64,000 nt of DNA. Origin: Anderseniella sp. GTDB taxonomy: Bacteria; Pseudomonadota; Alphaproteobacteria; Rhizobiales; Aestuariivirgaceae. The translations under genes were made by a program, and so were the position numbers. Of the stretch, positions 1 to 64,000 are shown in pieces. Under the pieces are notes generated by a model. That model was not told where the DNA came from. It saw only the letters and a list, made by a program, of their open reading frames with translations, and made no database searches. The DNA lies in NCBI GenBank assembly GCA_028289645.1, contig JANQOK010000016.1, positions 1-64,000 on the forward strand, given 5' to 3'. How positions within the stretch are numbered: the first letter of the stretch is position 1; each line of letters begins with the position of its first letter.

Positions 1-2
1 TC

Positions 3-71
3 AAGGCCATCTACAATGACAGCCGGCGCGAAAAGGCCGGTATGGAAACCGTCGTCAACCAGACCGAATAG
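3..71 (+). CDS. C-terminal end of an unidentified gene
   Basis: An open frame enters from the left edge and stops with TAG after about 22 residues, ending in VVNQTE. The tail is charged and codon use looks like real coding sequence. A strong intrinsic terminator follows 29 bases later on the same strand, which supports this being the true 3' end of a plus-strand gene. The fragment is too short to assign a family. Confidence 0.45.
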   Translation, partial: KAIYNDSRREKAGMETVVNQTE

Positions 72-100
72 ACCACACGGACACATACAACAACCAAAGA

Positions 101-130
101 CCCCCGCTGCTCACCGCAGCGGGGGTTTTG
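101..130 (+). terminator. Rho-independent terminator
   Basis: A perfect 10-bp GC-rich stem (CCCCCGCTGC pairing with GCAGCGGGGG) encloses a 5-base loop and is followed by TTTTG. It terminates the plus-strand gene whose tail enters at the left edge. Confidence 0.9.
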
Positions 131-152
131 CTTCGGGTTCATGCCCCTCAGG

Positions 153-387
153 CAAGCAGGCTTCGCCTGCGCTCCGCTGGGGCGGGCCTGACCGGCCCGA
201 GGCCCGGTCGGGCCTAGTTGGTTATTGATGGTCGAACAGCTTTACTCAGCACTTCGTGCTTCGCGCCGTTCTCCGACCCTGTACAACCGTCGTGACGAAT
301 TCCTCTCCGAGGCACATGGTGCCGAGGCAAGGCCGACCGGCCGCCGCGCGAAGCGCGCCCTAGCGGAGCGCAGGCGAAGCCTGCTTG
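153..387. repeat. 26-bp perfect inverted repeat in intergenic DNA
   Basis: The 26 bases at 153-178 recur as an exact reverse complement at 362-387, and the similarity continues past one mismatch into the flanking GGGC/GCCC. The right arm runs into a tandem pair: GCCTGCTTGCGTGAGCG occurs at 379-395 and again at 409-425, a 30-base period. No coding sequence was found between the arms. The arms are 180 bases apart, so this is more likely a dispersed REP-like sequence present in two orientations than a terminator. Confidence 0.7.
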
Positions 388-455
388 CGTGAGCGGCATA
401 AACACTGCGCCTGCTTGCGTGAGCGATATAAACCAAACCACAAGCTGTTCGACCA
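229..455. mobile_element. Possible MITE-like element with 14-bp terminal inverted repeats
   Basis: A 227-bp stretch begins with TGGTCGAACAGCTT and ends with its exact reverse complement AAGCTGTTCGACCA. It carries no plausible gene and contains the right arm of another inverted repeat plus a two-copy 30-base tandem repeat. The size and terminal repeats fit a non-autonomous miniature element. No target-site duplication is evident at the edges, and no transposase is present in the window, so the mobile interpretation is an inference. Confidence 0.35.
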
Positions 456-483
456 GCCAGTATGAATCAGCTAAACAGGCGCT

Positions 484-1182
484 ATGCCAAACCCGCCCGC
501 ACGCGAAACGGATCTTTATGGGCCTGTCAAAGCGCTGCTTGAAGGCCAGGGCTATGAGGTCAAGGGAGAAGTCGGCGCAGCCGATGTGGTTGCCTGCCGC
601 GCGGGAGAGGACCCGATCATAGTCGAACTTAAGACCGGCTTTTCGCTTGCCCTGTTTCACCAGGCCATCGACCGGCTTTCCCTGAGCGACACCGTCTATG
701 TTTGCGTGCCGCGCGGCACCGGGCGCGCGTTTCTCAAATCGCTGAAACACAACAAGAGCCTGTGCCGCAGGCTCGGGCTTGGCCTCATCACGGTGCGGCT
801 CAAGGACGGGCTGGCTGAAATTCACCTGGATCCGGGGCCCTATCGGCCACGCCAGTCGAAACCCAAGAAAGCCAGGCTGCTGAAAGAATTCGCAAGCCGC
901 GTCGGCGACCCCAACACCGGCGGGACGACAAGAAAACCTGTGATGACCGCCTACCGGCAGGACGCTCTGCGCTGTGCGGGAACGCTGCACTCCAACGGCG
1001 CCACCAAGGCGGCCCAGGTGGCCAGGGCCTCAGGTGTTGCAAGGGCGCGCCAGATCATGTCCGCCAATCATTATGGCTGGTTTGACCGCGTCGAGACGGG
1101 CATCTACGAGCTAAGCCCCAACGGCAGGCGGGCAGTTGCAGAGCACGCCGACACACTGTCCTTGCTGATGACCGACAGCTAG
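484..1182 (+). CDS. DUF2161 family protein (predicted PD-(D/E)XK phosphodiesterase fold)
   Basis: A 232-residue protein. The N-terminal half carries a nuclease-fold signature: an early glutamate (RETDLYGPVK), then GAADVV, then IIVELKTG, giving the D-(X)n-ELK active-site pattern of PD-(D/E)XK enzymes at about residues 40-60. The C-terminal half (about 145-225) looks like a winged-helix or DNA-reading domain. This matches the DUF2161 family of alphaproteobacteria, whose substrate is unknown. The gene stands alone between a repeat-rich intergenic region and a convergent sirtuin gene. The start is the ATG directly ahead of PNPPARET. A restriction or repair role is possible but not shown. Confidence 0.8.
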   Translation: MPNPPARETDLYGPVKALLEGQGYEVKGEVGAADVVACRAGEDPIIVELKTGFSLALFHQAIDRLSLSDTVYVCVPRGTGRAFLKSLKHNKSLCRRLGLGLITVRLKDGLAEIHLDPGPYRPRQSKPKKARLLKEFASRVGDPNTGGTTRKPVMTAYRQDALRCAGTLHSNGATKAAQVARASGVARARQIMSANHYGWFDRVETGIYELSPNGRRAVAEHADTLSLLMTDS

Positions 1183-1198
1183 CATTGCCTGCTATGGT

Positions 1199-1948
1199 TC
1201 AGACGTGCTGCAGCACATCGCCGATGTCGTCGTGGATGACAAGCTCGGCGAGTTCGTCGGCCGGGGTTGGTTCTCCATTGATGATGACCAGCGGGATATC
1301 GAGCTGAGCAGCAAGCACCGGGAAGCTGGCAGCCGGCTCCACCACCAGTGACGAGCCGACCGCAAGAAACAGATCGCTTTCCCTGGTCATTTCGCCGGCC
1401 CGGCGCATGGCATCCACCGGCATCGCCTGGCCAAATGAGATGGTCGCGGTCTTGACCACGCCGCCACACGCCACGCAGGCCGGCGCATCGCTGTGGGCTT
1501 CAAGCTCGGCGGCGACCCAGTCGAGTTCATGGCGCCGGCCGCATTCGAGACAGTGGGCATAGGTGCCGTTGCCATGCAGTTCAACGGTTTTCGAAACGGG
1601 TACCCCGGCGCGCTGGTGCAGCCCGTCAATGTTCTGGGTGATGACACCTGCCAGCTTTCCGGCGCGATGCCAGCGCGCTGCGGCGGCGTGGCCCCTGCCC
1701 GGTTCGACCGGGCCAACCTCGTCGCGAATCTTCAGAAACCGGGACAGGCCTTCGCGACGGGCTTCGGGCGACGACATGAAGGTCTTGAAGTCGAGCGGCT
1801 TGAACCGCGACCACACGCCGCCGGGCGAGCGAAAGTCGGGAATACCGCACTCCGTCGAGATTCCCGCACCGGAGAAAACCACGATGCGGTTTGCCTCACC
1901 CACAAGTCTTGCAAGTGCCGCCCGTTTGCCGTTCAAATCGTTCATCAT
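1199..1948 (-). CDS. NAD-dependent protein deacylase, Sir2 family
   Basis: A 249-residue sirtuin that removes acyl groups from protein lysines using NAD. Visible motifs are [18 protein letters not shown] (NAD binding), TQNIDGLH, the catalytic histidine in ELHGNG, two Cys-x2-Cys pairs of the zinc ribbon (CLEC and CVAC), SFGQAMP and [10 protein letters not shown]. The open frame extends another 20 codons upstream, but that extension overlaps the divergent glyoxalase gene and matches no family start. One of the two adjacent ATG codons at 1943-1948 is therefore preferred. The enzyme is cytoplasmic. The small-domain sequence does not settle whether the preferred acyl group is acetyl, propionyl or succinyl. 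Confidence 0.9.
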
Positions 1949-1989
1949 CACCAACCAACCAAATCCCACATACGCCGAAAGGGTCACAC

Positions 1990-2409
1990 ATGAAATACCT
2001 GCATACAATGATACGCGTTACGGATCTCGACGCATCGGTCAAATTCTTCTGCGACGTGCTCGGCTTCACCGAGACCCGGCGCTATGAGAGCGAACAGGGC
2101 CGCTTCACGCTTGTGTTCGTGGCCCCGGACGAGTCGCCAGACTGCCCGGTGGAGCTGACCTACAACTGGGATCCGGAAGAGTATGACGAGGGCCGCAATT
2201 TCGGCCACTTGGCCTACTCGGTCGAAAACATCTACGAGTACTGCCAGATGCTGATGGACAAGGGCGTGACCATCAACAGGCCACCGCGTGACGGCCGCAT
2301 GGCGTTTATCCGCACGCCGGACAACATTTCGATCGAACTGCTGCAGCAAGGCGACAGCCTGCCGGCTCAGGAGCCGTGGAAATCCATGGAAAACACCGGC
2401 AAGTGGTAA
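1990..2409 (+). CDS. gloA: Lactoylglutathione lyase (glyoxalase I)
   Basis: A 139-residue metalloenzyme of the VOC superfamily that converts the hemithioacetal of methylglyoxal and glutathione to S-lactoylglutathione. The four metal ligands are visible: His in [10 protein letters not shown], Glu in VELTYNW, His in FGHLAYSV and Glu in ISIELLQQ. Its length matches bacterial glyoxalase I. The start at 1990 is supported by the family N-terminus and by an AAGG motif 8-10 bases upstream. The reading frame is open further 5' but only over the divergent sirtuin gene. It is followed by a SnoaL-like gene that may be co-transcribed. Confidence 0.93.
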
Positions 2410-2478
2410 CACGACCGCAGCGGGCGGCGGCCGCTTTTGGCACTGCCGCCCGACCGGGCTGTTCACGGGAGCGCCAAT

Positions 2479-2865
2479 ATGCCAAGCAGGCAGGATCAGA
2501 ATCGGGCAAACGTCATTGCGTTTTATGAAATGATGTTCAATGACTGCGAGCCCGAACAGGCCATAGCGCAGTTTGCAGGCGCACACTACATCCAGCACAA
2601 TCCGCATGTTGAAGACGGCAAGCAGGGCTTCATCGACTACTTCAACCGGATGGCGAAAGAGTATCCGGGAAAGTCCGTCAAGATTGTGCGCAGCGTGGCC
2701 GAAGGTGATTTCGTCGTGCTGCATTGCCACCAGGTATGGCCAGGCGGTCTGGAGTATGCCGGGATCGATATTTTCCGTCTCGATAATGACGGCAAGATTG
2801 TCGAGCACTGGGATGTGCTGCAGACGCTGCCGACAACATCCGCCAATGAAAACGGCATGTTCTAG
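2479..2865 (+). CDS. SnoaL-like / NTF2-fold protein
   Basis: A 128-residue protein with the SnoaL-like cone-fold pattern: an N-terminal helix (NVIAFYEMMFN), YIQHNPHVEDG, then the long strand segments EGDFVVLHCHQVWPGG and GIDIFRLDNDGKIVEHWDVLQ. The IVEHWDVLQ ending is typical of this group, which includes small-molecule hydrolases and isomerases as well as uncharacterised stress-associated proteins. The ATG at 2479 has a GGGAGC motif upstream, and the longer open frame adds only 14 poorly conserved residues. No specific substrate can be named. Confidence 0.8.
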   Translation: MPSRQDQNRANVIAFYEMMFNDCEPEQAIAQFAGAHYIQHNPHVEDGKQGFIDYFNRMAKEYPGKSVKIVRSVAEGDFVVLHCHQVWPGGLEYAGIDIFRLDNDGKIVEHWDVLQTLPTTSANENGMF

Positions 2866-2938
2866 CGCTGAGGCGTGTGCGTACCGGCTGGCCTGCAGCC
2901 AAAGGAACAGGCGACATTTTCATGAAGGGAAAAGGCGG

Positions 2939-3013
2939 TGGTACGCCCTAGGGGAATCGAACCCCTCTCTCCAGCGTGAAAGGCTAGTGTCCTAACCGAT
3001 AGACGAAGGGCGC
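2939..3013 (-). tRNA. tRNA-Glu (UUC)
   Basis: Read on the minus strand, the gene folds into a complete cloverleaf. The acceptor arm GCGCCCT pairs with AGGGCGT (one G-U), the anticodon loop is CTTTCAC with anticodon TTC, and the T arm has the standard GGTTCGATTCC sequence. The 3' CCA is encoded. No partial tRNA copy or integrase lies beside it. Confidence 0.97.
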
Positions 3014-3121
3014 GCACCACCGGGCGTCCGTATATCTAGGTTCCGGCCCGCTGGCAAGCACTGATCTGGGAAAACCCGAAAAATTTCAAACTGTGCATAG
3101 TGGCAGGGCACCGGTCAGCAC

Positions 3122-3139
3122 TGTGGCAAATATGCCACA
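3122..3139. promoter_or_regulatory. 18-bp dyad, copy 1 of 3 (TGTGGCA-N4-TGCCACA)
   Basis: A perfect 7-bp inverted repeat with spacer AATA ends two bases before a predicted -35 hexamer of the downstream outer-membrane gene. The same dyad occurs upstream of the tandem paralogue and, with one mismatch, between the double-barrel membrane-protein gene and the TPR-sulfotransferase gene. Placement against the -35 box suits an activator, but the cognate regulator is unknown. Confidence 0.55.
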
Positions 3140-3140
3140 C

Positions 3141-3170
3141 TTGGGAAAAATCCAAATTGATATGTATAAA
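3141..3170 (+). promoter_or_regulatory. Predicted sigma-70-type promoter
   Basis: TTGGGA and TATAAA are separated by 18 bases, immediately downstream of the 18-bp dyad and about 70 bases before the start codon of the first outer-membrane paralogue. The -35 hexamer is imperfect, which fits an activator-dependent promoter. Confidence 0.4.
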
Positions 3171-3240
3171 GATGTTTCGCACGCGACTTCAGATTGATAA
3201 CCTGACAGCGGCAGGATTCTCATCTAGGGGGTATTGTTCC

Positions 3241-4233
3241 ATGAAAAAGCAGACAGCAGCTCCGGTTATAGCTCTCGCACTCGCCCTGTCGGCCAACAGC
3301 GCGGCAGCTGCCGACTATGAGGCGCAGATTCAACAGCTTGTTGTTTCCGGGGTCGTTGAGAAGTGGATAGGCGGCAGCTTCCTATCAAGCATCGACCAGG
3401 AAGAGGCCGGATTTGATCCGGAACACGAAAGCTACTTCACCAGCGGCCAGAGCGGCCGACTGAGCCTGCCGCTGGGCGACATGCTGTCCCTGCAAATGGA
3501 TGCGGACAACGAGATCACCAGCAACGCGTTCGACTCGCCCGAGGCCACAGGCAATGAGGATGACAATTCGGACGACTTTTCTCATGCCTTCGGATTTGGC
3601 CTGCACGTAAGCGCACGCGATCCGTCACGCGGCCTGTTTGGCGCGTTCGCCGCCTTCGGACAAGGCAAAGGCGACAGTTTTCAGGGCCGTTACAACTTCT
3701 GGGCCGTTGGTGGCGAGGCGCAGTACTACGCTGACGATATGACATTCTACCTGCAGGCCGGGTATCTGGATTCCAAGGGAACCAACATTGTCGACGATGA
3801 ACAGGGAACCCGGGACGGCCTCCACGATGCGTTCTTCGTGCGCGGCGTGGCGCGCTGGTTCCTGACACCCGACAGCCGCCTGCAGGGCGAAGTCGCCTAT
3901 GCCAACGGCACCCAGGATACAGCCGAGAGCTCGGGAACCGACAATGCGCCGTTCGACATGGACGTGATCCAGTGGGGCGTCCGCTACGACACCGTCATCA
4001 CCGGACTGCCCCTGATTGGCGATGGCACAGTGTTCATCGGCTACCGGGGAACGCACTTCGACAACAGCTGTTGCGACCTGGAGGACACCGCCACGTTCAC
4101 CGAACATACGGTCATGGCGGGCTTCTCGTATCACTTTGGCGGGCAGACCCTGCTGGATCAGGACCGCGTCGGTGCCACGCTCGACCTGCCAACCTTCGGC
4201 CGCTGGGTCGCGGGGGGCGAGCAGATTGACTGA
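3241..4233 (+). CDS. Predicted outer-membrane beta-barrel protein, tandem paralogue 1
   Basis: A 330-residue exported protein with a Sec signal peptide (lysines after Met, a hydrophobic core, then cleavage near SANSAAAA-DYEA). The mature part has alternating aromatic and hydrophobic strands, acidic loops, conserved segments such as SGRLSLPLGDMLSLQMDA, and a terminal strand region ending FGRWVAGGEQID. It fits a porin-like barrel, but no named family was recognised. The start chosen gives an intact signal peptide and follows a GGGGG tract about 12 bases upstream. The next gene is a closely related copy, so this is a local tandem duplication. Confidence 0.8.
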   Translation: MKKQTAAPVIALALALSANSAAAADYEAQIQQLVVSGVVEKWIGGSFLSSIDQEEAGFDPEHESYFTSGQSGRLSLPLGDMLSLQMDADNEITSNAFDSPEATGNEDDNSDDFSHAFGFGLHVSARDPSRGLFGAFAAFGQGKGDSFQGRYNFWAVGGEAQYYADDMTFYLQAGYLDSKGTNIVDDEQGTRDGLHDAFFVRGVARWFLTPDSRLQGEVAYANGTQDTAESSGTDNAPFDMDVIQWGVRYDTVITGLPLIGDGTVFIGYRGTHFDNSCCDLEDTATFTEHTVMAGFSYHFGGQTLLDQDRVGATLDLPTFGRWVAGGEQID

Positions 4234-4283
4234 GTCGGGGGGCGTGTCGGGCTTCCAGCCCGGTACCTGCAACCGGTCAGCAC

Positions 4284-4301
4284 TGTGGCAAAACTGCCAC
4301 A
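4284..4301. promoter_or_regulatory. 18-bp dyad, copy 2 of 3 (TGTGGCA-N4-TGCCACA)
   Basis: Perfect 7-bp arms surround spacer AAAC, 102 bases before the start codon of the second outer-membrane paralogue. The flanks ACCGGTCAGCAC on the left and CTGGGAAA on the right also resemble the first copy, so the duplication carried its control region with it. Confidence 0.5.
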
Positions 4302-4403
4302 GTCTGGGAAATTCGGTGCACACCACCCAGTTGCCCCTTTTCGACAATGATCCCATTTTGCTAGCTTATTTGCGATTTGGGAATTTGTTAGGGGTGCACA
4401 ACT

Positions 4404-5375
4404 ATGAAGAAGTTCGCAGCAGCATCGGCAACGGCCATCGCCTTGGCGATATCCGCTAACAGCGCGACGGCAGCCGACTATGAACAGCAGGTGCAACAGC
4501 TTGTTGTCTCCGGCAAGATTGAGAAATGGGTCGGTTACAGCTTTCTCTCCGGCATCGACAATGGTGACGGAGAGACCTTCGATCCCGACAATGAGGATTA
4601 CTTCACCAGTGGCCAGAGCGGGCGCCTGAGCCTGCCGCTGGGTGACATGCTGTCGCTGCAGATGGATGCGGACAACGAGATTACCGAGAGCGGGCTCAAG
4701 AACGACAACGACGATGACGATTTCGCTCATGCTTTCGGTTTCGGCGCGCATCTGAGCGCCCGTGATCCTTCACGCGGACTGATCGGGGTGTTCGGCGCAT
4801 TTGGGCAAGGCAAGGGCGATACGAACGAAGGACGCCACAATTTCTGGGCCGCCGGTGGCGAAGCGCAGCTCTATGCGGACAATCTGACGTTCTACCTGCA
4901 AGGTGGTTATCTGGACTCAGAACAAGACGATCCCGACGATGGCGATGAGGAGCGCATCGACGGTTTTCATGACGCGTTTTTCGTGCGCGGCGTTGCGCGC
5001 TGGTTCATGACACCGGACAGCCGGCTGCAAGGTGAAGTGGCCTATGCCAACGGAGAGCAGGATGATGACGATGGCACCGGCATCGACGAACCATTCGACA
5101 TGGACGTGATTCAGTGGGGTGTGCGCTATGACACCGTCATTAGCGACCTGCCACTGGTTGGCGACAGTGCCGTCTTCATCGGTTACCGCGGCACGCATTT
5201 CGATACCGGCTGCTGCGGACCTGAAGATTCCGCCAGGTTCACTGAGCACACTATCATGGCAGGTTTTTCCTATCACTTCGGCGGCCAGAGCCTGCTTGAA
5301 TTCGACCGCGTCGGTGCGACGCTCGATCTGCCGAACTTCGGCCGCTGGGTTGCCGCGGGTGAACAGCTCGACTGA
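4404..5375 (+). CDS. Predicted outer-membrane beta-barrel protein, tandem paralogue 2
   Basis: A 323-residue protein collinear with its upstream neighbour along the whole length. It has a signal peptide (MKKFAAASATAIALAISANS, cleavage near ATA-ADYE), then shared blocks YFTSGQSGRLSLPLGDM, SARDPSRGL, FVRGVARWF, DMDVIQWGVRYDTV, FIGYRGTHFD and FSYHFGGQ, ending NFGRWVAAGEQLD. Divergence concentrates in acidic Asp/Glu-rich stretches that probably form loops. A CC pair in the last third is kept in both copies. AGGGG lies 10-14 bases ahead of the ATG. The function is unknown; a surface-exposed barrel binding cations or ligands is an inference from the acidic loops. Confidence 0.8.
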   Translation: MKKFAAASATAIALAISANSATAADYEQQVQQLVVSGKIEKWVGYSFLSGIDNGDGETFDPDNEDYFTSGQSGRLSLPLGDMLSLQMDADNEITESGLKNDNDDDDFAHAFGFGAHLSARDPSRGLIGVFGAFGQGKGDTNEGRHNFWAAGGEAQLYADNLTFYLQGGYLDSEQDDPDDGDEERIDGFHDAFFVRGVARWFMTPDSRLQGEVAYANGEQDDDDGTGIDEPFDMDVIQWGVRYDTVISDLPLVGDSAVFIGYRGTHFDTGCCGPEDSARFTEHTIMAGFSYHFGGQSLLEFDRVGATLDLPNFGRWVAAGEQLD

Positions 5376-5398
5376 TTGCGGCAGTTGAAGTGCCGGCG

Positions 5399-7207
5399 CT
5401 ACCTGCCCGGCACTTCCGCCACATCGTCGATGAACACCTGGCCTTCACGCTTGCCACCCCAGTCGTTGATGGCGAGCCTGCCGGCGATGTGTAAGGGCAT
5501 CTGGCGTTCCGACAGCAACACCTCACCAAGCTCGGTACCCAGTGCCCTGAAGGCAATGGCCTTCAGGCGGGTGCCGTCCGACTGCACAAGCGTGCACCTG
5601 ACATGATCGGCGCCGGCGCGCGCGGCATAGACCACTTTGTGCGACGGCAGCGCAAACACCGGTGACGGGTTGCCCTGGCCGAACGGTCCCGCCCGGTCCA
5701 GATCCTCGATGAAGCGGGTTGACGCACCTGACGCTGCAATGGCGGCATCTATGACGAGATTGTCGACGCTGGAGACCGCCTCGACTTCGGCGGCAAGCTG
5801 CTGTTCCAGAAAGGCCCGCAGGTCGCCGAGACGGGCCTGCTCGAGTGAGATGCCGGCGGCCATGGCGTGACCGCCGCCCTTGACCGCAACCCCGGCGGCG
5901 ACCGCAGCCTGTACGGCGAGCCCCAGGTTGACGCCGGCAATGGACCGCGCGGAGCCTGAGGCCTGCGATCCGTCCTTTGGCAGGCCAATGGCAAAAGCGG
6001 GCTTGTCGAAACGCTCTTTCAGGCGCGATGCCACCAGCCCCAGCACTCCGGGATGCCAGCCCTCGCCCGCCACCACCAGCACCGGCAGCCGGGCCTCTTT
6101 GCCCAGCATGGCTTCAGCCTGTTCAACTGCACGGTCGACCGTGGCAAGCTCGATGGCCTGGCGCTTCTTGTTCATTTCCTCCAGCGACTGGGCCAGTTGC
6201 ATGGCGTGACCCCTGTCATGGCTGGTGAGCAGGGCCAGGCCGTCCATGGCTGAACCGATGCGCCCGGCGGCATTCAGGCGCGGACCCAGCACGAAGCCCA
6301 GCGAATGGGCGTCCGGGCGCCGCGACAGCCGGGCCACGTCAGCCAGGGCCGCGATGCCGGGCCGGTCGCGCCTGGCCATGATCTTCAGGCCCTGGCGCAC
6401 ATAGGCCCGGTTCAGCCCGACCAGCGGCACCACATCACACACGGTGCCGAGTGCAACCAGGTCCATCATGGCCATCAGGTCCGGTTCCGGCCGCGCATCG
6501 CTCCACCAGCCGCGGGCGCGCAACAGCTTCGATGTCGCCGCGATCAGCACCATCACCACACCGGCGGCGCACAAGGCGCCCTGGCCGGATGTGTCGTCGA
6601 GGCGGTTGGGATTGATCACCGCGTGCGCCTGCGGCAGTTCGTGCCCTGCCTGGTGATGATCGACGATCACCGTGTCCATGCCGAGTTCGTGAGCCTTCAA
6701 CAGCGGATCATGCGCCATGACCCCGCAGTCCAGCGTGATCAGCAGTTTGACACCGGCAGCCTTGTGATCTTCCACCGCCGCTATGGATGGACCATAACCT
6801 TCGTCGACCCGGTGCGGAATGTGAACACGCGGCACCACGCCGGCCACGCCCAGGAAATCCACCATCAGGGCAGCCGACGTCATGCCGTCGACATCATAAT
6901 CACCGATCAGACCGATTGCTTCACCCGCCGTGACCGCATCAGCGAGCCGTTCGGCGCCGGAATCCACATCCATCATGGCTGCTGCCGGCGGCATCAGTTC
7001 GCGCAGTGTCGGTTCCAGAAAGCTGGCCGTGGTCTCGGGCAGCACACCACGGGCGGCCAGTATGCGGCCCATAATGTCGCTGACATTGGCCTGCTGGGAT
7101 ATGGCTTGCGCCATCCGGTCTGTCTCAAGGCGCGGTGTCCAGCGGCGGCCGGTAATGGAGCGCTCAACACCCAGAAAGGCTTTTGGGTGTTCAGGCGCAT
7201 GGCCCAT
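5399..7207 (-). CDS. recJ: Single-stranded-DNA-specific exonuclease RecJ
   Basis: A 602-residue 5'-3' single-strand exonuclease of recombination and mismatch repair. It belongs to the DHH phosphoesterase superfamily: GDYDVDG near residue 103, TLDCGV near 160, VDHHQAGHE near 183, and the DHHA1 motif GGHAMAAG near residue 450, with an OB-type C-terminal region. The length is normal. It starts 5 bases after the glpX stop and is the last gene of a hom-glpX-recJ run. It faces the outer-membrane paralogue convergently, with only 23 bases between the two stops. Confidence 0.95.
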   Translation of the reverse strand: MGHAPEHPKAFLGVERSITGRRWTPRLETDRMAQAISQQANVSDIMGRILAARGVLPETTASFLEPTLRELMPPAAAMMDVDSGAERLADAVTAGEAIGLIGDYDVDGMTSAALMVDFLGVAGVVPRVHIPHRVDEGYGPSIAAVEDHKAAGVKLLITLDCGVMAHDPLLKAHELGMDTVIVDHHQAGHELPQAHAVINPNRLDDTSGQGALCAAGVVMVLIAATSKLLRARGWWSDARPEPDLMAMMDLVALGTVCDVVPLVGLNRAYVRQGLKIMARRDRPGIAALADVARLSRRPDAHSLGFVLGPRLNAAGRIGSAMDGLALLTSHDRGHAMQLAQSLEEMNKKRQAIELATVDRAVEQAEAMLGKEARLPVLVVAGEGWHPGVLGLVASRLKERFDKPAFAIGLPKDGSQASGSARSIAGVNLGLAVQAAVAAGVAVKGGGHAMAAGISLEQARLGDLRAFLEQQLAAEVEAVSSVDNLVIDAAIAASGASTRFIEDLDRAGPFGQGNPSPVFALPSHKVVYAARAGADHVRCTLVQSDGTRLKAIAFRALGTELGEVLLSERQMPLHIAGRLAINDWGGKREGQVFIDDVAEVPGR

Positions 7208-7212
7208 CCGGC

Positions 7213-8160
7213 TTACGCCACCTTGCGGCGGTTCTTGATCCAGCGCACCGTGCCGGTGGCCGAGCGCATCACAACCGTGTCCGTGGTGATATGGGATTTG
7301 CCGAACTTCACGCCGTCCAGCATGCTGCCGTCAGTCACACCGGAAGCCGCGAACATAACATCACCGGACGCCATTTCGTTCATGTTGAACTTTGCATCCG
7401 GGTCCTCAACACCCATCTTCAGGGCGCGGTCACGGTCGCCGGGTTTGTGGAACACCAGCCGGCCCTGCATCTGCCCGCCGATACACCGAAGCGCGGCCGC
7501 CGCCAGCACACCCTCGGGCGCGCCTCCGACACCCATATAGATATCAATGCCGGTATTGTCTGGATCGGTGGTGTGAATCACGCCGGCAATATCACCATCG
7601 CTGATCAGACGGACGCCGGCGCCGGTTGTGCGAATGGCTGCAATCAGGTCGGCATGGCGGGGACGGTCGAGCACACATGCTGTCAGGTGCTCGGTTGCCA
7701 CACCCTTGGCGTTAGCCAGCGCTTTTAAATTGTCTTGAGGAGATGCATCGAGGTCGATTGTGCCCTCAGGATAACCGGGTCCGATGGCGATCTTGCTCAT
7801 GTAACAGTCGGGTGCGTGCAACAGGCTGCCGCCGACCGCCATTGCGATAACCGCGAGCGAATCGGGCATGGCTTTGGCGCACAAGGTCGTACCTTCCAGC
7901 GGATCCAGCGCGATATCGATCCTCGGTCCTTTGCCGCTGCCGACCTTCTCGCCGATGTACAGCATCGGTGCTTCGTCGCGTTCGCCTTCTCCGATAACGA
8001 CTTTGCCGTCCATGTCGATATCGTTGAGCGCAGTGCGCATGGCGTCAACGGCAAGCTGGTCAGCCTGCTTTTCATCACCACGGCCGCGCATTCTAGCAGC
8101 GGCAATTGCGGCAGCCTCCGTCACACGAGCAATCTCAATGGTCAGCATACGGTTCAGCAT
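7213..8160 (-). CDS. glpX: Fructose-1,6-bisphosphatase, class II
   Basis: A 315-residue metal-dependent phosphatase for fructose 1,6-bisphosphate (gluconeogenesis), and in some bacteria also sedoheptulose bisphosphate. Family signatures are visible: KVVIGEGERDEAPML, DIALDPLEGTT with the metal-binding aspartates, GVGGAPEGVLAAAAL and GRLVFHKPGDRDRA. The ATG four codons downstream (MLTIEIARV) is an alternative start. It lies 32 bases downstream of hom and 5 bases upstream of recJ, which suggests one transcript. Confidence 0.95.
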   Translation of the reverse strand: MLNRMLTIEIARVTEAAAIAAARMRGRGDEKQADQLAVDAMRTALNDIDMDGKVVIGEGERDEAPMLYIGEKVGSGKGPRIDIALDPLEGTTLCAKAMPDSLAVIAMAVGGSLLHAPDCYMSKIAIGPGYPEGTIDLDASPQDNLKALANAKGVATEHLTACVLDRPRHADLIAAIRTTGAGVRLISDGDIAGVIHTTDPDNTGIDIYMGVGGAPEGVLAAAALRCIGGQMQGRLVFHKPGDRDRALKMGVEDPDAKFNMNEMASGDVMFAASGVTDGSMLDGVKFGKSHITTDTVVMRSATGTVRWIKNRRKVA

Positions 8161-8192
8161 GATTTCATCTTCACTTGTTGTTCCAGCCGGTA

Positions 8193-9506
8193 CTACAGGC
8201 GTTCAATCCGCACCATGCGCGGACGGTCCGCAACATGCTTGGCAGCCGCTATCTTGTCCAGTACGGCCCGCATGGCGCTTTCCAGTGTGTCGTGAGTTAT
8301 CAACACAAATGGCGCGATATCGGCATCTGCCTGCGACCGGCTGATCGCCGGACCACGCTGAATCACACTTTCTATCGAGATTCCCTCGTCAGCGAAGGCT
8401 TTTGCCACCCCGGCCAGTTCTCCCGGCCGGTCGAACATGTCCAGGGCTACATAATAGCCGCCTTCGTGAGCCCGCATCGCCGCGCGCCTGAACGGCTTAA
8501 GCCCGGTTGCCGGCATGCCGAACACCGGCAGCACGGTGCCGCGGGCGATGTCGCATATGTCAGCCACGACAGACGAAGCGGTCGGATGGCCGCCCGCGCC
8601 ACGGCCTTCCAGGAACAGCGTATCGGAAAAATCGCCTTCCAGCACCACGGCGTTGAAGGCATCACCGACATCGGCAATGGGCGAACCCAGCGGCACCAAG
8701 GCGGGATGAACACGTTGTTCAATACCGTCCTCTGTCCGATTTGCCACGCCCAGCAGCTTGAACTTGTAGCCAAGCGAATGGGCATTTCGAATGTCGGCAA
8801 GTGTGATGTCCTCGATACCCTCGATGTACATGTCATCAAGGGCAACCTCGGTGCCGAATGCCAGCGACGTGAGGATGGCCAGCTTGTGTGCCGTGTCGAA
8901 ACCGCCAATATCGAAGGTCGGGTCCGCCTCGGCATAGCCGAGTTCCTGAGCCTCTTTCAGCACGTCGGCAAAGTCGCGACCTTCCAGTTCCATCTTGGTG
9001 AGAATGTAGTTGCAGGTACCGTTCAGGATGCCGAACAGGCGGGACACTGAATTGCCAGCCAGGTTTTCACGCACTGTCTTGATCACCGGAATGGATCCGG
9101 CAACGGCGGCCTCGTAGTTCAGGGCCACCCTGCTGGCCTCGGCAAGTCCGGCCAGAGCAACACCATGATGGGCGAGCAGCGCCTTGTTGGCGGTGACGAC
9201 ATGGCGGCCCGCTTTCAGCGCGGCCTCGACACAGGCGCGCGCAGCACCTTCCTCGCCACCAATCAGTTCGACAAGCACGTCGATGTCGCCGTTGGCGGCC
9301 ATGTCGGCGGGGTCGTCATACCATGCGAAACGCGAGACATCATGCAATCCGCGCGTCTTCGATCTGGTGCGCGCACTCACGGCTGTGACCTGCAGCGCCC
9401 TGCCACAGCGCGCTGCAAGCAGTTCGCCGTGGCGGGCAAACGCGTCAAGAACGCCGACACCGACGGTGCCCAGTCCAGCAATACCAACTCGCAAAGGATC
9501 ACTCAT
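8193..9506 (-). CDS. hom: Homoserine dehydrogenase
   Basis: A 437-residue NAD(P)-dependent oxidoreductase that reduces aspartate semialdehyde to homoserine for threonine and methionine synthesis. The N-terminal Rossmann motif is GIAGLGTVGVGV. The catalytic domain carries NGTCNYILTKME and GYAEADPTFDIGGFD, and an ACT domain occupies the last 85 or so residues (YYVALDMFDRPGELAGVAKAF), consistent with threonine feedback. The stand-alone form has no fused aspartokinase. It is the first gene of the hom-glpX-recJ run. Confidence 0.96.
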   Translation of the reverse strand: MSDPLRVGIAGLGTVGVGVLDAFARHGELLAARCGRALQVTAVSARTRSKTRGLHDVSRFAWYDDPADMAANGDIDVLVELIGGEEGAARACVEAALKAGRHVVTANKALLAHHGVALAGLAEASRVALNYEAAVAGSIPVIKTVRENLAGNSVSRLFGILNGTCNYILTKMELEGRDFADVLKEAQELGYAEADPTFDIGGFDTAHKLAILTSLAFGTEVALDDMYIEGIEDITLADIRNAHSLGYKFKLLGVANRTEDGIEQRVHPALVPLGSPIADVGDAFNAVVLEGDFSDTLFLEGRGAGGHPTASSVVADICDIARGTVLPVFGMPATGLKPFRRAAMRAHEGGYYVALDMFDRPGELAGVAKAFADEGISIESVIQRGPAISRSQADADIAPFVLITHDTLESAMRAVLDKIAAAKHVADRPRMVRIERL

Positions 9507-9689
9507 CGGGTATTCAAGCTCGTATCAATTGAAGAAAGTCAGGTGATTTTGAGCCTTCTATGCGCTGTTTGGAGACAGTTTTCAAGCGATGCAGATGTTT
9601 GGGGCAAAACTGGCCGCAGACAGCATTGATGGCAATGGGCAAATCCGGGATAATCATGGCGAACGACAACCTGCGGAAACGCTCATCAC

Positions 9690-10442
9690 ATGATTACATT
9701 TGATTTCACCGGACGTGTTGCAGTGGTGACGGGCGCCGGTGGCGGCATGGGCCTGCAAATCGCCGATATGATCCTGGATGCAGGCGGCTCGGTGATCATG
9801 ATCGATGTGAAACCGGAACCGGACGAACTCTGCGGAACACCCGAACAACGGCTGTATGCGCAAGGCGACCTGACCGATCGTGACTTCGTCACCGCGACGA
9901 TCGAAGCAGGCGCCAGCCGGTTCGGGCGGATTGACTACCTGGCCAATGTCGCCGGAGTGCTGTGGTTCGACCGCGATGCCTCGCTTCTCGACATGGATAT
10001 GGAGGTGTGGGACCAGGTGTTCGACATCAATCTCAAGTCCATGGTCCATACGGCACGCGCCGTCGTGCCACATATGCGCAGGCGGAAGTCCGGCGCCATG
10101 GTGCATTTCTCAACCACCCAGTGCCTGCGCGGCGATCCGCTGCCGCAGGATGCCTACTCGACGGCAAAGGCCGGGGTCGGCGCCCTGTCACGCTCGCTTG
10201 CCATGCAGCTTGCCCCCGACAACATCCGGTCCAACGCCATCTATCCCGGTTTGACCGAGACGCCACTGCAGGCGCGCTGGGACACGCCGGAAAAACTTGC
10301 CGAAGCGGGCAGTTTTGTTCCACTTGGACGGGTTGCGACTGCGGTTGAACTGGCCACGGCGGCCGTGTTTCTGCTGTCAGACGGCGCATCCTACATCACC
10401 GGCACTGATCTCGTGGTGGACGGTGGCCTGCTGTTAAAGTGA
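9690..10442 (+). CDS. SDR family NAD(P)-dependent oxidoreductase
   Basis: A 250-residue classical short-chain dehydrogenase. The cofactor motif is TGAGGGMGLQIA at about residues 12-23, with an aspartate after the second strand (MIDVKPEP) that favours NAD. NVAGVLWF replaces the usual NNAG. The catalytic Ser and Tyr-x3-Lys are in HFSTTQ and DAYSTAKAG, and the C-terminus has ITGTDLVVDGG. The substrate cannot be inferred. It lies between hom and the arginine-catabolism regulator on opposite strands, so it appears monocistronic. Confidence 0.9.
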   Translation: MITFDFTGRVAVVTGAGGGMGLQIADMILDAGGSVIMIDVKPEPDELCGTPEQRLYAQGDLTDRDFVTATIEAGASRFGRIDYLANVAGVLWFDRDASLLDMDMEVWDQVFDINLKSMVHTARAVVPHMRRRKSGAMVHFSTTQCLRGDPLPQDAYSTAKAGVGALSRSLAMQLAPDNIRSNAIYPGLTETPLQARWDTPEKLAEAGSFVPLGRVATAVELATAAVFLLSDGASYITGTDLVVDGGLLLK

Positions 10443-10454
10443 CAGATTGCGGGC

Positions 10455-10898
10455 TCAGGCGATCGCCTTATTCAGCAGAATGCTGGTTTCGCTGTTCAGC
10501 ACACCCTTGATCTCGCGCACTTCACGCAGGACGCGGTCAAACTCCGGCAGGCTGGAAGTCTCGATATGCGCAACCAGATCCCAAGTGCCATTGGTGGAGT
10601 GCAGGGAAACAATTTCCGCCAGCCGTTTCAGAGATCCGGTCACCGACCTGGCCAGTGTGCCTTCCAGCTCGATCATCATGACGGCGCGAATAACCTCCAC
10701 TTCGGCCGTGGCATCCACCTCGATTGTGAACCTCTGGATGATGCCGGTGCTAACGAGACGCTCCATGCGGCTTTGCACAGTGGCACGCGATACCCGCAGC
10801 ATGCCGGCCAGCGTCGTAACCGAAGCGCGGCCATCCTGTTTGAGCGCATGAATCAGGCGCCGGTCGGTTGCAGAAAGATCTGTCATCAGCTTGATCAC
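10455..10898 (-). CDS. Lrp/AsnC family transcriptional regulator
   Basis: A 147-residue regulator with an N-terminal winged helix (DRRLIHALKQDGRASVTTLAGMLRVSRATVQSRMERL) and a C-terminal RAM/ACT-like effector domain (GTWDLVAHIETSSLPEFDRVLREVREIKGV). A slightly later ATG (MTDLSATDRR) is an equally plausible start. It is divergent from arginase, CtlX and ornithine cyclodeaminase. The AT-rich gap contains ATTTAG and CTAAAT separated by 11 bases at 10907-10929, plus TGCAT-like repeats, a plausible operator. By location it probably activates the arginine operon in response to arginine or ornithine; that is an inference. Confidence 0.9.
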   Translation of the reverse strand: MIKLMTDLSATDRRLIHALKQDGRASVTTLAGMLRVSRATVQSRMERLVSTGIIQRFTIEVDATAEVEVIRAVMMIELEGTLARSVTGSLKRLAEIVSLHSTNGTWDLVAHIETSSLPEFDRVLREVREIKGVLNSETSILLNKAIA

Positions 10899-10988
10899 TT
10901 TGCATCATTTAGTAATCTATATGCTAAATCTTATGCATAAAATGCGCAATTTTTCAACTATCTGCTCATTCAGCTAAGATGGAAACTG

Positions 10989-11010
10989 CACTCCTGTCAC
11001 AACAGGAGTG
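10989..11010 (+). promoter_or_regulatory. Hairpin covering the arginase ribosome-binding site
   Basis: CACTCCTG and CAGGAGTG form a perfect 8-bp stem around the loop TCACAA. The right arm contains the Shine-Dalgarno sequence AGGAG, placed correctly (9 bases) before the arginase ATG. When folded, the hairpin would hide the ribosome-binding site. Confidence 0.5.
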
Positions 11011-11017
11011 AAACACC

Positions 11018-11947
11018 ATGTCGCTCAATTGCTATCTTGTCGGTGCACCGGTTCAGTCAGGTACCAGTCAACAGGGCTGCCTGATGGGCCCAGATGCCTT
11101 CCGTACCGCCGGTATTGCAGATACGCTGAAAGCGCTTGGCCACAGTGTTGCAGATCATGGCAATGTGTCAGCTCGCGCCGTCGAGCGTCCGAGCCCCGGC
11201 AACCAGGCAGTCCACCATCTGAATGAAACCGTTGGCTGGGCGCTGGCGCTGAACGAAGTTGCCAGTGCGGCCATCAACAGATCCGAGTTTCCGATTTTCC
11301 TCGGCGGCGACCACTCGTTGTCAATTGGATCGGTATCGGGTGTCACCAAGGCGGCCGAACACAATGGCCGCGAACAGTTCGTGCTGTGGCTGGATGCGCA
11401 TCCCGACTTTCATTCACTCGAGACCACGGAAAGCGGCAATCTGCACGGCACGCCGATGGCGTATCTCACCGGCCACGGCGGATTTGAAGACAGCTACCCC
11501 GAACTCACGGCAAAGGTGAAACCGGAAAACGTCTGCATGATGGGGCTCCGCTCGGTCGACCAGGCCGAAAAGGCACTGCTGGCTGAAAGCGACATCCAGG
11601 TCTATGACATGCGCGCGATTGACGAGCACGGTGTGGCCGGCCCGCTGCGGGCTTTCCTCGACAAGGTCCGGCAGGCCGACGGCGCCCTTCATGTCAGTCT
11701 TGACGTGGATTTCCTGGAACCCGGCATTGCACCGGCAGTGGGCACCACAGTGCCGGGCGGGGCAACGTTCCGCGAGGCGCATCTGATCATGGAGATGCTG
11801 TGTGACAGCGGTCTTGTCACTTCGCTCGACCTGGTTGAACTCAACCCGTTTCTGGATGACCGCGGACGCACTGCCAAGCTGATGGTGGACCTGTGTGCCA
11901 GCCTGCTGGGGCGCAAGGTGCTTGACCGGCCGACACGGAGCTACTGA
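11018..11947 (+). CDS. rocF: Arginase
   Basis: A 309-residue manganese ureohydrolase that splits arginine into ornithine and urea. The binuclear metal motifs are all present: [19 protein letters not shown] and [10 protein letters not shown], followed by the family segment [14 protein letters not shown] and VELNP. The start has an optimal AGGAG. It is the first gene of an arginase, CtlX, ornithine cyclodeaminase operon; the next ATG follows its stop by a few bases. Urease genes are not in this window. Confidence 0.95.
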
Positions 11948-11951
11948 CCCC

Positions 11952-12869
11952 ATGAGCGTGCAGGCGCCAACAGCGGTGGTTATGGTTCGGCCGCACAGCT
12001 TCTCGCCGAACCTTGAAACGGCGGCTGACAATGCCTTTCAGTCGACCGATGGGCGCACCGCGCCAGAAATTGCCGCGGCGGCCGTTGTTGAATTTGATGC
12101 GGCAGTGGCGCGGCTCGAGTCGGCCGGCGTGAAGGTGCACGTATTCAATCAGCTGGCCGATCAGGACACGCCCGACTGCGTGTTTCCGAACAATTGGTTT
12201 TCCACCCATGCGGGTGGCCACGTGGCGATCTATCCGATGTTTGCAGCAAGCCGGCAGCGGGAACGGCGCTGGGACATCATCGAGGCACTGAAAAGCACGT
12301 ACCGGGTTCAGGACGTCATAGACTATTCCGGCCTCGAAGAGGATGGCCTGGCGCTTGAAGGAACCGGTGCCATGGTGCTCGATCATGTGGCCCGGGTCGC
12401 CTACACCGCTCAATCCAACCGGGCCGATCCGGTCATCCTTGAGAGGTTCTGCACCAATTTCAACTTCGAGCCCATGGCGTTCCGGGCCAAGGACAAGTCA
12501 GGGTCTGCCGTGTACCACACCAATGTGATGATGACCGTTGCAACCGGCTTTGCGCTGGTGTGCCTCGACATGATCGAAGACAGCGAACGTCGCACCGAGG
12601 TGGTCAGGCGGCTGCAGGAAAGCGGCCGTGACGTGATCGCGCTGAGCCATGAGCAGATCGCCGGGTTTGCCGGCAACGCACTTGAACTGAGAGGCCGCGG
12701 CGGACTTGTACTGGCGCTGTCGGCACGGGCCGAACAAAGCCTGACCCGTGAGCAAAAATCCGGCATCGGACAATCGGCATCCCTGTTGCCGATTGCCATT
12801 CCAACTATCGAGATGGCCGGCGGTTCCGTGCGCTGCATGCTGGCCGGCATTCACCTTTCCCTGCGATAA
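11952..12869 (+). CDS. ctlX: Citrulline utilization hydrolase CtlX-type amidinohydrolase
   Basis: A 305-residue member of the guanidino-group-modifying (arginine deiminase/DDAH) superfamily. Visible motifs are CVFPNNWFSTH near the N-terminal third, the acidic residue in LEGTGAMVLDH, the catalytic His in VYHTNVMMTV and the nucleophilic Cys in GGSVRCMLAGIHL close to the C-terminus. The pattern fits CtlX, which hydrolyses citrulline to ornithine. DDAH or another amidine hydrolase is possible. Lying between arginase and ornithine cyclodeaminase, it would feed a second route into the same ornithine pool. The start was taken at MSVQAP, just after the arginase stop. Confidence 0.82.
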   Translation: MSVQAPTAVVMVRPHSFSPNLETAADNAFQSTDGRTAPEIAAAAVVEFDAAVARLESAGVKVHVFNQLADQDTPDCVFPNNWFSTHAGGHVAIYPMFAASRQRERRWDIIEALKSTYRVQDVIDYSGLEEDGLALEGTGAMVLDHVARVAYTAQSNRADPVILERFCTNFNFEPMAFRAKDKSGSAVYHTNVMMTVATGFALVCLDMIEDSERRTEVVRRLQESGRDVIALSHEQIAGFAGNALELRGRGGLVLALSARAEQSLTREQKSGIGQSASLLPIAIPTIEMAGGSVRCMLAGIHLSLR

Positions 12870-12883
12870 AAAGGACGACACCC

Positions 12884-13942
12884 ATGACCAAACTTCCGCC
12901 CGCCCCGTCAGAGCTTGCCTTCGTGCCGTTCGTCAGCGTCGAGAACATGATGCGCATCGTCAACACCATTGGCGCGGCGAAAATGATTGCCGAGATGGCC
13001 AATTACATCGAGGCGGACTTTGTGCGCTGGGACAAGTTCGACAAGACACCCAGGGTCGCAGCCCATTCCCGCGAAGGTGTCATCGAGCTGATGCCGACCA
13101 GCGACGGCGAAACCTACGGCTTCAAATACGTCAACGGCCATCCTGCCAACATGGCGCGCGGTTTCCAGACGGTGACTGCCTTCGGAGTGCTGGCACGGGT
13201 GGACAACGGCTACCCGATCCTGCTGTCGGAAATGACGGTTCTGACGGCGCTGCGCACTGCCGCCACATCGGCGGTGGCGGCGAAGCACCTGGCCCCGAAG
13301 AACGCCAGCACCATGGCAATGATCGGCAATGGCGCGCAATGCGAATTTCAGGCGCTGGCGATGCGGGAAATTGTCGGGATTGAAACCGTTCGCCTTTACG
13401 ACATCGATGCAACCGCAACCGAAAAAGCGGTCCGCAACCTGGCCGATACCGGCCTCCAAGTGGTTGCCTGCACGTCCGCCGAGGATGCCATGACCGGCGC
13501 GGAAATCATCACCACCTGCACGGCAGACAAACAGTACGCCACCATCCTGACCGACAACATGGTCGGAGCCGGTGTCCACATCAACGCCATCGGCGGCGAC
13601 TGCCCGGGCAAGACCGAGCTGCACAAGGACATCCTGCTGCGCTCCAGCATTTTCGTGGAATATCCGCCGCAAACCCGTATCGAAGGTGAAATCCAGCAGC
13701 TGGATGCAGACCATCCGGTAACCGAGCTGTGGCAGGTGATCACCGGCAAGGCCAAGGGCCGTACATCAGGCGATCAGATCACCCTGTTCGACAGCGTCGG
13801 TTTCGCAACCGAGGATTTCTCCGCCCTGCGCTACGTCCACGACCAGCTCGAGGCCACCGGGCATTTTGACGAGTTGGACATGATTGCCGACCCGGACGAC
13901 CCACGCGACCTGTTCGGCATGGTACAAAGGGCTAAGGTTTGA
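12884..13942 (+). CDS. Ornithine cyclodeaminase
   Basis: A 352-residue NAD-dependent enzyme of the OCD/mu-crystallin family that converts ornithine to proline and ammonia. It has a substrate-side segment (KYVNGHPANMARGFQTVTAFGVLARVDNGYPILLSEMTVLTALRTAA), a Rossmann motif (MAMIGNGAQCEFQ), and INAIGGDCPGKTELH followed by the conserved region DQITLFDSVGFATEDF. At about 350 residues it resembles the long bacterial ornithine cyclodeaminases rather than short alanine or lysine dehydrogenase-like relatives. It ends the arginine-to-proline operon, starting 14 bases after CtlX. Confidence 0.93.
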   Translation: MTKLPPAPSELAFVPFVSVENMMRIVNTIGAAKMIAEMANYIEADFVRWDKFDKTPRVAAHSREGVIELMPTSDGETYGFKYVNGHPANMARGFQTVTAFGVLARVDNGYPILLSEMTVLTALRTAATSAVAAKHLAPKNASTMAMIGNGAQCEFQALAMREIVGIETVRLYDIDATATEKAVRNLADTGLQVVACTSAEDAMTGAEIITTCTADKQYATILTDNMVGAGVHINAIGGDCPGKTELHKDILLRSSIFVEYPPQTRIEGEIQQLDADHPVTELWQVITGKAKGRTSGDQITLFDSVGFATEDFSALRYVHDQLEATGHFDELDMIADPDDPRDLFGMVQRAKV

Positions 13943-13972
13943 AAATCCAAGCGCTGCAACGGGTGATCGAAA

Positions 13973-14515
13973 TTGACCAGTGGACACGTTTTTATCGCAA
14001 TCAGCCTGGACGGCTTCATTGCCCGCCAAGATGGCAACATCGACTGGCTGACTAAACAGCAAACGTCAGGTGAAGACCATGGATACGACGCCTTCATGGC
14101 GTCAGTTGACGGTCTCATCATGGGCCGCGGTACCTTTGAAAAGGTCCTGACCTTCGGTGACTGGCCCTATCCCAAGCCTGTTGTCGTGATGAGCCGGACA
14201 ATGAGCGATGCGAACGTTCCAGACGAACTGCGGGACAAAGTCCGGGTTTCTGCGCTTGGACCAGCGGACATCATGCAGGAACTTACCGACAAGGGATGGG
14301 CGCGTGCCTATGTTGACGGGGGCAAGGTAATCCAGTCTTTCATCAGAGCTGGACTGATATCAGACATTACGCTGACACACATACCCGTTTTGATCGGAGA
14401 GGGCTTGCCGCTGTTTGGCAAGCTGAACGGCGACGTCGACCTTGAACACCTCGAAACCCGGTCGTTTCCATCCGGCCTGGTAAGCTCGAAGTACCGGATT
14501 CACCAGGCAGGGTGA
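13973..14515 (+). CDS. Dihydrofolate reductase family protein (RibD C-terminal-like)
   Basis: A 180-residue protein with the DHFR-like/RibD C-terminal fold: HVFIAISLDGFIARQDGNIDWL at the N-terminus, DGLIMGRGTFEKVL, PKPVVVMSRT, AYVDGGKVIQSFIRAGLISDITLTHIPVLIGEGLPLFG, and a SGLVSSKYRI end. These proteins bind NADPH, but their physiological substrate is usually unknown. The only start near the conserved N-terminus is a TTG codon preceded by GGGTGAT; no ATG or GTG fits. It follows ornithine cyclodeaminase by 30 bases, so it may ride on that transcript without sharing the pathway. Confidence 0.83.
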   Translation: MTSGHVFIAISLDGFIARQDGNIDWLTKQQTSGEDHGYDAFMASVDGLIMGRGTFEKVLTFGDWPYPKPVVVMSRTMSDANVPDELRDKVRVSALGPADIMQELTDKGWARAYVDGGKVIQSFIRAGLISDITLTHIPVLIGEGLPLFGKLNGDVDLEHLETRSFPSGLVSSKYRIHQAG

Positions 14516-14644
14516 TCGCCGTCCATTGCAATTATGGTGGCTGATCTTAACGACACGGAAAGCCTGCTCTTGTCATGCAGCGGTCTTGCTTTACTGTCAT
14601 AGAAAGCACTTGTTTGAGTTGATTTTCGATTGGACAGCCCGCGC

Positions 14645-16462
14645 ATGTCAAAAAGCCCAGCACCCCAGGATTCTGCCGGCTTTCACCTACCTGATCCCAT
14701 CCAGCTGATGGACAACCTGTCCAAGGCACTGCAGATCGGTGCCGCAATCGCCCAGAATATGGCTGAGCACAAGCAGGAAGATGCCGGCAAAGTGGACGGA
14801 GACGGGTTCAAGCCCATTGAACCGGTGCTGAAGACGTTTACCGAGATCGCCCAGTCCTACGCGCAGCACCCGGAACGCTGGGCCGAGGCCAGTTTCCAGT
14901 TGTGGCAGGGCTATACGCAACTGTGGCAGAACTCCTGGGCGCGCATGATGGGAGAGCACTGGGACCCGGTGGTTACGCCGGAGCGTGGCGACAAGCGCTT
15001 CAAGGATCCGGATTGGTCACGCAATCAGGTGTTCGACTTTTTCAAGCAGGCCTACCTGCTGACCGCCAAGTGGGCACATGAGACCATCGCCAATACGGCA
15101 GACACTGACGAGGCGACACGGCACAAGGCGAACTTCTATTTCGACCAGATCGCCAATGCGCTGTCGCCGTCCAACTTCGCCGTCACCAATCCGGAAGTGT
15201 TGAAACAGACACTGGCCTCCAACGGTCAGAACCTGCTCGACGGCATGAAGAACCTCGCCCGCGACCTGGAAGCCGGTCATGGCTCCCTGCGCATCAGGCA
15301 GACCGACATGAGTGCGTTCGCACTGGGCGAAAACATGGCGCTGTCGCCCGGTCAGGTGGTGTATCAGAACGAGCTGATTCAACTCATCCAATATGCGCCC
15401 GCGACTGAAAAAGTGCACAAGACACCGCTGCTGATCGTGCCGCCCTGGATCAACAAGTTCTACATCCTCGATCTCAACCCGAAGAAATCCTTCATCCGCT
15501 GGTGCGTTGAACAGGGCCTGACCGTGTTTGTCATCTCGTGGGTCAATCCGGACAAGGAGCTCGCGGAGAAGGGGTTTGCCGATTACATGCATGGCGGCAT
15601 TCTTGAGGCCATCAGCCAGATCCAGGAACAGACCGGCGAAAAGAAGGTCAATGCCATCGGATACTGCATTGGCGGCACGCTGCTGGCAGCCACGCTCGGC
15701 TACATGGCGGCACGCAACGACGAGCGCATCAAGTCTGCGACGTTCTTCACAACCCAGGTGGACTTCACTTATGCCGGCGACCTGAAAGTGTTTGCCGATG
15801 AAGACCAGATCAGCCTGGTGGAAGAGCGCATGGCCAGGGACGGCTTCCTTGACGGCAAGGAAATGTCCAACGCATTCAACCTGTTGCGGTCAAATGACCT
15901 GATCTGGTCATATGTCGTGAACAATTACCTCAAGGGCAAGGATCCAATGCCCTTTGACCTTTTGTACTGGAATGCCGACCCGACGCGTATGCCGGCCGCC
16001 ACCCATTCGTTCTATCTGCGCGAATGCTATCTGTACAACCATCTCAGCCAAGGCAAGATGACGCTTGACCAGGTGCGGATCGACCTGAGCAAGGTCAAGA
16101 TACCGGTCTACAATCTGGGCGCGCGCGAAGACCATATCGCACCGCTGAAATCGGTGTTCAAGATCGGCGAATTCCTGGGCGGCGACACGCAGCTTGTGGT
16201 GGCCGGCTCAGGACACATTGCCGGGGTGGTGAACCCGCCGGAAGGCGGCAAGTACCAGTACTGGACCAATGCCAAGGGTGCCGACACGATTGACCGGTGG
16301 CTGGCAGATGCAGACGAACACCCGGGGTCGTGGTGGCCACACTGGATGGAATGGCTGTCTGAACGGTCAGGCAAGAAGGTGCCGGCACGGGATCCGGAAC
16401 TAGGCAAACTGCAACCGCTTGAACCGGCACCGGGTTCTTATGTGAAGGTCAGGGGAAGCTAG
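14645..16462 (+). CDS. phaC: Class I poly(3-hydroxyalkanoate) synthase
   Basis: A 605-residue polyester synthase that polymerises (R)-3-hydroxyacyl-CoA into storage granules. The PhaC N-terminal domain is followed by an alpha/beta-hydrolase fold. The lipase-like box GYCIGGT places the nucleophile at Cys341; Asp496 (REDHIAP) and His524 (GSGHIAG) complete the triad. The PhaC signature WWPHWMEW lies near the end. Its length fits a class I enzyme needing no PhaE partner. A TTG 15 bases upstream would add five residues; the ATG is preferred. No phaA, phaB or phasin gene lies in the window. Confidence 0.95.
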   Translation: MSKSPAPQDSAGFHLPDPIQLMDNLSKALQIGAAIAQNMAEHKQEDAGKVDGDGFKPIEPVLKTFTEIAQSYAQHPERWAEASFQLWQGYTQLWQNSWARMMGEHWDPVVTPERGDKRFKDPDWSRNQVFDFFKQAYLLTAKWAHETIANTADTDEATRHKANFYFDQIANALSPSNFAVTNPEVLKQTLASNGQNLLDGMKNLARDLEAGHGSLRIRQTDMSAFALGENMALSPGQVVYQNELIQLIQYAPATEKVHKTPLLIVPPWINKFYILDLNPKKSFIRWCVEQGLTVFVISWVNPDKELAEKGFADYMHGGILEAISQIQEQTGEKKVNAIGYCIGGTLLAATLGYMAARNDERIKSATFFTTQVDFTYAGDLKVFADEDQISLVEERMARDGFLDGKEMSNAFNLLRSNDLIWSYVVNNYLKGKDPMPFDLLYWNADPTRMPAATHSFYLRECYLYNHLSQGKMTLDQVRIDLSKVKIPVYNLGAREDHIAPLKSVFKIGEFLGGDTQLVVAGSGHIAGVVNPPEGGKYQYWTNAKGADTIDRWLADADEHPGSWWPHWMEWLSERSGKKVPARDPELGKLQPLEPAPGSYVKVRGS

Positions 16463-16491
16463 GGGCTGGACCCTACTGGGCTGGGCCCTAG
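16459..16491. terminator. Possible bidirectional hairpin between phaC and the DUF3775 gene
   Basis: CTAGGG and CCCTAG bracket an inner CCCTA...TGGG pairing in the 25-base gap between two convergent genes, overlapping both stop regions. There is no clear U-tract on either strand, so termination is only a suggestion. Confidence 0.3.
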
Positions 16492-16880
16492 AGAACACCG
16501 TGTTCCGCCGCTTCGACGGAAATTCCCATCTTGTCGAGACCGTCTTCCAGATAGTCTGCCAGCAGGGGCACGCCCAACAGATAATCATCGGTGCTGTTGA
16601 CACGCTCCGAGCGGGCCGTTTCCAGGGCCTCCTGAATGTCCTCAGGCTCGTAAGTGCCTCGCCCGATCCACATCAGTGCGACCAACGATACCTGCTCATC
16701 GATATTCATGTCGTGAATAAAGCTGCGCAGCTCGGCTTCTGTCGGGTCGTCGCGGCGGGATTCCAGAATGCTGTCGGAATCCGCGTCATCGCCGTCACCG
16801 TCCCAGGCAGCAACCTTGCCGTCCAGTTCTCGGGCCCGCACGATGACGTGAGCCACCTTTTCCGGGGAAATATCAAGCAT
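16488..16880 (-). CDS. DUF3775 domain-containing protein
   Basis: A 130-residue acidic cytoplasmic protein with N-terminus MLDISPEKVAHVIVRARELDGKVA and a conserved helical segment AELRSFIHDMNIDEQVSLVALMWIGRGTYEPEDIQEALETA. This matches the DUF3775 family, found mainly in alphaproteobacteria and without an assigned function. The start is supported by GGGAGGA 9 bases upstream; the longer frame adds residues with no family support. It converges on phaC. No catalytic motif is seen. Confidence 0.8.
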   Translation of the reverse strand: MLDISPEKVAHVIVRARELDGKVAAWDGDGDDADSDSILESRRDDPTEAELRSFIHDMNIDEQVSLVALMWIGRGTYEPEDIQEALETARSERVNSTDDYLLGVPLLADYLEDGLDKMGISVEAAEHGVL

Positions 16881-17013
16881 CGGCGTGTCCTCCCTGCAAT
16901 ATGGTGCAACACTGTTTCCAGCGACCAGATTGCGCGAAGACCCGCCCTGCTTCATTGATCCATCTCAAACCCGACAGAATCGGCGCCGACGGCCAGTTTG
17001 CAGGGCTGCGGGG

Positions 17014-18156
17014 CTATTTTTCCGATTTGGCCAGTTGATGCAGGCCACGGGCGCGGCGATCAAGCCACCAGCCATACTGTTCGGGCCAGCCGGCAAAATC
17101 CAGGTCAATGCCCATGGCCTGGGCCTGGTGGCGGGGCCAGAACGGGTCATTGATGGCTTCGCGGGCTATCGCGATCAGGTCGGCCTGGCCGTTCTGCAGA
17201 ATGTCTTCCGCCTGGGATCCGTCGAGGATCAGCCCGACCGCCATGGTCTGGATGTCGGCCTCACGCCTGATCTGTTCGGCATACGGCACCTGGAAACCAG
17301 GACCGCGATAGCCGGTCGAAGCGGTGGCACCGGCCGCCGCGTTGCCCCCTGACGAACAGTCGATGACATCGACACCACGGGCTTTCAGCGCCTTCGCCAG
17401 GACCACGGAGTCTTCAATGCTCCAGCCGCCCTCGAACCCGTCCACGGCAGAAATTCGCACAAACAGCGGCTTGCCTGCCGGCCACACCGGGCGCACCGCT
17501 TCGGCGACTTCCAGCACAAACCGCATGCGGTTGTCGCGGCTGCCGCCATACTCGTCGGTGCGTTGATTGGACAATGGTGACAGGAACTGCTGCAGGAGAT
17601 AGCCATGGGCAGCGTGCAGCTCCAGAATGTCCATGCCGATGCGGTCCGCCCGTTTCGCTGCAGCAACAAAATCGGCAGTGACCTGGACAATGTCGGCCTG
17701 GGTCATCTGGCGCGGCACCAGCCAGCCATTGCCGGCCGGCAGCGGGCTCGGGCCGATGACCCGCCATGCGGTCTCACCGCGCGCGGCGTCGGTTTCATCC
17801 AGCGCGCCATTGCCGTGCCACGGGCGCTGGATGGATGCCTTGCGTCCCGCATGGCCGATCTGGATGCCAGGCACCACACCCTGCGCCTTGATGAAGTCAA
17901 CAATGCCGCGCATGGCGTCAGCGTGCGTGTCCGACCAGATGCCGAGATCGCCATGGGTAATGCGGCCGATGTCCTGTACGGCACTGGCCTCCAGAATGAT
18001 CGCGCCCGGCCGGCCCAGGGCATATTTCGAGTAGTTGGCGAAATGCCAGTCGGAAAACAGGCCATCGTGCGCGGAATACTGGCACATTGGCGCTATGACC
18101 ACGCGGTTTGCCAGCGTGACCTGCTTGATGGTCGAGGGCGAAAACAGCATGGTCAC
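17014..18156 (-). CDS. NADH:flavin oxidoreductase, old yellow enzyme family (YqjM/NamA-like)
   Basis: A 380-residue FMN-dependent ene-reductase with a TIM-barrel fold. Landmarks are NRVVIAPMCQYSA near residue 20 (a Cys typical of the YqjM-like thermophilic subgroup), IQIGHAGRKAS with the substrate-binding His, ELHAAHGYLLQQFLSPLSNQRTDEYGGS and NGQADLIAIAREAINDPFWP. It reduces activated C=C bonds with NAD(P)H; the natural substrate is unknown. The start overlaps the argC stop by four bases, giving translational coupling. The third codon ATG is an alternative start. Confidence 0.92.
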   Translation of the reverse strand: MTMLFSPSTIKQVTLANRVVIAPMCQYSAHDGLFSDWHFANYSKYALGRPGAIILEASAVQDIGRITHGDLGIWSDTHADAMRGIVDFIKAQGVVPGIQIGHAGRKASIQRPWHGNGALDETDAARGETAWRVIGPSPLPAGNGWLVPRQMTQADIVQVTADFVAAAKRADRIGMDILELHAAHGYLLQQFLSPLSNQRTDEYGGSRDNRMRFVLEVAEAVRPVWPAGKPLFVRISAVDGFEGGWSIEDSVVLAKALKARGVDVIDCSSGGNAAAGATASTGYRGPGFQVPYAEQIRREADIQTMAVGLILDGSQAEDILQNGQADLIAIAREAINDPFWPRHQAQAMGIDLDFAGWPEQYGWWLDRRARGLHQLAKSEK

Positions 18157-19202
18157 GGGAACAAGGTCACCTGCTCAAGACCGGTTTCCTCGGGCAGGGA
18201 GAACATCAGGTTGAAGTTCTGCACCGCCTGACCGGCGGAACCCTTGACCAGATTGTCCAGCGTCGACAGTAGCACCACCCTGCCCTCGATGCGATCGGGG
18301 ACCACGCCCATCAGCACCCGGTTCGACCCGCGGACGAACTGGGTCGCGGGTATCACGCCGTCCGGCGCCATGTTGACGAACGGCTCATTGCCGTAGCGCT
18401 CGGCAAGCACCTGATGACAGTCACCGGCGGTCTTGCCCGGGACGAGCCTGGCATAGGCGGTGATGAATTCTCCCCGGCTCATCGGCACCAGATGCGGGGT
18501 AAAGTTGACGATCACGTCGCGGCCCGCGGCTAGCGACAGCTCCTGTTCGATTTCAGGCGCATGCCGGTGCTTGCCGATGGCATACGGTCCCATGCCCTCG
18601 CCGGCCTCGCAGAACAGCGTGTTCTGCTTCAGCGCACGCCCGGCGCCGGACACGCCGGACTTGGCATCAATCACCAGATCGGATGCATCAATCAGTCCGG
18701 CTGCAACCAGCGGCAGCAGCAGCATCAGCACCGCGGTCGGGTAGCAGCCCGGACAGGCAACCAGCCGGGCTCCGGCAATCTGGTCGCGATAGTGTTCGGT
18801 CAGCCCGTAAACCGCTTCGGCCTGAAGATCGAGGGCCGCGTGCTCATTGCCGTACCATTGCGCATAGGTTTCCGGGTCACGCAGCCGGAAGTCAGCCGAC
18901 ATGTCTATGATCTTCAGGTGCTCAGGCAGCGCCTTGATAACCTTTTGGCTGGTGGCATGCGGCAGGCCGCAAAACGCCGCATCAACGCCGGACCAGTCGA
19001 CTTCGTCATTGGTAACCAGGCTCGGCAGACCCAGGCAGGCCAGGTGTGGAAACACTGCCTCCATCGGTTTGCCGGTGTGGGAATTGGCCGTCAGCGCGAC
19101 GATTTCCACATTGGGGTGAGCATGCGCCAGTCGCACGAGATCAGCGCCGGTATAGCCTGATGCCCCGATCACCGCGACGCGGATTTTCTGTGCGCTGCTC
19201 AT
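18153..19202 (-). CDS. argC: N-acetyl-gamma-glutamyl-phosphate reductase
   Basis: A 349-residue NADPH-dependent reductase of arginine biosynthesis that acts on N-acetylglutamyl phosphate. It shows VAVIGASGYTGADLVRL (Rossmann), FCGLPHATSQ, the active-site cysteine in VACPGCYPTAVLMLLLPL, and SGVSGAGR. The length fits the long form of ArgC. An SD (GGAGTA) precedes the ATG. The adjoining old-yellow-enzyme gene is coupled to it, an unusual partner for argC. Confidence 0.95.
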   Translation of the reverse strand: MSSAQKIRVAVIGASGYTGADLVRLAHAHPNVEIVALTANSHTGKPMEAVFPHLACLGLPSLVTNDEVDWSGVDAAFCGLPHATSQKVIKALPEHLKIIDMSADFRLRDPETYAQWYGNEHAALDLQAEAVYGLTEHYRDQIAGARLVACPGCYPTAVLMLLLPLVAAGLIDASDLVIDAKSGVSGAGRALKQNTLFCEAGEGMGPYAIGKHRHAPEIEQELSLAAGRDVIVNFTPHLVPMSRGEFITAYARLVPGKTAGDCHQVLAERYGNEPFVNMAPDGVIPATQFVRGSNRVLMGVVPDRIEGRVVLLSTLDNLVKGSAGQAVQNFNLMFSLPEETGLEQVTLFP

Positions 19203-19409
19203 CCTGTACTACTCCAATGAATATGAACGGTGCCTGCAATAACCGGTTCATTGGTTTGCGTAAAGCCGATATGTTGAATAGACAGGCTGCACGGCTGCAT
19301 GCCTGGTCAGCCAAGAGCCTGTTTTCGGTTTATCCTGATACCGGGTTCCAACAACAAGACCCAGCCACCGACTATCCCGGCAACGCGAAACCCAAGGTCG
19401 TTTGCAGAC

Positions 19410-20456
19410 ATGAGATTTGACGAGATGACGGTTCAGGCGGTCAAAACTCAACTGAACAGCCTGCAAGCGGCACAGCCAGCCCTACCGGCCGATCTGGACG
19501 TGGCCGGACCGGTGCATGCAAATCCACACCATGGCGGGCCGCACCCGGCCACCAAGATCTTCAGGGCGACCAGTTCGTCACTGCCGTACGATCTGGCCAT
19601 AAAGGCCGTCGACACCGGGTCGAAACCGGATGCCGGCTTGTGGTTTGAGCGAGAGGCCGATGTCCTGGACCAGCTTGCAAAGCAACAGGATCCCGACCGT
19701 CTCAACCTGACATCGCAACTACATCTGGCGGATGCCGCAAGCGGACTGCTGGTAACCGAATGGCTTGAGGGTCGAAATCTTCGCCGGCACTTTTATTTGA
19801 ACATGTTCTTTGAGCAACGCCGAAATGTTGGAATTGCAGCCGCCGGGCGATGGCTGTCGCGGTTGCATGACACCTGGGGGCGGGACACGGTCCGGTTTGA
19901 TACGTCAGCGTTCCTGGAGGTCATACACACACGGATACAGGAAAATTCCGGAGACAGGCATGACCGGCACCTGAGATATCTCGAGGTGCTGCGCGGCGCA
20001 GCCGCCAGACTTGCCGATCAGCCAAATGTCATCAGCCTTCAGCATGGTGACTTCAGCCCGAACAACCTGGTGATTGCCAATGATAAGTTGGACCTGCGGG
20101 CATTTGACTTTTCAAATCCCATAACGGCACCCATCGAGATGGACATGGCCCACTTTCTGCTCAACAGGACAGTCAGGCTCGGAACCCGGCTTCGAACAGG
20201 CTGCACATCCGGCCTCTGGCAACAAGCACCGCAATGGCAGGCGTTTTCGAAGGGATACTTCGGCACGCCGGATCACCCCCCCGGACCCTGGCTTTCCTGG
20301 TATGCGCTCAGGACGCTGCTGGCTCGGGCGCCGTTCCTGCACCGGTTTTCGCAGGATCCATCACGAAACCGGGTTGACCGGTTCGACCGCGCCAGGGAAC
20401 TGCGCCGGGTGGAGGGCCTGATCGAGATTCTGGCGGAGGACCTGACCCACGGATAG
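19410..20456 (+). CDS. Phosphotransferase family protein (aminoglycoside/choline-kinase-like)
   Basis: A 348-residue protein of the protein-kinase-like superfamily. The ATP-binding lysine is probably in YDLAIKAVD, followed by WFEREADVLDQL. A clear Brenner-type catalytic loop LQHGDFSPNNLVI is present; the metal-binding Asp is in AFDFSNPITAPIEMDMAHFL. The substrate is unknown; small alcohols, sugars and lipid-linked sugars are handled by relatives. The start at 19410 (MRFDEMTV) is preferred over the longer frame, which has a low-complexity start. It converges on an EF-hand gene. Upstream DNA (19203-19409) holds no other gene. Confidence 0.75.
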   Translation: MRFDEMTVQAVKTQLNSLQAAQPALPADLDVAGPVHANPHHGGPHPATKIFRATSSSLPYDLAIKAVDTGSKPDAGLWFEREADVLDQLAKQQDPDRLNLTSQLHLADAASGLLVTEWLEGRNLRRHFYLNMFFEQRRNVGIAAAGRWLSRLHDTWGRDTVRFDTSAFLEVIHTRIQENSGDRHDRHLRYLEVLRGAAARLADQPNVISLQHGDFSPNNLVIANDKLDLRAFDFSNPITAPIEMDMAHFLLNRTVRLGTRLRTGCTSGLWQQAPQWQAFSKGYFGTPDHPPGPWLSWYALRTLLARAPFLHRFSQDPSRNRVDRFDRARELRRVEGLIEILAEDLTHG

Positions 20457-20463
20457 CAAAAAA

Positions 20464-20485
20464 CCTCACCGGAGAACCGGTGAGG
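20464..20485 (-). terminator. Rho-independent terminator of the EF-hand gene
   Basis: CCTCACCGG pairs with CCGGTGAGG around a 4-base loop. Read on the minus strand the stem is followed by TTTTTTGC, a classical U-tract. It lies just past the convergent kinase-like gene and may stop that one too, though with a weak tail on the plus strand. Confidence 0.88.
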
Positions 20486-20601
20486 TCATTGGGTTTGCAG
20501 GGGTATGGCAGTCAATCAGACGCCGGTTGGAGTTCACCGCTCACTTGTGACGGCTGCCGGTACTGGTGACCACCTTACAAACATCCTGGGTGGGTGCGGA
20601 C

Positions 20602-20820
20602 TTAGCCCTGGATAGCAGCCCATTCGTCAGCACTCAGTTCGCCATTCTGGTCGCCATCAGCGGCCTTGAATGCGTCTTCAGCCATATCAGGCATAGCAGC
20701 CTTGGCTTCTTCCATGGAAACCGAGCCGTTCTGGTCGGCATCTACTGTGGCGAAGTCAGCAGCAAGAGCAGCGGTTGAAGCAAAACCAGTGGCGAGTGCG
20801 ATAGCGAGAAACTTTTTCAT
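20602..20820 (-). CDS. Small exported EF-hand calcium-binding protein
   Basis: A 72-residue protein with a Sec signal peptide (MKKFLAIALATGFASTAALA, cleavage before ADFA). The mature 52 residues are almost entirely two EF-hand loops, DADQNGSVSMEE and DGDQNGELSADEW, both with the Asp/Asn/Glu calcium-ligand pattern. GGAGA precedes the ATG by 8 bases. It would act in the periplasm or outside the cell as a small calcium buffer or adaptor. It stands alone with its own terminator. Confidence 0.9.
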   Translation of the reverse strand: MKKFLAIALATGFASTAALAADFATVDADQNGSVSMEEAKAAMPDMAEDAFKAADGDQNGELSADEWAAIQG

Positions 20821-21232
20821 GATTAATTCTCCAGTTAGACTTATAGCGACCTGCACGGCTTGTCTCAGTGAGCAGCCGGTGAGATCGTTCAGCTGCCGTC
20901 CACGAGGCAGAAAGTGGCGGTCCAATGCGGCAGCGAAAAGCAGGCCGCAAGGAATTGTCAGGGCCAATTTGTGATGGAATGTGACCGGTTGTGAACGCCT
21001 TCTGCAGGCTGTCGCGACAGTTGATTACATTCGTGAAATCGTCAAAAAACTGCGCAAATTCATACCAAGCAACAAAAAATACCCCTACATCACGCAAGGA
21101 CAGCATCTGTTTTTGTGTGGTCCGATCGGTACTGCAGAAACAGCGCCGGGCAGGATCGCGATATCTCGCATCGTCGCAGCCGAACACATAATCAACGCTT
21201 TTCAGCTTACCAGCCGTAATGTCATGGCGAAC
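20821..21232. other. Intergenic region, no gene recognised
   Basis: This 412-base stretch lies upstream of the minus-strand EF-hand gene and downstream of the glycan-type cassette. It must contain the EF-hand promoter. Open frames crossing it (for example 20981-21250 on the plus strand) have no family resemblance or convincing start. The stretch 21040-21110 is AT-rich. Confidence 0.6.
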
Positions 21233-21841
21233 TCACATGTCGTCGATTGAAATATCGGCATGAACAACATTTACGTCGACGAAAAACTCTTTCAGGCCGG
21301 CCACCCGCGCGACACACAGCCGATGACGCCCGTCCTCAACAGCCATGCGACCGTCGCGCCCGATATTGATGACTGGCCGGTCGACGGGATCATCCTGGTA
21401 AAGCCCCGAACTGAAGGCGGCGTGCAGCTTGTCAAGAAAGTCCAGGCGCTCGGCCACCTCCTCGCCGGTACTGTAGCGCCTGATCGGGTTGTTGCGCTGC
21501 CTTTCCACCATCCATTGATACCAGCTGGTGGTCTGCCATGACGCACCATCGACAAAATGCGCCTGCAGGGACTGGTAAAATACATAGTTGTCCAACGGGA
21601 CCATTCCGCAGACATCGTCAGATGCCGGTTCGTAAACCGAACACCAGAAAACCTTCCGGTCAATCGTCTGGTCCCAATCGCCGGCAAGCGCGCGGGTTTT
21701 GGGTCTGGCAAGTATGCGTTGTGAATCGCGAAACTCGGGATACTGGATGTAACCGACGTTTCCAGGGTCAATTGAGACGCGCCTATAACGCCGTGGCACA
21801 AGGGTCCTCAGCAACCTCTGCTTCTTGTTGTCCTGTGCCAT
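21233..21841 (-). CDS. Hypothetical protein with ParB/sulfiredoxin-like C-terminal motif
   Basis: About 202 residues, basic at the N-terminus (DNKKQRLLRTLVPRRYRR). The C-terminal part reads PVINIGRDGRMAVEDGRHRLCVARVAGLKEFFVDVNVVH, which resembles the ParB-N/sulfiredoxin-like fold (GRDG...EDGRHRL) found in uncharacterised proteins beside glycan genes. No partition partner is present, so a chromosome-segregation role is unlikely. A GTG 12 bases upstream overlaps the preceding methyltransferase stop and is an alternative start. It is the last gene of a three-gene minus-strand run. Confidence 0.65.
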   Translation of the reverse strand: MAQDNKKQRLLRTLVPRRYRRVSIDPGNVGYIQYPEFRDSQRILARPKTRALAGDWDQTIDRKVFWCSVYEPASDDVCGMVPLDNYVFYQSLQAHFVDGASWQTTSWYQWMVERQRNNPIRRYSTGEEVAERLDFLDKLHAAFSSGLYQDDPVDRPVINIGRDGRMAVEDGRHRLCVARVAGLKEFFVDVNVVHADISIDDM

Positions 21842-21849
21842 GGTGGATT

Positions 21850-22464
21850 TCACCCGGCGTGCTTTTCAGCATGGAAGAACAGCCTGTGCGGCTCCGATTT
21901 GCTGTGCGCCAGCACCTGGGCCGCAGACACCTGCCACTGCTCGCCAAGTTCTGAACGGAACACCTCCTGGTGCCATCTTTCGGCATCTGCCGTGTCGAAA
22001 TCCGTAAATGGCGGCGCAGGATTGCCCTGGTCGGTGTAGCGGGCGCGCCGGGTACTGCCCTCAATGAACAGACGGCCGGTTTTTTCACCGCACGCCCGCA
22101 GCACCGATCGCATGAACTGCTCACCTTCAAAGGCATAGATCCGATGCAGGACGCTCAACAGCAAGATGGCATCCCAATGGGGTGTCGAGCGGACAAACTC
22201 AGGTGTCACCGATGTTCGCATGAACGCGGTGCCGGGCGCACTTTTGGCGCACGCGATCTTGTGTTCCTTTTCGAATTTTTCGGCGCCGACGACAAAGTGT
22301 CCTTTGGATGCCAGGAAGTTGGAGGTCTCACCAAGATTGGATCCAATGTCCAGTATCCAGGCATGCTCCTTGCCGATGCCGGATGCAATGAGCTGGTTGC
22401 GCTCGTTGAATGACGAATGGCGCGAACCGAAATTGAGATGCCGGCGGAACTTCGGAAGCTTCAT
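21850..22464 (-). CDS. Class I SAM-dependent methyltransferase-like protein
   Basis: A 204-residue protein with the SAM-binding motif I WILDIGSNLGETSNFLASKG at about residue 35, an acidic end of strand two (VVGAEKFEKEH) and a motif IV-like WDAILLLSVLHRIY. The C-terminal half (EVFRSELGEQWQVSAAQVLAHS) resembles methyltransferases acting on sugars or lipids in surface-glycan loci. The substrate is unknown. It lies between a glycosyltransferase and the ParB-like gene, with near-contiguous spacing. Confidence 0.75.
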   Translation of the reverse strand: MKLPKFRRHLNFGSRHSSFNERNQLIASGIGKEHAWILDIGSNLGETSNFLASKGHFVVGAEKFEKEHKIACAKSAPGTAFMRTSVTPEFVRSTPHWDAILLLSVLHRIYAFEGEQFMRSVLRACGEKTGRLFIEGSTRRARYTDQGNPAPPFTDFDTADAERWHQEVFRSELGEQWQVSAAQVLAHSKSEPHRLFFHAEKHAG

Positions 22465-22542
22465 GGTGTAAGGTTACCTTGCAGCGATTGGTGGGATGCA
22501 GACATAGACGACTTACCGACGAACTCCAAAGCACAATCGGCT

Positions 22543-23391
22543 TCAGGGGCGAATGGACTTTGCTTTCATGTCTTCAAGGCCGGCAAGAATGCTTTGCCAG
22601 CGCGGGCTGTCGATATCAACCTCCCAATCGAGCTTGTGCATCGCCGTCTTCCGGGATGCAATAAACTGTAAAATCTCTTCAACCGGCACGCCTTTTTTCT
22701 GACTGTGCTTCAACGTGAGCGGAACCAGGCGGGGATGTTTTGGCGTGTCGTCCCAGATCCTGGCGAGATCCGGGTTTCCATGAAACGATTTCGAGAACAG
22801 GTAGTGCTGGGCGAAATACGGATAGATGCCGAGCACACGGACCGTTGCCGGATGGAACCAGCCGCTGGTGGTTCGGGTCGTCAGCCCGAATGGAAACTTG
22901 AACACATGGTAGATCCATTTCCCCGCTGGCCTGTTCTGTCTCGGAAACCTGTTCTGCGTGAAAAACGACAGCATCTGATCGCGAACTGCAACCACGAGCG
23001 GGTTGCCGGCAACACTTGCCAGAAACCAGTTGGACAACAGACAGTCGCGGCGAAGATTGGAAAACGCAAAGAAACCGGATTGCAGCGCCGCCGGCAGCCA
23101 GTCATTCAGTGGTTTGGCGCAGTAGATTGAGGCATCCGCCCACACACCGCCGTGCTCTGCAAGCAATGAGATACGGATAAGGTCGGCCTTGTGCTGTATG
23201 CCGATGTCGGCTCGGGACATGTCGACGGACTGATCCAGGGAAATGACCCCTGAAACACTGTCTGCATCCAGAACCCTGATCTGCCAGTCCGGGTTGAAGT
23301 CCCGCCAGGACTGAATGCATTTTGCCACCAGCGGCGGTGCGGCAGCCTCACCCTGATGCCAATACATCCAAATCGTCTTCGGCAGTGTCAT
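22543..23391 (-). CDS. Glycosyltransferase, capsular polysaccharide synthesis type (GT32-like)
   Basis: A 282-residue protein beginning LPKTIWMYWHQGEAAAPPLV, the hallmark N-terminus of the Caps_synth / DXD-sugar transferase group. It then has ADIGIQHKADLIRISLLAEHGGVWADASIYC; the final WADAS is the variant of the nucleotide-sugar-binding DXD motif used in this family. A hydrophobic segment (YHVFKFPFGL) and a C-terminal SQKKGVPVEEILQFIASRK follow. It probably transfers a sugar to a surface glycan. It is the first gene of the three-gene minus-strand cassette; the upstream gap (23392-23663) holds no gene. Confidence 0.83.
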   Translation of the reverse strand: MTLPKTIWMYWHQGEAAAPPLVAKCIQSWRDFNPDWQIRVLDADSVSGVISLDQSVDMSRADIGIQHKADLIRISLLAEHGGVWADASIYCAKPLNDWLPAALQSGFFAFSNLRRDCLLSNWFLASVAGNPLVVAVRDQMLSFFTQNRFPRQNRPAGKWIYHVFKFPFGLTTRTTSGWFHPATVRVLGIYPYFAQHYLFSKSFHGNPDLARIWDDTPKHPRLVPLTLKHSQKKGVPVEEILQFIASRKTAMHKLDWEVDIDSPRWQSILAGLEDMKAKSIRP

Positions 23392-23663
23392 GATGGTCGT
23401 TTTTTGCGGTCAGGCGTTTTACCCGACAGCTAATACCACAGTTGTCAACCATGGCCACCACTTCAGCGTCAAAGCCCACACCTGCCGTAAACGCGAACAG
23501 CTTGCCGCCCCCTGCCCGCCGCAGGATTGCGAATGATCAATATGCGTTTGCCCACCGCCGGAGACTTCGTCAGAAGCGCTGCGCAAACGGCTGGCCGTTG
23601 TCACGGCAACAATGAATGTCGCGCACGCGACACCATAGCAAGCCCATTGTCGTTCGCAGGCTG

Positions 23664-24020
23664 CTAGAAGCCCAGCGGCATCAGCTTGTAGCCCTGATCG
23701 GTGCGATAGCCGAATCCGTCATGGCGCGTGCGGTAGCAGATTTCCTTGCTCTGGCGGCGCTGCTTGATGCGCGAACACAGGCTGTTGTTTTCATCGTCAA
23801 TGCGCCACTCGCCATAGACCACGCGGCCCTTGGTCGACAGCATCCGCATCTCGCCGGACTTGCGGTAGATGATCTTGCCGCTGAGCCTGCCGCGGAAGGC
23901 GAGCTCCTGGCCGACCAGTTCTTTCATGATCTCGCCGCCTGACATCCAGTCGGCAGCGATCACATTCTGCGGCAGCAACATAGCTGCAGCGCTTAACGCG
24001 ATTAGCAGTGATTTTTTCAT
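23664..24020 (-). CDS. Small predicted periplasmic protein of unknown function
   Basis: A 118-residue protein with a Sec signal peptide (MKKSLLIALSAAAMLLPQNVIA, cleavage before ADWMS). The mature part is basic and strand-rich: ELVGQELAFRGRLSGKIIYRKSGEMRMLSTKGRVVYGEWRIDDENNSLCSRI...ICYRTRHDGFGYRT. It looks like a lipocalin-like or DUF995-like small barrel, with two cysteines that could form a disulfide. No confident family assignment. The start was chosen for the intact signal peptide; the longer frame adds 21 unconserved residues. Confidence 0.65.
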   Translation of the reverse strand: MKKSLLIALSAAAMLLPQNVIAADWMSGGEIMKELVGQELAFRGRLSGKIIYRKSGEMRMLSTKGRVVYGEWRIDDENNSLCSRIKQRRQSKEICYRTRHDGFGYRTDQGYKLMPLGF

Positions 24021-24513
24021 TTCAAGGCTCCCCAGCCAATTGGAGCGCTCCAGATCCGGTGCTCCGAACTTCAGTTGCGGCATCGCCGTGCCCGCATAAC
24101 CTTGCGGCAGGCATGCCAGTGTGAAGTGCCGGTCCGGGTCGGAATTGTCGTCCTGCTTGCGTTTGAGTCTTTTTGTCTTTGTTACAAGTCCGGATCAGGC
24201 ACGGCGTAATAAAGTCAACTGGGACCAAACCAGAAACAGCACAGACCTGTATGTGAGGCCTGTCACATCACTCGTTCAAACCGGGAACACCCGGCCTGCT
24301 TGCAAGGCTAGAAGCTAAATGCCGCTCGTTGCCCTACCGGTCCCATGAAAAGAACCGGCAATCATCATCGGCGTCGCATCCTTAACAAACGATTAAGAAA
24401 CCGATGATCAATCCCAGCGTCTGCGCTCAACCTGCTTATCTCACCCAACAGGACCAGCGCCGACATTTACACTCTAGGACAGATTCGAAGTGGATTACAA
24501 CCGCCGGAAATCC
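24021..24513. other. Intergenic region, no gene recognised
   Basis: This 493-base stretch between glcF and the small periplasmic gene is less GC-rich than its surroundings. It holds the promoter of the periplasmic gene and the 3' side of glcF. CCGGT and ACCGG around 24348 form a weak 5-bp hairpin. The frames crossing it have no recognisable product. Confidence 0.6.
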
Positions 24514-25818
24514 CTATTCTGCGGCCTGCGGAAGGCGTCCAGACAGAGCCTGCGGCTGCGGTCCGCCGGTGGCCCAGTCCAGCATTTCCGCAGTGTGCAC
24601 AACCGGAATGCCGGTGCCGTTCGATATCTGCATCATGCAACCGATATTGCCGGCAGAGATTACATCCGGTGTCAACGCTTCCAGGGTAGCCACCTTGCGG
24701 TTTTTCAACTCGGCGGAAATCTCCGGCTGCATGATGTTGTAGGTACCGGCAGACCCACAGCACAAATGCGGATCGGCGGGTTCCAACACCGTAAAGCCGG
24801 CCGCCTTGAGCAGGGATTTGGGATGGGTCTTGATCTGCTGGCCATGCTGCAGCGAACACGCGGCATGATAGGCGACCTTCATGCCGGGCACGTTTGCCTC
24901 ATTGAGACCGAGCTCCACCATGACCTCGGAGATGTCCCTGGCCAGTTTCGATATGATTGCCGCATCCTCAGCCAGCGCGTCGTTGCGGAACATGTGGCCA
25001 TAATCCTTGACCGTCGTGCCGCAACCGGAGGTGTTGATGATCACTGCATCCAGGCCCTCGCCGCGATACTCCTTGATCCAGGCCTTTATGTTGGCAGCCG
25101 CGGACGCATGGCTTTCAGTGGTCTTGCCCATGTGATGGGTGAGCGCACCACAACATCCAATCCCCTTGGCAATGACCACATCGCAACCATGCCGGGTCAG
25201 CAGCCTGATGGTGGCTTCGTTGATATCCGTGTTCAGGGCGCGCTGGGCACATCCGGTCAGTAGCGCGACCCGCTTGCGGCGCTCACCTTCGGCCTTGAAC
25301 ACCTGCGGCAGGTCCATCGGGCTGGGTGACGGCAGGTCGGACGGGGCCAGCGACACCATCGCCTTCAGCCTGCCCGGCAGATAGGACGCAAACGGCTTGG
25401 CGAACCTGGCGCCGAACATGGCCAGCCGGAACCGGCCGGGATAAGGCAACACCTGCACCAGCAGCCAGCGCAGCACCCGTTCCGGCAACGGCCGGGTGTA
25501 GGTCTGTTCGATGTACTCGCGCGCATGGTCCACCAGGTGCATGTAGTGCACGCCGGACGGACAGGTCGACATGCATGACAGACACGACAGGCACCGGTCT
25601 ATGTGCTTGACCGTCTTGGCATCTGCCGGACGGCCCTTCTCCAGCATGTCCTTCATCAGGTAGATGCGGCCGCGCGGGCTATCCAGTTCATCGCCCAGCA
25701 CCTGGTATGTCGGACAGGTGGCTGTACAAAACCCGCAATGCACGCAGGTGCGCAACACCTCGTTCGACCGCTTGATCGCCGGGTCCTTCAACTGCTCTGT
25801 GGTAAAGTTGGTCTGCAT
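24514..25818 (-). CDS. glcF: Glycolate oxidase iron-sulfur subunit GlcF
   Basis: A 434-residue electron-transfer subunit of glycolate dehydrogenase. Two 4Fe-4S motifs are present near the N-terminus (CVHCGFCTATCP and CLSCLSCMSTCP). Two CCG-type domains follow, with GIGCCGALTHHMG and DPHLCCGSAGTYNIMQP, and GCAQRAL and HAACSLQHGQ between them. It completes the GlcDEF complex that oxidises glycolate to glyoxylate at the membrane and passes electrons to quinone. It starts 3 bases after glcE. Confidence 0.95.
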   Translation of the reverse strand: MQTNFTTEQLKDPAIKRSNEVLRTCVHCGFCTATCPTYQVLGDELDSPRGRIYLMKDMLEKGRPADAKTVKHIDRCLSCLSCMSTCPSGVHYMHLVDHAREYIEQTYTRPLPERVLRWLLVQVLPYPGRFRLAMFGARFAKPFASYLPGRLKAMVSLAPSDLPSPSPMDLPQVFKAEGERRKRVALLTGCAQRALNTDINEATIRLLTRHGCDVVIAKGIGCCGALTHHMGKTTESHASAAANIKAWIKEYRGEGLDAVIINTSGCGTTVKDYGHMFRNDALAEDAAIISKLARDISEVMVELGLNEANVPGMKVAYHAACSLQHGQQIKTHPKSLLKAAGFTVLEPADPHLCCGSAGTYNIMQPEISAELKNRKVATLEALTPDVISAGNIGCMMQISNGTGIPVVHTAEMLDWATGGPQPQALSGRLPQAAE

Positions 25819-25821
25819 CGC

Positions 25822-26964
25822 CTATCCCATCCGGCCGGGGTTCAAGATACCGTGCGGATCAAAGCGCGACCTGAGACCGGCGCTGATCTTTGCAAGTGGT
25901 GCAGCTTCCGGATGAAACACGCCCAGCTCGCTGGCAGTTGCGTCATTTGAGCGGATCAACGTGGCGTGGCCGTCGATGCCGTTCATGACGGCTCTTACAT
26001 CCTGGCCTTCCGGCACACAGGCCCACACCAGGCCTCCGCCCCAGTCAAACTGACATTGCGCGTTGCCGCCGAGCAGATTTGCAAGTTTCGGCCCGTCCGA
26101 GGGTTTTACGGATATGCGCCATATGTCGCCCGGTCCGGTTGCCACCAGTTCGGCATCGCGGATCTGCTGCCACAACTTGTTGGATTTAGCCTGATCAGCC
26201 TCAATGCTCACATCGCCAAAGCTGCCCAGCAGTTCTCTCAGTTTGTCTGACCTGTATTTGACGGAACCGGCAAAGCCTTCAACGCGGATACAGGTGCGCG
26301 CCGGTTGATCGTTGTCAGGCGGCAGGTGTGCGGCACCGTTTACGTCATAAGGCGCCGTAAGGGCCGCACTCATGGCCGCCCCTGCGCTGGTGTTGTCGAG
26401 ATCGTGGACGACAATCGTCGCACCTGCCTCCGGCATCGGCAGCACCTTGAAGGCAACTTCGGTCAGCACACCGAGCGTGCCGTGACTGCCGGCCATCAGC
26501 TTGACCAGGTCATATCCGGTGACATTCTTCATCACCCGGCCGCCATTCTTGACGATGGTGCCTTCACCATCGACAAAACGCACGCCGATCAGCGAGTCCC
26601 GGCAGGCGCCCGCCTGAATGCGGCGCGGACCGGAAACGTTGGCCGCGACCACGCCACCAATGGTCGACTTGCCATTGGTGCCATACAGGGCCCGGTGGTC
26701 CATGGGCTCAAACGGCAGTCTCTGGCCTTCCTTGGCGAGTGTCTGGTCGATTGTCTGCAGCGGTGTGCCGGCAGCTGCGACAATGGTCAGCGCGCCGGGC
26801 TCGTACAGCGACACGCCGGTCAGGCCGGTGGTATCAAGCAATTCGCCGGTTACGCCATGGCCCAGCCCTGCCCGTGAACCGCCGCCGCGAATTTGCAGTT
26901 TCGTGCCTTTTGCCGCCGACGCCTTGACGGCGTCAGCCAGCTCCTGTTCCGATTTGGGTTTCAT
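25822..26964 (-). CDS. glcE: Glycolate oxidase FAD-binding subunit GlcE
   Basis: A 380-residue FAD-binding type 4 protein. PCMH-fold signatures are LQIRGGGSRAGLG, LPFEPMDHRALYGTNGKSTIGGVVAANVSGPRR and GRVMKNVTGYDLVKLMAGSHGTLGVLTE. It is shorter and more divergent than GlcD, as usual for GlcE. Its start codon overlaps the glcD stop, so glcD-glcE-glcF is one translationally coupled operon. Confidence 0.94.
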   Translation of the reverse strand: MKPKSEQELADAVKASAAKGTKLQIRGGGSRAGLGHGVTGELLDTTGLTGVSLYEPGALTIVAAAGTPLQTIDQTLAKEGQRLPFEPMDHRALYGTNGKSTIGGVVAANVSGPRRIQAGACRDSLIGVRFVDGEGTIVKNGGRVMKNVTGYDLVKLMAGSHGTLGVLTEVAFKVLPMPEAGATIVVHDLDNTSAGAAMSAALTAPYDVNGAAHLPPDNDQPARTCIRVEGFAGSVKYRSDKLRELLGSFGDVSIEADQAKSNKLWQQIRDAELVATGPGDIWRISVKPSDGPKLANLLGGNAQCQFDWGGGLVWACVPEGQDVRAVMNGIDGHATLIRSNDATASELGVFHPEAAPLAKISAGLRSRFDPHGILNPGRMG

Positions 26965-28397
26965 GCTGCCTCGCGCCGCGTCCTGGTTGTGATCAGCGGG
27001 AACACCTTGGCCGGATTGAGCAGCCAGCCGGGATCAAACACATCCTTGACCCGCACCTGCGCTTCCAGATCGCCCTCGTTGTACTGGGTCAGCATCAGGT
27101 CGCGCTTTTCGACACCGACGCCATGTTCGCCGGTGAGGCAACCGCCCACTTCAACGCACAGTTTGAGAATCTCCGCGCCCATGGCCTCGCAGGTCTCCAG
27201 GTCGCCCGGCTTGTTGGCGTCAAACAGGATCAGCGGGTGCAGATTGCCGTCGCCGGCATGGAACACGTTGGCCACGTCGAGGCCGTACTCGTCCGACAGT
27301 TCCTGCATGCGGCGCAGCACCAGGGGAAGCTGGCTGACCGGGATGGTGCCGTCGAGACAGATATAGTCATTGATCTGACCCATGGCGCCGAATGCGGCCT
27401 TGCGGCCTTTCCAGATGGCCGCGGATTCTTCCGCACTGGCGCTCTCGCGAAGCTCAACCGGATTGTGCCGGCGGGCAATGGTCTTGATCTTCTCGAGCTG
27501 CTCGACGATTTCCGCCTCGGACCCCTCAACCTCGACAATCAGCAGGGCTTCAACGTCCGGGTAGCCGGCATGGGCAAAATCTTCCGTCGCCCGGATGCAA
27601 GGCCGGTCCATGAACTCGATGGCGACCGGCAATACGCCGGCCTTGATGATGTCGGCCACGCAGGCACCGGCGACTTCCGAGCGATCGAATCCCAACAGCA
27701 CGGGCCTTGCTCCTTCCGGCTTCCTCAAGATGCGCAACGTCGCTTCTGTGACAATGCCAAGCTGGCCCTCCGAGCCACAGATGACACCAAGCAGATCGTA
27801 GACGGCGGCATCCAGATGGGCGCCGCCGATATCGACAATGTCGCCTTGCATGGTGACCATCCTGACACCCATCAGGTTGTTGGTGGTCACACCGTATTTC
27901 AGGCAATGGGCACCGCCGGAATTCATCGCAATGTTGCCGGCGATCGCACAGGCGAGCTGGCTCGACGGATCCGGCGCATAGAAAAATTCGTTTTCCTCAA
28001 CCGCGCCGGTCACCGAAAGGTTGGTGCGTCCGGTCTCAACCCTGATGAAGCGGTTGTCATAGTCGGTTTCCAGCACCGCGTTCATGCGCGATACGCCGAT
28101 AATGATGCTATCGGCGGTCGGCAGCGAGCCTCCGGCCAGCGACGTGCCGGCGCCACGCGGCACCACCGGAACGCCTTCTTCATGGCAGATTTTCAGGCAC
28201 GCGGCGACTTCCTCGGTCGAGCCGGGCAGCACCACCGCGAGCGGCTGGCAGCGGTACGCGGTCAGCGCGTCACACTCATAGGCACGGGTTTCGTTGGGAT
28301 CGGAGATCACCGCCTCACCGGGGAGCAATTCCTGAAGCCGTGCCACAATAGATGCCTTGCGCTCCAGCACGGTTTGATCCGGGACCGGCATTTCCAT
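26961..28397 (-). CDS. glcD: Glycolate oxidase catalytic FAD subunit GlcD
   Basis: A 478-residue FAD-linked oxidase. It has VVPRGAGTSLAGG and FYAPDPSSQLACAIAGNIAMNSGGAHCLKYGVTTNNL for FAD binding, and a C-terminal domain with NVFHAGDGNLHPLILFD and CLTGEHGVGVEKRDLM. It oxidises glycolate (possibly D-lactate) to the oxo acid. GGAAGGAAG precedes the ATG. A long palindrome lies about 85-110 bases upstream. Confidence 0.95.
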   Translation of the reverse strand: MEMPVPDQTVLERKASIVARLQELLPGEAVISDPNETRAYECDALTAYRCQPLAVVLPGSTEEVAACLKICHEEGVPVVPRGAGTSLAGGSLPTADSIIIGVSRMNAVLETDYDNRFIRVETGRTNLSVTGAVEENEFFYAPDPSSQLACAIAGNIAMNSGGAHCLKYGVTTNNLMGVRMVTMQGDIVDIGGAHLDAAVYDLLGVICGSEGQLGIVTEATLRILRKPEGARPVLLGFDRSEVAGACVADIIKAGVLPVAIEFMDRPCIRATEDFAHAGYPDVEALLIVEVEGSEAEIVEQLEKIKTIARRHNPVELRESASAEESAAIWKGRKAAFGAMGQINDYICLDGTIPVSQLPLVLRRMQELSDEYGLDVANVFHAGDGNLHPLILFDANKPGDLETCEAMGAEILKLCVEVGGCLTGEHGVGVEKRDLMLTQYNEGDLEAQVRVKDVFDPGWLLNPAKVFPLITTRTRREAA

Positions 28398-28480
28398 ATC
28401 GGGTCTTCCTTCCTGCTCGTTCCACCTGCACCATGTGATTCAAACTATTGAACGCAAGGCGGCCAGAAACGGGTCATCAA

Positions 28481-28505
28481 AATTGGTAAAAAAATATTAC
28501 CAATT
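28481..28505. promoter_or_regulatory. Palindrome upstream of glcD, GntR/FCD-type operator candidate
   Basis: Arms AATTGGTAA and TTACCAATT surround a 7-base A/T spacer. The half-site TTGGT/ACCAA is shared by FCD-type GntR regulators of hydroxyacid genes such as LldR, PdhR and GlcC, although their operators usually have a shorter spacer. It lies 84 bases upstream of the glcD start, in the 171-base gap after dctM. Confidence 0.55.
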
Positions 28506-28568
28506 AATTCGCCGCTTGGATACCCCTACTTTGGCTGAATATCAAACCGGTGTCGAATGCCGCAATTT

Positions 28569-30140
28569 TCAGCGGCCGAACATCACTTGCGGCAGCCAGA
28601 TGGCGATGTCCGGCAGCAGCCAGATCAATGCCACTCCAATGGCCTGCAGGGCGATAAACGGGATCACGCCACGGTAAATGTCAGCAGTGGTTATCTCGGG
28701 CGGGGCAGCACCGCGCAGATAGAACAGGGAAAAGCCAAACGGCGGCGTCAGGAAGCTGGTTTGCAGGTTGATGGCAATCAGCACGGCGAGCCAGATCGGG
28801 TCATGGCCCATGACGATCAGCGCCGGCACCACAATCGGCAGCAGGATGACCGATATCTCGACGAAATCAAGAATGAAGCCGAGCAGAAAGATCAATATCA
28901 TGACGAACACAAGCGCGCCCGTGGCACCGCCCGGCATGGCTTCCACCAGGTGTTCGATACGCTGGTCACCGCCGAGTCCGCGAAACACCAGCGAGAACAC
29001 GCTGGCGCCGATAATAGTGCCGAAGATCATCGAACTGACGCTCATGGTGCGGGTGTTGATAGTGCCGAGGTACCCTTCCCGCGAGGCGTGGCGGATGGCA
29101 CGCCAGATGCCCCAGGCAACCACCGCCACCAGGCCAGCGCCGAGTGCGGCCAGCAGCCATACACCCAAATCGGCGTCTGAACGCTGAAGGCGGATGGATG
29201 TTGATGACGCCAGCACGACAATACCGGCAAGAGCAGCAATGGCCAGCAGGCTGGCCGCGCGACCGTCTTCGTCGCGGCGATAGCTAGCCAGCAGCAAGGC
29301 ACCGACTGCGCCGACGCTGGCGGCCTCGGTTGGTGTTGCAACTCCGCCAACGATTGACCCCAGCACAGCGACAATCAGGAAGATCGGCGGCAACAGGACC
29401 CGCAACAACTGCCTTGTGCTGACCGGTTCAGCCGCTTCGCGCGGCATGGCCGGTGCCCGTTCAGGCCTGATCCAAGCCAATGCCAGTATGTAGGCTATGT
29501 ACAACACCACCAGCACCAGCCCCGGCAGCAGGGCAGCCGAAAAAGTCTGGCCGACGCTGATGGTCTCAACGGTGAACTTGCCCTGTTCAAACTGCGCCTG
29601 CTGATAGGCAGACGACATCACCTCGGACAGAATGATCAGCAGGGTCGACGGCGGAATGATCTGGCCCAGTGTTCCGGCCGTGCAAACGGTTCCGGCGGCC
29701 AGACGTTTCGAATAGCCGTTGCGCAGCATGGCCGGCAAGGCGATCAGCGCCATGGTGATGACGGTGGCCCCGACAATGCCGGTCGACGCGGCCAGCAGCA
29801 TGCCGACCACCACTACGGATACGGCCAGACCACCGCGCCTGGTGCCGAACAGCCGGCCCATTTCCTCCAGCAGCTCTTCCGCCAGCCGGCTGCGTTCAAG
29901 CACGATCCCCATGAACACAAACAGCGGAATGGCAATCAGCACCTGATTGGTCATGATGCCGAACACGCGTTGCGACAGCGCACCGAGCAGAGCCGTGTCG
30001 AATGCCCCGAGAACGGCCCCGAGGCCGGCAAAGATCGTCGCCACACCGGCCAGGGTGAAGGTAACCGGATAGCCGCGCAAAAGTGCTGCCGCTAGCACCA
30101 GAAACATGGCAATATCGAGGTTTTCCGCAATGAAACTCAT
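28569..30140 (-). CDS. dctM: TRAP transporter large permease (DctM family), hut-linked
   Basis: A 523-residue integral membrane protein with the DctM hydrophobic pattern: repeated helices, and family segments such as FGIMTNQVLIAIPLFVFMG, TGIVGATVITMALIALPAML, CTAGTLGQIIPPSTLLIIL and LQTSFLTPPFGFSLFYLRG. It is longer than typical DctM because of an inserted segment of extra helices around residues 270-350, as seen in FcbT3-like permeases. It would translocate a carboxylate with sodium. Its start overlaps dctQ. It ends the run hutI-hutH-hutU-dctP-dctQ-dctM. Confidence 0.93.
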   Translation of the reverse strand: MSFIAENLDIAMFLVLAAALLRGYPVTFTLAGVATIFAGLGAVLGAFDTALLGALSQRVFGIMTNQVLIAIPLFVFMGIVLERSRLAEELLEEMGRLFGTRRGGLAVSVVVVGMLLAASTGIVGATVITMALIALPAMLRNGYSKRLAAGTVCTAGTLGQIIPPSTLLIILSEVMSSAYQQAQFEQGKFTVETISVGQTFSAALLPGLVLVVLYIAYILALAWIRPERAPAMPREAAEPVSTRQLLRVLLPPIFLIVAVLGSIVGGVATPTEAASVGAVGALLLASYRRDEDGRAASLLAIAALAGIVVLASSTSIRLQRSDADLGVWLLAALGAGLVAVVAWGIWRAIRHASREGYLGTINTRTMSVSSMIFGTIIGASVFSLVFRGLGGDQRIEHLVEAMPGGATGALVFVMILIFLLGFILDFVEISVILLPIVVPALIVMGHDPIWLAVLIAINLQTSFLTPPFGFSLFYLRGAAPPEITTADIYRGVIPFIALQAIGVALIWLLPDIAIWLPQVMFGR

Positions 30141-30640
30141 TCCCGGCGCTCCAGCCGGGCCAGGTCACGCAACAGGCAGGCAACCCCCTGTATCAGCAAC
30201 AACAGACAAAATGCCGGGATCAGGCTCTTGAGCAGAAACGACGCCGGAATGCCACCAACGGAGATGGCGCCTTCCAGAATGGATACGGAGTTGCGCACAT
30301 AGGGCCAGCTCACCCAGGCGATGAGGATGACCGAGGGGATCAGCAGCAGCACCGCACCTGCAGCATTGACACGGGCACGCCCGTGCTCATCGCGGCGGCT
30401 GTAGAAAATGTCAACACGGACATGTTCATCGACCAGCAGCGTGTAACCGGCGCCGAGCATGAACAATGCCGCGTGCATGTACAAAACCCCTTCGCCTAGA
30501 AACACGAAGGAGACGCCGAACAGGTAACGCATGATGACGATGGCGAACTGTAAAAGCACCATGGCGAGCGCCAGCCAGCGCACCGTCAATCCGCACCAGC
30601 GGTTGACCGCATCAAGCCGCCCGGCCCAGCCCTTCAGCAT
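30137..30640 (-). CDS. dctQ: TRAP transporter small permease (DctQ family), hut-linked
   Basis: A 167-residue membrane protein with four predicted helices (VRWLALAMVLLQFAIVIMRYLFG, GVLYMHAALFMLGAGYTLL, AAGAVLLLIPSVILIAWVSWP, FLLKSLIPAFCLLLLIQGVACLL) and the DctQ segment DEHVRVDIFYSRRDEHGRARVN. It pairs with DctM and is separated from the binding-protein gene by 63 bases containing a strong hairpin. Confidence 0.92.
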   Translation of the reverse strand: MLKGWAGRLDAVNRWCGLTVRWLALAMVLLQFAIVIMRYLFGVSFVFLGEGVLYMHAALFMLGAGYTLLVDEHVRVDIFYSRRDEHGRARVNAAGAVLLLIPSVILIAWVSWPYVRNSVSILEGAISVGGIPASFLLKSLIPAFCLLLLIQGVACLLRDLARLERRE

Positions 30641-30665
30641 GCAACACCCGCCCTCAGAGATCGCC

Positions 30666-30690
30666 GGCCGGTTCCGCCAGGAAACCGGCC
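30666..30690 (-). promoter_or_regulatory. Stable hairpin between dctP and dctQ (hut-linked TRAP)
   Basis: GGCCGGTT and AACCGGCC pair, and further pairing in the loop (TCC with GGA) makes a long GC-rich stem. No U-tract follows on the minus strand. It probably stabilises or attenuates the transcript so that the binding protein exceeds the permeases, a common arrangement after substrate-binding-protein genes. Confidence 0.5.
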
Positions 30691-30703
30691 GTCAGTGACT
30701 GCA

Positions 30704-31798
30704 TCACCCACCGTACTTGTAGTCCAGGGCGCGGGCATTCATCTGGCCATTGTCGGCATAGGCCATGTAGTCGGATACCGACTTGCGATAGACAAGGAAG
30801 CTTTCGGTGATTTTCTTGACCAGTTCATCCTCGTCATTGCGCAGGTCGTCGATCACCTGACCGGCCGCGTTGCCCATGGCCTTGACGACGTCTTCCGGCA
30901 GCATCTTCACCTGCACGCCATGCTCGGCCACCATCTGGTTCAGCGCCCTGGCATGCTTGGTGGTGTACTCGGTCCACACCGGATTGTAGAGCGATTCACA
31001 GGCAAAGCTGACGGCCTGCTTGAGATCATCCGGCAAGCCGTCATAGGCCGTCTTGTTGAAGCCGCACTCCTCGGCCGAAGACGGCTCGCCAACACCGGGC
31101 CAGTAATAGTTCTTGGAAATCTGGTAGAAACCAAGGGCCGAATCCGTCCACGGGCCGATGAACTCGCCGGCATCGATGGTGCCGGACTGCAGCGCCTGAA
31201 ACATATCGCGCCCGCCCATAGCCTGCACCGCCATGCCCAGCTTGGCGCACATTTCCGATGCCAGCCCGGTGGTGCGGTAGCGCAAGCCTTTCAAGTCATC
31301 CACCGACTTGATTTCATTGCGGAACCAGCCGGCCCATTGCGGTCCGGAATTGCCGCACAGGAAAGGCTTCAGGTTGAAGCGGGCATACATCTCATCATAA
31401 AGCGCCTGGCCGCCACCGTGGTAGAGCCAGCCCACCTGCTCGTCCGCCCTGAGGCCGAACGGCTGCGAGCCGAACAACAGGATACCCTTGGATTTCGAGC
31501 CCCAATAAGCCGGTACGGCGTGGTAGAGTTCTGCGGTTCCCTCGGAAACCGCGTCGAAGACACCTCGTCCCGGCACCAGCTCTCCGGCTGCAAAAAGCTC
31601 CACTTCGATACGTCCGCCGGAGGCCGCAGCAATGCGGTCCGCCAACATCTGGGCGGCGACACCGGGTCCCGGCAGGTTCTTCGGCCACGCGGTGACCATT
31701 TTCCACTTGCGCTTGTCCTGGGCAATTGCCGGTGTGGCAAGTGCAGCGGTGGCTGCGGCGCCCGCGGCACCTGTCCTGATGAAGTCACGTCTTTTCAT
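30704..31798 (-). CDS. dctP: TRAP transporter substrate-binding protein (DctP, FcbT1/TakP-like), hut-linked
   Basis: A 364-residue periplasmic binding protein with a twin-arginine signal (MKRRDFIRTGAAGAAATAALATPAIA). The mature protein shows WKMVTAWPKNLPGPG, HAVPAYWGSKSKGI, GLRYRTTGLASEMCAKLGMAV and GTIDAGEFIGPWTD; the arginine in RYRTTG is placed where TRAP binding proteins hold the ligand carboxylate. It resembles the mannitol/chloroaromatic/2-oxoacid subgroup. It lies 22 bases downstream of hutU with AGGAGA before its ATG, implying a ligand linked to histidine catabolism. Confidence 0.92.
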   Translation of the reverse strand: MKRRDFIRTGAAGAAATAALATPAIAQDKRKWKMVTAWPKNLPGPGVAAQMLADRIAAASGGRIEVELFAAGELVPGRGVFDAVSEGTAELYHAVPAYWGSKSKGILLFGSQPFGLRADEQVGWLYHGGGQALYDEMYARFNLKPFLCGNSGPQWAGWFRNEIKSVDDLKGLRYRTTGLASEMCAKLGMAVQAMGGRDMFQALQSGTIDAGEFIGPWTDSALGFYQISKNYYWPGVGEPSSAEECGFNKTAYDGLPDDLKQAVSFACESLYNPVWTEYTTKHARALNQMVAEHGVQVKMLPEDVVKAMGNAAGQVIDDLRNDEDELVKKITESFLVYRKSVSDYMAYADNGQMNARALDYKYGG

Positions 31799-31820
31799 TG
31801 CGGTTCTCCTGTTTTTCAGC

Positions 31821-33497
31821 TCACTTACCCAAAATGCCCGGCAGGTTCAGGCCGTGTTCGCGGGCGCAGTCGAGCGCCGTTTCATAGCCTGCATCGGCAT
31901 GGCGCATAACGCCAGTGGCCGGGTCGTTCCACAACACGCGGCCGATGCGCCGGGCCGCATCATCGCTGCCGTCACAACAGATCACCATGCCGGAATGCTG
32001 CGAGTACCCCATGCCGACGCCACCGCCATGGTGCAGCGACACCCAGGTGGCACCCGATGCGCAGTTGAGCAGGGCATTCAGCAGCGGCCAGTCCGACACC
32101 GCATCGGAGCCATCCTTCATGGCCTCGGTTTCGCGGTTGGGCGATGCCACCGAGCCCGAATCCAGGTGATCACGGCCGATCACCACCGGTGCCTTGAGTT
32201 CGCCTGACGCGACCATCTCATTGAAGGCCAGACCGAGCCGGTGACGCTGCCCCAGGCCGACCCAGCAGATGCGGGCCGGCAGGCCCTGGAAGGAGATCCG
32301 CTCGCGCGCCATGTCGAGCCAGTTGTGCAGATGCCCGTCATCCGGGATCAGTTCCTTGACCTTGGCATCGGTCTTGTAGATGTCTTCCGGATCACCGGAC
32401 AGGGCGCACCACCTGAACGGGCCGATGCCCTTGCAGAACAGGGGCCGGATATAGGCGGGCACGAAACCGGGAAAGGCGAAGGCATTTTCTAGCCCCTCGT
32501 CCTTGGCCACCTGGCGGATGTTGTTGCCGTAATCAAGCGTCGGCACGCCGGCGTTCCAGAAATCCACCATCGCCGCAACATGCACTTTCATCGACGCACG
32601 CGCCGCCTTCTCGACCGCTGCCGGATCACTTTCGCGCCTGTCGCGCCATTCGGCCATGGTCCAGCCCTGCGGCAGGTAGCCGTTGACCGGGTCATGGGCC
32701 GAGGTCTGGTCGGTCACGATATCGGGCCTGACACCGCGCGCCACCAGTTCGGGAAACACGTCAGCCGCATTGCCCAGCAGGCCGACCGATTTGGCTTCCC
32801 CCGCCTTCGTCCAGCGCTCGATCATGTCAAGCGCCTCGTCCAGTGTTTCAGCCTTTTCATCGACATAGCGGGTGCGTTGGCGAAAATCGATGCGGGTCTC
32901 GTCACACTCCACCGCCAGACAGCAGGCACCGGCCATCACCGCGGCCAGGGGCTGGGCGCCGCCCATGCCGCCGAGTCCACCGGTCAGTATCCACTTGCCC
33001 TTCAGGTCGCCGTTATAGTGCTGACGGCCGGCCTCCGCAAAGGTCTCGTAGGTGCCCTGCACGATGCCCTGTGTGCCGATATAGATCCACGAACCGGCGG
33101 TCATCTGGCCGTACATCATCAGGCCCTTGCGGTCGAGCTCGTTGAAGTGCTTCCAGGTGGCCCACTCCGGCACCAGGTTGGAATTGGCGATCAACACCCG
33201 CGGGGCATCCGTATGGGTGCGGAACACGCCGACCGGCTTGCCGGACTGCACCAGCAGGGTCTCGTCGTCCTCAAGCGTCTTCAGCGAGGCAACGATGCGG
33301 TCGAAATCTGCCCATGTGCGCGTCGCCCGGCCAATGCCGCCATAGACCACCAGTTCGTGCGGGTTTTCCGCCACATCCGGATGCAGATTGTTCATCAGCA
33401 TCCGCATCGGGGCTTCGGTCAGCCAGGATTTTGCAGTGATGTCGGTGCCGGTGTCGGGATACACATCACGCAGGTTGTGGCGCGGGTTCGTGGTCAT
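31821..33497 (-). CDS. hutU: Urocanate hydratase
   Basis: A 558-residue NAD-containing enzyme that adds water to urocanate to give imidazolonepropionate. Family segments are clear: [40 protein letters not shown]-like, [36 protein letters not shown], and the catalytic-loop region [21 protein letters not shown] with [17 protein letters not shown] near the end. The start follows GGAAGG and lies 4 bases after the hutH stop; the longer frame would run into hutH. Confidence 0.97.
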
Positions 33498-33501
33498 GAC
33501 A

Positions 33502-35043
33502 TCAATCCTTCCAGTCAATCAGTTGGTCGCTGCCGGTGGCGCGCGAAACGTCTCCGCCGGTCACCAAACCAGCCGCCAGTTGCAGTTCGGGGGCCATAAA
33601 ACGATCTTCGGCCAGTGATGGCACGTCGCGGCGCAACCGGGCCAGCACGGCCTGCAGCCTGTCACTGGTCTTTAACGGCGCGCGGCATTCCACACCCTGC
33701 GCGGCGCACAGCAGTTCGACGCCAATAATGTTCGACAGGTTTTCGTTCATCTGCATGAGGCGCCGCGCGCCATGCGCGGCCATGGACACATGATCTTCCT
33801 GGTTGGCGCTGGTCGGGGTGGAATCGGTCGAACAGGGCGTAGCGAGATGCTTGTTCTCGCTCATCAGGGCGGCTGTGGTGACCTCGGCGATCATATAACC
33901 GGAATTCAGTCCCGGATCCGGGGTCAGGAACGGCGGCAGGTCGAAGCTCAGGGTCGGATCGACCATGACCGCCGTGCGGCGTTGCGAGATGGAGCCGATT
34001 TCCGCGATGGCCAGCGCCATCTGGTCGGCGGCGAATGCCACCGGCTCAGCATGGAAGTTGCCGCCCGACACAATCAGGCCGGTTTCTGACAGCACCAGCG
34101 GATTGTCGGTGACGGCGTTGGCTTCGATTTGCAGCGTGCAGCCGGCCTGGCGCAGCAGGTCGATGGCGGCACCGGTCACCTGCGGCTGGCAGCGAATGCA
34201 GTACGGATCCTGCACCCGGGTGTCGCCCTCGCGATGGCTTTCCCGGATTTCCGACCCCTGCATCAGATGGCGGATGGCGGCTGCCACATCAATCTGGCCG
34301 CGGTGGCCGCGAAGGGCATGGATTTCCGGCTGCAGGGGCGCGGTGGAGCCCATGATGGCATCGGTGCTGAGCGCGGACGCGACGATTGCCGCTTCGGCGT
34401 TGCGCCGGGCCTCGAAGTACCCGGCCAGGGCGAAGGCGGTTGAAAACTGGGTCCCGTTTATCAGCGCAAGGCCTTCCTTGGCGCCAAGTGTGATCGGCTT
34501 GAGACCGGCCTTGCTCAGAGCCTGCGCCGCCGGCATTGTCTCGCCGGCCAGCTCGGCGTCACCTTCCCCCAGCATCGCCGCCGCCATATGGGCCAGCGGG
34601 GCCAGGTCGCCGGAGGCGCCCACGGAACCTTGTGCCGGAACAACCGGGGTCACGCCCGTGGCCAGCATGGCCTGTATCTGTTCGATCACCAGCCAGCGCA
34701 CGCCGGAAGCGCCGCGGCCCAGCGACAACAGTTTCAGCACCATCATCAGGCGCGCAATGCCGGTCGGGATCGCCTCGCCGACACCGGAGCAGTGCGACAG
34801 GATCAGGTTGCGCTGCAGGGTCTCGGTGTCATCGGGCTTGATTTTCACCGATGCCAGCTTGCCGAAGCCGGTATTGACGCCATATACCGGCTCGCCGCCG
34901 CGCGCCGCATCGGCCACACGCGCCGCCGCCGCGTCGACCAACCCGCGTGCGCTGTCATCGAGCATTGCGGCAGCTCCCGAGCGATGCAGACGTTGCAATT
35001 GCTCAAGGCTGGTGCTTCCTGGCTGCAGGGTGACGCTGGTCAT
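33502..35043 (-). CDS. hutH: Histidine ammonia-lyase
   Basis: A 513-residue lyase that removes ammonia from histidine to form urocanate. The Ala143-Ser144-Gly145 triad (in [14 protein letters not shown]) self-cyclises into the MIO cofactor. [11 protein letters not shown] near residue 54 carries the catalytic Tyr, and the C-terminal [10 protein letters not shown] region is present. The length is standard. Its start overlaps the hutI stop by four bases; the extra 28 codons upstream in frame lie inside hutI. Confidence 0.97.
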
Positions 35044-36254
35044 GACACGGCGCCTGCGAACATGCGGCTGTGCAATGGGTTGAAGCCAATGCGGTAGGCC
35101 AGTTCGGCCGGATGTTCGACGTTCCATACTGCCAGGTCGGCACGTTTGCCCGCTTCCACGGTGCCGGTATCAGACAGGCCCAATGCGCGGGCTGCATTAC
35201 GCGTTGCCCCGGCCAGCGCTTCTTCCGGCGTCATGCGGAACAGCGTGCAGGCCATGTTCATGGTCAGCAACAGCGAGGTTGAGGGGGATGAGCCGGGGTT
35301 GCAGTCGGTGGCCACCGCCATGGCCACATTGTGCTTGCGAAACAGCTCAATCGGCGGCGCCTGGGTTTCACGCAGCGTGTAGAAGGCACCGGGCAGGATC
35401 ACGGCCACCGTGCCCGCCTCGGCCATGGCCTTAACACCCGTCTCATCGAGATACTCCAGATGATCGGCCGACAGTGCACCGTGGGCCGCCGCCAGCTTCG
35501 CACCGCCCAGATTTGACAACTGCTCGGCATGAAGCTTCACCGGCAGGCCCAATTCACCTGCTTTTTCAAACACTCGCTCTATTTGTGCAGACATAAAAGC
35601 AATGCCTTCGCAGAACCCGTCCACAGCATCGGCGAGCCCTTCGGCATGGGCTTTTTCCAGCGCCGGTATACAGACTTCATCGATATAGGCATCTGCCCTG
35701 CCCTTGTACTCGACGGGCACCGCATGTGCACCGAGGAACGATGTTTTCACGCGCACCGGGCGCTCGCCTTCGATCTTGCGTGCCACCCGCAACATGGCGA
35801 GCTCGGTATCAACATCAAGCCCGTACCCGGACTTGACCTCGATGGCTGTCACACCTTCCGCCAACAGCGCATCCACCCTCACAAGGGCGGCGTTCAGCAA
35901 TTCCTGCTCGCTGGCGCCCCGTGTCGCAGACACCGTGGAGACAATGCCGCCGCCGGCACGGGCCACCTCCTCATAGGTCGCTCCCTGCAGCCGCATTTCA
36001 AATTCACGCGCCCGATTGCCGCCGAACACGATGTGGGTATGACAGTCGATCAGGGCTGGCGTCACCAGGCGCCCCTCGAGATCATCCCGCTGCCAGCTGT
36101 CAAATTCTGACGGCACGCCATCGCGCGCGCCACACCAGACCACCTTGCCCGCATCCACGGCTATCGCCGCATCGGCAACGAGGCCATAAGGCGTCGCCCC
36201 GGCCGCCATGCTGGCCAGATTGAGATTCATCAGCAGTTTCGGGGAAGAGGACAC
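35040..36254 (-). CDS. hutI: Imidazolonepropionase
   Basis: A 404-residue zinc amidohydrolase that opens imidazolonepropionate to formiminoglutamate. The metal motif [10 protein letters not shown], then [32 protein letters not shown] and [11 protein letters not shown] define the family. The start is taken at a GTG ([15 protein letters not shown]) with AAGG six bases ahead. This gives the family length and falls 25 bases after the predicted transcription start. The upstream in-frame ATG at 36302 lies inside the promoter and should not be transcribed; an ATG at 36230 is possible. Confidence 0.95.
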
Positions 36255-36276
36255 ACGCACACCCTTGAATGTTTGA

Positions 36277-36305
36277 TTGTTCGTGATATTATGTGCAGAC
36301 ATAAT
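36277..36305 (+). promoter_or_regulatory. Predicted hutF promoter
   Basis: TTGTTC and CATAAT with 17-base spacing lie 26 bases before the hutF ATG. They overlap the divergent hutI promoter and the palindrome shared by both. Confidence 0.55.
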
Positions 36306-36307
36306 AT
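36286..36307. promoter_or_regulatory. Hut operator candidate (22-bp palindrome)
   Basis: Perfect 9-bp arms ATATTATGT and ACATAATAT flank GCAG. The palindrome fills the space between the -35 and -10 boxes of hutI and covers the hutF -10, so one bound dimer could silence both promoters. The probable ligand is the HutC protein encoded downstream of hutF. The hut inducer in other bacteria is urocanate. Confidence 0.7.
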
Positions 36308-36314
36308 GAGTCAA
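36286..36314 (-). promoter_or_regulatory. Predicted hutI promoter
   Basis: On the minus strand TTGACT and TAATAT are separated by exactly 17 bases, close to the sigma-70 consensus. Transcription would begin near 36279, which excludes the ATG at 36302 as the hutI start and supports the GTG at 36254. Confidence 0.7.
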
Positions 36315-36330
36315 TGCCGGACACTTTCTT

Positions 36331-37695
36331 ATGCAGCAAATCTGGGCTGAAACCGCACTCACCGCCGACGGCTGGCAGAACCATGTGCTGGTCAGCGTCG
36401 ACGGCACCGGGACCATAGCCAAGGTCGAGCCGGACACCGGGCCTGCCGGGTATCGCACCGGCATATTGCTGCCGGCGCCGGTCAACCTGCATTCGCATGC
36501 CTTCCAACGGGCCATGGCCGGGCTGACAGAGGCACGCGGGCCGGACCCGTCGGACAGTTTCTGGACCTGGCGGCAGTTGATGTACCGGTTTCTCGACCAG
36601 TTGACCCCGGACCACGTCGAGGCCATTACCGCATTTGTGCAGATGGAGATGCTGGAAGCCGGATATGCGGCCGTGGCTGAATTCCATTACCTGCATCATC
36701 AAACCGACGGCACGCCATATGACAATGTTGCTGAACTTTCCACCCGGATTTGTGCCGCTGCCGCAGAAACCGGCATCGGGCTGACATTGCTGCCGGTGCT
36801 CTACGAACACGGCGGTTGTGACGGGCGCGCGCTGGGGGCAGGCCAGAAACGCTTTGGCAACGCGCCGGACAAATACGCCTCGTTGCAGCAGGCGGCCGCC
36901 AAGGCCGCCACGGCCCTGCCGGAAGACACCATTGTCGGTGTGGCGCCGCATTCGCTGCGCGCTGTCAGCCGTGACGGGCTGAAATTTGCCGACTGGCTGG
37001 CCACTGACACGCCGATCCATATGCACCTGGCAGAACAGGTTGCCGAAGTGGAAGAGGTCGAGGCGGCCTGGGGCAAGCGCCCGGTCGACTGGTTGTTGTC
37101 GAACCATAAGGTCAACGAACGCTGGTGCCTGATCCACTGCACCCAGATGACGCCGGATGAAACGACAAGGCTGGCCGCCACAGGCGCGGTTGCGGGGCTT
37201 TGCCCGATCACCGAGTCCAGCCTCGGAGACGGCATGTTCGACGGCGTGCGCTATGCCGCTGCAAACGGGCGTTTCGGGGTCGGTTCGGATTCCAATATCC
37301 ACATCTCCCTGGCAGAAGAATTGCGCACGCTGGAATACTCACAGCGCCTGCGTGACAGGGGCCGCGCGATGCTGGCAACGCCGGACCGGTCCACCGGCCG
37401 GGTGCTGTTTGACGGCGCCTGTTCAGGCGGTGCCCAGGCTGCCGGACGCAATTGCGGCTCCATCAGGCCGGGCGGGCTGGCTGACCTTGTGTCACTTGAT
37501 GCCGGCAATCCCAATCTTGCCGGACGCTCGGGCGACGCTGTGCTCGACAGTTTCATCTTTGCCGGCGGTAACGAGCTTGTTTCCGACGTATGGGCAGCGG
37601 GTCGACACTGTGTTCATGAAGGCAATCACATGGCTCGTGGGCGTATTATTCAACGGTATATTGATACAATTCAGAGTTTGAATAACTCACTGTGA
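36331..37695 (+). CDS. hutF: Formimidoylglutamate deiminase
   Basis: A 454-residue amidohydrolase that converts N-formimidoylglutamate to N-formylglutamate and ammonia, the first step of the five-enzyme histidine route. [19 protein letters not shown] holds the metal-binding His pair; [31 protein letters not shown] and [17 protein letters not shown] follow. The product needs an N-formylglutamate deformylase (HutG), which is not in this window. The hutC start overlaps its stop. Confidence 0.95.
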
Positions 37696-38393
37696 CACAA
37701 ATAGATACAAATTCATGGCAAGGTATCAAGTCGGAGGTCATGCGCCGCATTAGTGACAAGCGCTGGCAGCCGGGTGACCTGATCCCCGGAGAGGTTGAAC
37801 TTGCCGAAGAATTTGGCTGTGCCCGTGCTACGGTCAACCGGGCGCTGCGTGACCTGGCGGACGACGGGCTACTGGACCGCAAGCGCAAAGCGGGAACGCG
37901 GGTGGCCCTCAATCCGGTGCGCAAGGCAACGGTTGAGATCCCGGTTATCCGGCAGGACGTGGAGGCACGCGGTAAGGCCTACAGTTTCGACGTGCTGGAC
38001 CGGAAGGAGTTGGCTCCGACATCAATATTGCAGCAGCAGTACGGCCTGGCCGCTTCTACCCCCCTGCTTGGTTTATGGACATTGCATCGAGCCGATACTA
38101 ATGCGTTTGCCTATGAAGAACGCTGGATCAACCTGGCGGTCGTACCTGACATCGCCACTGCCGATCTTGCCACGCTCAGCGCCAACGAATGGCTGGTTCG
38201 CAACACGCCCCTGTCACGCGGTGAGTTCACGTTTTCGGCCTGCAATGCGACGGCCGCTGAAAGCCGGGTTTTGAATTGTGATCAGGGAGCCGCGCTGTTT
38301 ACCGTCAACCGCACCACTTGGGTGATGGATGACCCGATTACCGCTGTCCGGCTCGTGTACGCGCCCGGCTTTTCTATGAAAACAATGGTTTAG
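37692..38393 (+). CDS. hutC: Histidine utilization repressor HutC (GntR family)
   Basis: A 233-residue repressor. The GntR winged helix spans about residues 10-75 (PGDLIPGEVELAEEFGCARATVNRALRDLADDGLLDRKRKAGTRVA), and a UTRA-type effector domain follows (EERWINLAVVPDI, LYTVNRTTW-like, VRLVYAPG). It starts at a GTG overlapping the hutF stop, so it is coupled to hutF, and it converges on the aminotransferase gene with a 4-base overlap. The likely target is the palindrome between hutI and hutF. Confidence 0.93.
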   Translation: MTQIDTNSWQGIKSEVMRRISDKRWQPGDLIPGEVELAEEFGCARATVNRALRDLADDGLLDRKRKAGTRVALNPVRKATVEIPVIRQDVEARGKAYSFDVLDRKELAPTSILQQQYGLAASTPLLGLWTLHRADTNAFAYEERWINLAVVPDIATADLATLSANEWLVRNTPLSRGEFTFSACNATAAESRVLNCDQGAALFTVNRTTWVMDDPITAVRLVYAPGFSMKTMV

Positions 38394-39319
38394 CTGATAT
38401 TTCGCTTGACTAGGTCGGCATAGAGCGCCCGCAACTGCCTCGTCACCGGACCAGCACCTACATGTTCGCCGATCTTTACCCCGTCCAGAGATGCAACCGG
38501 GGTCTGGGCTCCGAATGTGCCGGTGAGAAATGCCTCGTCAGCGGAATAGGTGTCGACCAGGGAATAATTGCGCTCAAACACCGGGATATCATTGGCACGG
38601 CACAGGTTGATGATGTTCTGGCGGGTCACGCCGTTCATGCAGTAGTCGCCGGTGGAGGTCCACACCTCACCCTTTCGCACAATGAAGAAATTACAGGCAT
38701 TGGTGGTGTTCACGAACCCGTGCGGGTCCAGCATCAGCGCTTCATCCGCGCCCATGCGTTCAGCCTGCAGGCACGCAGTCACGCAGTTCAGCTTGGAATG
38801 GGAATTGTACTTGGCGTCCTGGGCCATCGGGGTGCCACGCACCTGCGGCACGGTCACCAGTTTCAGGCCATGGGCCTGGACTTCCTGCTTTGGTTTCGAA
38901 TGCTCTATGATGATGACCACGGTCGGACCGGATCGCGACAGCCTCGGGTGCTGAAACGGCTTGTCCTTGACGCCGCGGGTGACCATGAGGCGGCAATGGG
39001 CGTCTGTCCTCATGTCGTTGGCCGCTGCCGTCTTGGTCAGCGCGTCCAGCACACCGGCGCGGTCCATGCCGATGTCGATGCCGACCGCCTTGCAACTGCC
39101 GAACAGCCGGTCCATGTGCTCGTCGAAAAACGCCCATTTGCCATCATAAAGGCGCATGCCCTCCCACATGCCGTCACCGAGCATAAAGCCTGAATCATAG
39201 ACCGACACCTTGGCTTCGTCGCGGTGCACGATGTCACCATTCACCCATATCCTGATGTCGCGATTGCGGGCGTCTTCTTCCGTTTCGTGGCTGTGATGGC
39301 TGGATGGCTTGTCATTCAT
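38390..39319 (-). CDS. Class IV aminotransferase (branched-chain / D-amino-acid aminotransferase-like)
   Basis: A 309-residue PLP enzyme of fold type IV. It shows VSVYDSGFMLGDGMWEGMRLYDG and RLMVTRGV, a PLP-lysine region with KYNSHSKLNCVTACLQA, then GADEALMLDPHGFVNTTNACNFFIVRKGEV and NGVTRQNIINLCR. Substrate specificity (branched-chain L-amino acids, D-amino acids or aminodeoxychorismate) is not decided by what is visible. A His/Glu-rich N-terminal tail (SSHHSHETEED) is unusual. It is divergent from paaX and convergent with hutC. Confidence 0.85.
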   Translation of the reverse strand: MNDKPSSHHSHETEEDARNRDIRIWVNGDIVHRDEAKVSVYDSGFMLGDGMWEGMRLYDGKWAFFDEHMDRLFGSCKAVGIDIGMDRAGVLDALTKTAAANDMRTDAHCRLMVTRGVKDKPFQHPRLSRSGPTVVIIIEHSKPKQEVQAHGLKLVTVPQVRGTPMAQDAKYNSHSKLNCVTACLQAERMGADEALMLDPHGFVNTTNACNFFIVRKGEVWTSTGDYCMNGVTRQNIINLCRANDIPVFERNYSLVDTYSADEAFLTGTFGAQTPVASLDGVKIGEHVGAGPVTRQLRALYADLVKRNIS

Positions 39320-39387
39320 GGTCTTGTTCCCGGTCACTGTATGCGGCACACACTAGCGCAAGTTGCGAACCGGACAACAGGAGTGAA

Positions 39388-40251
39388 ATGACCAGCGCCA
39401 CCAGCCAGATTGATCAGCACATTGCGCGGCTGCACGGCAACGGCCGGTTGCGGGTGTGGTCGCTGATCATCACCTTCTTCGGTGATGCTGTGGCGCTGCG
39501 CGGCGGGCGGGTGGCCCTGAGCACCCTGCAGGACGCCATGGGCGTGTTGAATGTGGAGCCCGGTGCCGTGCGCACGGCATTGTCGCGCCTAGCCTCAGAA
39601 GGCTGGGTAGAGCGCGAGCGCGAAGGCCGGCTGAGCTTCTACAAGCTGAGCGACCAGGGAAAGGCCGCCTTCGACGAACCGACAAAACGCATCTATGCAG
39701 GTGCGGCACCGGATTGGAACGGTCAGTGGACCGTGGCCATCCAAACGCGGGACAAAGCAGATGAGAACGCAGCAGCCCGCCTGCGCAACCAGGGTTTCGT
39801 TGCCGCGGGCGGCAGGGCATGGCTCAAGGTAGGCAGAGTGGCACAGGGACTGCCCGACGATGTGTTTGCTATTTCCGGAACGGGCTCAGACCTGCCGGCA
39901 CCACTTCTGGCTCTGTGGGAGCTTGACGATCACGCCGCCCACTACTCCGCCTTCATTGCCGACTGGCAGTCTCTCAGCGCGCCGGGCGACCTGCCGCCGG
40001 CAGATTGCATGGCTGCGCGCACCTTGCTGATTCACGATTGGCGGCGCATTGTATTGCGCGATCCCGGCCTGCCGGACACCCTGCTGCCGGCCGGCTGGAT
40101 CGGCCAAGAGGCGCGCAGTCTGGTCGGGCAGGTTTATCGTGGCCTGCTGCCAGGCAGCGAAAACTGGTTGGATGCCAATGGTTTACCAGCGCCAAGCAGG
40201 CCTGAAGCCCTGAAAAGGCGATTTAACGTGTTACGAAATATTGCTAGTTGA
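39388..40251 (+). CDS. paaX: Phenylacetic acid degradation repressor PaaX
   Basis: A 287-residue regulator of the PaaX family, whose relatives are released by phenylacetyl-CoA. The N-terminal winged helix is SLIITFFGDAVALRGGRVALSTLQDAMGVLNVEPGAVRTALSRLASEGWVERERE; the middle domain has the PaaX pattern WTVAIQTR, and the C-terminal ARTLLIHDWRRIVLRDPGLPDTLLPAGWIG is diagnostic. Its ATG follows CAGGAGTG. It heads the paa cluster, 42 bases before paaA; a CATAAT lies in that gap. Confidence 0.93.
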   Translation: MTSATSQIDQHIARLHGNGRLRVWSLIITFFGDAVALRGGRVALSTLQDAMGVLNVEPGAVRTALSRLASEGWVEREREGRLSFYKLSDQGKAAFDEPTKRIYAGAAPDWNGQWTVAIQTRDKADENAAARLRNQGFVAAGGRAWLKVGRVAQGLPDDVFAISGTGSDLPAPLLALWELDDHAAHYSAFIADWQSLSAPGDLPPADCMAARTLLIHDWRRIVLRDPGLPDTLLPAGWIGQEARSLVGQVYRGLLPGSENWLDANGLPAPSRPEALKRRFNVLRNIAS

Positions 40252-40293
40252 ATGGATTTTTGTTACACATAATGCCCAATATGGAGGACGCTC

Positions 40294-41277
40294 ATGTATT
40301 CCCAAGGGTTGATCGGCGCTGACAGCCGCACAGAAGAAACCAAAGAGTTTCTCGATGCATTTCAGGCGCGCATAGACGCAGAAGAAAAAATCGAGCCCAA
40401 TGACCCGATGCCGGACGGCTATCGCCGCACGCTGGTGCGCCAGATCGGCCAGCACGCGCATTCTGAAATTGTCGGCATGTTGCCGGAAGGAAACTGGATC
40501 ACCCGGGCCCCGACCCTGAAACGCAAGATCGCGCTGATCGCCAAGGTGCAGGACGAAGGCGGGCACGGGCTCTATCTGTATTCTGCCGCCGAGACACTGG
40601 GCGTGTCGCGCGAACAGATGACCGAGGAACTGCTGACCGGCAAGGCCAAGTATTCCTCCATATTCAACTATCCGACACCGACCTGGGCAGATATCGGCGC
40701 CATCGGCTGGCTCGTCGACGGCGCTGCCATCATGAACCAGATCCCGCTATGCCGGTGTTCTTTCGGACCCTATGCCCGCGCCATGATCCGGGTGTGCAAG
40801 GAAGAAAGTTTCCATCAGCGCCAGGGCTATGAAATCATGATGCAGCTGGCGCACGGCTCCAAGGCGCAAAAGGACATGGCGCAGGATGCGCTTAACCGCT
40901 GGTGGTGGCCGTCACTGATGATGTTCGGACCCCATGACGCAGACAGCGAACATGGTGACCAGTCCATGGCCTGGAAGATCAAGCGGTTCAGCAATGATGC
41001 CCTGCGCCAGAAATTCATCGACGCAACCGTGCCGCAGGCGGACTTCATCGGCCTCACCATGCCGGATCCGGAGCTCAAGTGGAACGAGGAGCGCGGCTCC
41101 TATGACCACGGGCCCATCGACTGGGACGAGTTCTGGCGCGTGGTCAAGGGTGGCGGACGCATGAACCGGGACCGCATTGCCGCGCGCAAGAAGGCCTGGG
41201 ACGATGGCGCCTGGGTGCGCGAGGCGGCGCTGGCCCACGCGGAAAAGCGCAATGCACGCAAGGTGGCAGCGGAATAA
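40294..41277 (+). CDS. paaA: 1,2-phenylacetyl-CoA epoxidase, catalytic subunit PaaA
   Basis: A 327-residue diiron subunit of the PaaABCE monooxygenase that epoxidises the ring of phenylacetyl-CoA. Ferritin-like helices carry the iron ligands: [35 protein letters not shown] and [27 protein letters not shown] precedes the start. The stop overlaps the ATG of the VOC gene, so the normal paaA-paaB neighbour relationship is interrupted by two extra genes. Confidence 0.96.
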
Positions 41278-41681
41278 TGAAGACCCAACGCGCCATGCCT
41301 GTGCTGCAGGTCTCCGACCTGCTGGCTTCGGTGGACTTCTACAACCGGCTCGGGTTTGCAACCGGCGGTATCTGGGGCGAGCCGGAGACATTCGCCATTA
41401 TGCAGCGCGGCAGTGTCAGTCTTGCGCTGCAATTGCTGCGCGCGGAGAAGATGCCTGTAAACACCCACTGGGCCGCCTATATCTATGTGGACAACGCCAG
41501 GGCCGTACACGAGGAATTTCGGACCGCGGGCATCGAGATTGTCCGGCCGCCGGAGGAGACGTACTACGGTTGCCTTGATTTTGATGTCGCCGACCTGGAC
41601 GGACACCTCCTGGCCTTCGGCCAGGACCTTGAACCGCAACCGCACGGGCCTGGCCTGGGCGCTGAAAAAGGCAACGGATAA
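41277..41681 (+). CDS. VOC family protein inserted in the paa operon
   Basis: A 134-residue glyoxalase/bleomycin-resistance fold protein: RAMPVLQVSDLLASVDFYNRLGF, SLALQLLRAEK, WAAYIYVDNARAVHEEFRTAGIEIVRPPEETYYGCLDFDVADLDGHLLAFGQ. The start of the first motif has Pro-Val rather than a metal-binding His, so it may be a binding or resistance-type protein rather than a metalloenzyme. Start and stop overlap the neighbouring genes by 1 base each (TAATG), indicating tight coupling with paaA and the DUF3291 gene. Confidence 0.85.
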   Translation: MKTQRAMPVLQVSDLLASVDFYNRLGFATGGIWGEPETFAIMQRGSVSLALQLLRAEKMPVNTHWAAYIYVDNARAVHEEFRTAGIEIVRPPEETYYGCLDFDVADLDGHLLAFGQDLEPQPHGPGLGAEKGNG

Positions 41682-42157
41682 TGACCGAAAACACCCATAT
41701 CGCAGAACTGAACGTGGCCTATCCCAAGTATGACGTGAACGACCGGCGGTTTGCCGGTTTCATCAACAATCTTGACCGGATCAACGCACTGGCCGAACGC
41801 TCGCCGGGATTTGTCTGGCGGCTGAAGGATGACGAGGCAGGCAACGCCATGGACATGCAGGTTGATGACGATCCAGCGCTGATCCCCAATCTGAGCGTCT
41901 GGGAAACTGTGGAAGATCTGGAGCGTTTCACCTTCGGTACCGTTCATGCGCAGATCTACAAGCTGCGTGAAAACTGGTTCACGCCGATGCAGGAACGCCA
42001 TTTCGTCATGTGGCGCGTTCCAGCTGGCTATCAGCCGACGCTCGAAGAAGCCATGGCGAAGCTGGCGCAGATCAACACGGACGGCCCGTCGGATGAGGTG
42101 TTCGGCTGGGAAGCCATGACAAACCTGAAACTATGGATGGAGAAACGCTGTGCCTGA
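41681..42157 (+). CDS. DUF3291 domain protein inserted in the paa operon
   Basis: A 158-residue protein starting HIAELNVAYPKYDVNDRRFAGFINNLDRINALAERSPGFVWRL, with NLSVWETVEDLERFTFGTVHAQIYKLRENWF and HFVMWRVPAGYQPTLEEAMAKL. It matches the DUF3291 dimeric alpha-beta-barrel-like family, related to monooxygenase-fold proteins. No enzymatic function is established. Its stop overlaps the GTG start of paaB. Its position suggests it supports the epoxidase or removes a side product. Confidence 0.83.
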   Translation: MTENTHIAELNVAYPKYDVNDRRFAGFINNLDRINALAERSPGFVWRLKDDEAGNAMDMQVDDDPALIPNLSVWETVEDLERFTFGTVHAQIYKLRENWFTPMQERHFVMWRVPAGYQPTLEEAMAKLAQINTDGPSDEVFGWEAMTNLKLWMEKRCA

Positions 42158-42437
42158 AACAATGACACCCTTGTGGGAAGTGTTTATCCGACCACGCAAC
42201 GGCCTGCATCACAAGCATGTCGGTTCGCTGCACGCCGCCGATGCCAGCCTCGCCATACAGTCGGCGCGCGATGTCTACACCAGGCGCGGAGAAGGCAATT
42301 CGATCTGGGTCGTGCCGTCGGCGCAGATCGTGGCCTCCGATCCGTCATCAGGCAAGGAGATGTTCGACCCGGCCGATGACAAGGCCTACCGCCACCCGAC
42401 GTTTTATGACATCCCCGATGAAGTTGGGCATATGTGA
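42150..42437 (+). CDS. paaB: 1,2-phenylacetyl-CoA epoxidase subunit PaaB
   Basis: A 95-residue subunit with the family pattern LWEVFIRPRNGLHHKHVGSLHAADASLAIQSARDVYTRRGEGNSIWVVPSAQIVAS and HPTFYDIPDEVGHM. It bridges PaaA-PaaC dimers in the epoxidase. The GTG at 42150 with GGAG at normal spacing is preferred; an ATG 12 bases later is possible. The gene overlaps both neighbours. Confidence 0.95.
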   Translation: MPETMTPLWEVFIRPRNGLHHKHVGSLHAADASLAIQSARDVYTRRGEGNSIWVVPSAQIVASDPSSGKEMFDPADDKAYRHPTFYDIPDEVGHM

Positions 42438-43210
42438 TGACCGGGCTTGCACTCTCGCATTCACCGCTGTTTGAGGCGGTCCTGCAACTGGCGGACGATC
42501 ACCTGATCCTGGGCCACAGGGTCAGCGAATGGTGTGGCCATGCGCCGATGCTGGAGGAGGACCTGGGGCTTGCCAACATGGCGCTCGACCTGCTCGGCCA
42601 GTCCCGCGCGCTCTACGCCTATTCCGCCGAAATCGAGGGCGCCGGCCGCAGTGAAGACGATCTCGCCTTCCTGCGGCTCGAGCGCCAGTATCAGAACTGC
42701 CTGCTGGTAGAACGACCCAATGGCGATTTTGCCCACTCGATCCTGCGCCAATTATACTTTGCCGCGTTCATGCATCCGTTCTGGCAAGGGGTATCGGCCA
42801 ATTCGGCTGACGACACCTTGCGCGGCATCGCAGGCAAGGCGGAAAAGGAGATGGCCTATCACGTGCGCCATTGCGGCGAATGGGTGGTGCGCCTCGGCGA
42901 CGGGACCGATGAAAGTGCCGGGCGCATCAAGGCTGCGGTCGAAGCCCTGCATCACTATACCGACGAACTGTTTCAGGGATCGGCCGCCATGGCGGCGTGT
43001 GCCAAAGACGGCGTGCTGCCAGAAGCCGAAAGCCTGCGCCCGGCCTGGACCGCCACAATCACGGACGTGTTTGCGCAAGGCCTGCTTGAGGTGCCGGAAG
43101 TGGCATACCCGCAGACCGGCGGCCGCATCGGCGAGCACACCGAAGAAATGGGGCATATCCTGGCCGAGCTGCAGTACATGCAACGCACCTACCCCAATCT
43201 GCAGTGGTAG
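42437..43210 (+). CDS. paaC: 1,2-phenylacetyl-CoA epoxidase subunit PaaC
   Basis: A 257-residue ferritin-like structural subunit that lacks a functional diiron site in known complexes. It has LQLADDHLILGHRVSEWCGHAPMLEEDLGLANMALDLLGQSRALY, DFAHSILRQLYFAAFMHPFWQ, GKAEKEMAYHVRHCGEWVVRLGDGT and HTEEMGHILAELQYMQRTYP. The ATG at 42437 overlaps the paaB stop; the preceding GTG is an alternative. Confidence 0.95.
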   Translation: MTGLALSHSPLFEAVLQLADDHLILGHRVSEWCGHAPMLEEDLGLANMALDLLGQSRALYAYSAEIEGAGRSEDDLAFLRLERQYQNCLLVERPNGDFAHSILRQLYFAAFMHPFWQGVSANSADDTLRGIAGKAEKEMAYHVRHCGEWVVRLGDGTDESAGRIKAAVEALHHYTDELFQGSAAMAACAKDGVLPEAESLRPAWTATITDVFAQGLLEVPEVAYPQTGGRIGEHTEEMGHILAELQYMQRTYPNLQW

Positions 43211-43215
43211 CGCCG

Positions 43216-43719
43216 ATGCCCAGCACCGCCACAACCGACAACCTCGATACGGCCCGCGCCTGGGCGGCGGCAGCAGCCGTGCCCGATCCGGAAGTGCCGT
43301 GCGTGACCGTGGCTGACCTGGGCATCCTGCGCGATGTTGCCATCGAAGACGGTGTGGCTGTCGCTTATGTAACACCGACCTATTCCGGCTGCCCTGCCGT
43401 GCTGGCCATCGAGATGGCTGTCGAGGCCGCCCTGTTGGACGCCGGATTTGAGGCCCGCATCGAGCGGGTCATGTCACCGGCATGGACCACCGACTGGATC
43501 ACACCGGAAGGCTGCGAGAAACTGCGCGCCTACGGCATTGCGCCGCCGGTCAGGGGCAGCAGTTCGAAAATGGCTCTGTTCGGCGAAACCGCCATCAACT
43601 GCCCGCGCTGCGGCAGTGCCGACACGCAAAAAGTCTCCGAATTCGGCTCCACCGCATGCAAGGCGCATTACACCTGCAAAGCGTGCGCGGAACCGTTTGA
43701 TTATTTCAAGTGCATCTGA
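43216..43719 (+). CDS. paaD: Phenylacetyl-CoA epoxidase assembly protein PaaD
   Basis: A 167-residue protein with a DUF59/MIP18-like domain (VPDPEVPCVTVADLGILRDV, YSGCPAVLAIEMAVEAAL) and a C-terminal zinc- or iron-binding region with four cysteines (NCPRCGSADTQ, CKACAEPFDYFKCI). PaaD is needed for Fe-S or diiron maturation of the epoxidase. An in-frame GTG at 43204 overlaps the paaC stop and is an alternative start. Confidence 0.94.
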   Translation: MPSTATTDNLDTARAWAAAAAVPDPEVPCVTVADLGILRDVAIEDGVAVAYVTPTYSGCPAVLAIEMAVEAALLDAGFEARIERVMSPAWTTDWITPEGCEKLRAYGIAPPVRGSSSKMALFGETAINCPRCGSADTQKVSEFGSTACKAHYTCKACAEPFDYFKCI

Positions 43720-43729
43720 GGATCTCTAA

Positions 43730-44800
43730 ATGGCTCAGGATCAGTTTCACCAACTCACCGTCTCCGGCGTTCGCCCGCAGACCGATAAGGCAACCGCCAT
43801 CCGCTTTGAGCTGCCGGATGCGCTGAAGTCCGAGTTTGCCTTCAAGCCGGGCCAGTATCTGACCGTGCGCGCCAATCTGGGCGGCGAGGAAGTGCGGCGC
43901 TCCTATTCGATCTGCTGCCGGCCCGATGACGGGCTGGAGATCGGCGTCAAACATCTGGAAGGCGGCGTGTTCTCAAGCTTTGCGCAGGAACTGAAGGCCG
44001 GGGACCGAATTGAGGTGATGGCGCCAAAGGGGCGTTTTGTGGCGGAGACGGGTGGCACCCATGACTACCTGCTTATCGCCGCCGGCTCCGGCATTACGCC
44101 GGTGCTGTCGATCGTCAAGACGGTGCTGCAGGACGAGCCGGACAGCACCATCACGCTGGTCTATGCCAACCGCAATTTTGACAGCGTGATGTTCCGCGAT
44201 GATCTCGACGCGCTGAAGGATACCTATCTGACCCGGCTGTCGCTGCTGCATGTGATTTCCGAAGAAGGCCAGGACGCCGACATCCTGTCGGGCCGCATCG
44301 ATGCGGCAAAGCTCAACGACATGAAACAGCGCGGGCTTATTGACCCGGCAAGTTACGATGCGGTCTATCTGTGCGGGCCGGCGCCGATGATCAAGGTGCT
44401 GCGCTCCACGCTGACCGACATGGGCGTGGCGTTCGACAAGATCAGGTTCGAGGTGTTCACGCCGACACCGTATGGCAAGCCCGGCGGCGAGCATGCCCCG
44501 CCCAAGCCCGACCTGACCGGATCTGAAGTGGAGATCATCCTCGATGGTGGCCGGCGCAAGCTGCGCGTCAACCCTTCGCAAGAAACTGTGCTGGGCGCCG
44601 CAAAGGAGGCAGGGCTGGAAATCCCGCACTCATGTGCTGGCGGCATGTGCTGTACCTGCCGCTGCAAGGTGCTGAAAGGTTCCGCCACCATGGACCAGAA
44701 CTGGTCGCTGCAACCGTGGGAACTGGAAGCCGGCTATATCCTCGCCTGCCAGGCCCGGCCCGAAACCGAAAAACTGGTGCTGGATTTCGACGCCAGCTGA
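43730..44800 (+). CDS. paaE: 1,2-phenylacetyl-CoA epoxidase reductase subunit PaaE
   Basis: A 356-residue electron-transfer protein. The N-terminal ferredoxin-reductase module has FAD binding (RRSYSICCRPDDG), NAD(P)H binding (LIAAGSGITPVLSIVKTVL) and YLCGPAPMIKVL. The C-terminal plant-type 2Fe-2S ferredoxin has HSCAGGMCCTCRCKVLKG and a last ligand in LACQARP. It delivers electrons to PaaA. It is the last recognised gene of the paa run; paaF, G, H, J, K and Z are absent from the window. Confidence 0.95.
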   Translation: MAQDQFHQLTVSGVRPQTDKATAIRFELPDALKSEFAFKPGQYLTVRANLGGEEVRRSYSICCRPDDGLEIGVKHLEGGVFSSFAQELKAGDRIEVMAPKGRFVAETGGTHDYLLIAAGSGITPVLSIVKTVLQDEPDSTITLVYANRNFDSVMFRDDLDALKDTYLTRLSLLHVISEEGQDADILSGRIDAAKLNDMKQRGLIDPASYDAVYLCGPAPMIKVLRSTLTDMGVAFDKIRFEVFTPTPYGKPGGEHAPPKPDLTGSEVEIILDGGRRKLRVNPSQETVLGAAKEAGLEIPHSCAGGMCCTCRCKVLKGSATMDQNWSLQPWELEAGYILACQARPETEKLVLDFDAS

Positions 44801-44855
44801 TCCGGGCGTTCCAACGGACGCGAACTGGTACTTCGGCAGTGGCCCGCCGAGAGGA

Positions 44856-46082
44856 TCAGATGCTGTCCGGCAGATGATAACCGCGCGCGTACACCTTGCG
44901 AATGGCATCCAATGCGGCTTCTGCGGTCATATCATTGCCAAATCGGTCCGCGTGCACGGCTTCAAGGCCCGGCACCGGGTGCCCTGAGGTGATCCACTTC
45001 GCCAGAAATTCGGCAGAGCCACCGCCTGTGCCGATGCCGACATTGAATCCGGAGGCCAGCCAAAGACCTGCCTTTTCAGGAATCGGCCCGAGCATGGGCA
45101 ATCCGTCGGGCGTAAAACACATCGGCCCGTTGTTCGCGACTTTAATTCCTGCCTGAGCAAAAGTCGGCATCCGTTCCATCAGGCGTTCAAGATGAGGCAT
45201 GAGCCGATCGATATTGGGAGGCAGCAATTCCTCTTTGAAGTCTTTTGGAATGCCGTCCAGTGCCCAGAATTCCGGCGCGGTTTCATAAATGCCGATGAGA
45301 AGTCCGTCCCGCTCCTGACGCACACTACACGACACATAACTGTCACGCATGGCGGGAAGTTCGGAGTCGAGCACCGCAATTTCGGGCACAGTTTCAGTAA
45401 TGATCTCATGATGCTGGGTCGCGAATAGAGGCGGGTTGAGCCCAATCGCGGCCAGCATTTCGCGCGCCCAGAAGGACGTTGCGACAACTACCTGCTGCGC
45501 TGTGACAGTTCCCGCGGGTGTTTCGAGTAGCCACTTGCCCCCTTCCGGCCTAAGTGATGCAACCGGGCAATGTCTCTCAACTGCCGCCCCCATTGTGCGC
45601 GCGGCGGCTGCAACCGCGTTGGTTGCACCAGTCGGGTCCACGTGGCCATCGGTTGGCGTATGCGCGGCCCCAAAGATATCGCCAGCATCAATAAGCGGAT
45701 GCAGTCGGCTCACCTCATCGGGGGTGCGGATGTGAAATGGAATGCCCATTTGCGCAAATCGTGGCTTGTAAACATGGAACAAATCCAGTTCACGCTGTGT
45801 CGCGGCCAGACGAAGACTGCCTGTTTCGTGGAAACCGACCGACTGGCCGCTTTCTTCCTGCGCCTGCAGGTAGGTTCTGATTGACCCGGCGAACAACTGG
45901 GTCATTTTTGGATAGGGCCCAAAATAGGTCGTGTTGCCGGCAGCATGCCATGTAGAGCCGGAAGTCAGTTCCCTGCGTTCCAGCAGCACGGTATCGGTCC
46001 AGCCGAGTTTGGCGAGCCAGTACAGGACAGACACGCCGACGATTCCGCCTCCGATGACCGCCACTTGTACATCTGTCCTCAT
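44856..46082 (-). CDS. FAD-dependent amine oxidoreductase (dimethylglycine/sarcosine dehydrogenase-like, FAD domain only)
   Basis: A 408-residue DAO-type flavoprotein. It has VAVIGGGIVGVSVLYWLAKLG and SGSTWHAAGNTT, where the histidine of TWHAAG is the covalent FAD site in dimethylglycine dehydrogenases. DGHVDPTGATNAVAAAAR, GPMCFTPDGLPMLGP and GFNVGIGTGGGSAEFLAKWI follow. It ends where two-domain members continue into a folate-binding GcvT half, so only the catalytic FAD half is encoded. Substrate is unknown; N-methylated glycines are the best guess. The ATG at 46082 is preferred to the GTG before it. Confidence 0.85.
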   Translation of the reverse strand: MRTDVQVAVIGGGIVGVSVLYWLAKLGWTDTVLLERRELTSGSTWHAAGNTTYFGPYPKMTQLFAGSIRTYLQAQEESGQSVGFHETGSLRLAATQRELDLFHVYKPRFAQMGIPFHIRTPDEVSRLHPLIDAGDIFGAAHTPTDGHVDPTGATNAVAAAARTMGAAVERHCPVASLRPEGGKWLLETPAGTVTAQQVVVATSFWAREMLAAIGLNPPLFATQHHEIITETVPEIAVLDSELPAMRDSYVSCSVRQERDGLLIGIYETAPEFWALDGIPKDFKEELLPPNIDRLMPHLERLMERMPTFAQAGIKVANNGPMCFTPDGLPMLGPIPEKAGLWLASGFNVGIGTGGGSAEFLAKWITSGHPVPGLEAVHADRFGNDMTAEAALDAIRKVYARGYHLPDSI

Positions 46083-46280
46083 CACACAGTCTCCCTCATG
46101 TTCTACTTTACCGTAGCCCAGTTCGTTTGATACCTAAACGGGAGCATGCTCGACCGAGATGGTTCCTGACATCATGGCTCTGGGCCAGGTCCGCATCCAG
46201 GCTACAGTCCGGATGACTATCAACGCGACGGCACTGTGGAAGAGGTGACTGGGCACCAGGTATTGAGCGGAACCGCACCC

Positions 46281-46766
46281 ATGACGACCTCACTTAAAAA
46301 TCAGATCACCTTCACCCGATTGCCCGAGATCGAACCGGACGACATCGTTGCGCACATGTGCGATCCGCGCGTTGGCGAGCACATGCCGCTTCTGACTTCG
46401 GAGTGGGACCGGGCCGCTGTCGCGGAATTTGTTGCGGCCAAGGAAGAGCGCTGGGCCCGTGACGGGCTCGGGCATTGGGCCATACTGGTCAACGGTGACT
46501 ATGCCGGATGGGGCGGGTTTCAAAAAGAGGGTGACGAGTGGGATTACGGTCTGGTGCTGAAGCCGGAATGGTTCGGACTTGGCACCCGTATTTCAAGGAA
46601 GGCTATCGAGTTTGCCATGGCTGATGAACGCATCCCGTTCATCACATTTCTATTGCCGCCATCGCGCCGGAACCTGCGAGCACTCGACCGGCTCGGCGCA
46701 CGATTTGTCGACGAGGTGAAACACGATGGGGCAAGGTTCTTCAAATACCGGCTTGAAACCGAGTGA
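46281..46766 (+). CDS. GNAT family N-acetyltransferase
   Basis: A 161-residue protein with an acetyl-CoA-dependent acetyltransferase fold: ITFTRLPEIEPDDIVAHMCDPRVGEHMP, HWAILVNGDYAGWGGFQKEGDEWDYGLVLKPEWFGLGTRISRKAIEFAMAD, and a C-terminal strand PPSRRNLRALDRLGARFVDEVKHDGARFFKYRL. WFGLGTRISRKAI takes the place of the Q/RxxGxG/A loop. It is most like the RimJ/RimL branch. The substrate is unknown. The start at MTTSLKN is chosen; the GTG upstream adds an unconserved extension. Confidence 0.82.
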   Translation: MTTSLKNQITFTRLPEIEPDDIVAHMCDPRVGEHMPLLTSEWDRAAVAEFVAAKEERWARDGLGHWAILVNGDYAGWGGFQKEGDEWDYGLVLKPEWFGLGTRISRKAIEFAMADERIPFITFLLPPSRRNLRALDRLGARFVDEVKHDGARFFKYRLETE

Positions 46767-46801
46767 CGGCACCGCCCGCTTGACCGACCCGAAGCAACGG
46801 G

Positions 46802-48157
46802 TCAGTCGGCAGGAAAAGCCCAGTTGACGCCCAGGCGCGCGATTGCGGCATCTTGCAGCTCAAATGCATCGCCCGTATCTGCCGCCCCGGCTTCCTCGAA
46901 GCTGGTGGCATCGTTGAAGTGGACGTAAAGACCTTCCGCCTTCACTGTCACACTCTCGGTTGCGGCCCATTCCATGCCCACGCCGAACACAGCACCGGTT
47001 GCGAACACGTCGACACCGTCCGCACCGCCTGAGCCACCTGCATCACTCAACTCACCAGTGAGGAATGCAACACCGGCGGTGCCATATACGAGCAGGTCAC
47101 CGTCCGCGTAACCGACCCGTCCGCGGGCTGTGGCGAACAGCTCGCTTTCAAAGTTGATACCATCTGGCGTGTTGGTTGCCTGAAATGAGGTCTCATCCCA
47201 ATCGACAAAGCTGATGTCACCCTCAAGACCGAAGACCATCTGGCCGTTCTGGATGTTCCAGCCAACTGTGCCGCCGCCCATCACGCCGACCGTGCTGCTT
47301 TGGGCAAGGAAAATGCCGCTCGAGCTTTCATCACTGCTGTCAAAGATGCCACCGGTCTGCACCGCCCCTGCACCCACCAGCGCACCGATATAGGGGCCGG
47401 TCCAGTCACGGTCCGTCTCGTCGATATCGTAGCTGCCATCATTGGCCGCCCCGTTGAAATGCCAGTTCACGCCCAGCCGCGCCACAACCATGTCCTCGAT
47501 ACGGAAGAAATCGTCGTCAGTGCCTTCGCCGAGTTCGTTGTTGAGGTCGATCGTCTTGTCAAAGAAGGCGTACAGGCCTTCCACCTTCACGCTCAGGGTC
47601 GGCGTAGCCGCCCATTCGATGCCGGCACCGACAACGCCACCAACAGCATCTACGTCGATGCTGTCATCCGTCTCGGTATTGGACAATGATCCGCCAATGA
47701 ATGCCGCGCCGGCGGTGGCGAACAGCAAGACATCGTTGTCGGCGATGCCGATACGGCCACGGGCCGTTGCAAAATAGTCACCTTCCAGGACAACCGCGTC
47801 GTCGTCGTTCAGATCCGGTTCCGCGACAGCACGATCGAACGCCGTGGCGCTAATATCGCCTTCAATGCCGAACACCATGTTGCCGGACTGGAAGTTCCAG
47901 CCAACCTGCGCGCCACCGAGAATCGAGACTTCGCCCAGAGCACCCAGGCGATGAGCCTCGGTGTCGGAATCATTGTCAAAATCGCCCTCGGTGTCGTAGC
48001 CGCCAACCGCAATAAGCGCGCCGATATAGGGTCCGGTCCAGTCGTGGGCAGCATATGGTCGCTCGAGATCGGCAGCTTGCGCGCCAAGAGATGTTGCTGC
48101 CATCAGCAGGGCAGCCGAGCCCGCCCCCTTCATCAGATTGAACGCAACTCTTTTCAT
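46802..48157 (-). CDS. Outer-membrane protein with two tandem Omp25/31-type beta-barrels
   Basis: A 451-residue protein with a Sec signal peptide (cleavage near LGAQA-ADLE). Two homologous halves follow, at about 38-238 and 249-451, each starting DWTGPYIGAL. Each has a GGxVGWNxQxGxMVFGxEGDIS block, an ELFATARGR or YFATARGR block, GxxxGxGxEWAAT and an end of the form ARLGVNWxF. The motif set is that of the Brucella Omp25/Omp31 (OMP_b-brl) family, whose members usually have one barrel of about 200 residues. It is divergent from the TPR-sulfotransferase gene. Confidence 0.88.
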   Translation of the reverse strand: MKRVAFNLMKGAGSAALLMAATSLGAQAADLERPYAAHDWTGPYIGALIAVGGYDTEGDFDNDSDTEAHRLGALGEVSILGGAQVGWNFQSGNMVFGIEGDISATAFDRAVAEPDLNDDDAVVLEGDYFATARGRIGIADNDVLLFATAGAAFIGGSLSNTETDDSIDVDAVGGVVGAGIEWAATPTLSVKVEGLYAFFDKTIDLNNELGEGTDDDFFRIEDMVVARLGVNWHFNGAANDGSYDIDETDRDWTGPYIGALVGAGAVQTGGIFDSSDESSSGIFLAQSSTVGVMGGGTVGWNIQNGQMVFGLEGDISFVDWDETSFQATNTPDGINFESELFATARGRVGYADGDLLVYGTAGVAFLTGELSDAGGSGGADGVDVFATGAVFGVGMEWAATESVTVKAEGLYVHFNDATSFEEAGAADTGDAFELQDAAIARLGVNWAFPAD

Positions 48158-48297
48158 GACCCCAGCACCTACTTACGTGAACTGTTTTGACATATGATCA
48201 GACATCTCCCCCGACGTGAAATATCTGTCCAAAGAGTTAAATAGCTGATTTTGGGGAGTCAAATTAAACGGATCCCAAATTTCACTTTTTCCAAAAG

Positions 48298-48315
48298 TGT
48301 TGCAAATGTGCCACA
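48298..48315. promoter_or_regulatory. 18-bp dyad, copy 3 of 3 (TGTTGCA-N4-TGCCACA)
   Basis: This matches the two dyads upstream of the tandem outer-membrane genes with one mismatch (T for G in the left arm) and the same 4-base spacing. It lies 39 bases before the TPR-sulfotransferase start and 141 bases upstream of the divergent double-barrel gene. A second inverted repeat, CACTTTT and AAAAGTG at 48283-48299, abuts it. Confidence 0.45.
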
Positions 48316-48353
48316 CCAGGCAAACAGATTGGAATCGTTGGAGTATCTATCGC

Positions 48354-49937
48354 ATGGCAAGTCGAAAACCGGCAGACAAGAAGTTGACGCTCACGGGCTC
48401 AATCAAGAGCGGCCCTGCAGGACCGGCGGATACCAGCGATGGATCGGCGCGTCAGTTGCACGCGCAGTTGCTGAAGGCTGAAGCGATGCGCCGGCAAGGA
48501 CATCTCGACAGCGCCGAGAAGATCTGCCGCCAACTGCTGAATTACCATCCAACCTACCTCGGTGCATTGCAGACATTCGGGTTGACCGCGCTTGAGAAGA
48601 AAAACTATCCGCAGGCCGTAAACTGCTTCCTCACGGCCGCCGCCGAAGCGCATGACGACTGGACAAACTACACCAACCTGGCAGCGGCCTGGCTGGGCCT
48701 GGAAGTACCCCAGATGGCGGCGCTGATGCTGCGCGAGGCCCGGAACCTCAATCCGAATGACCCGGAAGTCCACTTCATGCTGGGTGAAGTCGCCAGCGAC
48801 GACCGCGATTTCGGGGCAGCCATGGAGGCGTATCGCACGGCCCTTGCACTAAAGCCAGATCATGCGCCGGCATTGTTCAAGCTCAGCGATTGCCTGATCA
48901 GCCTGGGGTATTTCACCGAGGCCAGCGACCTGCTGCTCAAGTTGCGGAAACTGCGCCCGGGCTCTATCGCCGTGGTCCATCTGCTGCTGCAACTGCCGGC
49001 AGGCAGCCTGGAGATGGACTTTCGAAAAGCACTCGAGATTTCACGCAAGCAGGAAACTGAATCGCAACAAGAGTTCGCGAACAACAAGACCTTCGTTCTT
49101 GCATCGGTTCTTGACCGTGAAGAAGCGTACGATCAGGCATGGGATGCCATCTGCAAAGCCAATGCGGATATATGGGACGAGCATGCAACTCCGTTAAAGA
49201 AGGCACTGGAACGTCGTGCCCGCGATCTCGAATTCGTGCACCAGATGACAGCTGTCAAACCGCCGTCCAAAGGTCGAAGCCGGTCATCTGCCCGCCTTGT
49301 GCCATTGTTCATTCTGGGCCCTTCGCGGGCCGGCAAGACAACTCTGGAAACACTCGTCGCCTGCCACCCCGGAGTCAAACGCGGTTATGAGAACCACAAT
49401 GTGGAGTTCGCAGTCAAAAGAGCCGCTCAAACCGCCGGACTTGTTACCTTGAAGTCGTTACTACTGCTTCCGACATCCCTGGATCAACTTTTCGCCGACA
49501 AATTCCGCGAAAGAGCCGCCGCCAGTTCGGACCATGCGGACGTGCTCACCAACACAAATCCCGGTTTGATTGGGTCTGTCGGCAGACTGGCGCAAGCATT
49601 GCCAGAAGCACGTTTTGTGTTCATGACCCGGAATCATGACGACACCACATTGCGCATTCTGATGAAGAAGTACCGCATTGGAAACCATCACGCCTACAGT
49701 CTCGAATCTGCGCGCCAGTATGTTCGCTGGTACGACGAAATGACAGCTGTGCTGGAACAGAAACTGCCAGGCCGCGCCTTGCGTCTGCGTTACGAGGACC
49801 TGGTGACAGATCCGTCGTCAGGTGTGGGTAATGTTCTGGAGCTTTGCGGGTTGCAAGCAGACGAATTGACTCTGCCGGAGGTTGGCTCTGATGCTGGCGC
49901 GGCTGAACCCTACTGCAAGCATATGGGCACAGCTTGA
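48354..49937 (+). CDS. TPR repeat protein with C-terminal sulfotransferase-like domain
   Basis: A 527-residue protein. Tetratricopeptide repeats fill about residues 35-200 (AEKICRQLLNYHPTYLGALQTFG, AMLREARNLNPNDPEVHF, AYRTALALKPDHAPALFKLSDCLISLGY). A PAPS-dependent sulfotransferase-like domain spans about 315-510 with FILGPSRAGKTTLETLVACHPGV, then the 3'-phosphate-binding region RFVFMTRNHDDTTLRILMKKY, and LRLRYEDLVTDP. The nucleotide loop reads GPSRAGKT rather than the usual PRSGTT. It probably sulfates a surface glycan or peptide. The ATG follows TTGGAG. Confidence 0.82.
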   Translation: MASRKPADKKLTLTGSIKSGPAGPADTSDGSARQLHAQLLKAEAMRRQGHLDSAEKICRQLLNYHPTYLGALQTFGLTALEKKNYPQAVNCFLTAAAEAHDDWTNYTNLAAAWLGLEVPQMAALMLREARNLNPNDPEVHFMLGEVASDDRDFGAAMEAYRTALALKPDHAPALFKLSDCLISLGYFTEASDLLLKLRKLRPGSIAVVHLLLQLPAGSLEMDFRKALEISRKQETESQQEFANNKTFVLASVLDREEAYDQAWDAICKANADIWDEHATPLKKALERRARDLEFVHQMTAVKPPSKGRSRSSARLVPLFILGPSRAGKTTLETLVACHPGVKRGYENHNVEFAVKRAAQTAGLVTLKSLLLLPTSLDQLFADKFRERAAASSDHADVLTNTNPGLIGSVGRLAQALPEARFVFMTRNHDDTTLRILMKKYRIGNHHAYSLESARQYVRWYDEMTAVLEQKLPGRALRLRYEDLVTDPSSGVGNVLELCGLQADELTLPEVGSDAGAAEPYCKHMGTA

Positions 49938-49947
49938 GCAAAGCCCA

Positions 49948-50826
49948 TCAGTCCGAAAGAGCCCCCGCTTTCAAAAGATCGGTCAGAACCGGATGCGGAT
50001 ACTTGCGCGGTACCGAAACGGCGTAAAACGGCTCGACAATGCCCAGTTCGAACGGTGCCGTCTGCAGCAGACCGGAGCGGATTTCATCCGCCAACACGAT
50101 CGGGGGAGCGATCGCGAGGCCGGCGCCGTCGCGGGCCAGCAGGCGTACCATGGCCATGTCGTCGACGAGGGCGGCAATGCGGGGCGTTATCCCCAACCGG
50201 GCAACCAGTCCTTCGAACCCGGCTCTGATGGCACTGCCTGTCGGCAGGACGAGCGGTTCTGCAGCCAGCAGTTCCGCAAGCGTGGAGTGGCGCAGCAGCT
50301 CGGGCAAACCATGTATGCCGACAGGCTGTTCGGCGATGCGGTGCGAAGCAAACTCGGCTCCCTGCTCGCGCTGCGGCGGTTCCGTCGTCAGCACCACATC
50401 CAGCGACAGTGTCCTCAGAGCGTCAAGCAGCGTGGTCGTATTGCCGGACTTCAGCACAATGTCGACGTCGCCGCTGGCCATGACGGGGCGCAGGAATGCC
50501 ATTTGGAAATTGCGTGACAGGGTGGACAGGGCGCCGATCCGCAAGGGCGGATACGCGGTTGCCGACTGGTTCAACGTCGCCAGCAGTTCGTCGCCTGCGC
50601 CAAAGATCCGGTCAGCATGATCAAGGGTGATGTGCCCGACCTCCGTCAATACCAGTCCGCGGCCAACGCGCTCGAACAGCGCATGGCCGAGTTGCTCCTC
50701 CAGGCTCTTGATCTGCATGGACAGCGCTGACTGGGACACATTCAACCGCCCAGCCGTACGGCCCAGATGGCCCTCGTGGGCTACCTCGCGGAAATAGCGC
50801 AGATGATGATAGTTCAATCGGTTCAT
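49948..50826 (-). CDS. LysR family transcriptional regulator
   Basis: A 292-residue regulator. The N-terminal winged helix NYHHLRYFREVAHEGHLGRTAGRLNVSQSALSMQIKSLEEQLGHALFERVGRGLVLT resembles the NhaR-type subgroup; a periplasmic-binding-like effector domain follows (LRIGALSTLSRNFQ, DMAMVRLLARDGAGLAIAPPIVL). It is divergent from an SbtA-like transporter gene and presumably controls it. A 19-bp palindrome directly abuts its start codon. The longer frame adds 23 residues not seen in LysR proteins. Confidence 0.92.
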   Translation of the reverse strand: MNRLNYHHLRYFREVAHEGHLGRTAGRLNVSQSALSMQIKSLEEQLGHALFERVGRGLVLTEVGHITLDHADRIFGAGDELLATLNQSATAYPPLRIGALSTLSRNFQMAFLRPVMASGDVDIVLKSGNTTTLLDALRTLSLDVVLTTEPPQREQGAEFASHRIAEQPVGIHGLPELLRHSTLAELLAAEPLVLPTGSAIRAGFEGLVARLGITPRIAALVDDMAMVRLLARDGAGLAIAPPIVLADEIRSGLLQTAPFELGIVEPFYAVSVPRKYPHPVLTDLLKAGALSD

Positions 50827-50845
50827 TGTTCTAAATTTTAGAACA
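50827..50845. promoter_or_regulatory. 19-bp palindrome at the LysR start, operator candidate
   Basis: Arms TGTTCTAAA and TTTAGAACA meet around a single T. It contains the T-N11-A pattern typical of LysR sites and ends at the base next to the LysR ATG. Binding here should repress the regulator gene and may act on the divergent transporter 79 bases away. Confidence 0.6.
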
Positions 50846-50923
50846 TATTTCGATAAAAGATATATTTTTCTTGAAATAGAAACCGATGTATCCACGGCGC
50901 ACCTTCAAGCACAGGAGCCTGCC

Positions 50924-51997
50924 ATGGACATGATCGCCGACATTGCCTCCACGGTTTTCACCCAGTTTCAGAAGCCTACGCTTGCCTTCCTGATCGGCGG
51001 CATGCTGATCGCGGCACTGGGAAGCAAACTGGAGGTCCCGGCTCCGGTATACAAGTTCATCGTCATCCTGCTGCTGCTCAAGGTCGGCCTCGGTGCCGGC
51101 ATCTCGGTGCGCGAGGCTGAATTCCTGACGCTGTTTGTTCCCGCCCTGTGCGCCGTGGCGCTGGGGGTCGGCATTGTCCTGCTCGGCAGTGTCACACTGG
51201 CGAGGTGGCGCGGCGTCTCGCGGGTCGACGGCCTTGCCACCGCGGGCATGTTCGGGGCTGTCTCAGCATCCACACTGGCCGCCGGCATGGCGGTGCTGGA
51301 CACTGAAGGGATCTACTATGAGGGCTTCATCGGCGCGCTGTATCCATTCATGGATATCGCCGCCCTGGTGACGGCCATCGTGCTGGCGAGAGTGTCAGCC
51401 GCACGGGCCGCAGTCCCGTCAACTCAAGGCGGCGGCACGGCCACGATGACCTTGGGCGGCGGATCTGCAGGTCAGGGGCGCATGGAAGGCTTCGATGGCA
51501 CGATGATAAAGAAGATTCTCACAGACACTTTCCGCAGCCCGGCGATCTCAGCGCTGCTGCTGGGACTGGGCCTGGGCATATTCACCAGGCCGGACAGCGT
51601 CTATGAGAGCTTTTACGAGGTTCTGTTCCGGGGTCTGCTGTCGGTGCTGATGCTGATCATGGGCATGGAGGCGTGGGCGCGGATTTCAGAACTGCGCAAG
51701 GTTGCCCACTCCTACATTATGTATGGTGTGGCAGCGCCAATTATCCATGGCTTGCTTGGGTTTGGCCTCGGGCTGATCGCGCATCACCTCACCGGCTTCT
51801 CAGCGGGCGGTGTGGTTCTGCTGGCGGTCATGGCTGGTTCGAGTTCCGACATTTCCGGGCCGCCGACGATGCGTGGCGCGGTTCCGGAAGCCAACCCGTC
51901 GGCCTATGTCGGCACCTCGACAGGGATCGGTACACCGGTGGCCATCCTGTCGATCCCGCTGTACATCGCACTCGCGGGCGCACTGATCGGGTTCTAG
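50924..51997 (+). CDS. Sodium-dependent bicarbonate transporter family permease (SbtA-like)
   Basis: A 357-residue membrane protein with about ten hydrophobic helices in two halves. It carries the SbtA family features TLAFLIGGMLIAALGSKLEVPAPVYKFIVILLLLKVGLGAG, FGAVSASTLAAGMAVLD, EGFIGALYPFMDIAALVTAIVLAR, GLLSVLMLIMGMEAWARI and VVLLAVMAGSSSDISGPPTMRGAVPEANPSAYVG. Cyanobacterial SbtA imports bicarbonate with sodium; the substrate in heterotrophs is not established. A Gly-rich cytosolic linker (STQGGGTATMTLGGGSAGQG) joins the halves. No sbtB-like PII gene is adjacent. Confidence 0.88.
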   Translation: MDMIADIASTVFTQFQKPTLAFLIGGMLIAALGSKLEVPAPVYKFIVILLLLKVGLGAGISVREAEFLTLFVPALCAVALGVGIVLLGSVTLARWRGVSRVDGLATAGMFGAVSASTLAAGMAVLDTEGIYYEGFIGALYPFMDIAALVTAIVLARVSAARAAVPSTQGGGTATMTLGGGSAGQGRMEGFDGTMIKKILTDTFRSPAISALLLGLGLGIFTRPDSVYESFYEVLFRGLLSVLMLIMGMEAWARISELRKVAHSYIMYGVAAPIIHGLLGFGLGLIAHHLTGFSAGGVVLLAVMAGSSSDISGPPTMRGAVPEANPSAYVGTSTGIGTPVAILSIPLYIALAGALIGF

Positions 51998-52027
51998 TGC
52001 AATCGGCCAAAACCGCTTGCGGCGTTG

Positions 52028-52258
52028 TCAGACGCGCTGGCGGTTGTCGTTTGAAGCGCCGGCAGCATGCGGCGGCTGTTCGCCTACCTGCTGCAGGCAA
52101 TCGGAGAGCTTTTCGAACAGTTCCGGATGCTGGCCGCTGTCGACGGTGGTGTGAAAGCCTTCAACGTCGGGCATGGACACATGGATGGAGCCATCGTCCC
52201 TGTCATACCAAACGGCGATGTGGGAATAGGCGGACTTCCCCAACTTGCTGATACTCAT
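52028..52258 (-). CDS. Small hypothetical protein
   Basis: A 76-residue protein (SKLGKSAYSHIAVWYDRDDGSIHVSMPDVEGFHTTVDSGQHPELFEKLSDCLQQVGEQ) with a GAGG motif before its ATG. The first part looks like a compact strand-helix fold. Codon use is consistent with the genome. Its family was not recognised. It lies convergent to the SbtA-like gene in an otherwise short intergenic space. Confidence 0.55.
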   Translation of the reverse strand: MSISKLGKSAYSHIAVWYDRDDGSIHVSMPDVEGFHTTVDSGQHPELFEKLSDCLQQVGEQPPHAAGASNDNRQRV

Positions 52259-52433
52259 GGCGACCTCAACTACTTACTAAAAACCGCGATATCGTAACCA
52301 TTTGTTTACCTTTGGGTCAAACGCCGCCGGATTTGTTGGTAAACAGGTCGATGATACATGCACTATTGAGTCAAATTGCGGCAATAAGCCCCTGAATTGG
52401 CTTTTCATTTCGGCGAGGCATGTCGCTGGCCCC

Positions 52434-53111
52434 CTACCCGCGATCATTGGCCCTGAGCCATTCAGAAACGGTTTCCAGCTTGTTGCGCAGGTGCTGTTTC
52501 AGGATGAGGCCGAGCCTGCGGCCGTCACGGGCTTCAAGGGCGGCGAGGATGTCCTCGTGTTCGGCCACCGCCTTGTCCCAGCGCTCGCGGGTCATGTTGG
52601 CGAGATAGCGGGCCCGGCGCACCCTCGCTGACAGCATGCGGTGCTGGGCCGCCAGCGTGTCGTTGCGTGCGGCCTTCAGAATGGCCGTATGAATGGCTTC
52701 ATTGGCGGCGAAGTACTCCGGCAGGCGCTGTGCCTTGTAGTGCCCGATCATCTCGCGATGGGATTTGCCGACGGCGGCGATTTCCGCATCGGTGATCTTC
52801 TCGCAGGCCAGTTCTCCAGACAGCGCTTCCAGCGCTCCCATGACCGGAAACACCTCTTCCAGATCCTCGACGGTGACGGCGGTAACGGAAGAGCCGCGAT
52901 TGGGGGTCAGTGTCACCAGTCCTTCGGAGGCAAGAACTTTCAGCGCTTCGCGCATTGGCGTGCGCGACACGTTGTAGCGTTCGCACAGCTCCTTCTCAGG
53001 CACCTTCTCGCCCGGCGTCAGTTCACCTTCAATGATCAGCCGCTGCAGCCGTTCGACCAGTTCGTCATGCAGGGAACGCCGCACAATGGCTTCGTCCATT
53101 GTTATGTTCAT
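52434..53111 (-). CDS. GntR family regulator with FCD domain
   Basis: A 225-residue FadR-type regulator. The winged helix is at about residues 10-75 (SLHDELVERLQRLIIEGELTPGEKVPEKELCERYNVSRTPMREALKVLASEGLVTLTPNRGSSV), and an all-helical FCD ligand domain follows with metal-binding candidates (EYFAANEAIHTAILKAARN, AEHEDILAALEARD). Its ATG overlaps the stop of the FAD/Fe-S dehydrogenase, so the two are co-expressed. The likely target is the palindrome in the divergent promoter at 56.04 kb; the inducer is probably the acid metabolised by that operon. Confidence 0.92.
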   Translation of the reverse strand: MNITMDEAIVRRSLHDELVERLQRLIIEGELTPGEKVPEKELCERYNVSRTPMREALKVLASEGLVTLTPNRGSSVTAVTVEDLEEVFPVMGALEALSGELACEKITDAEIAAVGKSHREMIGHYKAQRLPEYFAANEAIHTAILKAARNDTLAAQHRMLSARVRRARYLANMTRERWDKAVAEHEDILAALEARDGRRLGLILKQHLRNKLETVSEWLRANDRG

Positions 53112-56023
53112 CGGCCGGCTCCTTCCATCTTGTCCGCAATGGCCATCTCGAGCACGCGGGCCACGTGTATGGCACCGCGGCCAGTGCCGTCTGCGATCTG
53201 GTGGCGGCACGATGTACCGTCCGCCACGATCAGTGTATCCGATTCTGCCACACGCACCGACGGCAGCAGGGATAACTCGCCCATGGCCCGTGACACCTCA
53301 TATGTCTCCGCCTGGTAGCCAAATGCGCCGGCCATGCCGCAGCACGAGCTTTCGACCGTATCCACCTCAAGCCCCGGCACCAGTTTCAGGGCGGCGGTTA
53401 CACTGCCCATGACATTATGCGCCTTCTGGTGGCAATGGCCATGCAGCAGCGCCTTGCGCTCCAGGGCGGTGAACTCAAACCTGTCCGCATGGGTCACCAC
53501 GAATTCTTCGAACATCATCGCGGCAGCGGCGATCTCGTCCGCCTCCGGCCCCAGTTTAAGGACAGTCAGTTCATCGCGCAGCGTCAGCAGGCAGGACGGC
53601 TCAAGGCCAACGATCTTTGCCCCGGCACGCACCAGCGGCAGGTAAGCGGCAATCAGGCGCCGGGCCTCGGCACGCGCCTCGTCGACCAGGCCCGACGCCA
53701 GAAATGTCCTGCCGCAGCACGGCGGCCGCGATGATCCTTCAGGCAGCGGCGATAAAACCTTGAACCCGCCCGCCGCCAGGACGGCGCGCGCAGCATGCAG
53801 GTTCTCGCTGTCAAACCAGGTGTTGAAGGTATCACCGAACAGGATCACCGGATCGCCATCTGCCGAACCGGCACTGGTGCCATGGCGATAGCTGTCGGAC
53901 CGCCATTTCGGCAAGCTCCGCCGGCGCGAAAGCCCGGCAATGGTTTCGCTCAGTCCGGCCAGGCCCGGCACCGTGTCGCGGGCATTCGCCAGCCAGGGCA
54001 CGCGGGCGAGGTATGGCGCATAGCGCGGCATGTGGGCCAAAAGCCGGTCGCGCAGGCTTAAACCCGCTTTGGCCACCCGGGCGGCCGCCACCTCGATCTT
54101 CATGGCCGCCATATCCACGCCGGTCGGGCATTCGCGCTTGCATGCCTTGCAGCCGACGCACAGCTTCATGGCCTCCGCCATGGCATCGCTGGTCAGGGCG
54201 TCCGGCCCGAGCTGCCCGGACATGGCGAGCCGCAGCGAGTTGGCGCGCCCGCGCGTCAGGTGGGCCTCATCGCGGGTGACCCGGTACGACGGGCACATGG
54301 CGCCCCCGGCAAGCTTGCGGCAGGCGCCATTGTTGTTGCACATCTCTACTGCGCCCTGAAATCCGCCGCCAGCACCTGGCCACTGCGACCAGTCGAGCGC
54401 GGTTGGCATGTCGGGCACCTGGTAGTCCTGATTGAAGCGGAACAGCGAGCGGTCATCCATTTTCGGCGCATCGACGATCTTGCCCGGGTTGAACACACTG
54501 TCGGGATCGAACATCCGCTTCACTTCGCGGAAGCTGGTCATCATGCGGGTGCCGAACATCTTCTCATTGAACTCGGAGCGCACGATGCCGTCGCCGTGTT
54601 CGCCGGAATGTGAGCCCTTGTACCTGCGCACCAGCTCGAACGCCTCCTCGGCGATGGCTCGCATCGTGTTGACGTCGTGCTCGAGGCGCATGTTGAGCAC
54701 CGGGCGCACGTGCAGGCAGCCGACCGAGGCATGGGCATACCAGGTGCCGCGCGTGCCGTGCTTCTCAAAGATGTCAGTCAGCCCCGCCGTGTAGGCGCCA
54801 AGGTCCTTCAGTTCAACCGCGCAGTCTTCCACAAAGGAGACCGGCTTTCCCTCCTGCTTCATGGACATCATGATGTTGAGGCCGGACTTGCGCACTTCGG
54901 CCAGGTCCGCCTGCAGGCCCGGCTCGTTGACCTCGACCACACCGCCGGCATGCTTGCCCGGTCGCGACCAGTCGAAGCCCAGCTCACCCATAACCTGATG
55001 CAGCTGTTTCAGCCGGCGCAGATTCTCCTGCCAGTCATCCTCTGCGAAGTCCACCAGCAGCAGGGCGTCCGGTTCGCCTTTCACCACCTGTTCGATGGTC
55101 GGGCGGAAGATGTCGATACCGCGGGCCAGTTCGATCATGGTGCGGTCGACCAGTTCGACCGCTACCGGGTCAAGCCTTACAATATGCTGGGCCGCATCCA
55201 TGGCGGCATGAAAGGTCGGGAAGTGGCAGACGCCCATGGCCTTGCGCACCGGCAACGGCGACAGTTTGAGCGTGATCCTGTCGGACCAGGCCAGAGTGCC
55301 TTCCGAGCCCACCAGCAGAGACGACAGGTTTGCAGGCGCCCCGTTCGAGACCAGCGCGTCGATGTTGTAGCCGCCGACACGGCGCATGACTTTTGGAAAT
55401 TTTTCAGCGATCTCGTCCTGTTCCCGGGCACCAAGCGCCAGCAGGTCGGGCACGAAGTCCGGCTGCCCCGCCGCGCCGGTCTCGGCAAACCGCGCCTTGG
55501 ATCCGTCGGCAAGGAACGCATCGATGGCCAGCACATTGTCGCGCATCATGCCGTAGCGCAGCGAGCGGCCGCCACAGGAGTTGTTGCCGGCCATGCCGCC
55601 GATGGTGGCGCGCGACGCCGTCGACACGTCGATGGGATACCACAGCCCGTGCGGCTTCAGCTGCCGGTTCAGGTCGTCCAGCACAATGCCCGGCTCGACA
55701 ATGCAGGTGCGCGCCTCGACATCCAGCTCGAGCAGCCGGTTCAGGTGTTTTGAACAATCGACCACGACGCCGTCGTTGACGGTCTGACCGCATTGCGAGG
55801 TGCCGCCGCCGCGCGGCAGCACCGAAACCCCTTCCTCGCGGGCCAGAGAGATGACGTTGCGCACGTCGTTGGACGAGCGCGGCACCACCACAGCGCGCGG
55901 CATGATCTGGTAGATCGAGGCATCGGTTGCATAGCGCCCGCGCGAAAACGCGTCATCCATCACTTCGCCTTCCACGCTGTCGCGCAGGCGCCGGGTGAAC
56001 GCGGATAATGCAAGTGTGGTCAC
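53108..56023 (-). CDS. FAD-binding and Fe-S-binding 2-hydroxyacid dehydrogenase (YdiJ/D-2-hydroxyglutarate or D-lactate dehydrogenase type)
   Basis: A 971-residue fusion of a GlcD-like flavoprotein and a GlcF-like electron carrier. FAD motifs are LPRGGGTSQCGQTVNDG and TIGGMAGNNSCGGRSLRYGMMRDN; HSGEHGDGIVRSEFNEKMFG closes the oxidase domain. CVGCKACKRECPTGVDM binds Fe-S near residue 640; the CCG domains have PPCCGRTFLASG and HGHCHQKAH...SSCCGMAGAFGY. Relatives oxidise D-2-hydroxyglutarate or D-lactate. It starts at a GTG 8 bases after AAGG and is divergent from an aminotransferase-TRAP operon. The substrate is not certain. Confidence 0.9.
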   Translation of the reverse strand: MTTLALSAFTRRLRDSVEGEVMDDAFSRGRYATDASIYQIMPRAVVVPRSSNDVRNVISLAREEGVSVLPRGGGTSQCGQTVNDGVVVDCSKHLNRLLELDVEARTCIVEPGIVLDDLNRQLKPHGLWYPIDVSTASRATIGGMAGNNSCGGRSLRYGMMRDNVLAIDAFLADGSKARFAETGAAGQPDFVPDLLALGAREQDEIAEKFPKVMRRVGGYNIDALVSNGAPANLSSLLVGSEGTLAWSDRITLKLSPLPVRKAMGVCHFPTFHAAMDAAQHIVRLDPVAVELVDRTMIELARGIDIFRPTIEQVVKGEPDALLLVDFAEDDWQENLRRLKQLHQVMGELGFDWSRPGKHAGGVVEVNEPGLQADLAEVRKSGLNIMMSMKQEGKPVSFVEDCAVELKDLGAYTAGLTDIFEKHGTRGTWYAHASVGCLHVRPVLNMRLEHDVNTMRAIAEEAFELVRRYKGSHSGEHGDGIVRSEFNEKMFGTRMMTSFREVKRMFDPDSVFNPGKIVDAPKMDDRSLFRFNQDYQVPDMPTALDWSQWPGAGGGFQGAVEMCNNNGACRKLAGGAMCPSYRVTRDEAHLTRGRANSLRLAMSGQLGPDALTSDAMAEAMKLCVGCKACKRECPTGVDMAAMKIEVAAARVAKAGLSLRDRLLAHMPRYAPYLARVPWLANARDTVPGLAGLSETIAGLSRRRSLPKWRSDSYRHGTSAGSADGDPVILFGDTFNTWFDSENLHAARAVLAAGGFKVLSPLPEGSSRPPCCGRTFLASGLVDEARAEARRLIAAYLPLVRAGAKIVGLEPSCLLTLRDELTVLKLGPEADEIAAAAMMFEEFVVTHADRFEFTALERKALLHGHCHQKAHNVMGSVTAALKLVPGLEVDTVESSCCGMAGAFGYQAETYEVSRAMGELSLLPSVRVAESDTLIVADGTSCRHQIADGTGRGAIHVARVLEMAIADKMEGAGR

Positions 56024-56033
56024 GCAATAGGCC

Positions 56034-56062
56034 TTGACATAATTTTGAATGCAAAATTAAAT
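56034..56062 (+). promoter_or_regulatory. Predicted promoter of the aminotransferase-TRAP operon
   Basis: TTGACA, a perfect -35, is followed after 17 bases by TTAAAT. The spacer is filled by a palindrome, so this is a strong promoter under direct repression. The start codon of the aminotransferase is 80 bases downstream. Confidence 0.6.
56040..56059. promoter_or_regulatory. 20-bp palindrome, operator candidate for the GntR-FCD regulator
   Basis: Arms TAATTTTG and CAAAATTA are perfect 8-bp complements around AATG. The palindrome lies between the -35 and -10 boxes of the plus-strand promoter and 17 bases upstream of the dehydrogenase start on the other strand, so one site can control both directions. 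TTTTG/CAAAA half-sites are common in FCD-type GntR operators. Confidence 0.65.
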
Positions 56063-56141
56063 ATACGCATTCCAATCAAGGTGGCAAGGCCGAACCGGGC
56101 CGGCAGAAACCATCACCTGAGACGTCAAAGGATTTTTCGAC

Positions 56142-57338
56142 ATGCATGCCGCAGGCCGCCATTTTCTGCAGATCCCCGGACCGACCAATGTGCCCGACCG
56201 GGTGCTGCGCGCGATGGACTACCCGACCATGGACCACCGCGGCCCGGCCTTTGCCGAAGTCGGGCTGAAATGCCTGGACGGCATGAAATCGATCTTCAAG
56301 ACCGACAAGACCGTGGTGATCTATCCAGCTTCGGGCACCGGGGCATGGGAAGCAGCCCTGGTCAACACGCTGTCGCCCGGCGACAAGGTGCTGATGTGCG
56401 AAACCGGGCACTTCGCCTCGTTGTGGAGCAAGCTTGCCAGGCGCCTCGGCCTTGAGCCGGTGCTGATCGAAACCGACTGGCGACGCGGTGCGGTGCCGGA
56501 GGCTATCGGCGAGGCGTTGGACCAGGACACGGCGCACGACATCAAGGCGGTGTGCGTGGTGCACAACGAAACTTCGACTGGCTCAACCTCGCGCATCGCA
56601 GACGTGCGCGCGGCAATGGATGCAGCCGGCCACCCTGCCCTGTTGATGGCCGACACGATTTCCTCGCTGGCGTCGATTGACTTCCGCCATGACGAATGGG
56701 GTGTCGATGTTACCGTGGCCGGCTCGCAGAAGGGCCTGATGCTGCCGCCGGGCCTGAGCTTCAACGCCGTCAGTGACAAGGCGCTGGAGGCATCGAAAAC
56801 CGCAAAACTGCAGAAATCCTACTGGGCATGGGATGAGATGGCGGGACCCAACCAGACCGGCTACTTCCCCTACACGCCGGCCACCAACCTGCTGTACGGG
56901 CTGGCCGAAGCCATCGACATGCTGCACGAGGAAGGCCTCGACAATGTGTTTGCCCGCCACAAGCGCCATTCCGAAGCCACCCGACGCGCGGTGCAGGCCT
57001 GGGGGCTCGAAGTCTTGTGCAACGAGCCGAAGGACTATTCGCACGCGCTGACCGCGGTGCTGTTGCCGGACGGCCACAATGCCGACGAGTTTCGCGCCAC
57101 CACGCTGCAACATTTCAACATGTCTCTGGGCAATGGCCTGTCACGGCTGGCCGGCAAGGTGTTCCGCATCGGCCATCTCGGCGACTTCAACGATCTCATG
57201 CTGATGGCCACCCTGTCGGGTGTTGAGATGGGTCTCGGCGTGGCCGGTGTTCCGCACCAGACGGGCGGCGCACAACGCGCCATGGAGTATCTGAAGACCG
57301 CCGCAACAGAAGAAAGCAGCTCTGTTGCGGCTGAATAA
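56142..57338 (+). CDS. Alanine/serine/aspartate-glyoxylate aminotransferase family protein
   Basis: A 398-residue class V PLP aminotransferase: FLQIPGPTNVPDRVLRAMDYPTMDHRGPAF, PASGTGAWEAAL, VCVVHNETSTGSTS, MADTISSLASIDFRHDEWGVDVTVAGSQKGLMLPPGL (PLP lysine in GSQKG). The length is normal. Glyoxylate-accepting family members use serine, alanine or aspartate as donor; the sequence alone does not choose. It is the first gene of a six-gene operon and is divergent from the FAD/Fe-S dehydrogenase, suggesting the dehydrogenase makes the oxo acid it aminates. Confidence 0.9.
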   Translation: MHAAGRHFLQIPGPTNVPDRVLRAMDYPTMDHRGPAFAEVGLKCLDGMKSIFKTDKTVVIYPASGTGAWEAALVNTLSPGDKVLMCETGHFASLWSKLARRLGLEPVLIETDWRRGAVPEAIGEALDQDTAHDIKAVCVVHNETSTGSTSRIADVRAAMDAAGHPALLMADTISSLASIDFRHDEWGVDVTVAGSQKGLMLPPGLSFNAVSDKALEASKTAKLQKSYWAWDEMAGPNQTGYFPYTPATNLLYGLAEAIDMLHEEGLDNVFARHKRHSEATRRAVQAWGLEVLCNEPKDYSHALTAVLLPDGHNADEFRATTLQHFNMSLGNGLSRLAGKVFRIGHLGDFNDLMLMATLSGVEMGLGVAGVPHQTGGAQRAMEYLKTAATEESSSVAAE

Positions 57339-57378
57339 AAGACTGAACGCTGCAAGTCCTTTTGGGAGGAAAACTGAA

Positions 57379-58362
57379 ATGAAAAGCATTATCAAGGTAT
57401 TGGCCTTTTCCACCGCGCTGGCCGCCATGGCGTCTGCGGCGCATGCTGAGAAACTGATCCTGAAATTCGGCCATGTCGGCAAGCCTGGCTCGCTGTTTGC
57501 AGCCTCGGTTGACGAATTTGCCAAGCGAGCCAATGCAGCACTCGGCGACAAGGCGGAAGTCCAGGTGTTCGGCTCGTCTCAGCTCGGCAAGGACAAGGAA
57601 CTGCTGCAGAAGCTCAAGCTCGGCCAGATCACCTTCTCGCTGCCGTCATCGGTGATGTCGTCGGTGTCGGACACGTTCGGCGTGTTCGAAATGCCCTATA
57701 TTATCAAGGACCGCGATCACATGAAGCGGGTCCAGGCATCCATGGGCGACACCTTCCAGGCCGCCGCCAATGCCAAGGGCTATCGCATCCTGACTTATTT
57801 CGAGAACGGCTTCCGCCACATCACCAACAACACCAAGCCGATCAACAAGCCTGAGGACCTGGCCGGCATCAAGCTGCGCACGCCGAAGGGATCGTGGCGC
57901 GTCAAGATGTTCAAGCTTTATGGCGCAAACCCGACACCGATGGCGTTTTCCGACGTGTTCACCGCACTCAAGACCGGCGTGATCGATGGCCAGGAAAACC
58001 CGTATGCGCAGATCTGGTCGGCCAAGTTCCAGGAAGTGCAGAAATACCTGTCGATCACCGGCCACGTGTATACGCCGGCCTATGTGCTGGTGTCCGACGA
58101 ACATTTCGGCAAACTGCCTGAAGACGTGCAGAAGACCCTGATGGATGTCGCCGCGGATACCCAAGGCTTCGTCTATGAGACCGCCGCAAACCTGGAAACC
58201 GAGTTGCTGGAAAACCTGAAAAAAGGCGGCATCACGGTCAACACCGCCGACAAGGCGGCCTTCATCAAAGCCTCCAAGCCGATCTATGACGAGTTCTCAA
58301 GCTCTGTCGACGGCGGCAAGGAACTGATCGAGAAGGTGCAGGCGGAAGCGTCCGGCGCCTAA
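57379..58362 (+). CDS. dctP: TRAP transporter substrate-binding protein (DctP), second system
   Basis: A 327-residue periplasmic binding protein with a Sec signal (MKSIIKVLAFSTALAAMASAAHA). The mature part has LKFGHVGKPGSLFAASVDEFAKRANAALG, VQVFGSSQLGKDKELLQKLKLGQITF, GIKLRTPKGSWRVKMFKLYGANPTPMAFSDVFTALKTGVIDGQENPY and HVYTPAYVLVSDEHFGKLP. Arginine in KLRTP is the usual carboxylate clamp. It differs from the hut-linked protein by having a Sec, not Tat, signal. GGGAGGA precedes the ATG. Two hairpins follow it before dctQ. Confidence 0.94.
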   Translation: MKSIIKVLAFSTALAAMASAAHAEKLILKFGHVGKPGSLFAASVDEFAKRANAALGDKAEVQVFGSSQLGKDKELLQKLKLGQITFSLPSSVMSSVSDTFGVFEMPYIIKDRDHMKRVQASMGDTFQAAANAKGYRILTYFENGFRHITNNTKPINKPEDLAGIKLRTPKGSWRVKMFKLYGANPTPMAFSDVFTALKTGVIDGQENPYAQIWSAKFQEVQKYLSITGHVYTPAYVLVSDEHFGKLPEDVQKTLMDVAADTQGFVYETAANLETELLENLKKGGITVNTADKAAFIKASKPIYDEFSSSVDGGKELIEKVQAEASGA

Positions 58363-58376
58363 ACCGGGATAACTGT

Positions 58377-58399
58377 CGGGGATGATTTTCCCATCCCCG
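58377..58399 (+). promoter_or_regulatory. First hairpin between dctP and dctQ
   Basis: CGGGGATG pairs with CATCCCCG around a 7-base loop, just after the dctP stop. With the second hairpin it forms a tandem processing or attenuation site. Confidence 0.5.
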
Positions 58400-58408
58400 T
58401 CCTCCCTG

Positions 58409-58439
58409 ATGAAGGCCGGTGAACACAACCGGCCTTCAT
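58409..58439 (+). promoter_or_regulatory. Second hairpin between dctP and dctQ
   Basis: A perfect 12-bp stem (ATGAAGGCCGGT with ACCGGCCTTCAT) with a 7-base loop is followed by TTTC. It resembles a leaky intrinsic terminator that would lower permease expression relative to the binding protein. Confidence 0.6.
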
Positions 58440-58478
58440 TTTCAGACGTTGCTTGAACAAGGGCTAGAGGCAACCAGA

Positions 58479-58970
58479 ATGACCGGCGTTTTCGGCCGCG
58501 GGCTTGGCCGCACACTTGAATGGATCCTGATTACCCTGATGGTGACCCTGACCACACTGGTCATTGTCGCGGTGGTGTACCGCAAGCTCGGCAACTCACT
58601 GTCCTGGTATGACGAGGTGGCCTCCATCGTCTTGTCATGGATCACCTATTACGGCGCGGCGCTGGCCGCACTGAGGCGCAAGCACATCGGCTTTGACTCG
58701 GTGCTGCTGGCGATCCCGATGCCGGTGCGCATGTGGGCGGTGGCGTTTGGCGAGGTCATCGTCATCGGCTTCTTCATCCTGATGGCGTGGGCCGGCTTCA
58801 GGGTGCTGGACGTGCTGCAGGGCGAAACCCTCGACAGCCTGACGTGGGTCCCGGTGCAGCTGACCCAGTCGGTCATCCCGATCGGCGCGCTGCTGTTTAT
58901 CCTGTGCGAGCTGCTCAGCCTGCCGGACTACTGGAGGCAGATCGCTGCCGGCCAGTCGTCTGAGCATTAG
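58479..58970 (+). CDS. dctQ: TRAP transporter small permease (DctQ), second system
   Basis: A 163-residue membrane protein with four predicted helices (WILITLMVTLTTLVIVAVVYRKLG, SIVLSWITYYGAALAALRR, WAVAFGEVIVIGFFILMAWAGF, SVIPIGALLFILCELLSL) and the DctQ segment WYDEVASIVLSW...RRKHIGFDSVL. AGAGG precedes the ATG; the in-frame GTG at 58419 lies within the attenuator hairpin and is unlikely. Confidence 0.92.
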   Translation: MTGVFGRGLGRTLEWILITLMVTLTTLVIVAVVYRKLGNSLSWYDEVASIVLSWITYYGAALAALRRKHIGFDSVLLAIPMPVRMWAVAFGEVIVIGFFILMAWAGFRVLDVLQGETLDSLTWVPVQLTQSVIPIGALLFILCELLSLPDYWRQIAAGQSSEH

Positions 58971-58983
58971 AGGGAGATCGGTC

Positions 58984-60267
58984 ATGGTTGTGCTGATCAT
59001 CTTTCTGGTTCTCGTCGCCCTCATCTGCATCAATGTGCCCATCGCCGTGGCGCTGGCCGTTGCCGGCGTTGTCGGGCTGTTGCTGACCGAAGGCACTAGC
59101 TCGCTGGTCACCGTGGCGCTCGACATGTATGACGGCTCGACGAAGTTCTCGCTGATCGCCATTCCGATGTTCGTGCTGGCAGGCGCCATCATGAACGCGG
59201 CCGGCATCACCTACCGGCTGATCAATTTCATCACCGCGCTGATCGGCTTTGTGCGCGGCGGTCTGGCCATGGTCAATATCGGCGTGTCGCTGTTCTTTGC
59301 TGAAATCTCAGGATCCGCCGTGGCCGACGTCGCCGCCATGGGCTCGATCATGATCCCGGAAATGAAGAAACGCGGCTATACGGCGCCGTTCGCCGCCGCG
59401 GTCACCTCGTCGTCGGCGTCGCTGGCAGTGATCATCCCGCCGTCGATTCCGATGATCCTGTATGCCTCGTCGGCCAACACCTCCGTAGAGCAACTTTTCG
59501 TAGCCGGTTTCGTACCCGGCTTTATCGGCGGCCTGGGACTGATGCTGGTGGCCTATGTGTTTGCCCGCAAATACAACTTCCCGGTCGAAGAGACCTTCAA
59601 CCTGAAGCGCCTGCGCGAGACCTTCGTCGAGGCGCTGCCGACCTTCCTGCTGCCGATCATCATTCTGGGCGGCATTTTCGGCGGCTTCGTCACCGCCACC
59701 GAAGCAGCCGGCCTGGCCGTGCTGGTGGCCATCGGCATCGGCCTGTGGTACCGCGAAACCAATCTGAAGGAACTGTACAATGCCATGCTGGACGGCGGCA
59801 TGCAGACTGCCGTTGTCATGGTGCTGGTGGCGGCCTCGGTGCTGGTCGGCGGTTTCCTGACAAGGGCCCAGGTGCCGCAGGAGCTGGCCTCGCAGCTTTT
59901 GTCGATCACCGACAACCAGTACGTCATCTTGCTGATCCTCAACATCTTCTTCCTGATCATCGGCTTCTTCCTGCACTCGGCCGCCGCCATCATCCTGGTG
60001 GTGCCGATCGTGGTGCCGCTGATCGTGCAGGCCGGCATCGATCCGGTGCACTTCGGCCTTGTGGTCACACTCAACCTGGCCATCGGCCAGCAGACCCCGC
60101 CGGTGGCCTCGGTGCTGATCACCGCGTGCTCCATCGCCAGGGCCAACATCTGGGACGTGACGCGGGTCAATATCTGGTTTGTCGCGGTGCTGATGACAGT
60201 GCTGTTGATGTGCACCTATATTCCGGCCATACCCATGTTCCTGGTGGAATACTTCTACAGATCGTAA
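58984..60267 (+). CDS. dctM: TRAP transporter large permease (DctM), second system
   Basis: A 427-residue multi-spanning permease of the standard DctM length: STKFSLIAIPMFVLAGAIMNAAGIT, EISGSAVADVAAMGSIMIPEMKKRGY, ASLAVIIPPSIPMILYASSAN, TEAAGLAVLVAIGIGLWYRE, LNLAIGQQTPPVASVLITACSIARAN. It moves the DctP-bound acid inward with sodium. It follows dctQ by 13 bases with GGGAG before the ATG, and the crotonase gene follows after 10 bases. Confidence 0.94.
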   Translation: MVVLIIFLVLVALICINVPIAVALAVAGVVGLLLTEGTSSLVTVALDMYDGSTKFSLIAIPMFVLAGAIMNAAGITYRLINFITALIGFVRGGLAMVNIGVSLFFAEISGSAVADVAAMGSIMIPEMKKRGYTAPFAAAVTSSSASLAVIIPPSIPMILYASSANTSVEQLFVAGFVPGFIGGLGLMLVAYVFARKYNFPVEETFNLKRLRETFVEALPTFLLPIIILGGIFGGFVTATEAAGLAVLVAIGIGLWYRETNLKELYNAMLDGGMQTAVVMVLVAASVLVGGFLTRAQVPQELASQLLSITDNQYVILLILNIFFLIIGFFLHSAAAIILVVPIVVPLIVQAGIDPVHFGLVVTLNLAIGQQTPPVASVLITACSIARANIWDVTRVNIWFVAVLMTVLLMCTYIPAIPMFLVEYFYRS

Positions 60268-60277
60268 AGGCTCTGGG

Positions 60278-61060
60278 ATGACTGAACCGCAAGACCTGCT
60301 GTGGAGCGAAGACGACGGCGTCGGTGTGATCACGCTCAACCGGCCGCAGGCGCGCAACGCGCTGACCTTCGCCATGTACGAGGCCATTCGCGACATCTGC
60401 GAGCGTGCCGCCGGCAACAAGGACTTGCGCGCCGTCATCCTGACCGGGTCAGGCGACAAGGCATTTGCAGCCGGCACCGACATCTCCTCCTTCCGCGACT
60501 TCACCAAGCCGCAGGACGCGCTCGACTACGAGGCGCGCATCGACAAGGTGCTGGCCGCGCTTGAAGCGGTGCCAGTACCGACGATCGCCGCCATCTCGGG
60601 CGCGTGCACCGGCGGCGGCGCGGCCATTGCGGCGTGCTGCGATTTACGCCTCGGCGCGCGTGACATGCGCTTCGGGTTTCCCATTGCCCGCACGCTGGGC
60701 AACTGCCTCAGCAACAACAACCTGGCGCGGCTGTCGTCCATGCTGGGCGCGCACCGGGTCAAGGAGATCATCTTCACCTCGCGCCTGATCGAGGCCGACG
60801 AGGCGCTGGCGCTCGGGCTGGTGTCGGAACTGCATGACGACAAGGCCGCCGTACTGGCCCGCGCCTGTGAACTGGCGGAAACGCTGAAGGGCCATGCCCC
60901 GCTGACCATGCGCGCCACCAAGGAGGCGCTGCGCCGGCTGCGCGTCGGCCATGACGGCGACGACCACGACCTGATCGTCGAATGCTATATGAGCGATGAC
61001 TTCCGCGAAGGCATGGAAGCCTTCCTGGCCAAGCGCAAACCGCAGTGGAAGGGAAAATAA
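60278..61060 (+). CDS. Crotonase-superfamily protein lacking both hydratase glutamates
   Basis: A 260-residue protein with the enoyl-CoA hydratase fold. The CoA oxyanion-hole elements AFAAGTDISSF and SGACTGGGAAIAACCD are present. Compared with rat enoyl-CoA hydratase, the catalytic Glu144 (GGGCELA) is replaced by Ala116 and Glu164 (FGQPEI) by Ile136, and the PGAGGTQRL loop becomes CLSNNNLARL. Ordinary hydration is therefore unlikely; an isomerase, lyase, dehalogenase-like or thioesterase-type reaction is more plausible. It lies between a TRAP permease and a CoA-transferase gene, so it probably acts on the CoA ester of the imported acid or its product. Confidence 0.88.
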   Translation: MTEPQDLLWSEDDGVGVITLNRPQARNALTFAMYEAIRDICERAAGNKDLRAVILTGSGDKAFAAGTDISSFRDFTKPQDALDYEARIDKVLAALEAVPVPTIAAISGACTGGGAAIAACCDLRLGARDMRFGFPIARTLGNCLSNNNLARLSSMLGAHRVKEIIFTSRLIEADEALALGLVSELHDDKAAVLARACELAETLKGHAPLTMRATKEALRRLRVGHDGDDHDLIVECYMSDDFREGMEAFLAKRKPQWKGK

Positions 61061-61066
61061 ACTGCC

Positions 61067-62263
61067 ATGGCGGAGGTTCCCAATACGGGGCCCTTGAAGG
61101 GCATGAAGGTCATCGAGATGGCGCACATCATGGCAGGCCCCGTGACCGGCCTGATGCTGGCCGACATGGGCGCCGACGTGATCAAGGTGGAACGGCCCAA
61201 CGGCGATGACACGCGCCGCTTCCTGCCGCCGGATATCGAGGGTGAGTCGGCGGCCTTCATGATGATGAACCGCAACAAGCGCGGCATCCGCCTGGACCTC
61301 AAGACCGAAGCCGGCAAGGCGGCACTGATCCGGCTCATCGAGCAGGCCGACTGCCTGATCGAGAATTACCGCCATGACACCATGGAGAAACTCGGGCTCG
61401 GCTATGACGAGCTGAAGAAAATCAATCCGGGCCTGATCTACTGCGAGATCTCCGGCTTCGGCCGCACCGGGCCGTATCGCGAGCGCGGCGGCTTCGACCT
61501 GATCGCCCAGGGCATGTCGGGACTGATGTCGATTACCGGCGAGGCCCCCGGCAGGCCGCCGGTCAAGGTCGGTGCGCCGGTGTCCGACATCACCGCCGGC
61601 ATCCTGGGCGCCATGGGCTGTGCGGCCGCCTATGCCCACAAGCTGAAGACCGGCGAGGGCCAGAGGGTTGACACATCGCTGTTCGAAGCCGGCATCACCC
61701 ACACCTACTGGCAGTCGGCGATCTGTTTCGCCACCGGCACCGCGCCCGGACCCATGGGTTCGGCGCATCCACTGAATGCACCCTATGAAGCGTTCAGGAC
61801 TGCAGACGGTTGGCTCAACCTAGGCGCGGCCAACCAGACCAATTGGGAGCGCATGCTGAAGGTGATTGATGCAGAGCACCTGGCTGAAAACCCGAGCTTT
61901 GCCAGCAACCGCACCCGGATGGAAAACAGGGCCGAGCTGGCCGAGGCGCTTGCGCCCTATTTCAAGCCCGAGACCACGCAGCATTGGCTCGAGGCGCTGG
62001 AAGCAGCGGGCGTGCCCGCCGGTCCGGTATTGGCAATCGATGACATGCACGCCGATCCGCAGACCATCGCCCGCGACATGGTGCCGGAAGTCGACCACCC
62101 GGTGGCCGGCACAGTGAAAACCATCGGCGCGCCGGTGAAATTCCACGGCACGCCTGCCGGCGTCAAACGCCCTGCCCCGCTGCTGGGTGAACACACCGAG
62201 GAGGTGCTGGCAGAGGCCGGGTTCTCGGCCGACGAGATCAAGGCTGTTCTAAAAGGTGACTGA
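61067..62263 (+). CDS. Class III CoA-transferase (CaiB/BaiF family)
   Basis: A 398-residue CoA-transferase: GPLKGMKVIEMAHIMAGPVTGLMLADMGADVIKVERPNGDD, MMMNRNKRGIRLDLKT, LIYCEISGFGRTGPYRERGGFDLIAQGMSGLMSITG, and VGAPVSDITAGILGAMG with the catalytic aspartate. These enzymes exchange CoA between carboxylic acids such as succinate, oxalate, carnitine, citramalate or mesaconate. It follows the crotonase gene by 6 bases and closes the operon. The acid it activates is presumably the substrate brought in by the TRAP transporter. Confidence 0.93.
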   Translation: MAEVPNTGPLKGMKVIEMAHIMAGPVTGLMLADMGADVIKVERPNGDDTRRFLPPDIEGESAAFMMMNRNKRGIRLDLKTEAGKAALIRLIEQADCLIENYRHDTMEKLGLGYDELKKINPGLIYCEISGFGRTGPYRERGGFDLIAQGMSGLMSITGEAPGRPPVKVGAPVSDITAGILGAMGCAAAYAHKLKTGEGQRVDTSLFEAGITHTYWQSAICFATGTAPGPMGSAHPLNAPYEAFRTADGWLNLGAANQTNWERMLKVIDAEHLAENPSFASNRTRMENRAELAEALAPYFKPETTQHWLEALEAAGVPAGPVLAIDDMHADPQTIARDMVPEVDHPVAGTVKTIGAPVKFHGTPAGVKRPAPLLGEHTEEVLAEAGFSADEIKAVLKGD

Positions 62264-62301
62264 CTGACGCGTCGAGCGGCGTAAGTGACCCACCCACAAT
62301 C

Positions 62302-62389
62302 GTCATTCCAGCGAAGGCTGGAATCCATCTCTCGGCACGCACCGGGCATTCAACTCGTGTTGGACCCCAGCCTTCGCTGGGGTGACGAG
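62302..62389. repeat. Bimeric REP-like element, copy 1
   Basis: Two perfect 8-bp stem hairpins face each other: ATTCCAGC/GCTGGAAT with loop GAAG (62305-62324), and ACCCCAGC/GCTGGGGT with loop CTTC (62364-62383), joined by about 39 bases. It lies in the intergenic space before the DegT-type gene and may also act as a transcript 3' end for the CoA-transferase operon. Confidence 0.88.
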
Positions 62390-62511
62390 TATATTAACTT
62401 CTCCCACTCCAGACTGACCGCCTGATGCTCCGGGTCCTTTCGGCTTTGGCACCACATCAATTTGCCGCTGGCGCTTGCGCCAACCTGCTGTTTCGGCACT
62501 ATGCTGGGATC

Positions 62512-63705
62512 ATGACAGACACCTTCACTGGCAGTTTCACCCAGCAGGAACCGATCCCCGATGACGCTATCGAGCGCGCCGTCGAGATCATGCGCTCCGG
62601 CCGCCTGCACCGCTACAATACCGGGCCCGGCGAAACCTCCGAGACCGCGTTGCTGGAGCAGGATTATGCCACCTATATGGGTGTCGACTACTGCCTGGCG
62701 GTCACCTCCGGCGGCTATGCCCTGACCACCGCACTGAGGGCTTTCGGCCTGCAGCCCGGCGAGGCGGTGCTGACCAACGGCTTTACCCTGGCGCCGGTGC
62801 CCGGCTCCATCGCCGGTGCCGGCGGGCACCCGGTGCTGGTCGAGGTCACCGAAGACCTAGTCATCGACCTGGATGACCTGGCAAAGAAGATAAAGTCCAG
62901 CAAGGCACGGGTGCTGATGCTGTCGCACATGCGCGGCCATATCTGCGACATGGATGCGCTGATGGCGATCTGCAACGAGGCCAACGTCGCGGTGATCGAG
63001 GACTGCGCCCACACCATGGGCGCGTCCTGGGCCGGGGTGAAATCCGGCCTGCACGGCATTGCCGCGTGCTATTCCACCCAGACCTACAAGCACATGAACT
63101 CCGGCGAAGGCGGCTTCCTGGTCTCCGAGGACGCGGAACTGATGGCGCGGGCCACCATCCTGTCGGGCTCCTACATGCTGTATGGCCGCCACCTGGCCTC
63201 GCCGCCGGAAGACGTGTTCCGAAAAATCCGGTTGGAGACGCCAAACTGCTCCGGGCGCCTGGACAATCTGCGCGCCAGCCTGCTGCGCCCGCAGCTGAAG
63301 CTGCTCGATGGAAACTGCCGGCGCTGGAACGAACAGTATGACGCCATGGCCAGCGAGCTGTCCTACGTGCCCTATGTGCGCCTGCCGCACCGGCCCGACA
63401 AGGAACAGTTCGTCGCCAGCTCGTTTCAGTTCAACGTGCCGACGTTCACGGTCGAGCAGATCGACAAGCTGCTGAAAACCACGGCGGCGCGCGGAGTTGA
63501 GCTGAAATGGTTCGGCGCCGACGAGCCGGTGGCCTTCACCTCGCGCCATGACAGCTGGACCTACGCCGGCAACCAGTCGCTGCCGAAGACGGACGAGGTG
63601 CTGTCGACGCTGATCGACATGCGTCTGCCGCTGACCTTCTCGCTCGACGACTGCCACCTGATCGGCCGCATCATCCGCGAGTGTGTGCTGGCGGCGAGGA
63701 GTTAG
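62512..63705 (+). CDS. DegT/DnrJ/EryC1/StrS-type PLP aminotransferase
   Basis: A 397-residue fold-type I PLP enzyme of the sugar aminotransferase family: RYNTGPGETSETALLEQDYATYMGVDYCLAVTSGGYALTTALRAFG, VLTNGFTLAPVPGSIAGAGGHPVLVEV, VAVIEDCAHTMGASW, and the PLP lysine in YSTQTYKHMNSGEGGFLV. Such enzymes normally aminate nucleotide-linked keto-sugars, but no sugar-nucleotide genes are nearby and many relatives act on other substrates. It is flanked on both sides by inverted copies of a REP-like element. The ATG at 62512 is chosen from family alignment. Confidence 0.88.
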   Translation: MTDTFTGSFTQQEPIPDDAIERAVEIMRSGRLHRYNTGPGETSETALLEQDYATYMGVDYCLAVTSGGYALTTALRAFGLQPGEAVLTNGFTLAPVPGSIAGAGGHPVLVEVTEDLVIDLDDLAKKIKSSKARVLMLSHMRGHICDMDALMAICNEANVAVIEDCAHTMGASWAGVKSGLHGIAACYSTQTYKHMNSGEGGFLVSEDAELMARATILSGSYMLYGRHLASPPEDVFRKIRLETPNCSGRLDNLRASLLRPQLKLLDGNCRRWNEQYDAMASELSYVPYVRLPHRPDKEQFVASSFQFNVPTFTVEQIDKLLKTTAARGVELKWFGADEPVAFTSRHDSWTYAGNQSLPKTDEVLSTLIDMRLPLTFSLDDCHLIGRIIRECVLAARS

Positions 63706-63745
63706 AACATCGCTCATTCAGTCTGCAAAAAAGGAGTTTACTTCC

Positions 63746-63833
63746 CTCGTCACCCCAGCGAAGGCTGGGGTCCGATACGAGTTGACTGTCGGGCACCTGC
63801 CGAGAGATGGATTCCAGCCTTCGCTGGAATGAC
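63746..63833. repeat. Bimeric REP-like element, copy 2 (inverted)
   Basis: The same element as at 62.3 kb in reverse orientation: ACCCCAGC/GCTGGGGT with loop GAAG (63752-63771), then ATTCCAGC/GCTGGAAT with loop CTTC (63811-63830). The 39-base linker is largely conserved, for example CCATCTCTCGGCA and CAACTCGT on the reverse strand. Confidence 0.88.
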
Positions 63834-63854
63834 CGCAGAAGGATCAACTCCACG

Positions 63855-64000
63855 ATGACACTCAAACGCGTTGCCATGGAATTCGGCATGGGTACCGACC
63901 TACACGGCATGGACTATACCAAGGCGGCAGTGCGGGCGCTGAAGGACGCGCTGTGGCACAATTCGCTCAGCATGGCGGACGCGTTCGGGTTTCCGCGCGA
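63855..64000 (+). CDS. Lin0512 family protein, N-terminal part (runs off the window)
   Basis: The first 48 or so residues read LKRVAMEFGMGTDLHGMDYTKAAVRALKDALWHNSLSMADAFGF. They match the start of the Lin0512 family of short conserved proteins (about 115 residues, unknown function). The frame is open to the edge. The start ATG follows the REP-like element by about 20 bases. Confidence 0.8.
   Translation, partial: MTLKRVAMEFGMGTDLHGMDYTKAAVRALKDALWHNSLSMADAFGFPR

Follow-up and report, generated by a model that had tools for sequence, protein, structure and literature searches.

Eight genes lie in two divergent groups at 52434-62263 of the window (the whole 64,000-nucleotide stretch analysed here, part of contig C6 of a 4.8-Mb genome). 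The list of open reading frames and profile searches recovered all of them in the places and families that an earlier note had given (Table 1). A GntR-FCD regulator and an FAD/Fe-S dehydrogenase are encoded on the minus strand by genes overlapping by 4 bases; the genes for an aminotransferase, the TRAP proteins DctPQM, a crotonase-fold protein and a class III CoA-transferase diverge from them on the plus strand, with gaps of 40, 56, 13, 10 and 6 bases, in agreement with the short operon spacing described before. The overlap and the gaps refer to the ATG starts that we selected for the GntR and DctP genes; an alternative TTG start of the DctP gene at 57325 would give a 14-base overlap with the aminotransferase gene. 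Inverted repeats are visible by eye 3' of the CoA-transferase gene (approximately 62300-62390), and the gene that follows, at 62425, encodes a DegT/DnrJ aminotransferase. Neither this gene nor the Sbt_1 gene at 50924 was seen to recur in 39 mapped loci of the same order.

Table 1. Genes and sequence features of the divergent locus (positions in the window).
Feature	Position	Strand	Basis
GntR-type regulator with FCD domain	52434..53111	-	Pfam FCD 86.3 bits, GntR 69.1 bits
FAD/4Fe-4S single-chain 2-hydroxyacid dehydrogenase, 971 aa	53108..56023	-	FAD_binding_4, FAD-oxidase_C, Fer4_8, CCG
Divergent spacer, 118 bases	56024..56141		sequence
Palindromic putative operator ATTTTGAATGCAAAAT	56042..56057		within divergent spacer
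Class V aminotransferase	56142..57338	+	BhcA/serine-glyoxylate aminotransferase family, own clade
TRAP solute-binding protein DctP	57379..58362	+	TIGR00787 234.5 bits (cut-off 175)
TRAP small permease DctQ	58419..58970	+	Pfam DctQ 71.8 bits (cut-off 28.3)
TRAP large permease DctM	58984..60267	+	TIGR00786 377.4 bits (cut-off 268)
Crotonase-fold protein without both hydratase glutamates	60278..61060	+	PRK06144 (NF004796) 386.5 bits (cut-off 272)
Class III CoA-transferase (relatives dicarboxylate-type)	61067..62263	+	CoA_transf_3 (PF02515) 441.4 bits (gathering 23.3)

The spacer between the two groups contains the palindrome ATTTTG-AATG-CAAAAT. We took this sequence (ATTTTGAATGCAAAAT) from the window and scored it at 14 fixed positions in 90 dehydrogenase/aminotransferase spacers. 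At least 12 of the 14 positions matched in 41 of the 89 other spacers (42/90 with the window), against about 0.2 expected from single-base shuffles, in a count that treats related loci as separate and is uncorrected for kinship. The same level was reached in 19 of 57 spacers among loci chosen by the dehydrogenase alone, and a frequent form across spacers is ATTATGAATTCATAAT. Judged from these matches, the palindrome is a conserved predicted operator that recurs beyond chance. The earlier note had seen in it one palindromic promoter shared by both directions; it is better described as a shared operator. A sigma-70-like pair is present on the minus strand (56087-56060), but a scan of 55950-62500 gave two such sites where 1.4 were expected, so that this promoter is not evidence. 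A looser motif, with one mismatch at most, occurs at five places in the same genome, two of them exact (the window site and C6:494691). The four other sites adjoin reading frames with no evident relation to the module by eye; a wider regulon was rejected on these grounds, which point to the GntR-FCD protein as most likely a local regulator.

The same neighbourhood recurs in other genomes, where the earlier note had proposed to look for it. Two collections of loci were compared: 39 loci of the order, up to 20 kb each, which were picked by the aminotransferase and mapped with the window proteins, and a named set consisting of the best 80 of 583 confirmed stretches from a dehydrogenase-alignment scan of named genomes. 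The dehydrogenase is present in 32 of the 39 order loci, and the gene order recurs repeatedly. Together with six plasmid loci, these 32 and the 80 named loci make up 118 dehydrogenase loci. Because the order loci were picked by the aminotransferase, its frequency can be read without bias only from the 80 named loci, for which the dehydrogenase was the query; of these best 80 of 583, 21 are titled Bradyrhizobium, and the loci are thus not independent. Within the named set (best 80 of 583), the aminotransferase (at least 58% identity) occurs in 73 loci (111/118 overall), the GntR regulator (at least 40% identity) in 41 (78/118), the window-type crotonase (at least 45% identity) in 36 (47/118), an HbpS/GlcG-like gene, here called GlcG-like, in 33 (44/118), TctA in 24 (29/118), DctP in 19 (39/118) and the CoA-transferase (at least 53% identity) in 12 (23/118). 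Seven of the best 80 of 583 gave no aminotransferase match (L095, L120, L128, L138, L141, L148 and L156), several of which may be cut by contig ends.

For a full set, a locus had to contain the dehydrogenase, aminotransferase, GntR, DctP, DctM, CoA-transferase and a crotonase of subtype A or B, in any position (seven families, with DctQ outside the test). It was found in 18 of the 118 loci, namely 11 of the 80 named (best 80 of 583), 6 of the 32 order and 1 of the 6 plasmid loci, and the 18 include a Gammaproteobacteria MAG (L105). All eight genes are present, in the order of the window, on a plasmid of Limimaricola variabilis. The dehydrogenase and the aminotransferase were also found together on Cupriavidus and Caballeronia replicons and in Desulfofustis and Desulfobulbaceae MAGs. 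In two single-contig 1.2-Mb genomes of the class, a dehydrogenase of 44-45% identity accompanies the aminotransferase, DctPQM, a crotonase of subtype B and the CoA-transferase; no GntR match was obtained in the stretches examined (32% G+C). The module is thereby seen in rhizobia, Roseobacters, SAR116, Thermodesulfobacteriota MAGs and these two low-G+C genomes. As read from the gene maps, its constant core is the dehydrogenase and the aminotransferase, often joined by GntR-FCD and the operator, while the transporter is exchangeable and the CoA branch optional.

Curated models place the enzymes in families and stop short of naming a substrate. The dehydrogenase scored 505.9 bits with its nearest named model, that of the D-2-hydroxyglutarate dehydrogenase YdiJ (NF049975, cut-off 1350), which shares its single-chain layout of FAD domains ahead of an Fe-S part; as a single chain, it scored 201.1 with glcD (cut-off 567.9) and 48.5 with GlcF (cut-off 333). 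The aminotransferase reached 472.2 bits with the model of the L-aspartate-glyoxylate aminotransferase BhcA (NF045640, cut-off 650), and its best solved relative is 6pk1, named serine-glyoxylate aminotransferase. In a tree, two BhcA rows and the copies from contigs C8 and C17 form a 100/99 clade with the window aminotransferase outside; the rooting is unsure because a long branch (own_C7) joins the BhcA clade. Scores of the CoA-transferase were 364.9 bits with the succinate-glutarate model (NF052585, cut-off 750), 294.1 with the mesaconate model (cut-off 700) and 253 with the formyl-CoA:oxalate (frc) model (cut-off 504); its best solved relatives include 9br7, named succinate-hydroxymethylglutarate CoA-transferase. 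With these cut-offs unmet, YdiJ, BhcA, frc and succinate-glutarate CoA-transferase were rejected as identities.

In an active-site comparison with the solved crotonase 5z7r, the crotonase-fold protein carries Ala and Ile in place of two Glu. It thus lacks the two catalytic glutamates by which an enoyl-CoA hydratase is recognized, Glu144 and Glu164 in the numbering of the rat enzyme. Among 51 rows compared, three crotonase subtypes were distinguished near the module: the second glutamate is absent from all of them, subtypes A (that of the window) and C lack both, and subtype B retains the first. The structure model (pLDDT 92.4) matches crotonases in a fold search, with no title favouring one reaction among the 50 closest folds listed. 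The rearrangement of a CoA ester, which the earlier note had proposed, is unproven for a crotonase without these glutamates.

Among 337 genomes of the class, 14 encode a relative of the crotonase at E 1e-60 or better, and each of these also has the dehydrogenase, itself present (E 1e-250 or better) in 57 of the 337 (Fisher p 3.6e-12, uncorrected for kinship). In 11 of the 14 genomes, the crotonase and dehydrogenase genes are on separate contigs or are more than 100 kb from each other. For the CoA-transferase, a threshold of E 1e-165 gave 15 genomes of this sample, 10 of them with the dehydrogenase (p 1.4e-5); its occurrence in five genomes without the dehydrogenase indicates that the enzyme also serves other purposes. 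CoA-transferase and crotonase are combined at loci L187 and L200-L202, with neither core enzyme in the stretch examined. L191 has GntR, crotonase, CoA-transferase and TRAP genes without the two core enzymes, and L192 has GntR, aminotransferase, TRAP, crotonase, CoA-transferase and GlcG-like genes without the dehydrogenase, which is on another contig in both genomes. Across dehydrogenase loci, the CoA-transferase/crotonase pair is often missing or replaced. Considering neighbourhood, operator and the genome-level co-occurrence of crotonase and dehydrogenase, we are nearly certain that the eight-gene set behaves as a functional unit. The full pathway proposed earlier holds in this sense but not as a single linear route through all eight genes, given that the transporter and the CoA branch vary.

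DctP and DctM above their curated cut-offs and the DctQ domain identify the transporter as TRAP-type. By both sequence and fold, the nearest solved chain of DctP is 4nq8, and 4pdd, 4pdh, 4p9k and 4pak are also among its nearest solved relatives; the structure model is the weaker one (pLDDT 80.6), and the titles among the fold matches listed name no ligand that would settle the substrate. Some of 4nq8, 4pdh, 4p9k and 4pak we take to be pantoate or D-erythronate binders. PMC5812351 lists pantoate/D-erythronate as one class of TRAP ligands. The Limimaricola homologue of the window DctP has the accession WP_322337680.1. At other loci, TctCBA, MFS or further carriers stand in for TRAP (TctA in 29/118); most of these replacements belong to carboxylate or general transporter types. 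A gene of the bile-acid:sodium-symporter family takes its place in an Acidiphilium locus that is without the dehydrogenase, and an amino-acid ABC transporter adjoins the core in Rhizobium sp. NXC24. The idea of a sulfonate substrate, raised by TauE-like frames in 6 of 127 loci (three queries) and by the query gene of L198, was dropped.

The module adjoins bhcABCD in Tateyamaria omphalii, a bhc-like cluster with BhcC over the cut-off in Roseovarius confluentis, and BhcB/BhcC-like genes in a Filomicrobium MAG. Contig C8 of the genome studied here carries homologues of bhcABCD and bhcR, 48-83% identical to those of Tateyamaria, and the BhcA copy among them scores 716.7 bits, above the cut-off of 650. 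Leaving aside the genome studied here, bhcB scored above its cut-off in 2 of 56 genomes with the dehydrogenase versus 1 of 80 others, so that a general tie to the beta-hydroxyaspartate cycle was rejected. The looser level of E 1e-60 gives 53/56 versus 47/80 and most likely counts paralogues, since E. coli and other controls also match. The window itself encodes, at 24514-28397, GlcF (450.4 bits) and GlcE (297.3) over their cut-offs and a GlcD-like protein (450.3 versus 567.9). At E 1e-40 or better, 204 of the 249 genomes of the order sample have glcE, among them all 53 that have the dehydrogenase; the module is therefore no replacement for glycolate oxidase, and this role was rejected.

Several known systems resemble parts of the module. 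The beta-hydroxyaspartate cycle (bhcABCD) shares the aminotransferase family, and its genes adjoin the module in the two named Roseobacters; in contrast, the window module is without bhcB, bhcC and bhcD, its aminotransferase belongs to another clade and scores less than the BhcA model requires, and it adds the dehydrogenase, TRAP and CoA enzymes. The glycolate oxidase GlcDEF likewise combines FAD and Fe-S in 2-hydroxyacid oxidation, and a GlcG-like gene lies near many relatives of the module, whereas here one 971-residue chain is found and glc genes coexist in the same genome and window. In the acrylate module, acuN-acuK, a class III CoA-transferase is also paired with a crotonase-fold enzyme; the window crotonase differs in lacking the hydratase glutamates, and the partner genes differ. 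The frc/oxc pair of oxalate metabolism offers an analogy for a class III CoA-transferase as a possible CoA recycler, although the module is without a thiamine-dependent oxalyl-CoA decarboxylase. Among the matches listed in open-licence full text, we found no paper with this gene set or pathway, in line with the earlier note, which had known of none; with most subscription journals outside this literature, such evidence is weak.

We are moderately certain that the module functions in the oxidation and transamination of a hydroxy-acid. Our best reading, in which we place middling confidence, is a locally regulated catabolic module for the import of a small hydroxy-carboxylate, its oxidation to a 2-oxoacid and transamination, with substrate and reaction order inferred. 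The anion would enter via DctPQM. A D-type 2-hydroxyacid would be the substrate of the dehydrogenase, whose Fe-S domain would relay the electrons to the respiratory chain, and the product would be a 2-oxoacid, either glyoxylate or something closely similar. From this the aminotransferase would form a glycine-like amino acid, a direction that we propose. The CoA-transferase and the crotonase may open an imported (di)carboxylate, in a CoA-dependent step other than simple hydration, for entry into the dehydrogenase/aminotransferase route. GntR, bound to the central palindrome, would repress both transcripts, and binding of a pathway acid to the FCD domain would relieve this repression. The substrate and the role of the CoA branch are uncertain; with neither a glycolate-oxidase role nor a general bhc tie, a distinct hydroxy-acid is more probable as the substrate. 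Recurrence of the module suggests that bacteria frequently encounter a hydroxy-acid that pathway maps lack; every component being of a well-understood enzyme or transporter class, a small ligand screen can find it.

This reading agrees with the gene families, with the aminotransferase in 73 of the dehydrogenase-chosen loci (best 80 of 583), with the operator in other spacers, with alternative transporters mostly of carboxylate or general kinds, with crotonase relatives confined to dehydrogenase genomes in the class sample, and with the lack of both glutamates in the window crotonase; its link to glyoxylate draws on the aminotransferase family, the GlcG-like gene, the bhc neighbours and the bhc homologues on C8. 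It has to accommodate enzymes that all stay below curated substrate-naming models, the ubiquity of glcE in dehydrogenase genomes, the absence of a general bhcB tie, the CoA-transferase in genomes without the dehydrogenase, and the amino-acid transporter of strain NXC24, which fits a carboxylate less well. A chance neighbourhood of unrelated carboxylate genes, for which only the gene families themselves speak, is refuted by order, operator and co-occurrence conserved across lineages, and we give it practically no weight. We consider doubtful a second glycolate salvage, in which DctPQM would import glycolate for conversion through glyoxylate to glycine, with the CoA-transferase and crotonase as a side branch. 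The aminotransferase family, the GlcG-like gene in 44/118 loci, the bhc genes beside the module in two named genomes and the Desulfofustis locus among the best 80 of 583 are consistent with it, and a species of that genus, D. glycolicus, oxidizes glycolate; glcE in every dehydrogenase genome of the order sample, the glc genes of the window itself, the lack of a general bhcB association and a CoA branch left unexplained all argue against it. It also seems unlikely that a 2-hydroxy-dicarboxylate of four or five carbons, for example D-malate or D-2-hydroxyglutarate, is converted through oxaloacetate or 2-oxoglutarate to aspartate or glutamate, with the dicarboxylate CoA-activated. YdiJ as the nearest dehydrogenase model, the succinate/glutarate and mesaconate CoA-transferase models, 9br7 and the aspartate in the name of the related BhcA model all point this way, but the dehydrogenase and CoA-transferase scores are far under the cut-offs and some of the nearest TRAP binders are presumably of the pantoate/D-erythronate class.

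The preferred reading of import, oxidation and transamination has an improbable competitor in a malonate-type route. Tartronate (hydroxymalonate) or another beta-carboxy acid would be activated by the CoA-transferase, and the crotonase-fold protein would then remove CO2 to give a 2-hydroxyacyl-CoA; CoA would be handed back, and glycolate or a homologue oxidized and transaminated. More specifically, and still less probably, tartronate or a comparable hydroxy-acid with a beta-carboxy group could be processed by the module in a natural CoA-dependent pathway. Its CoA-transferase would be of the glycolyl-CoA:tartronate type and its crotonase-fold protein, devoid of the hydratase glutamates, a decarboxylase; the 2-hydroxyacid that they yield would pass to the FAD/Fe-S dehydrogenase and the aminotransferase, giving a 2-oxoacid and an amino acid. 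If true, the Frc/Oxc pair of oxalate metabolism would have a counterpart based on the crotonase fold. No tartronate-type catabolic route appeared among the matches listed from titles and abstract openings of the open literature, and no title among the 50 closest folds listed names a decarboxylase. Few loci bear on such a route, crotonase subtype B keeps one glutamate, and the SAR116 loci L117 and L152 have a crotonase instead. In its favour are the missing glutamates, the 253 bits of the CoA-transferase with the formyl-CoA:oxalate model, a malonyl-CoA synthase gene adjoining the module in Tateyamaria and a malonyl-CoA decarboxylase homologue (38% identity) near the module in L198. In addition, 3 of the 118 loci, all from SAR116, have a gene for malonyl-CoA decarboxylase 3' of the aminotransferase gene, in the place that crotonase and CoA-transferase occupy elsewhere; it was Pfam-tested in L149, and the other two copies are 71-95% identical.

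The genome carries homologues of the β-hydroxyaspartate cycle genes bhcABCD, together with bhcR, on another of its contigs, and these share 48-83% identity with the copies of Tateyamaria omphalii. Enzymes of the DSD1 family resembling BhcC, with 41-49% identity to the Tateyamaria BhcC, were also found at four of the compared loci (L064, L076, L114 and L120), where each lies next to a CoA-transferase gene.

Related gene sets in other genomes vary in composition. In the actinobacterium Nonomuraea gerenzanensis (L077), an aminotransferase with 65% identity adjoins a more distant dehydrogenase (39.5%). The Desulfofustis locus L089 contains, beyond the module set, genes assigned by Pfam to a PrpR-like sigma-54 activator, an aconitase-family protein and a zinc alcohol dehydrogenase; frames similar in size to these extra genes are seen in L112, the Pfam test covering L089 only. 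Two single-contig genomes of 1.2 Mb (L198 and L199; 32% G+C in the stretches examined) both have the dehydrogenase, aminotransferase, TRAP, CoA-transferase and crotonase B, the subtype that keeps the first hydratase glutamate. A second TRAP is present in L198, and close to it lies a homologue of malonyl-CoA decarboxylase. In SAR116, genes that appear by eye, from their first residues, to be hydantoinase-like (L149 and L150) and hydroxyisourate-hydrolase-like (L149) adjoin the module.

The window also holds a separate glycolate oxidase locus and several other features, listed below.

Coordinates of bhc homologues and of other features in the window
Feature	Location	Position	Observation
bhcABCD, bhcR homologues	contig C8 (stretch L208)	3770-9063	
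Glycolate oxidase locus	window	24514-30140	GlcF and GlcE, each over cut-off, and GlcD-like protein; TRAP DctM-type gene upstream
hutU, hutH, hutI	window	31821-36626	histidine utilisation; all over cut-offs
Sbt_1 family gene	window	50924-51997	sodium-dependent bicarbonate transporter superfamily; divergent LysR-like gene (called by eye)
Inverted-repeat-rich stretch	window	62300-62390	3' of CoA-transferase gene; by eye, of the interspersed-repeat kind
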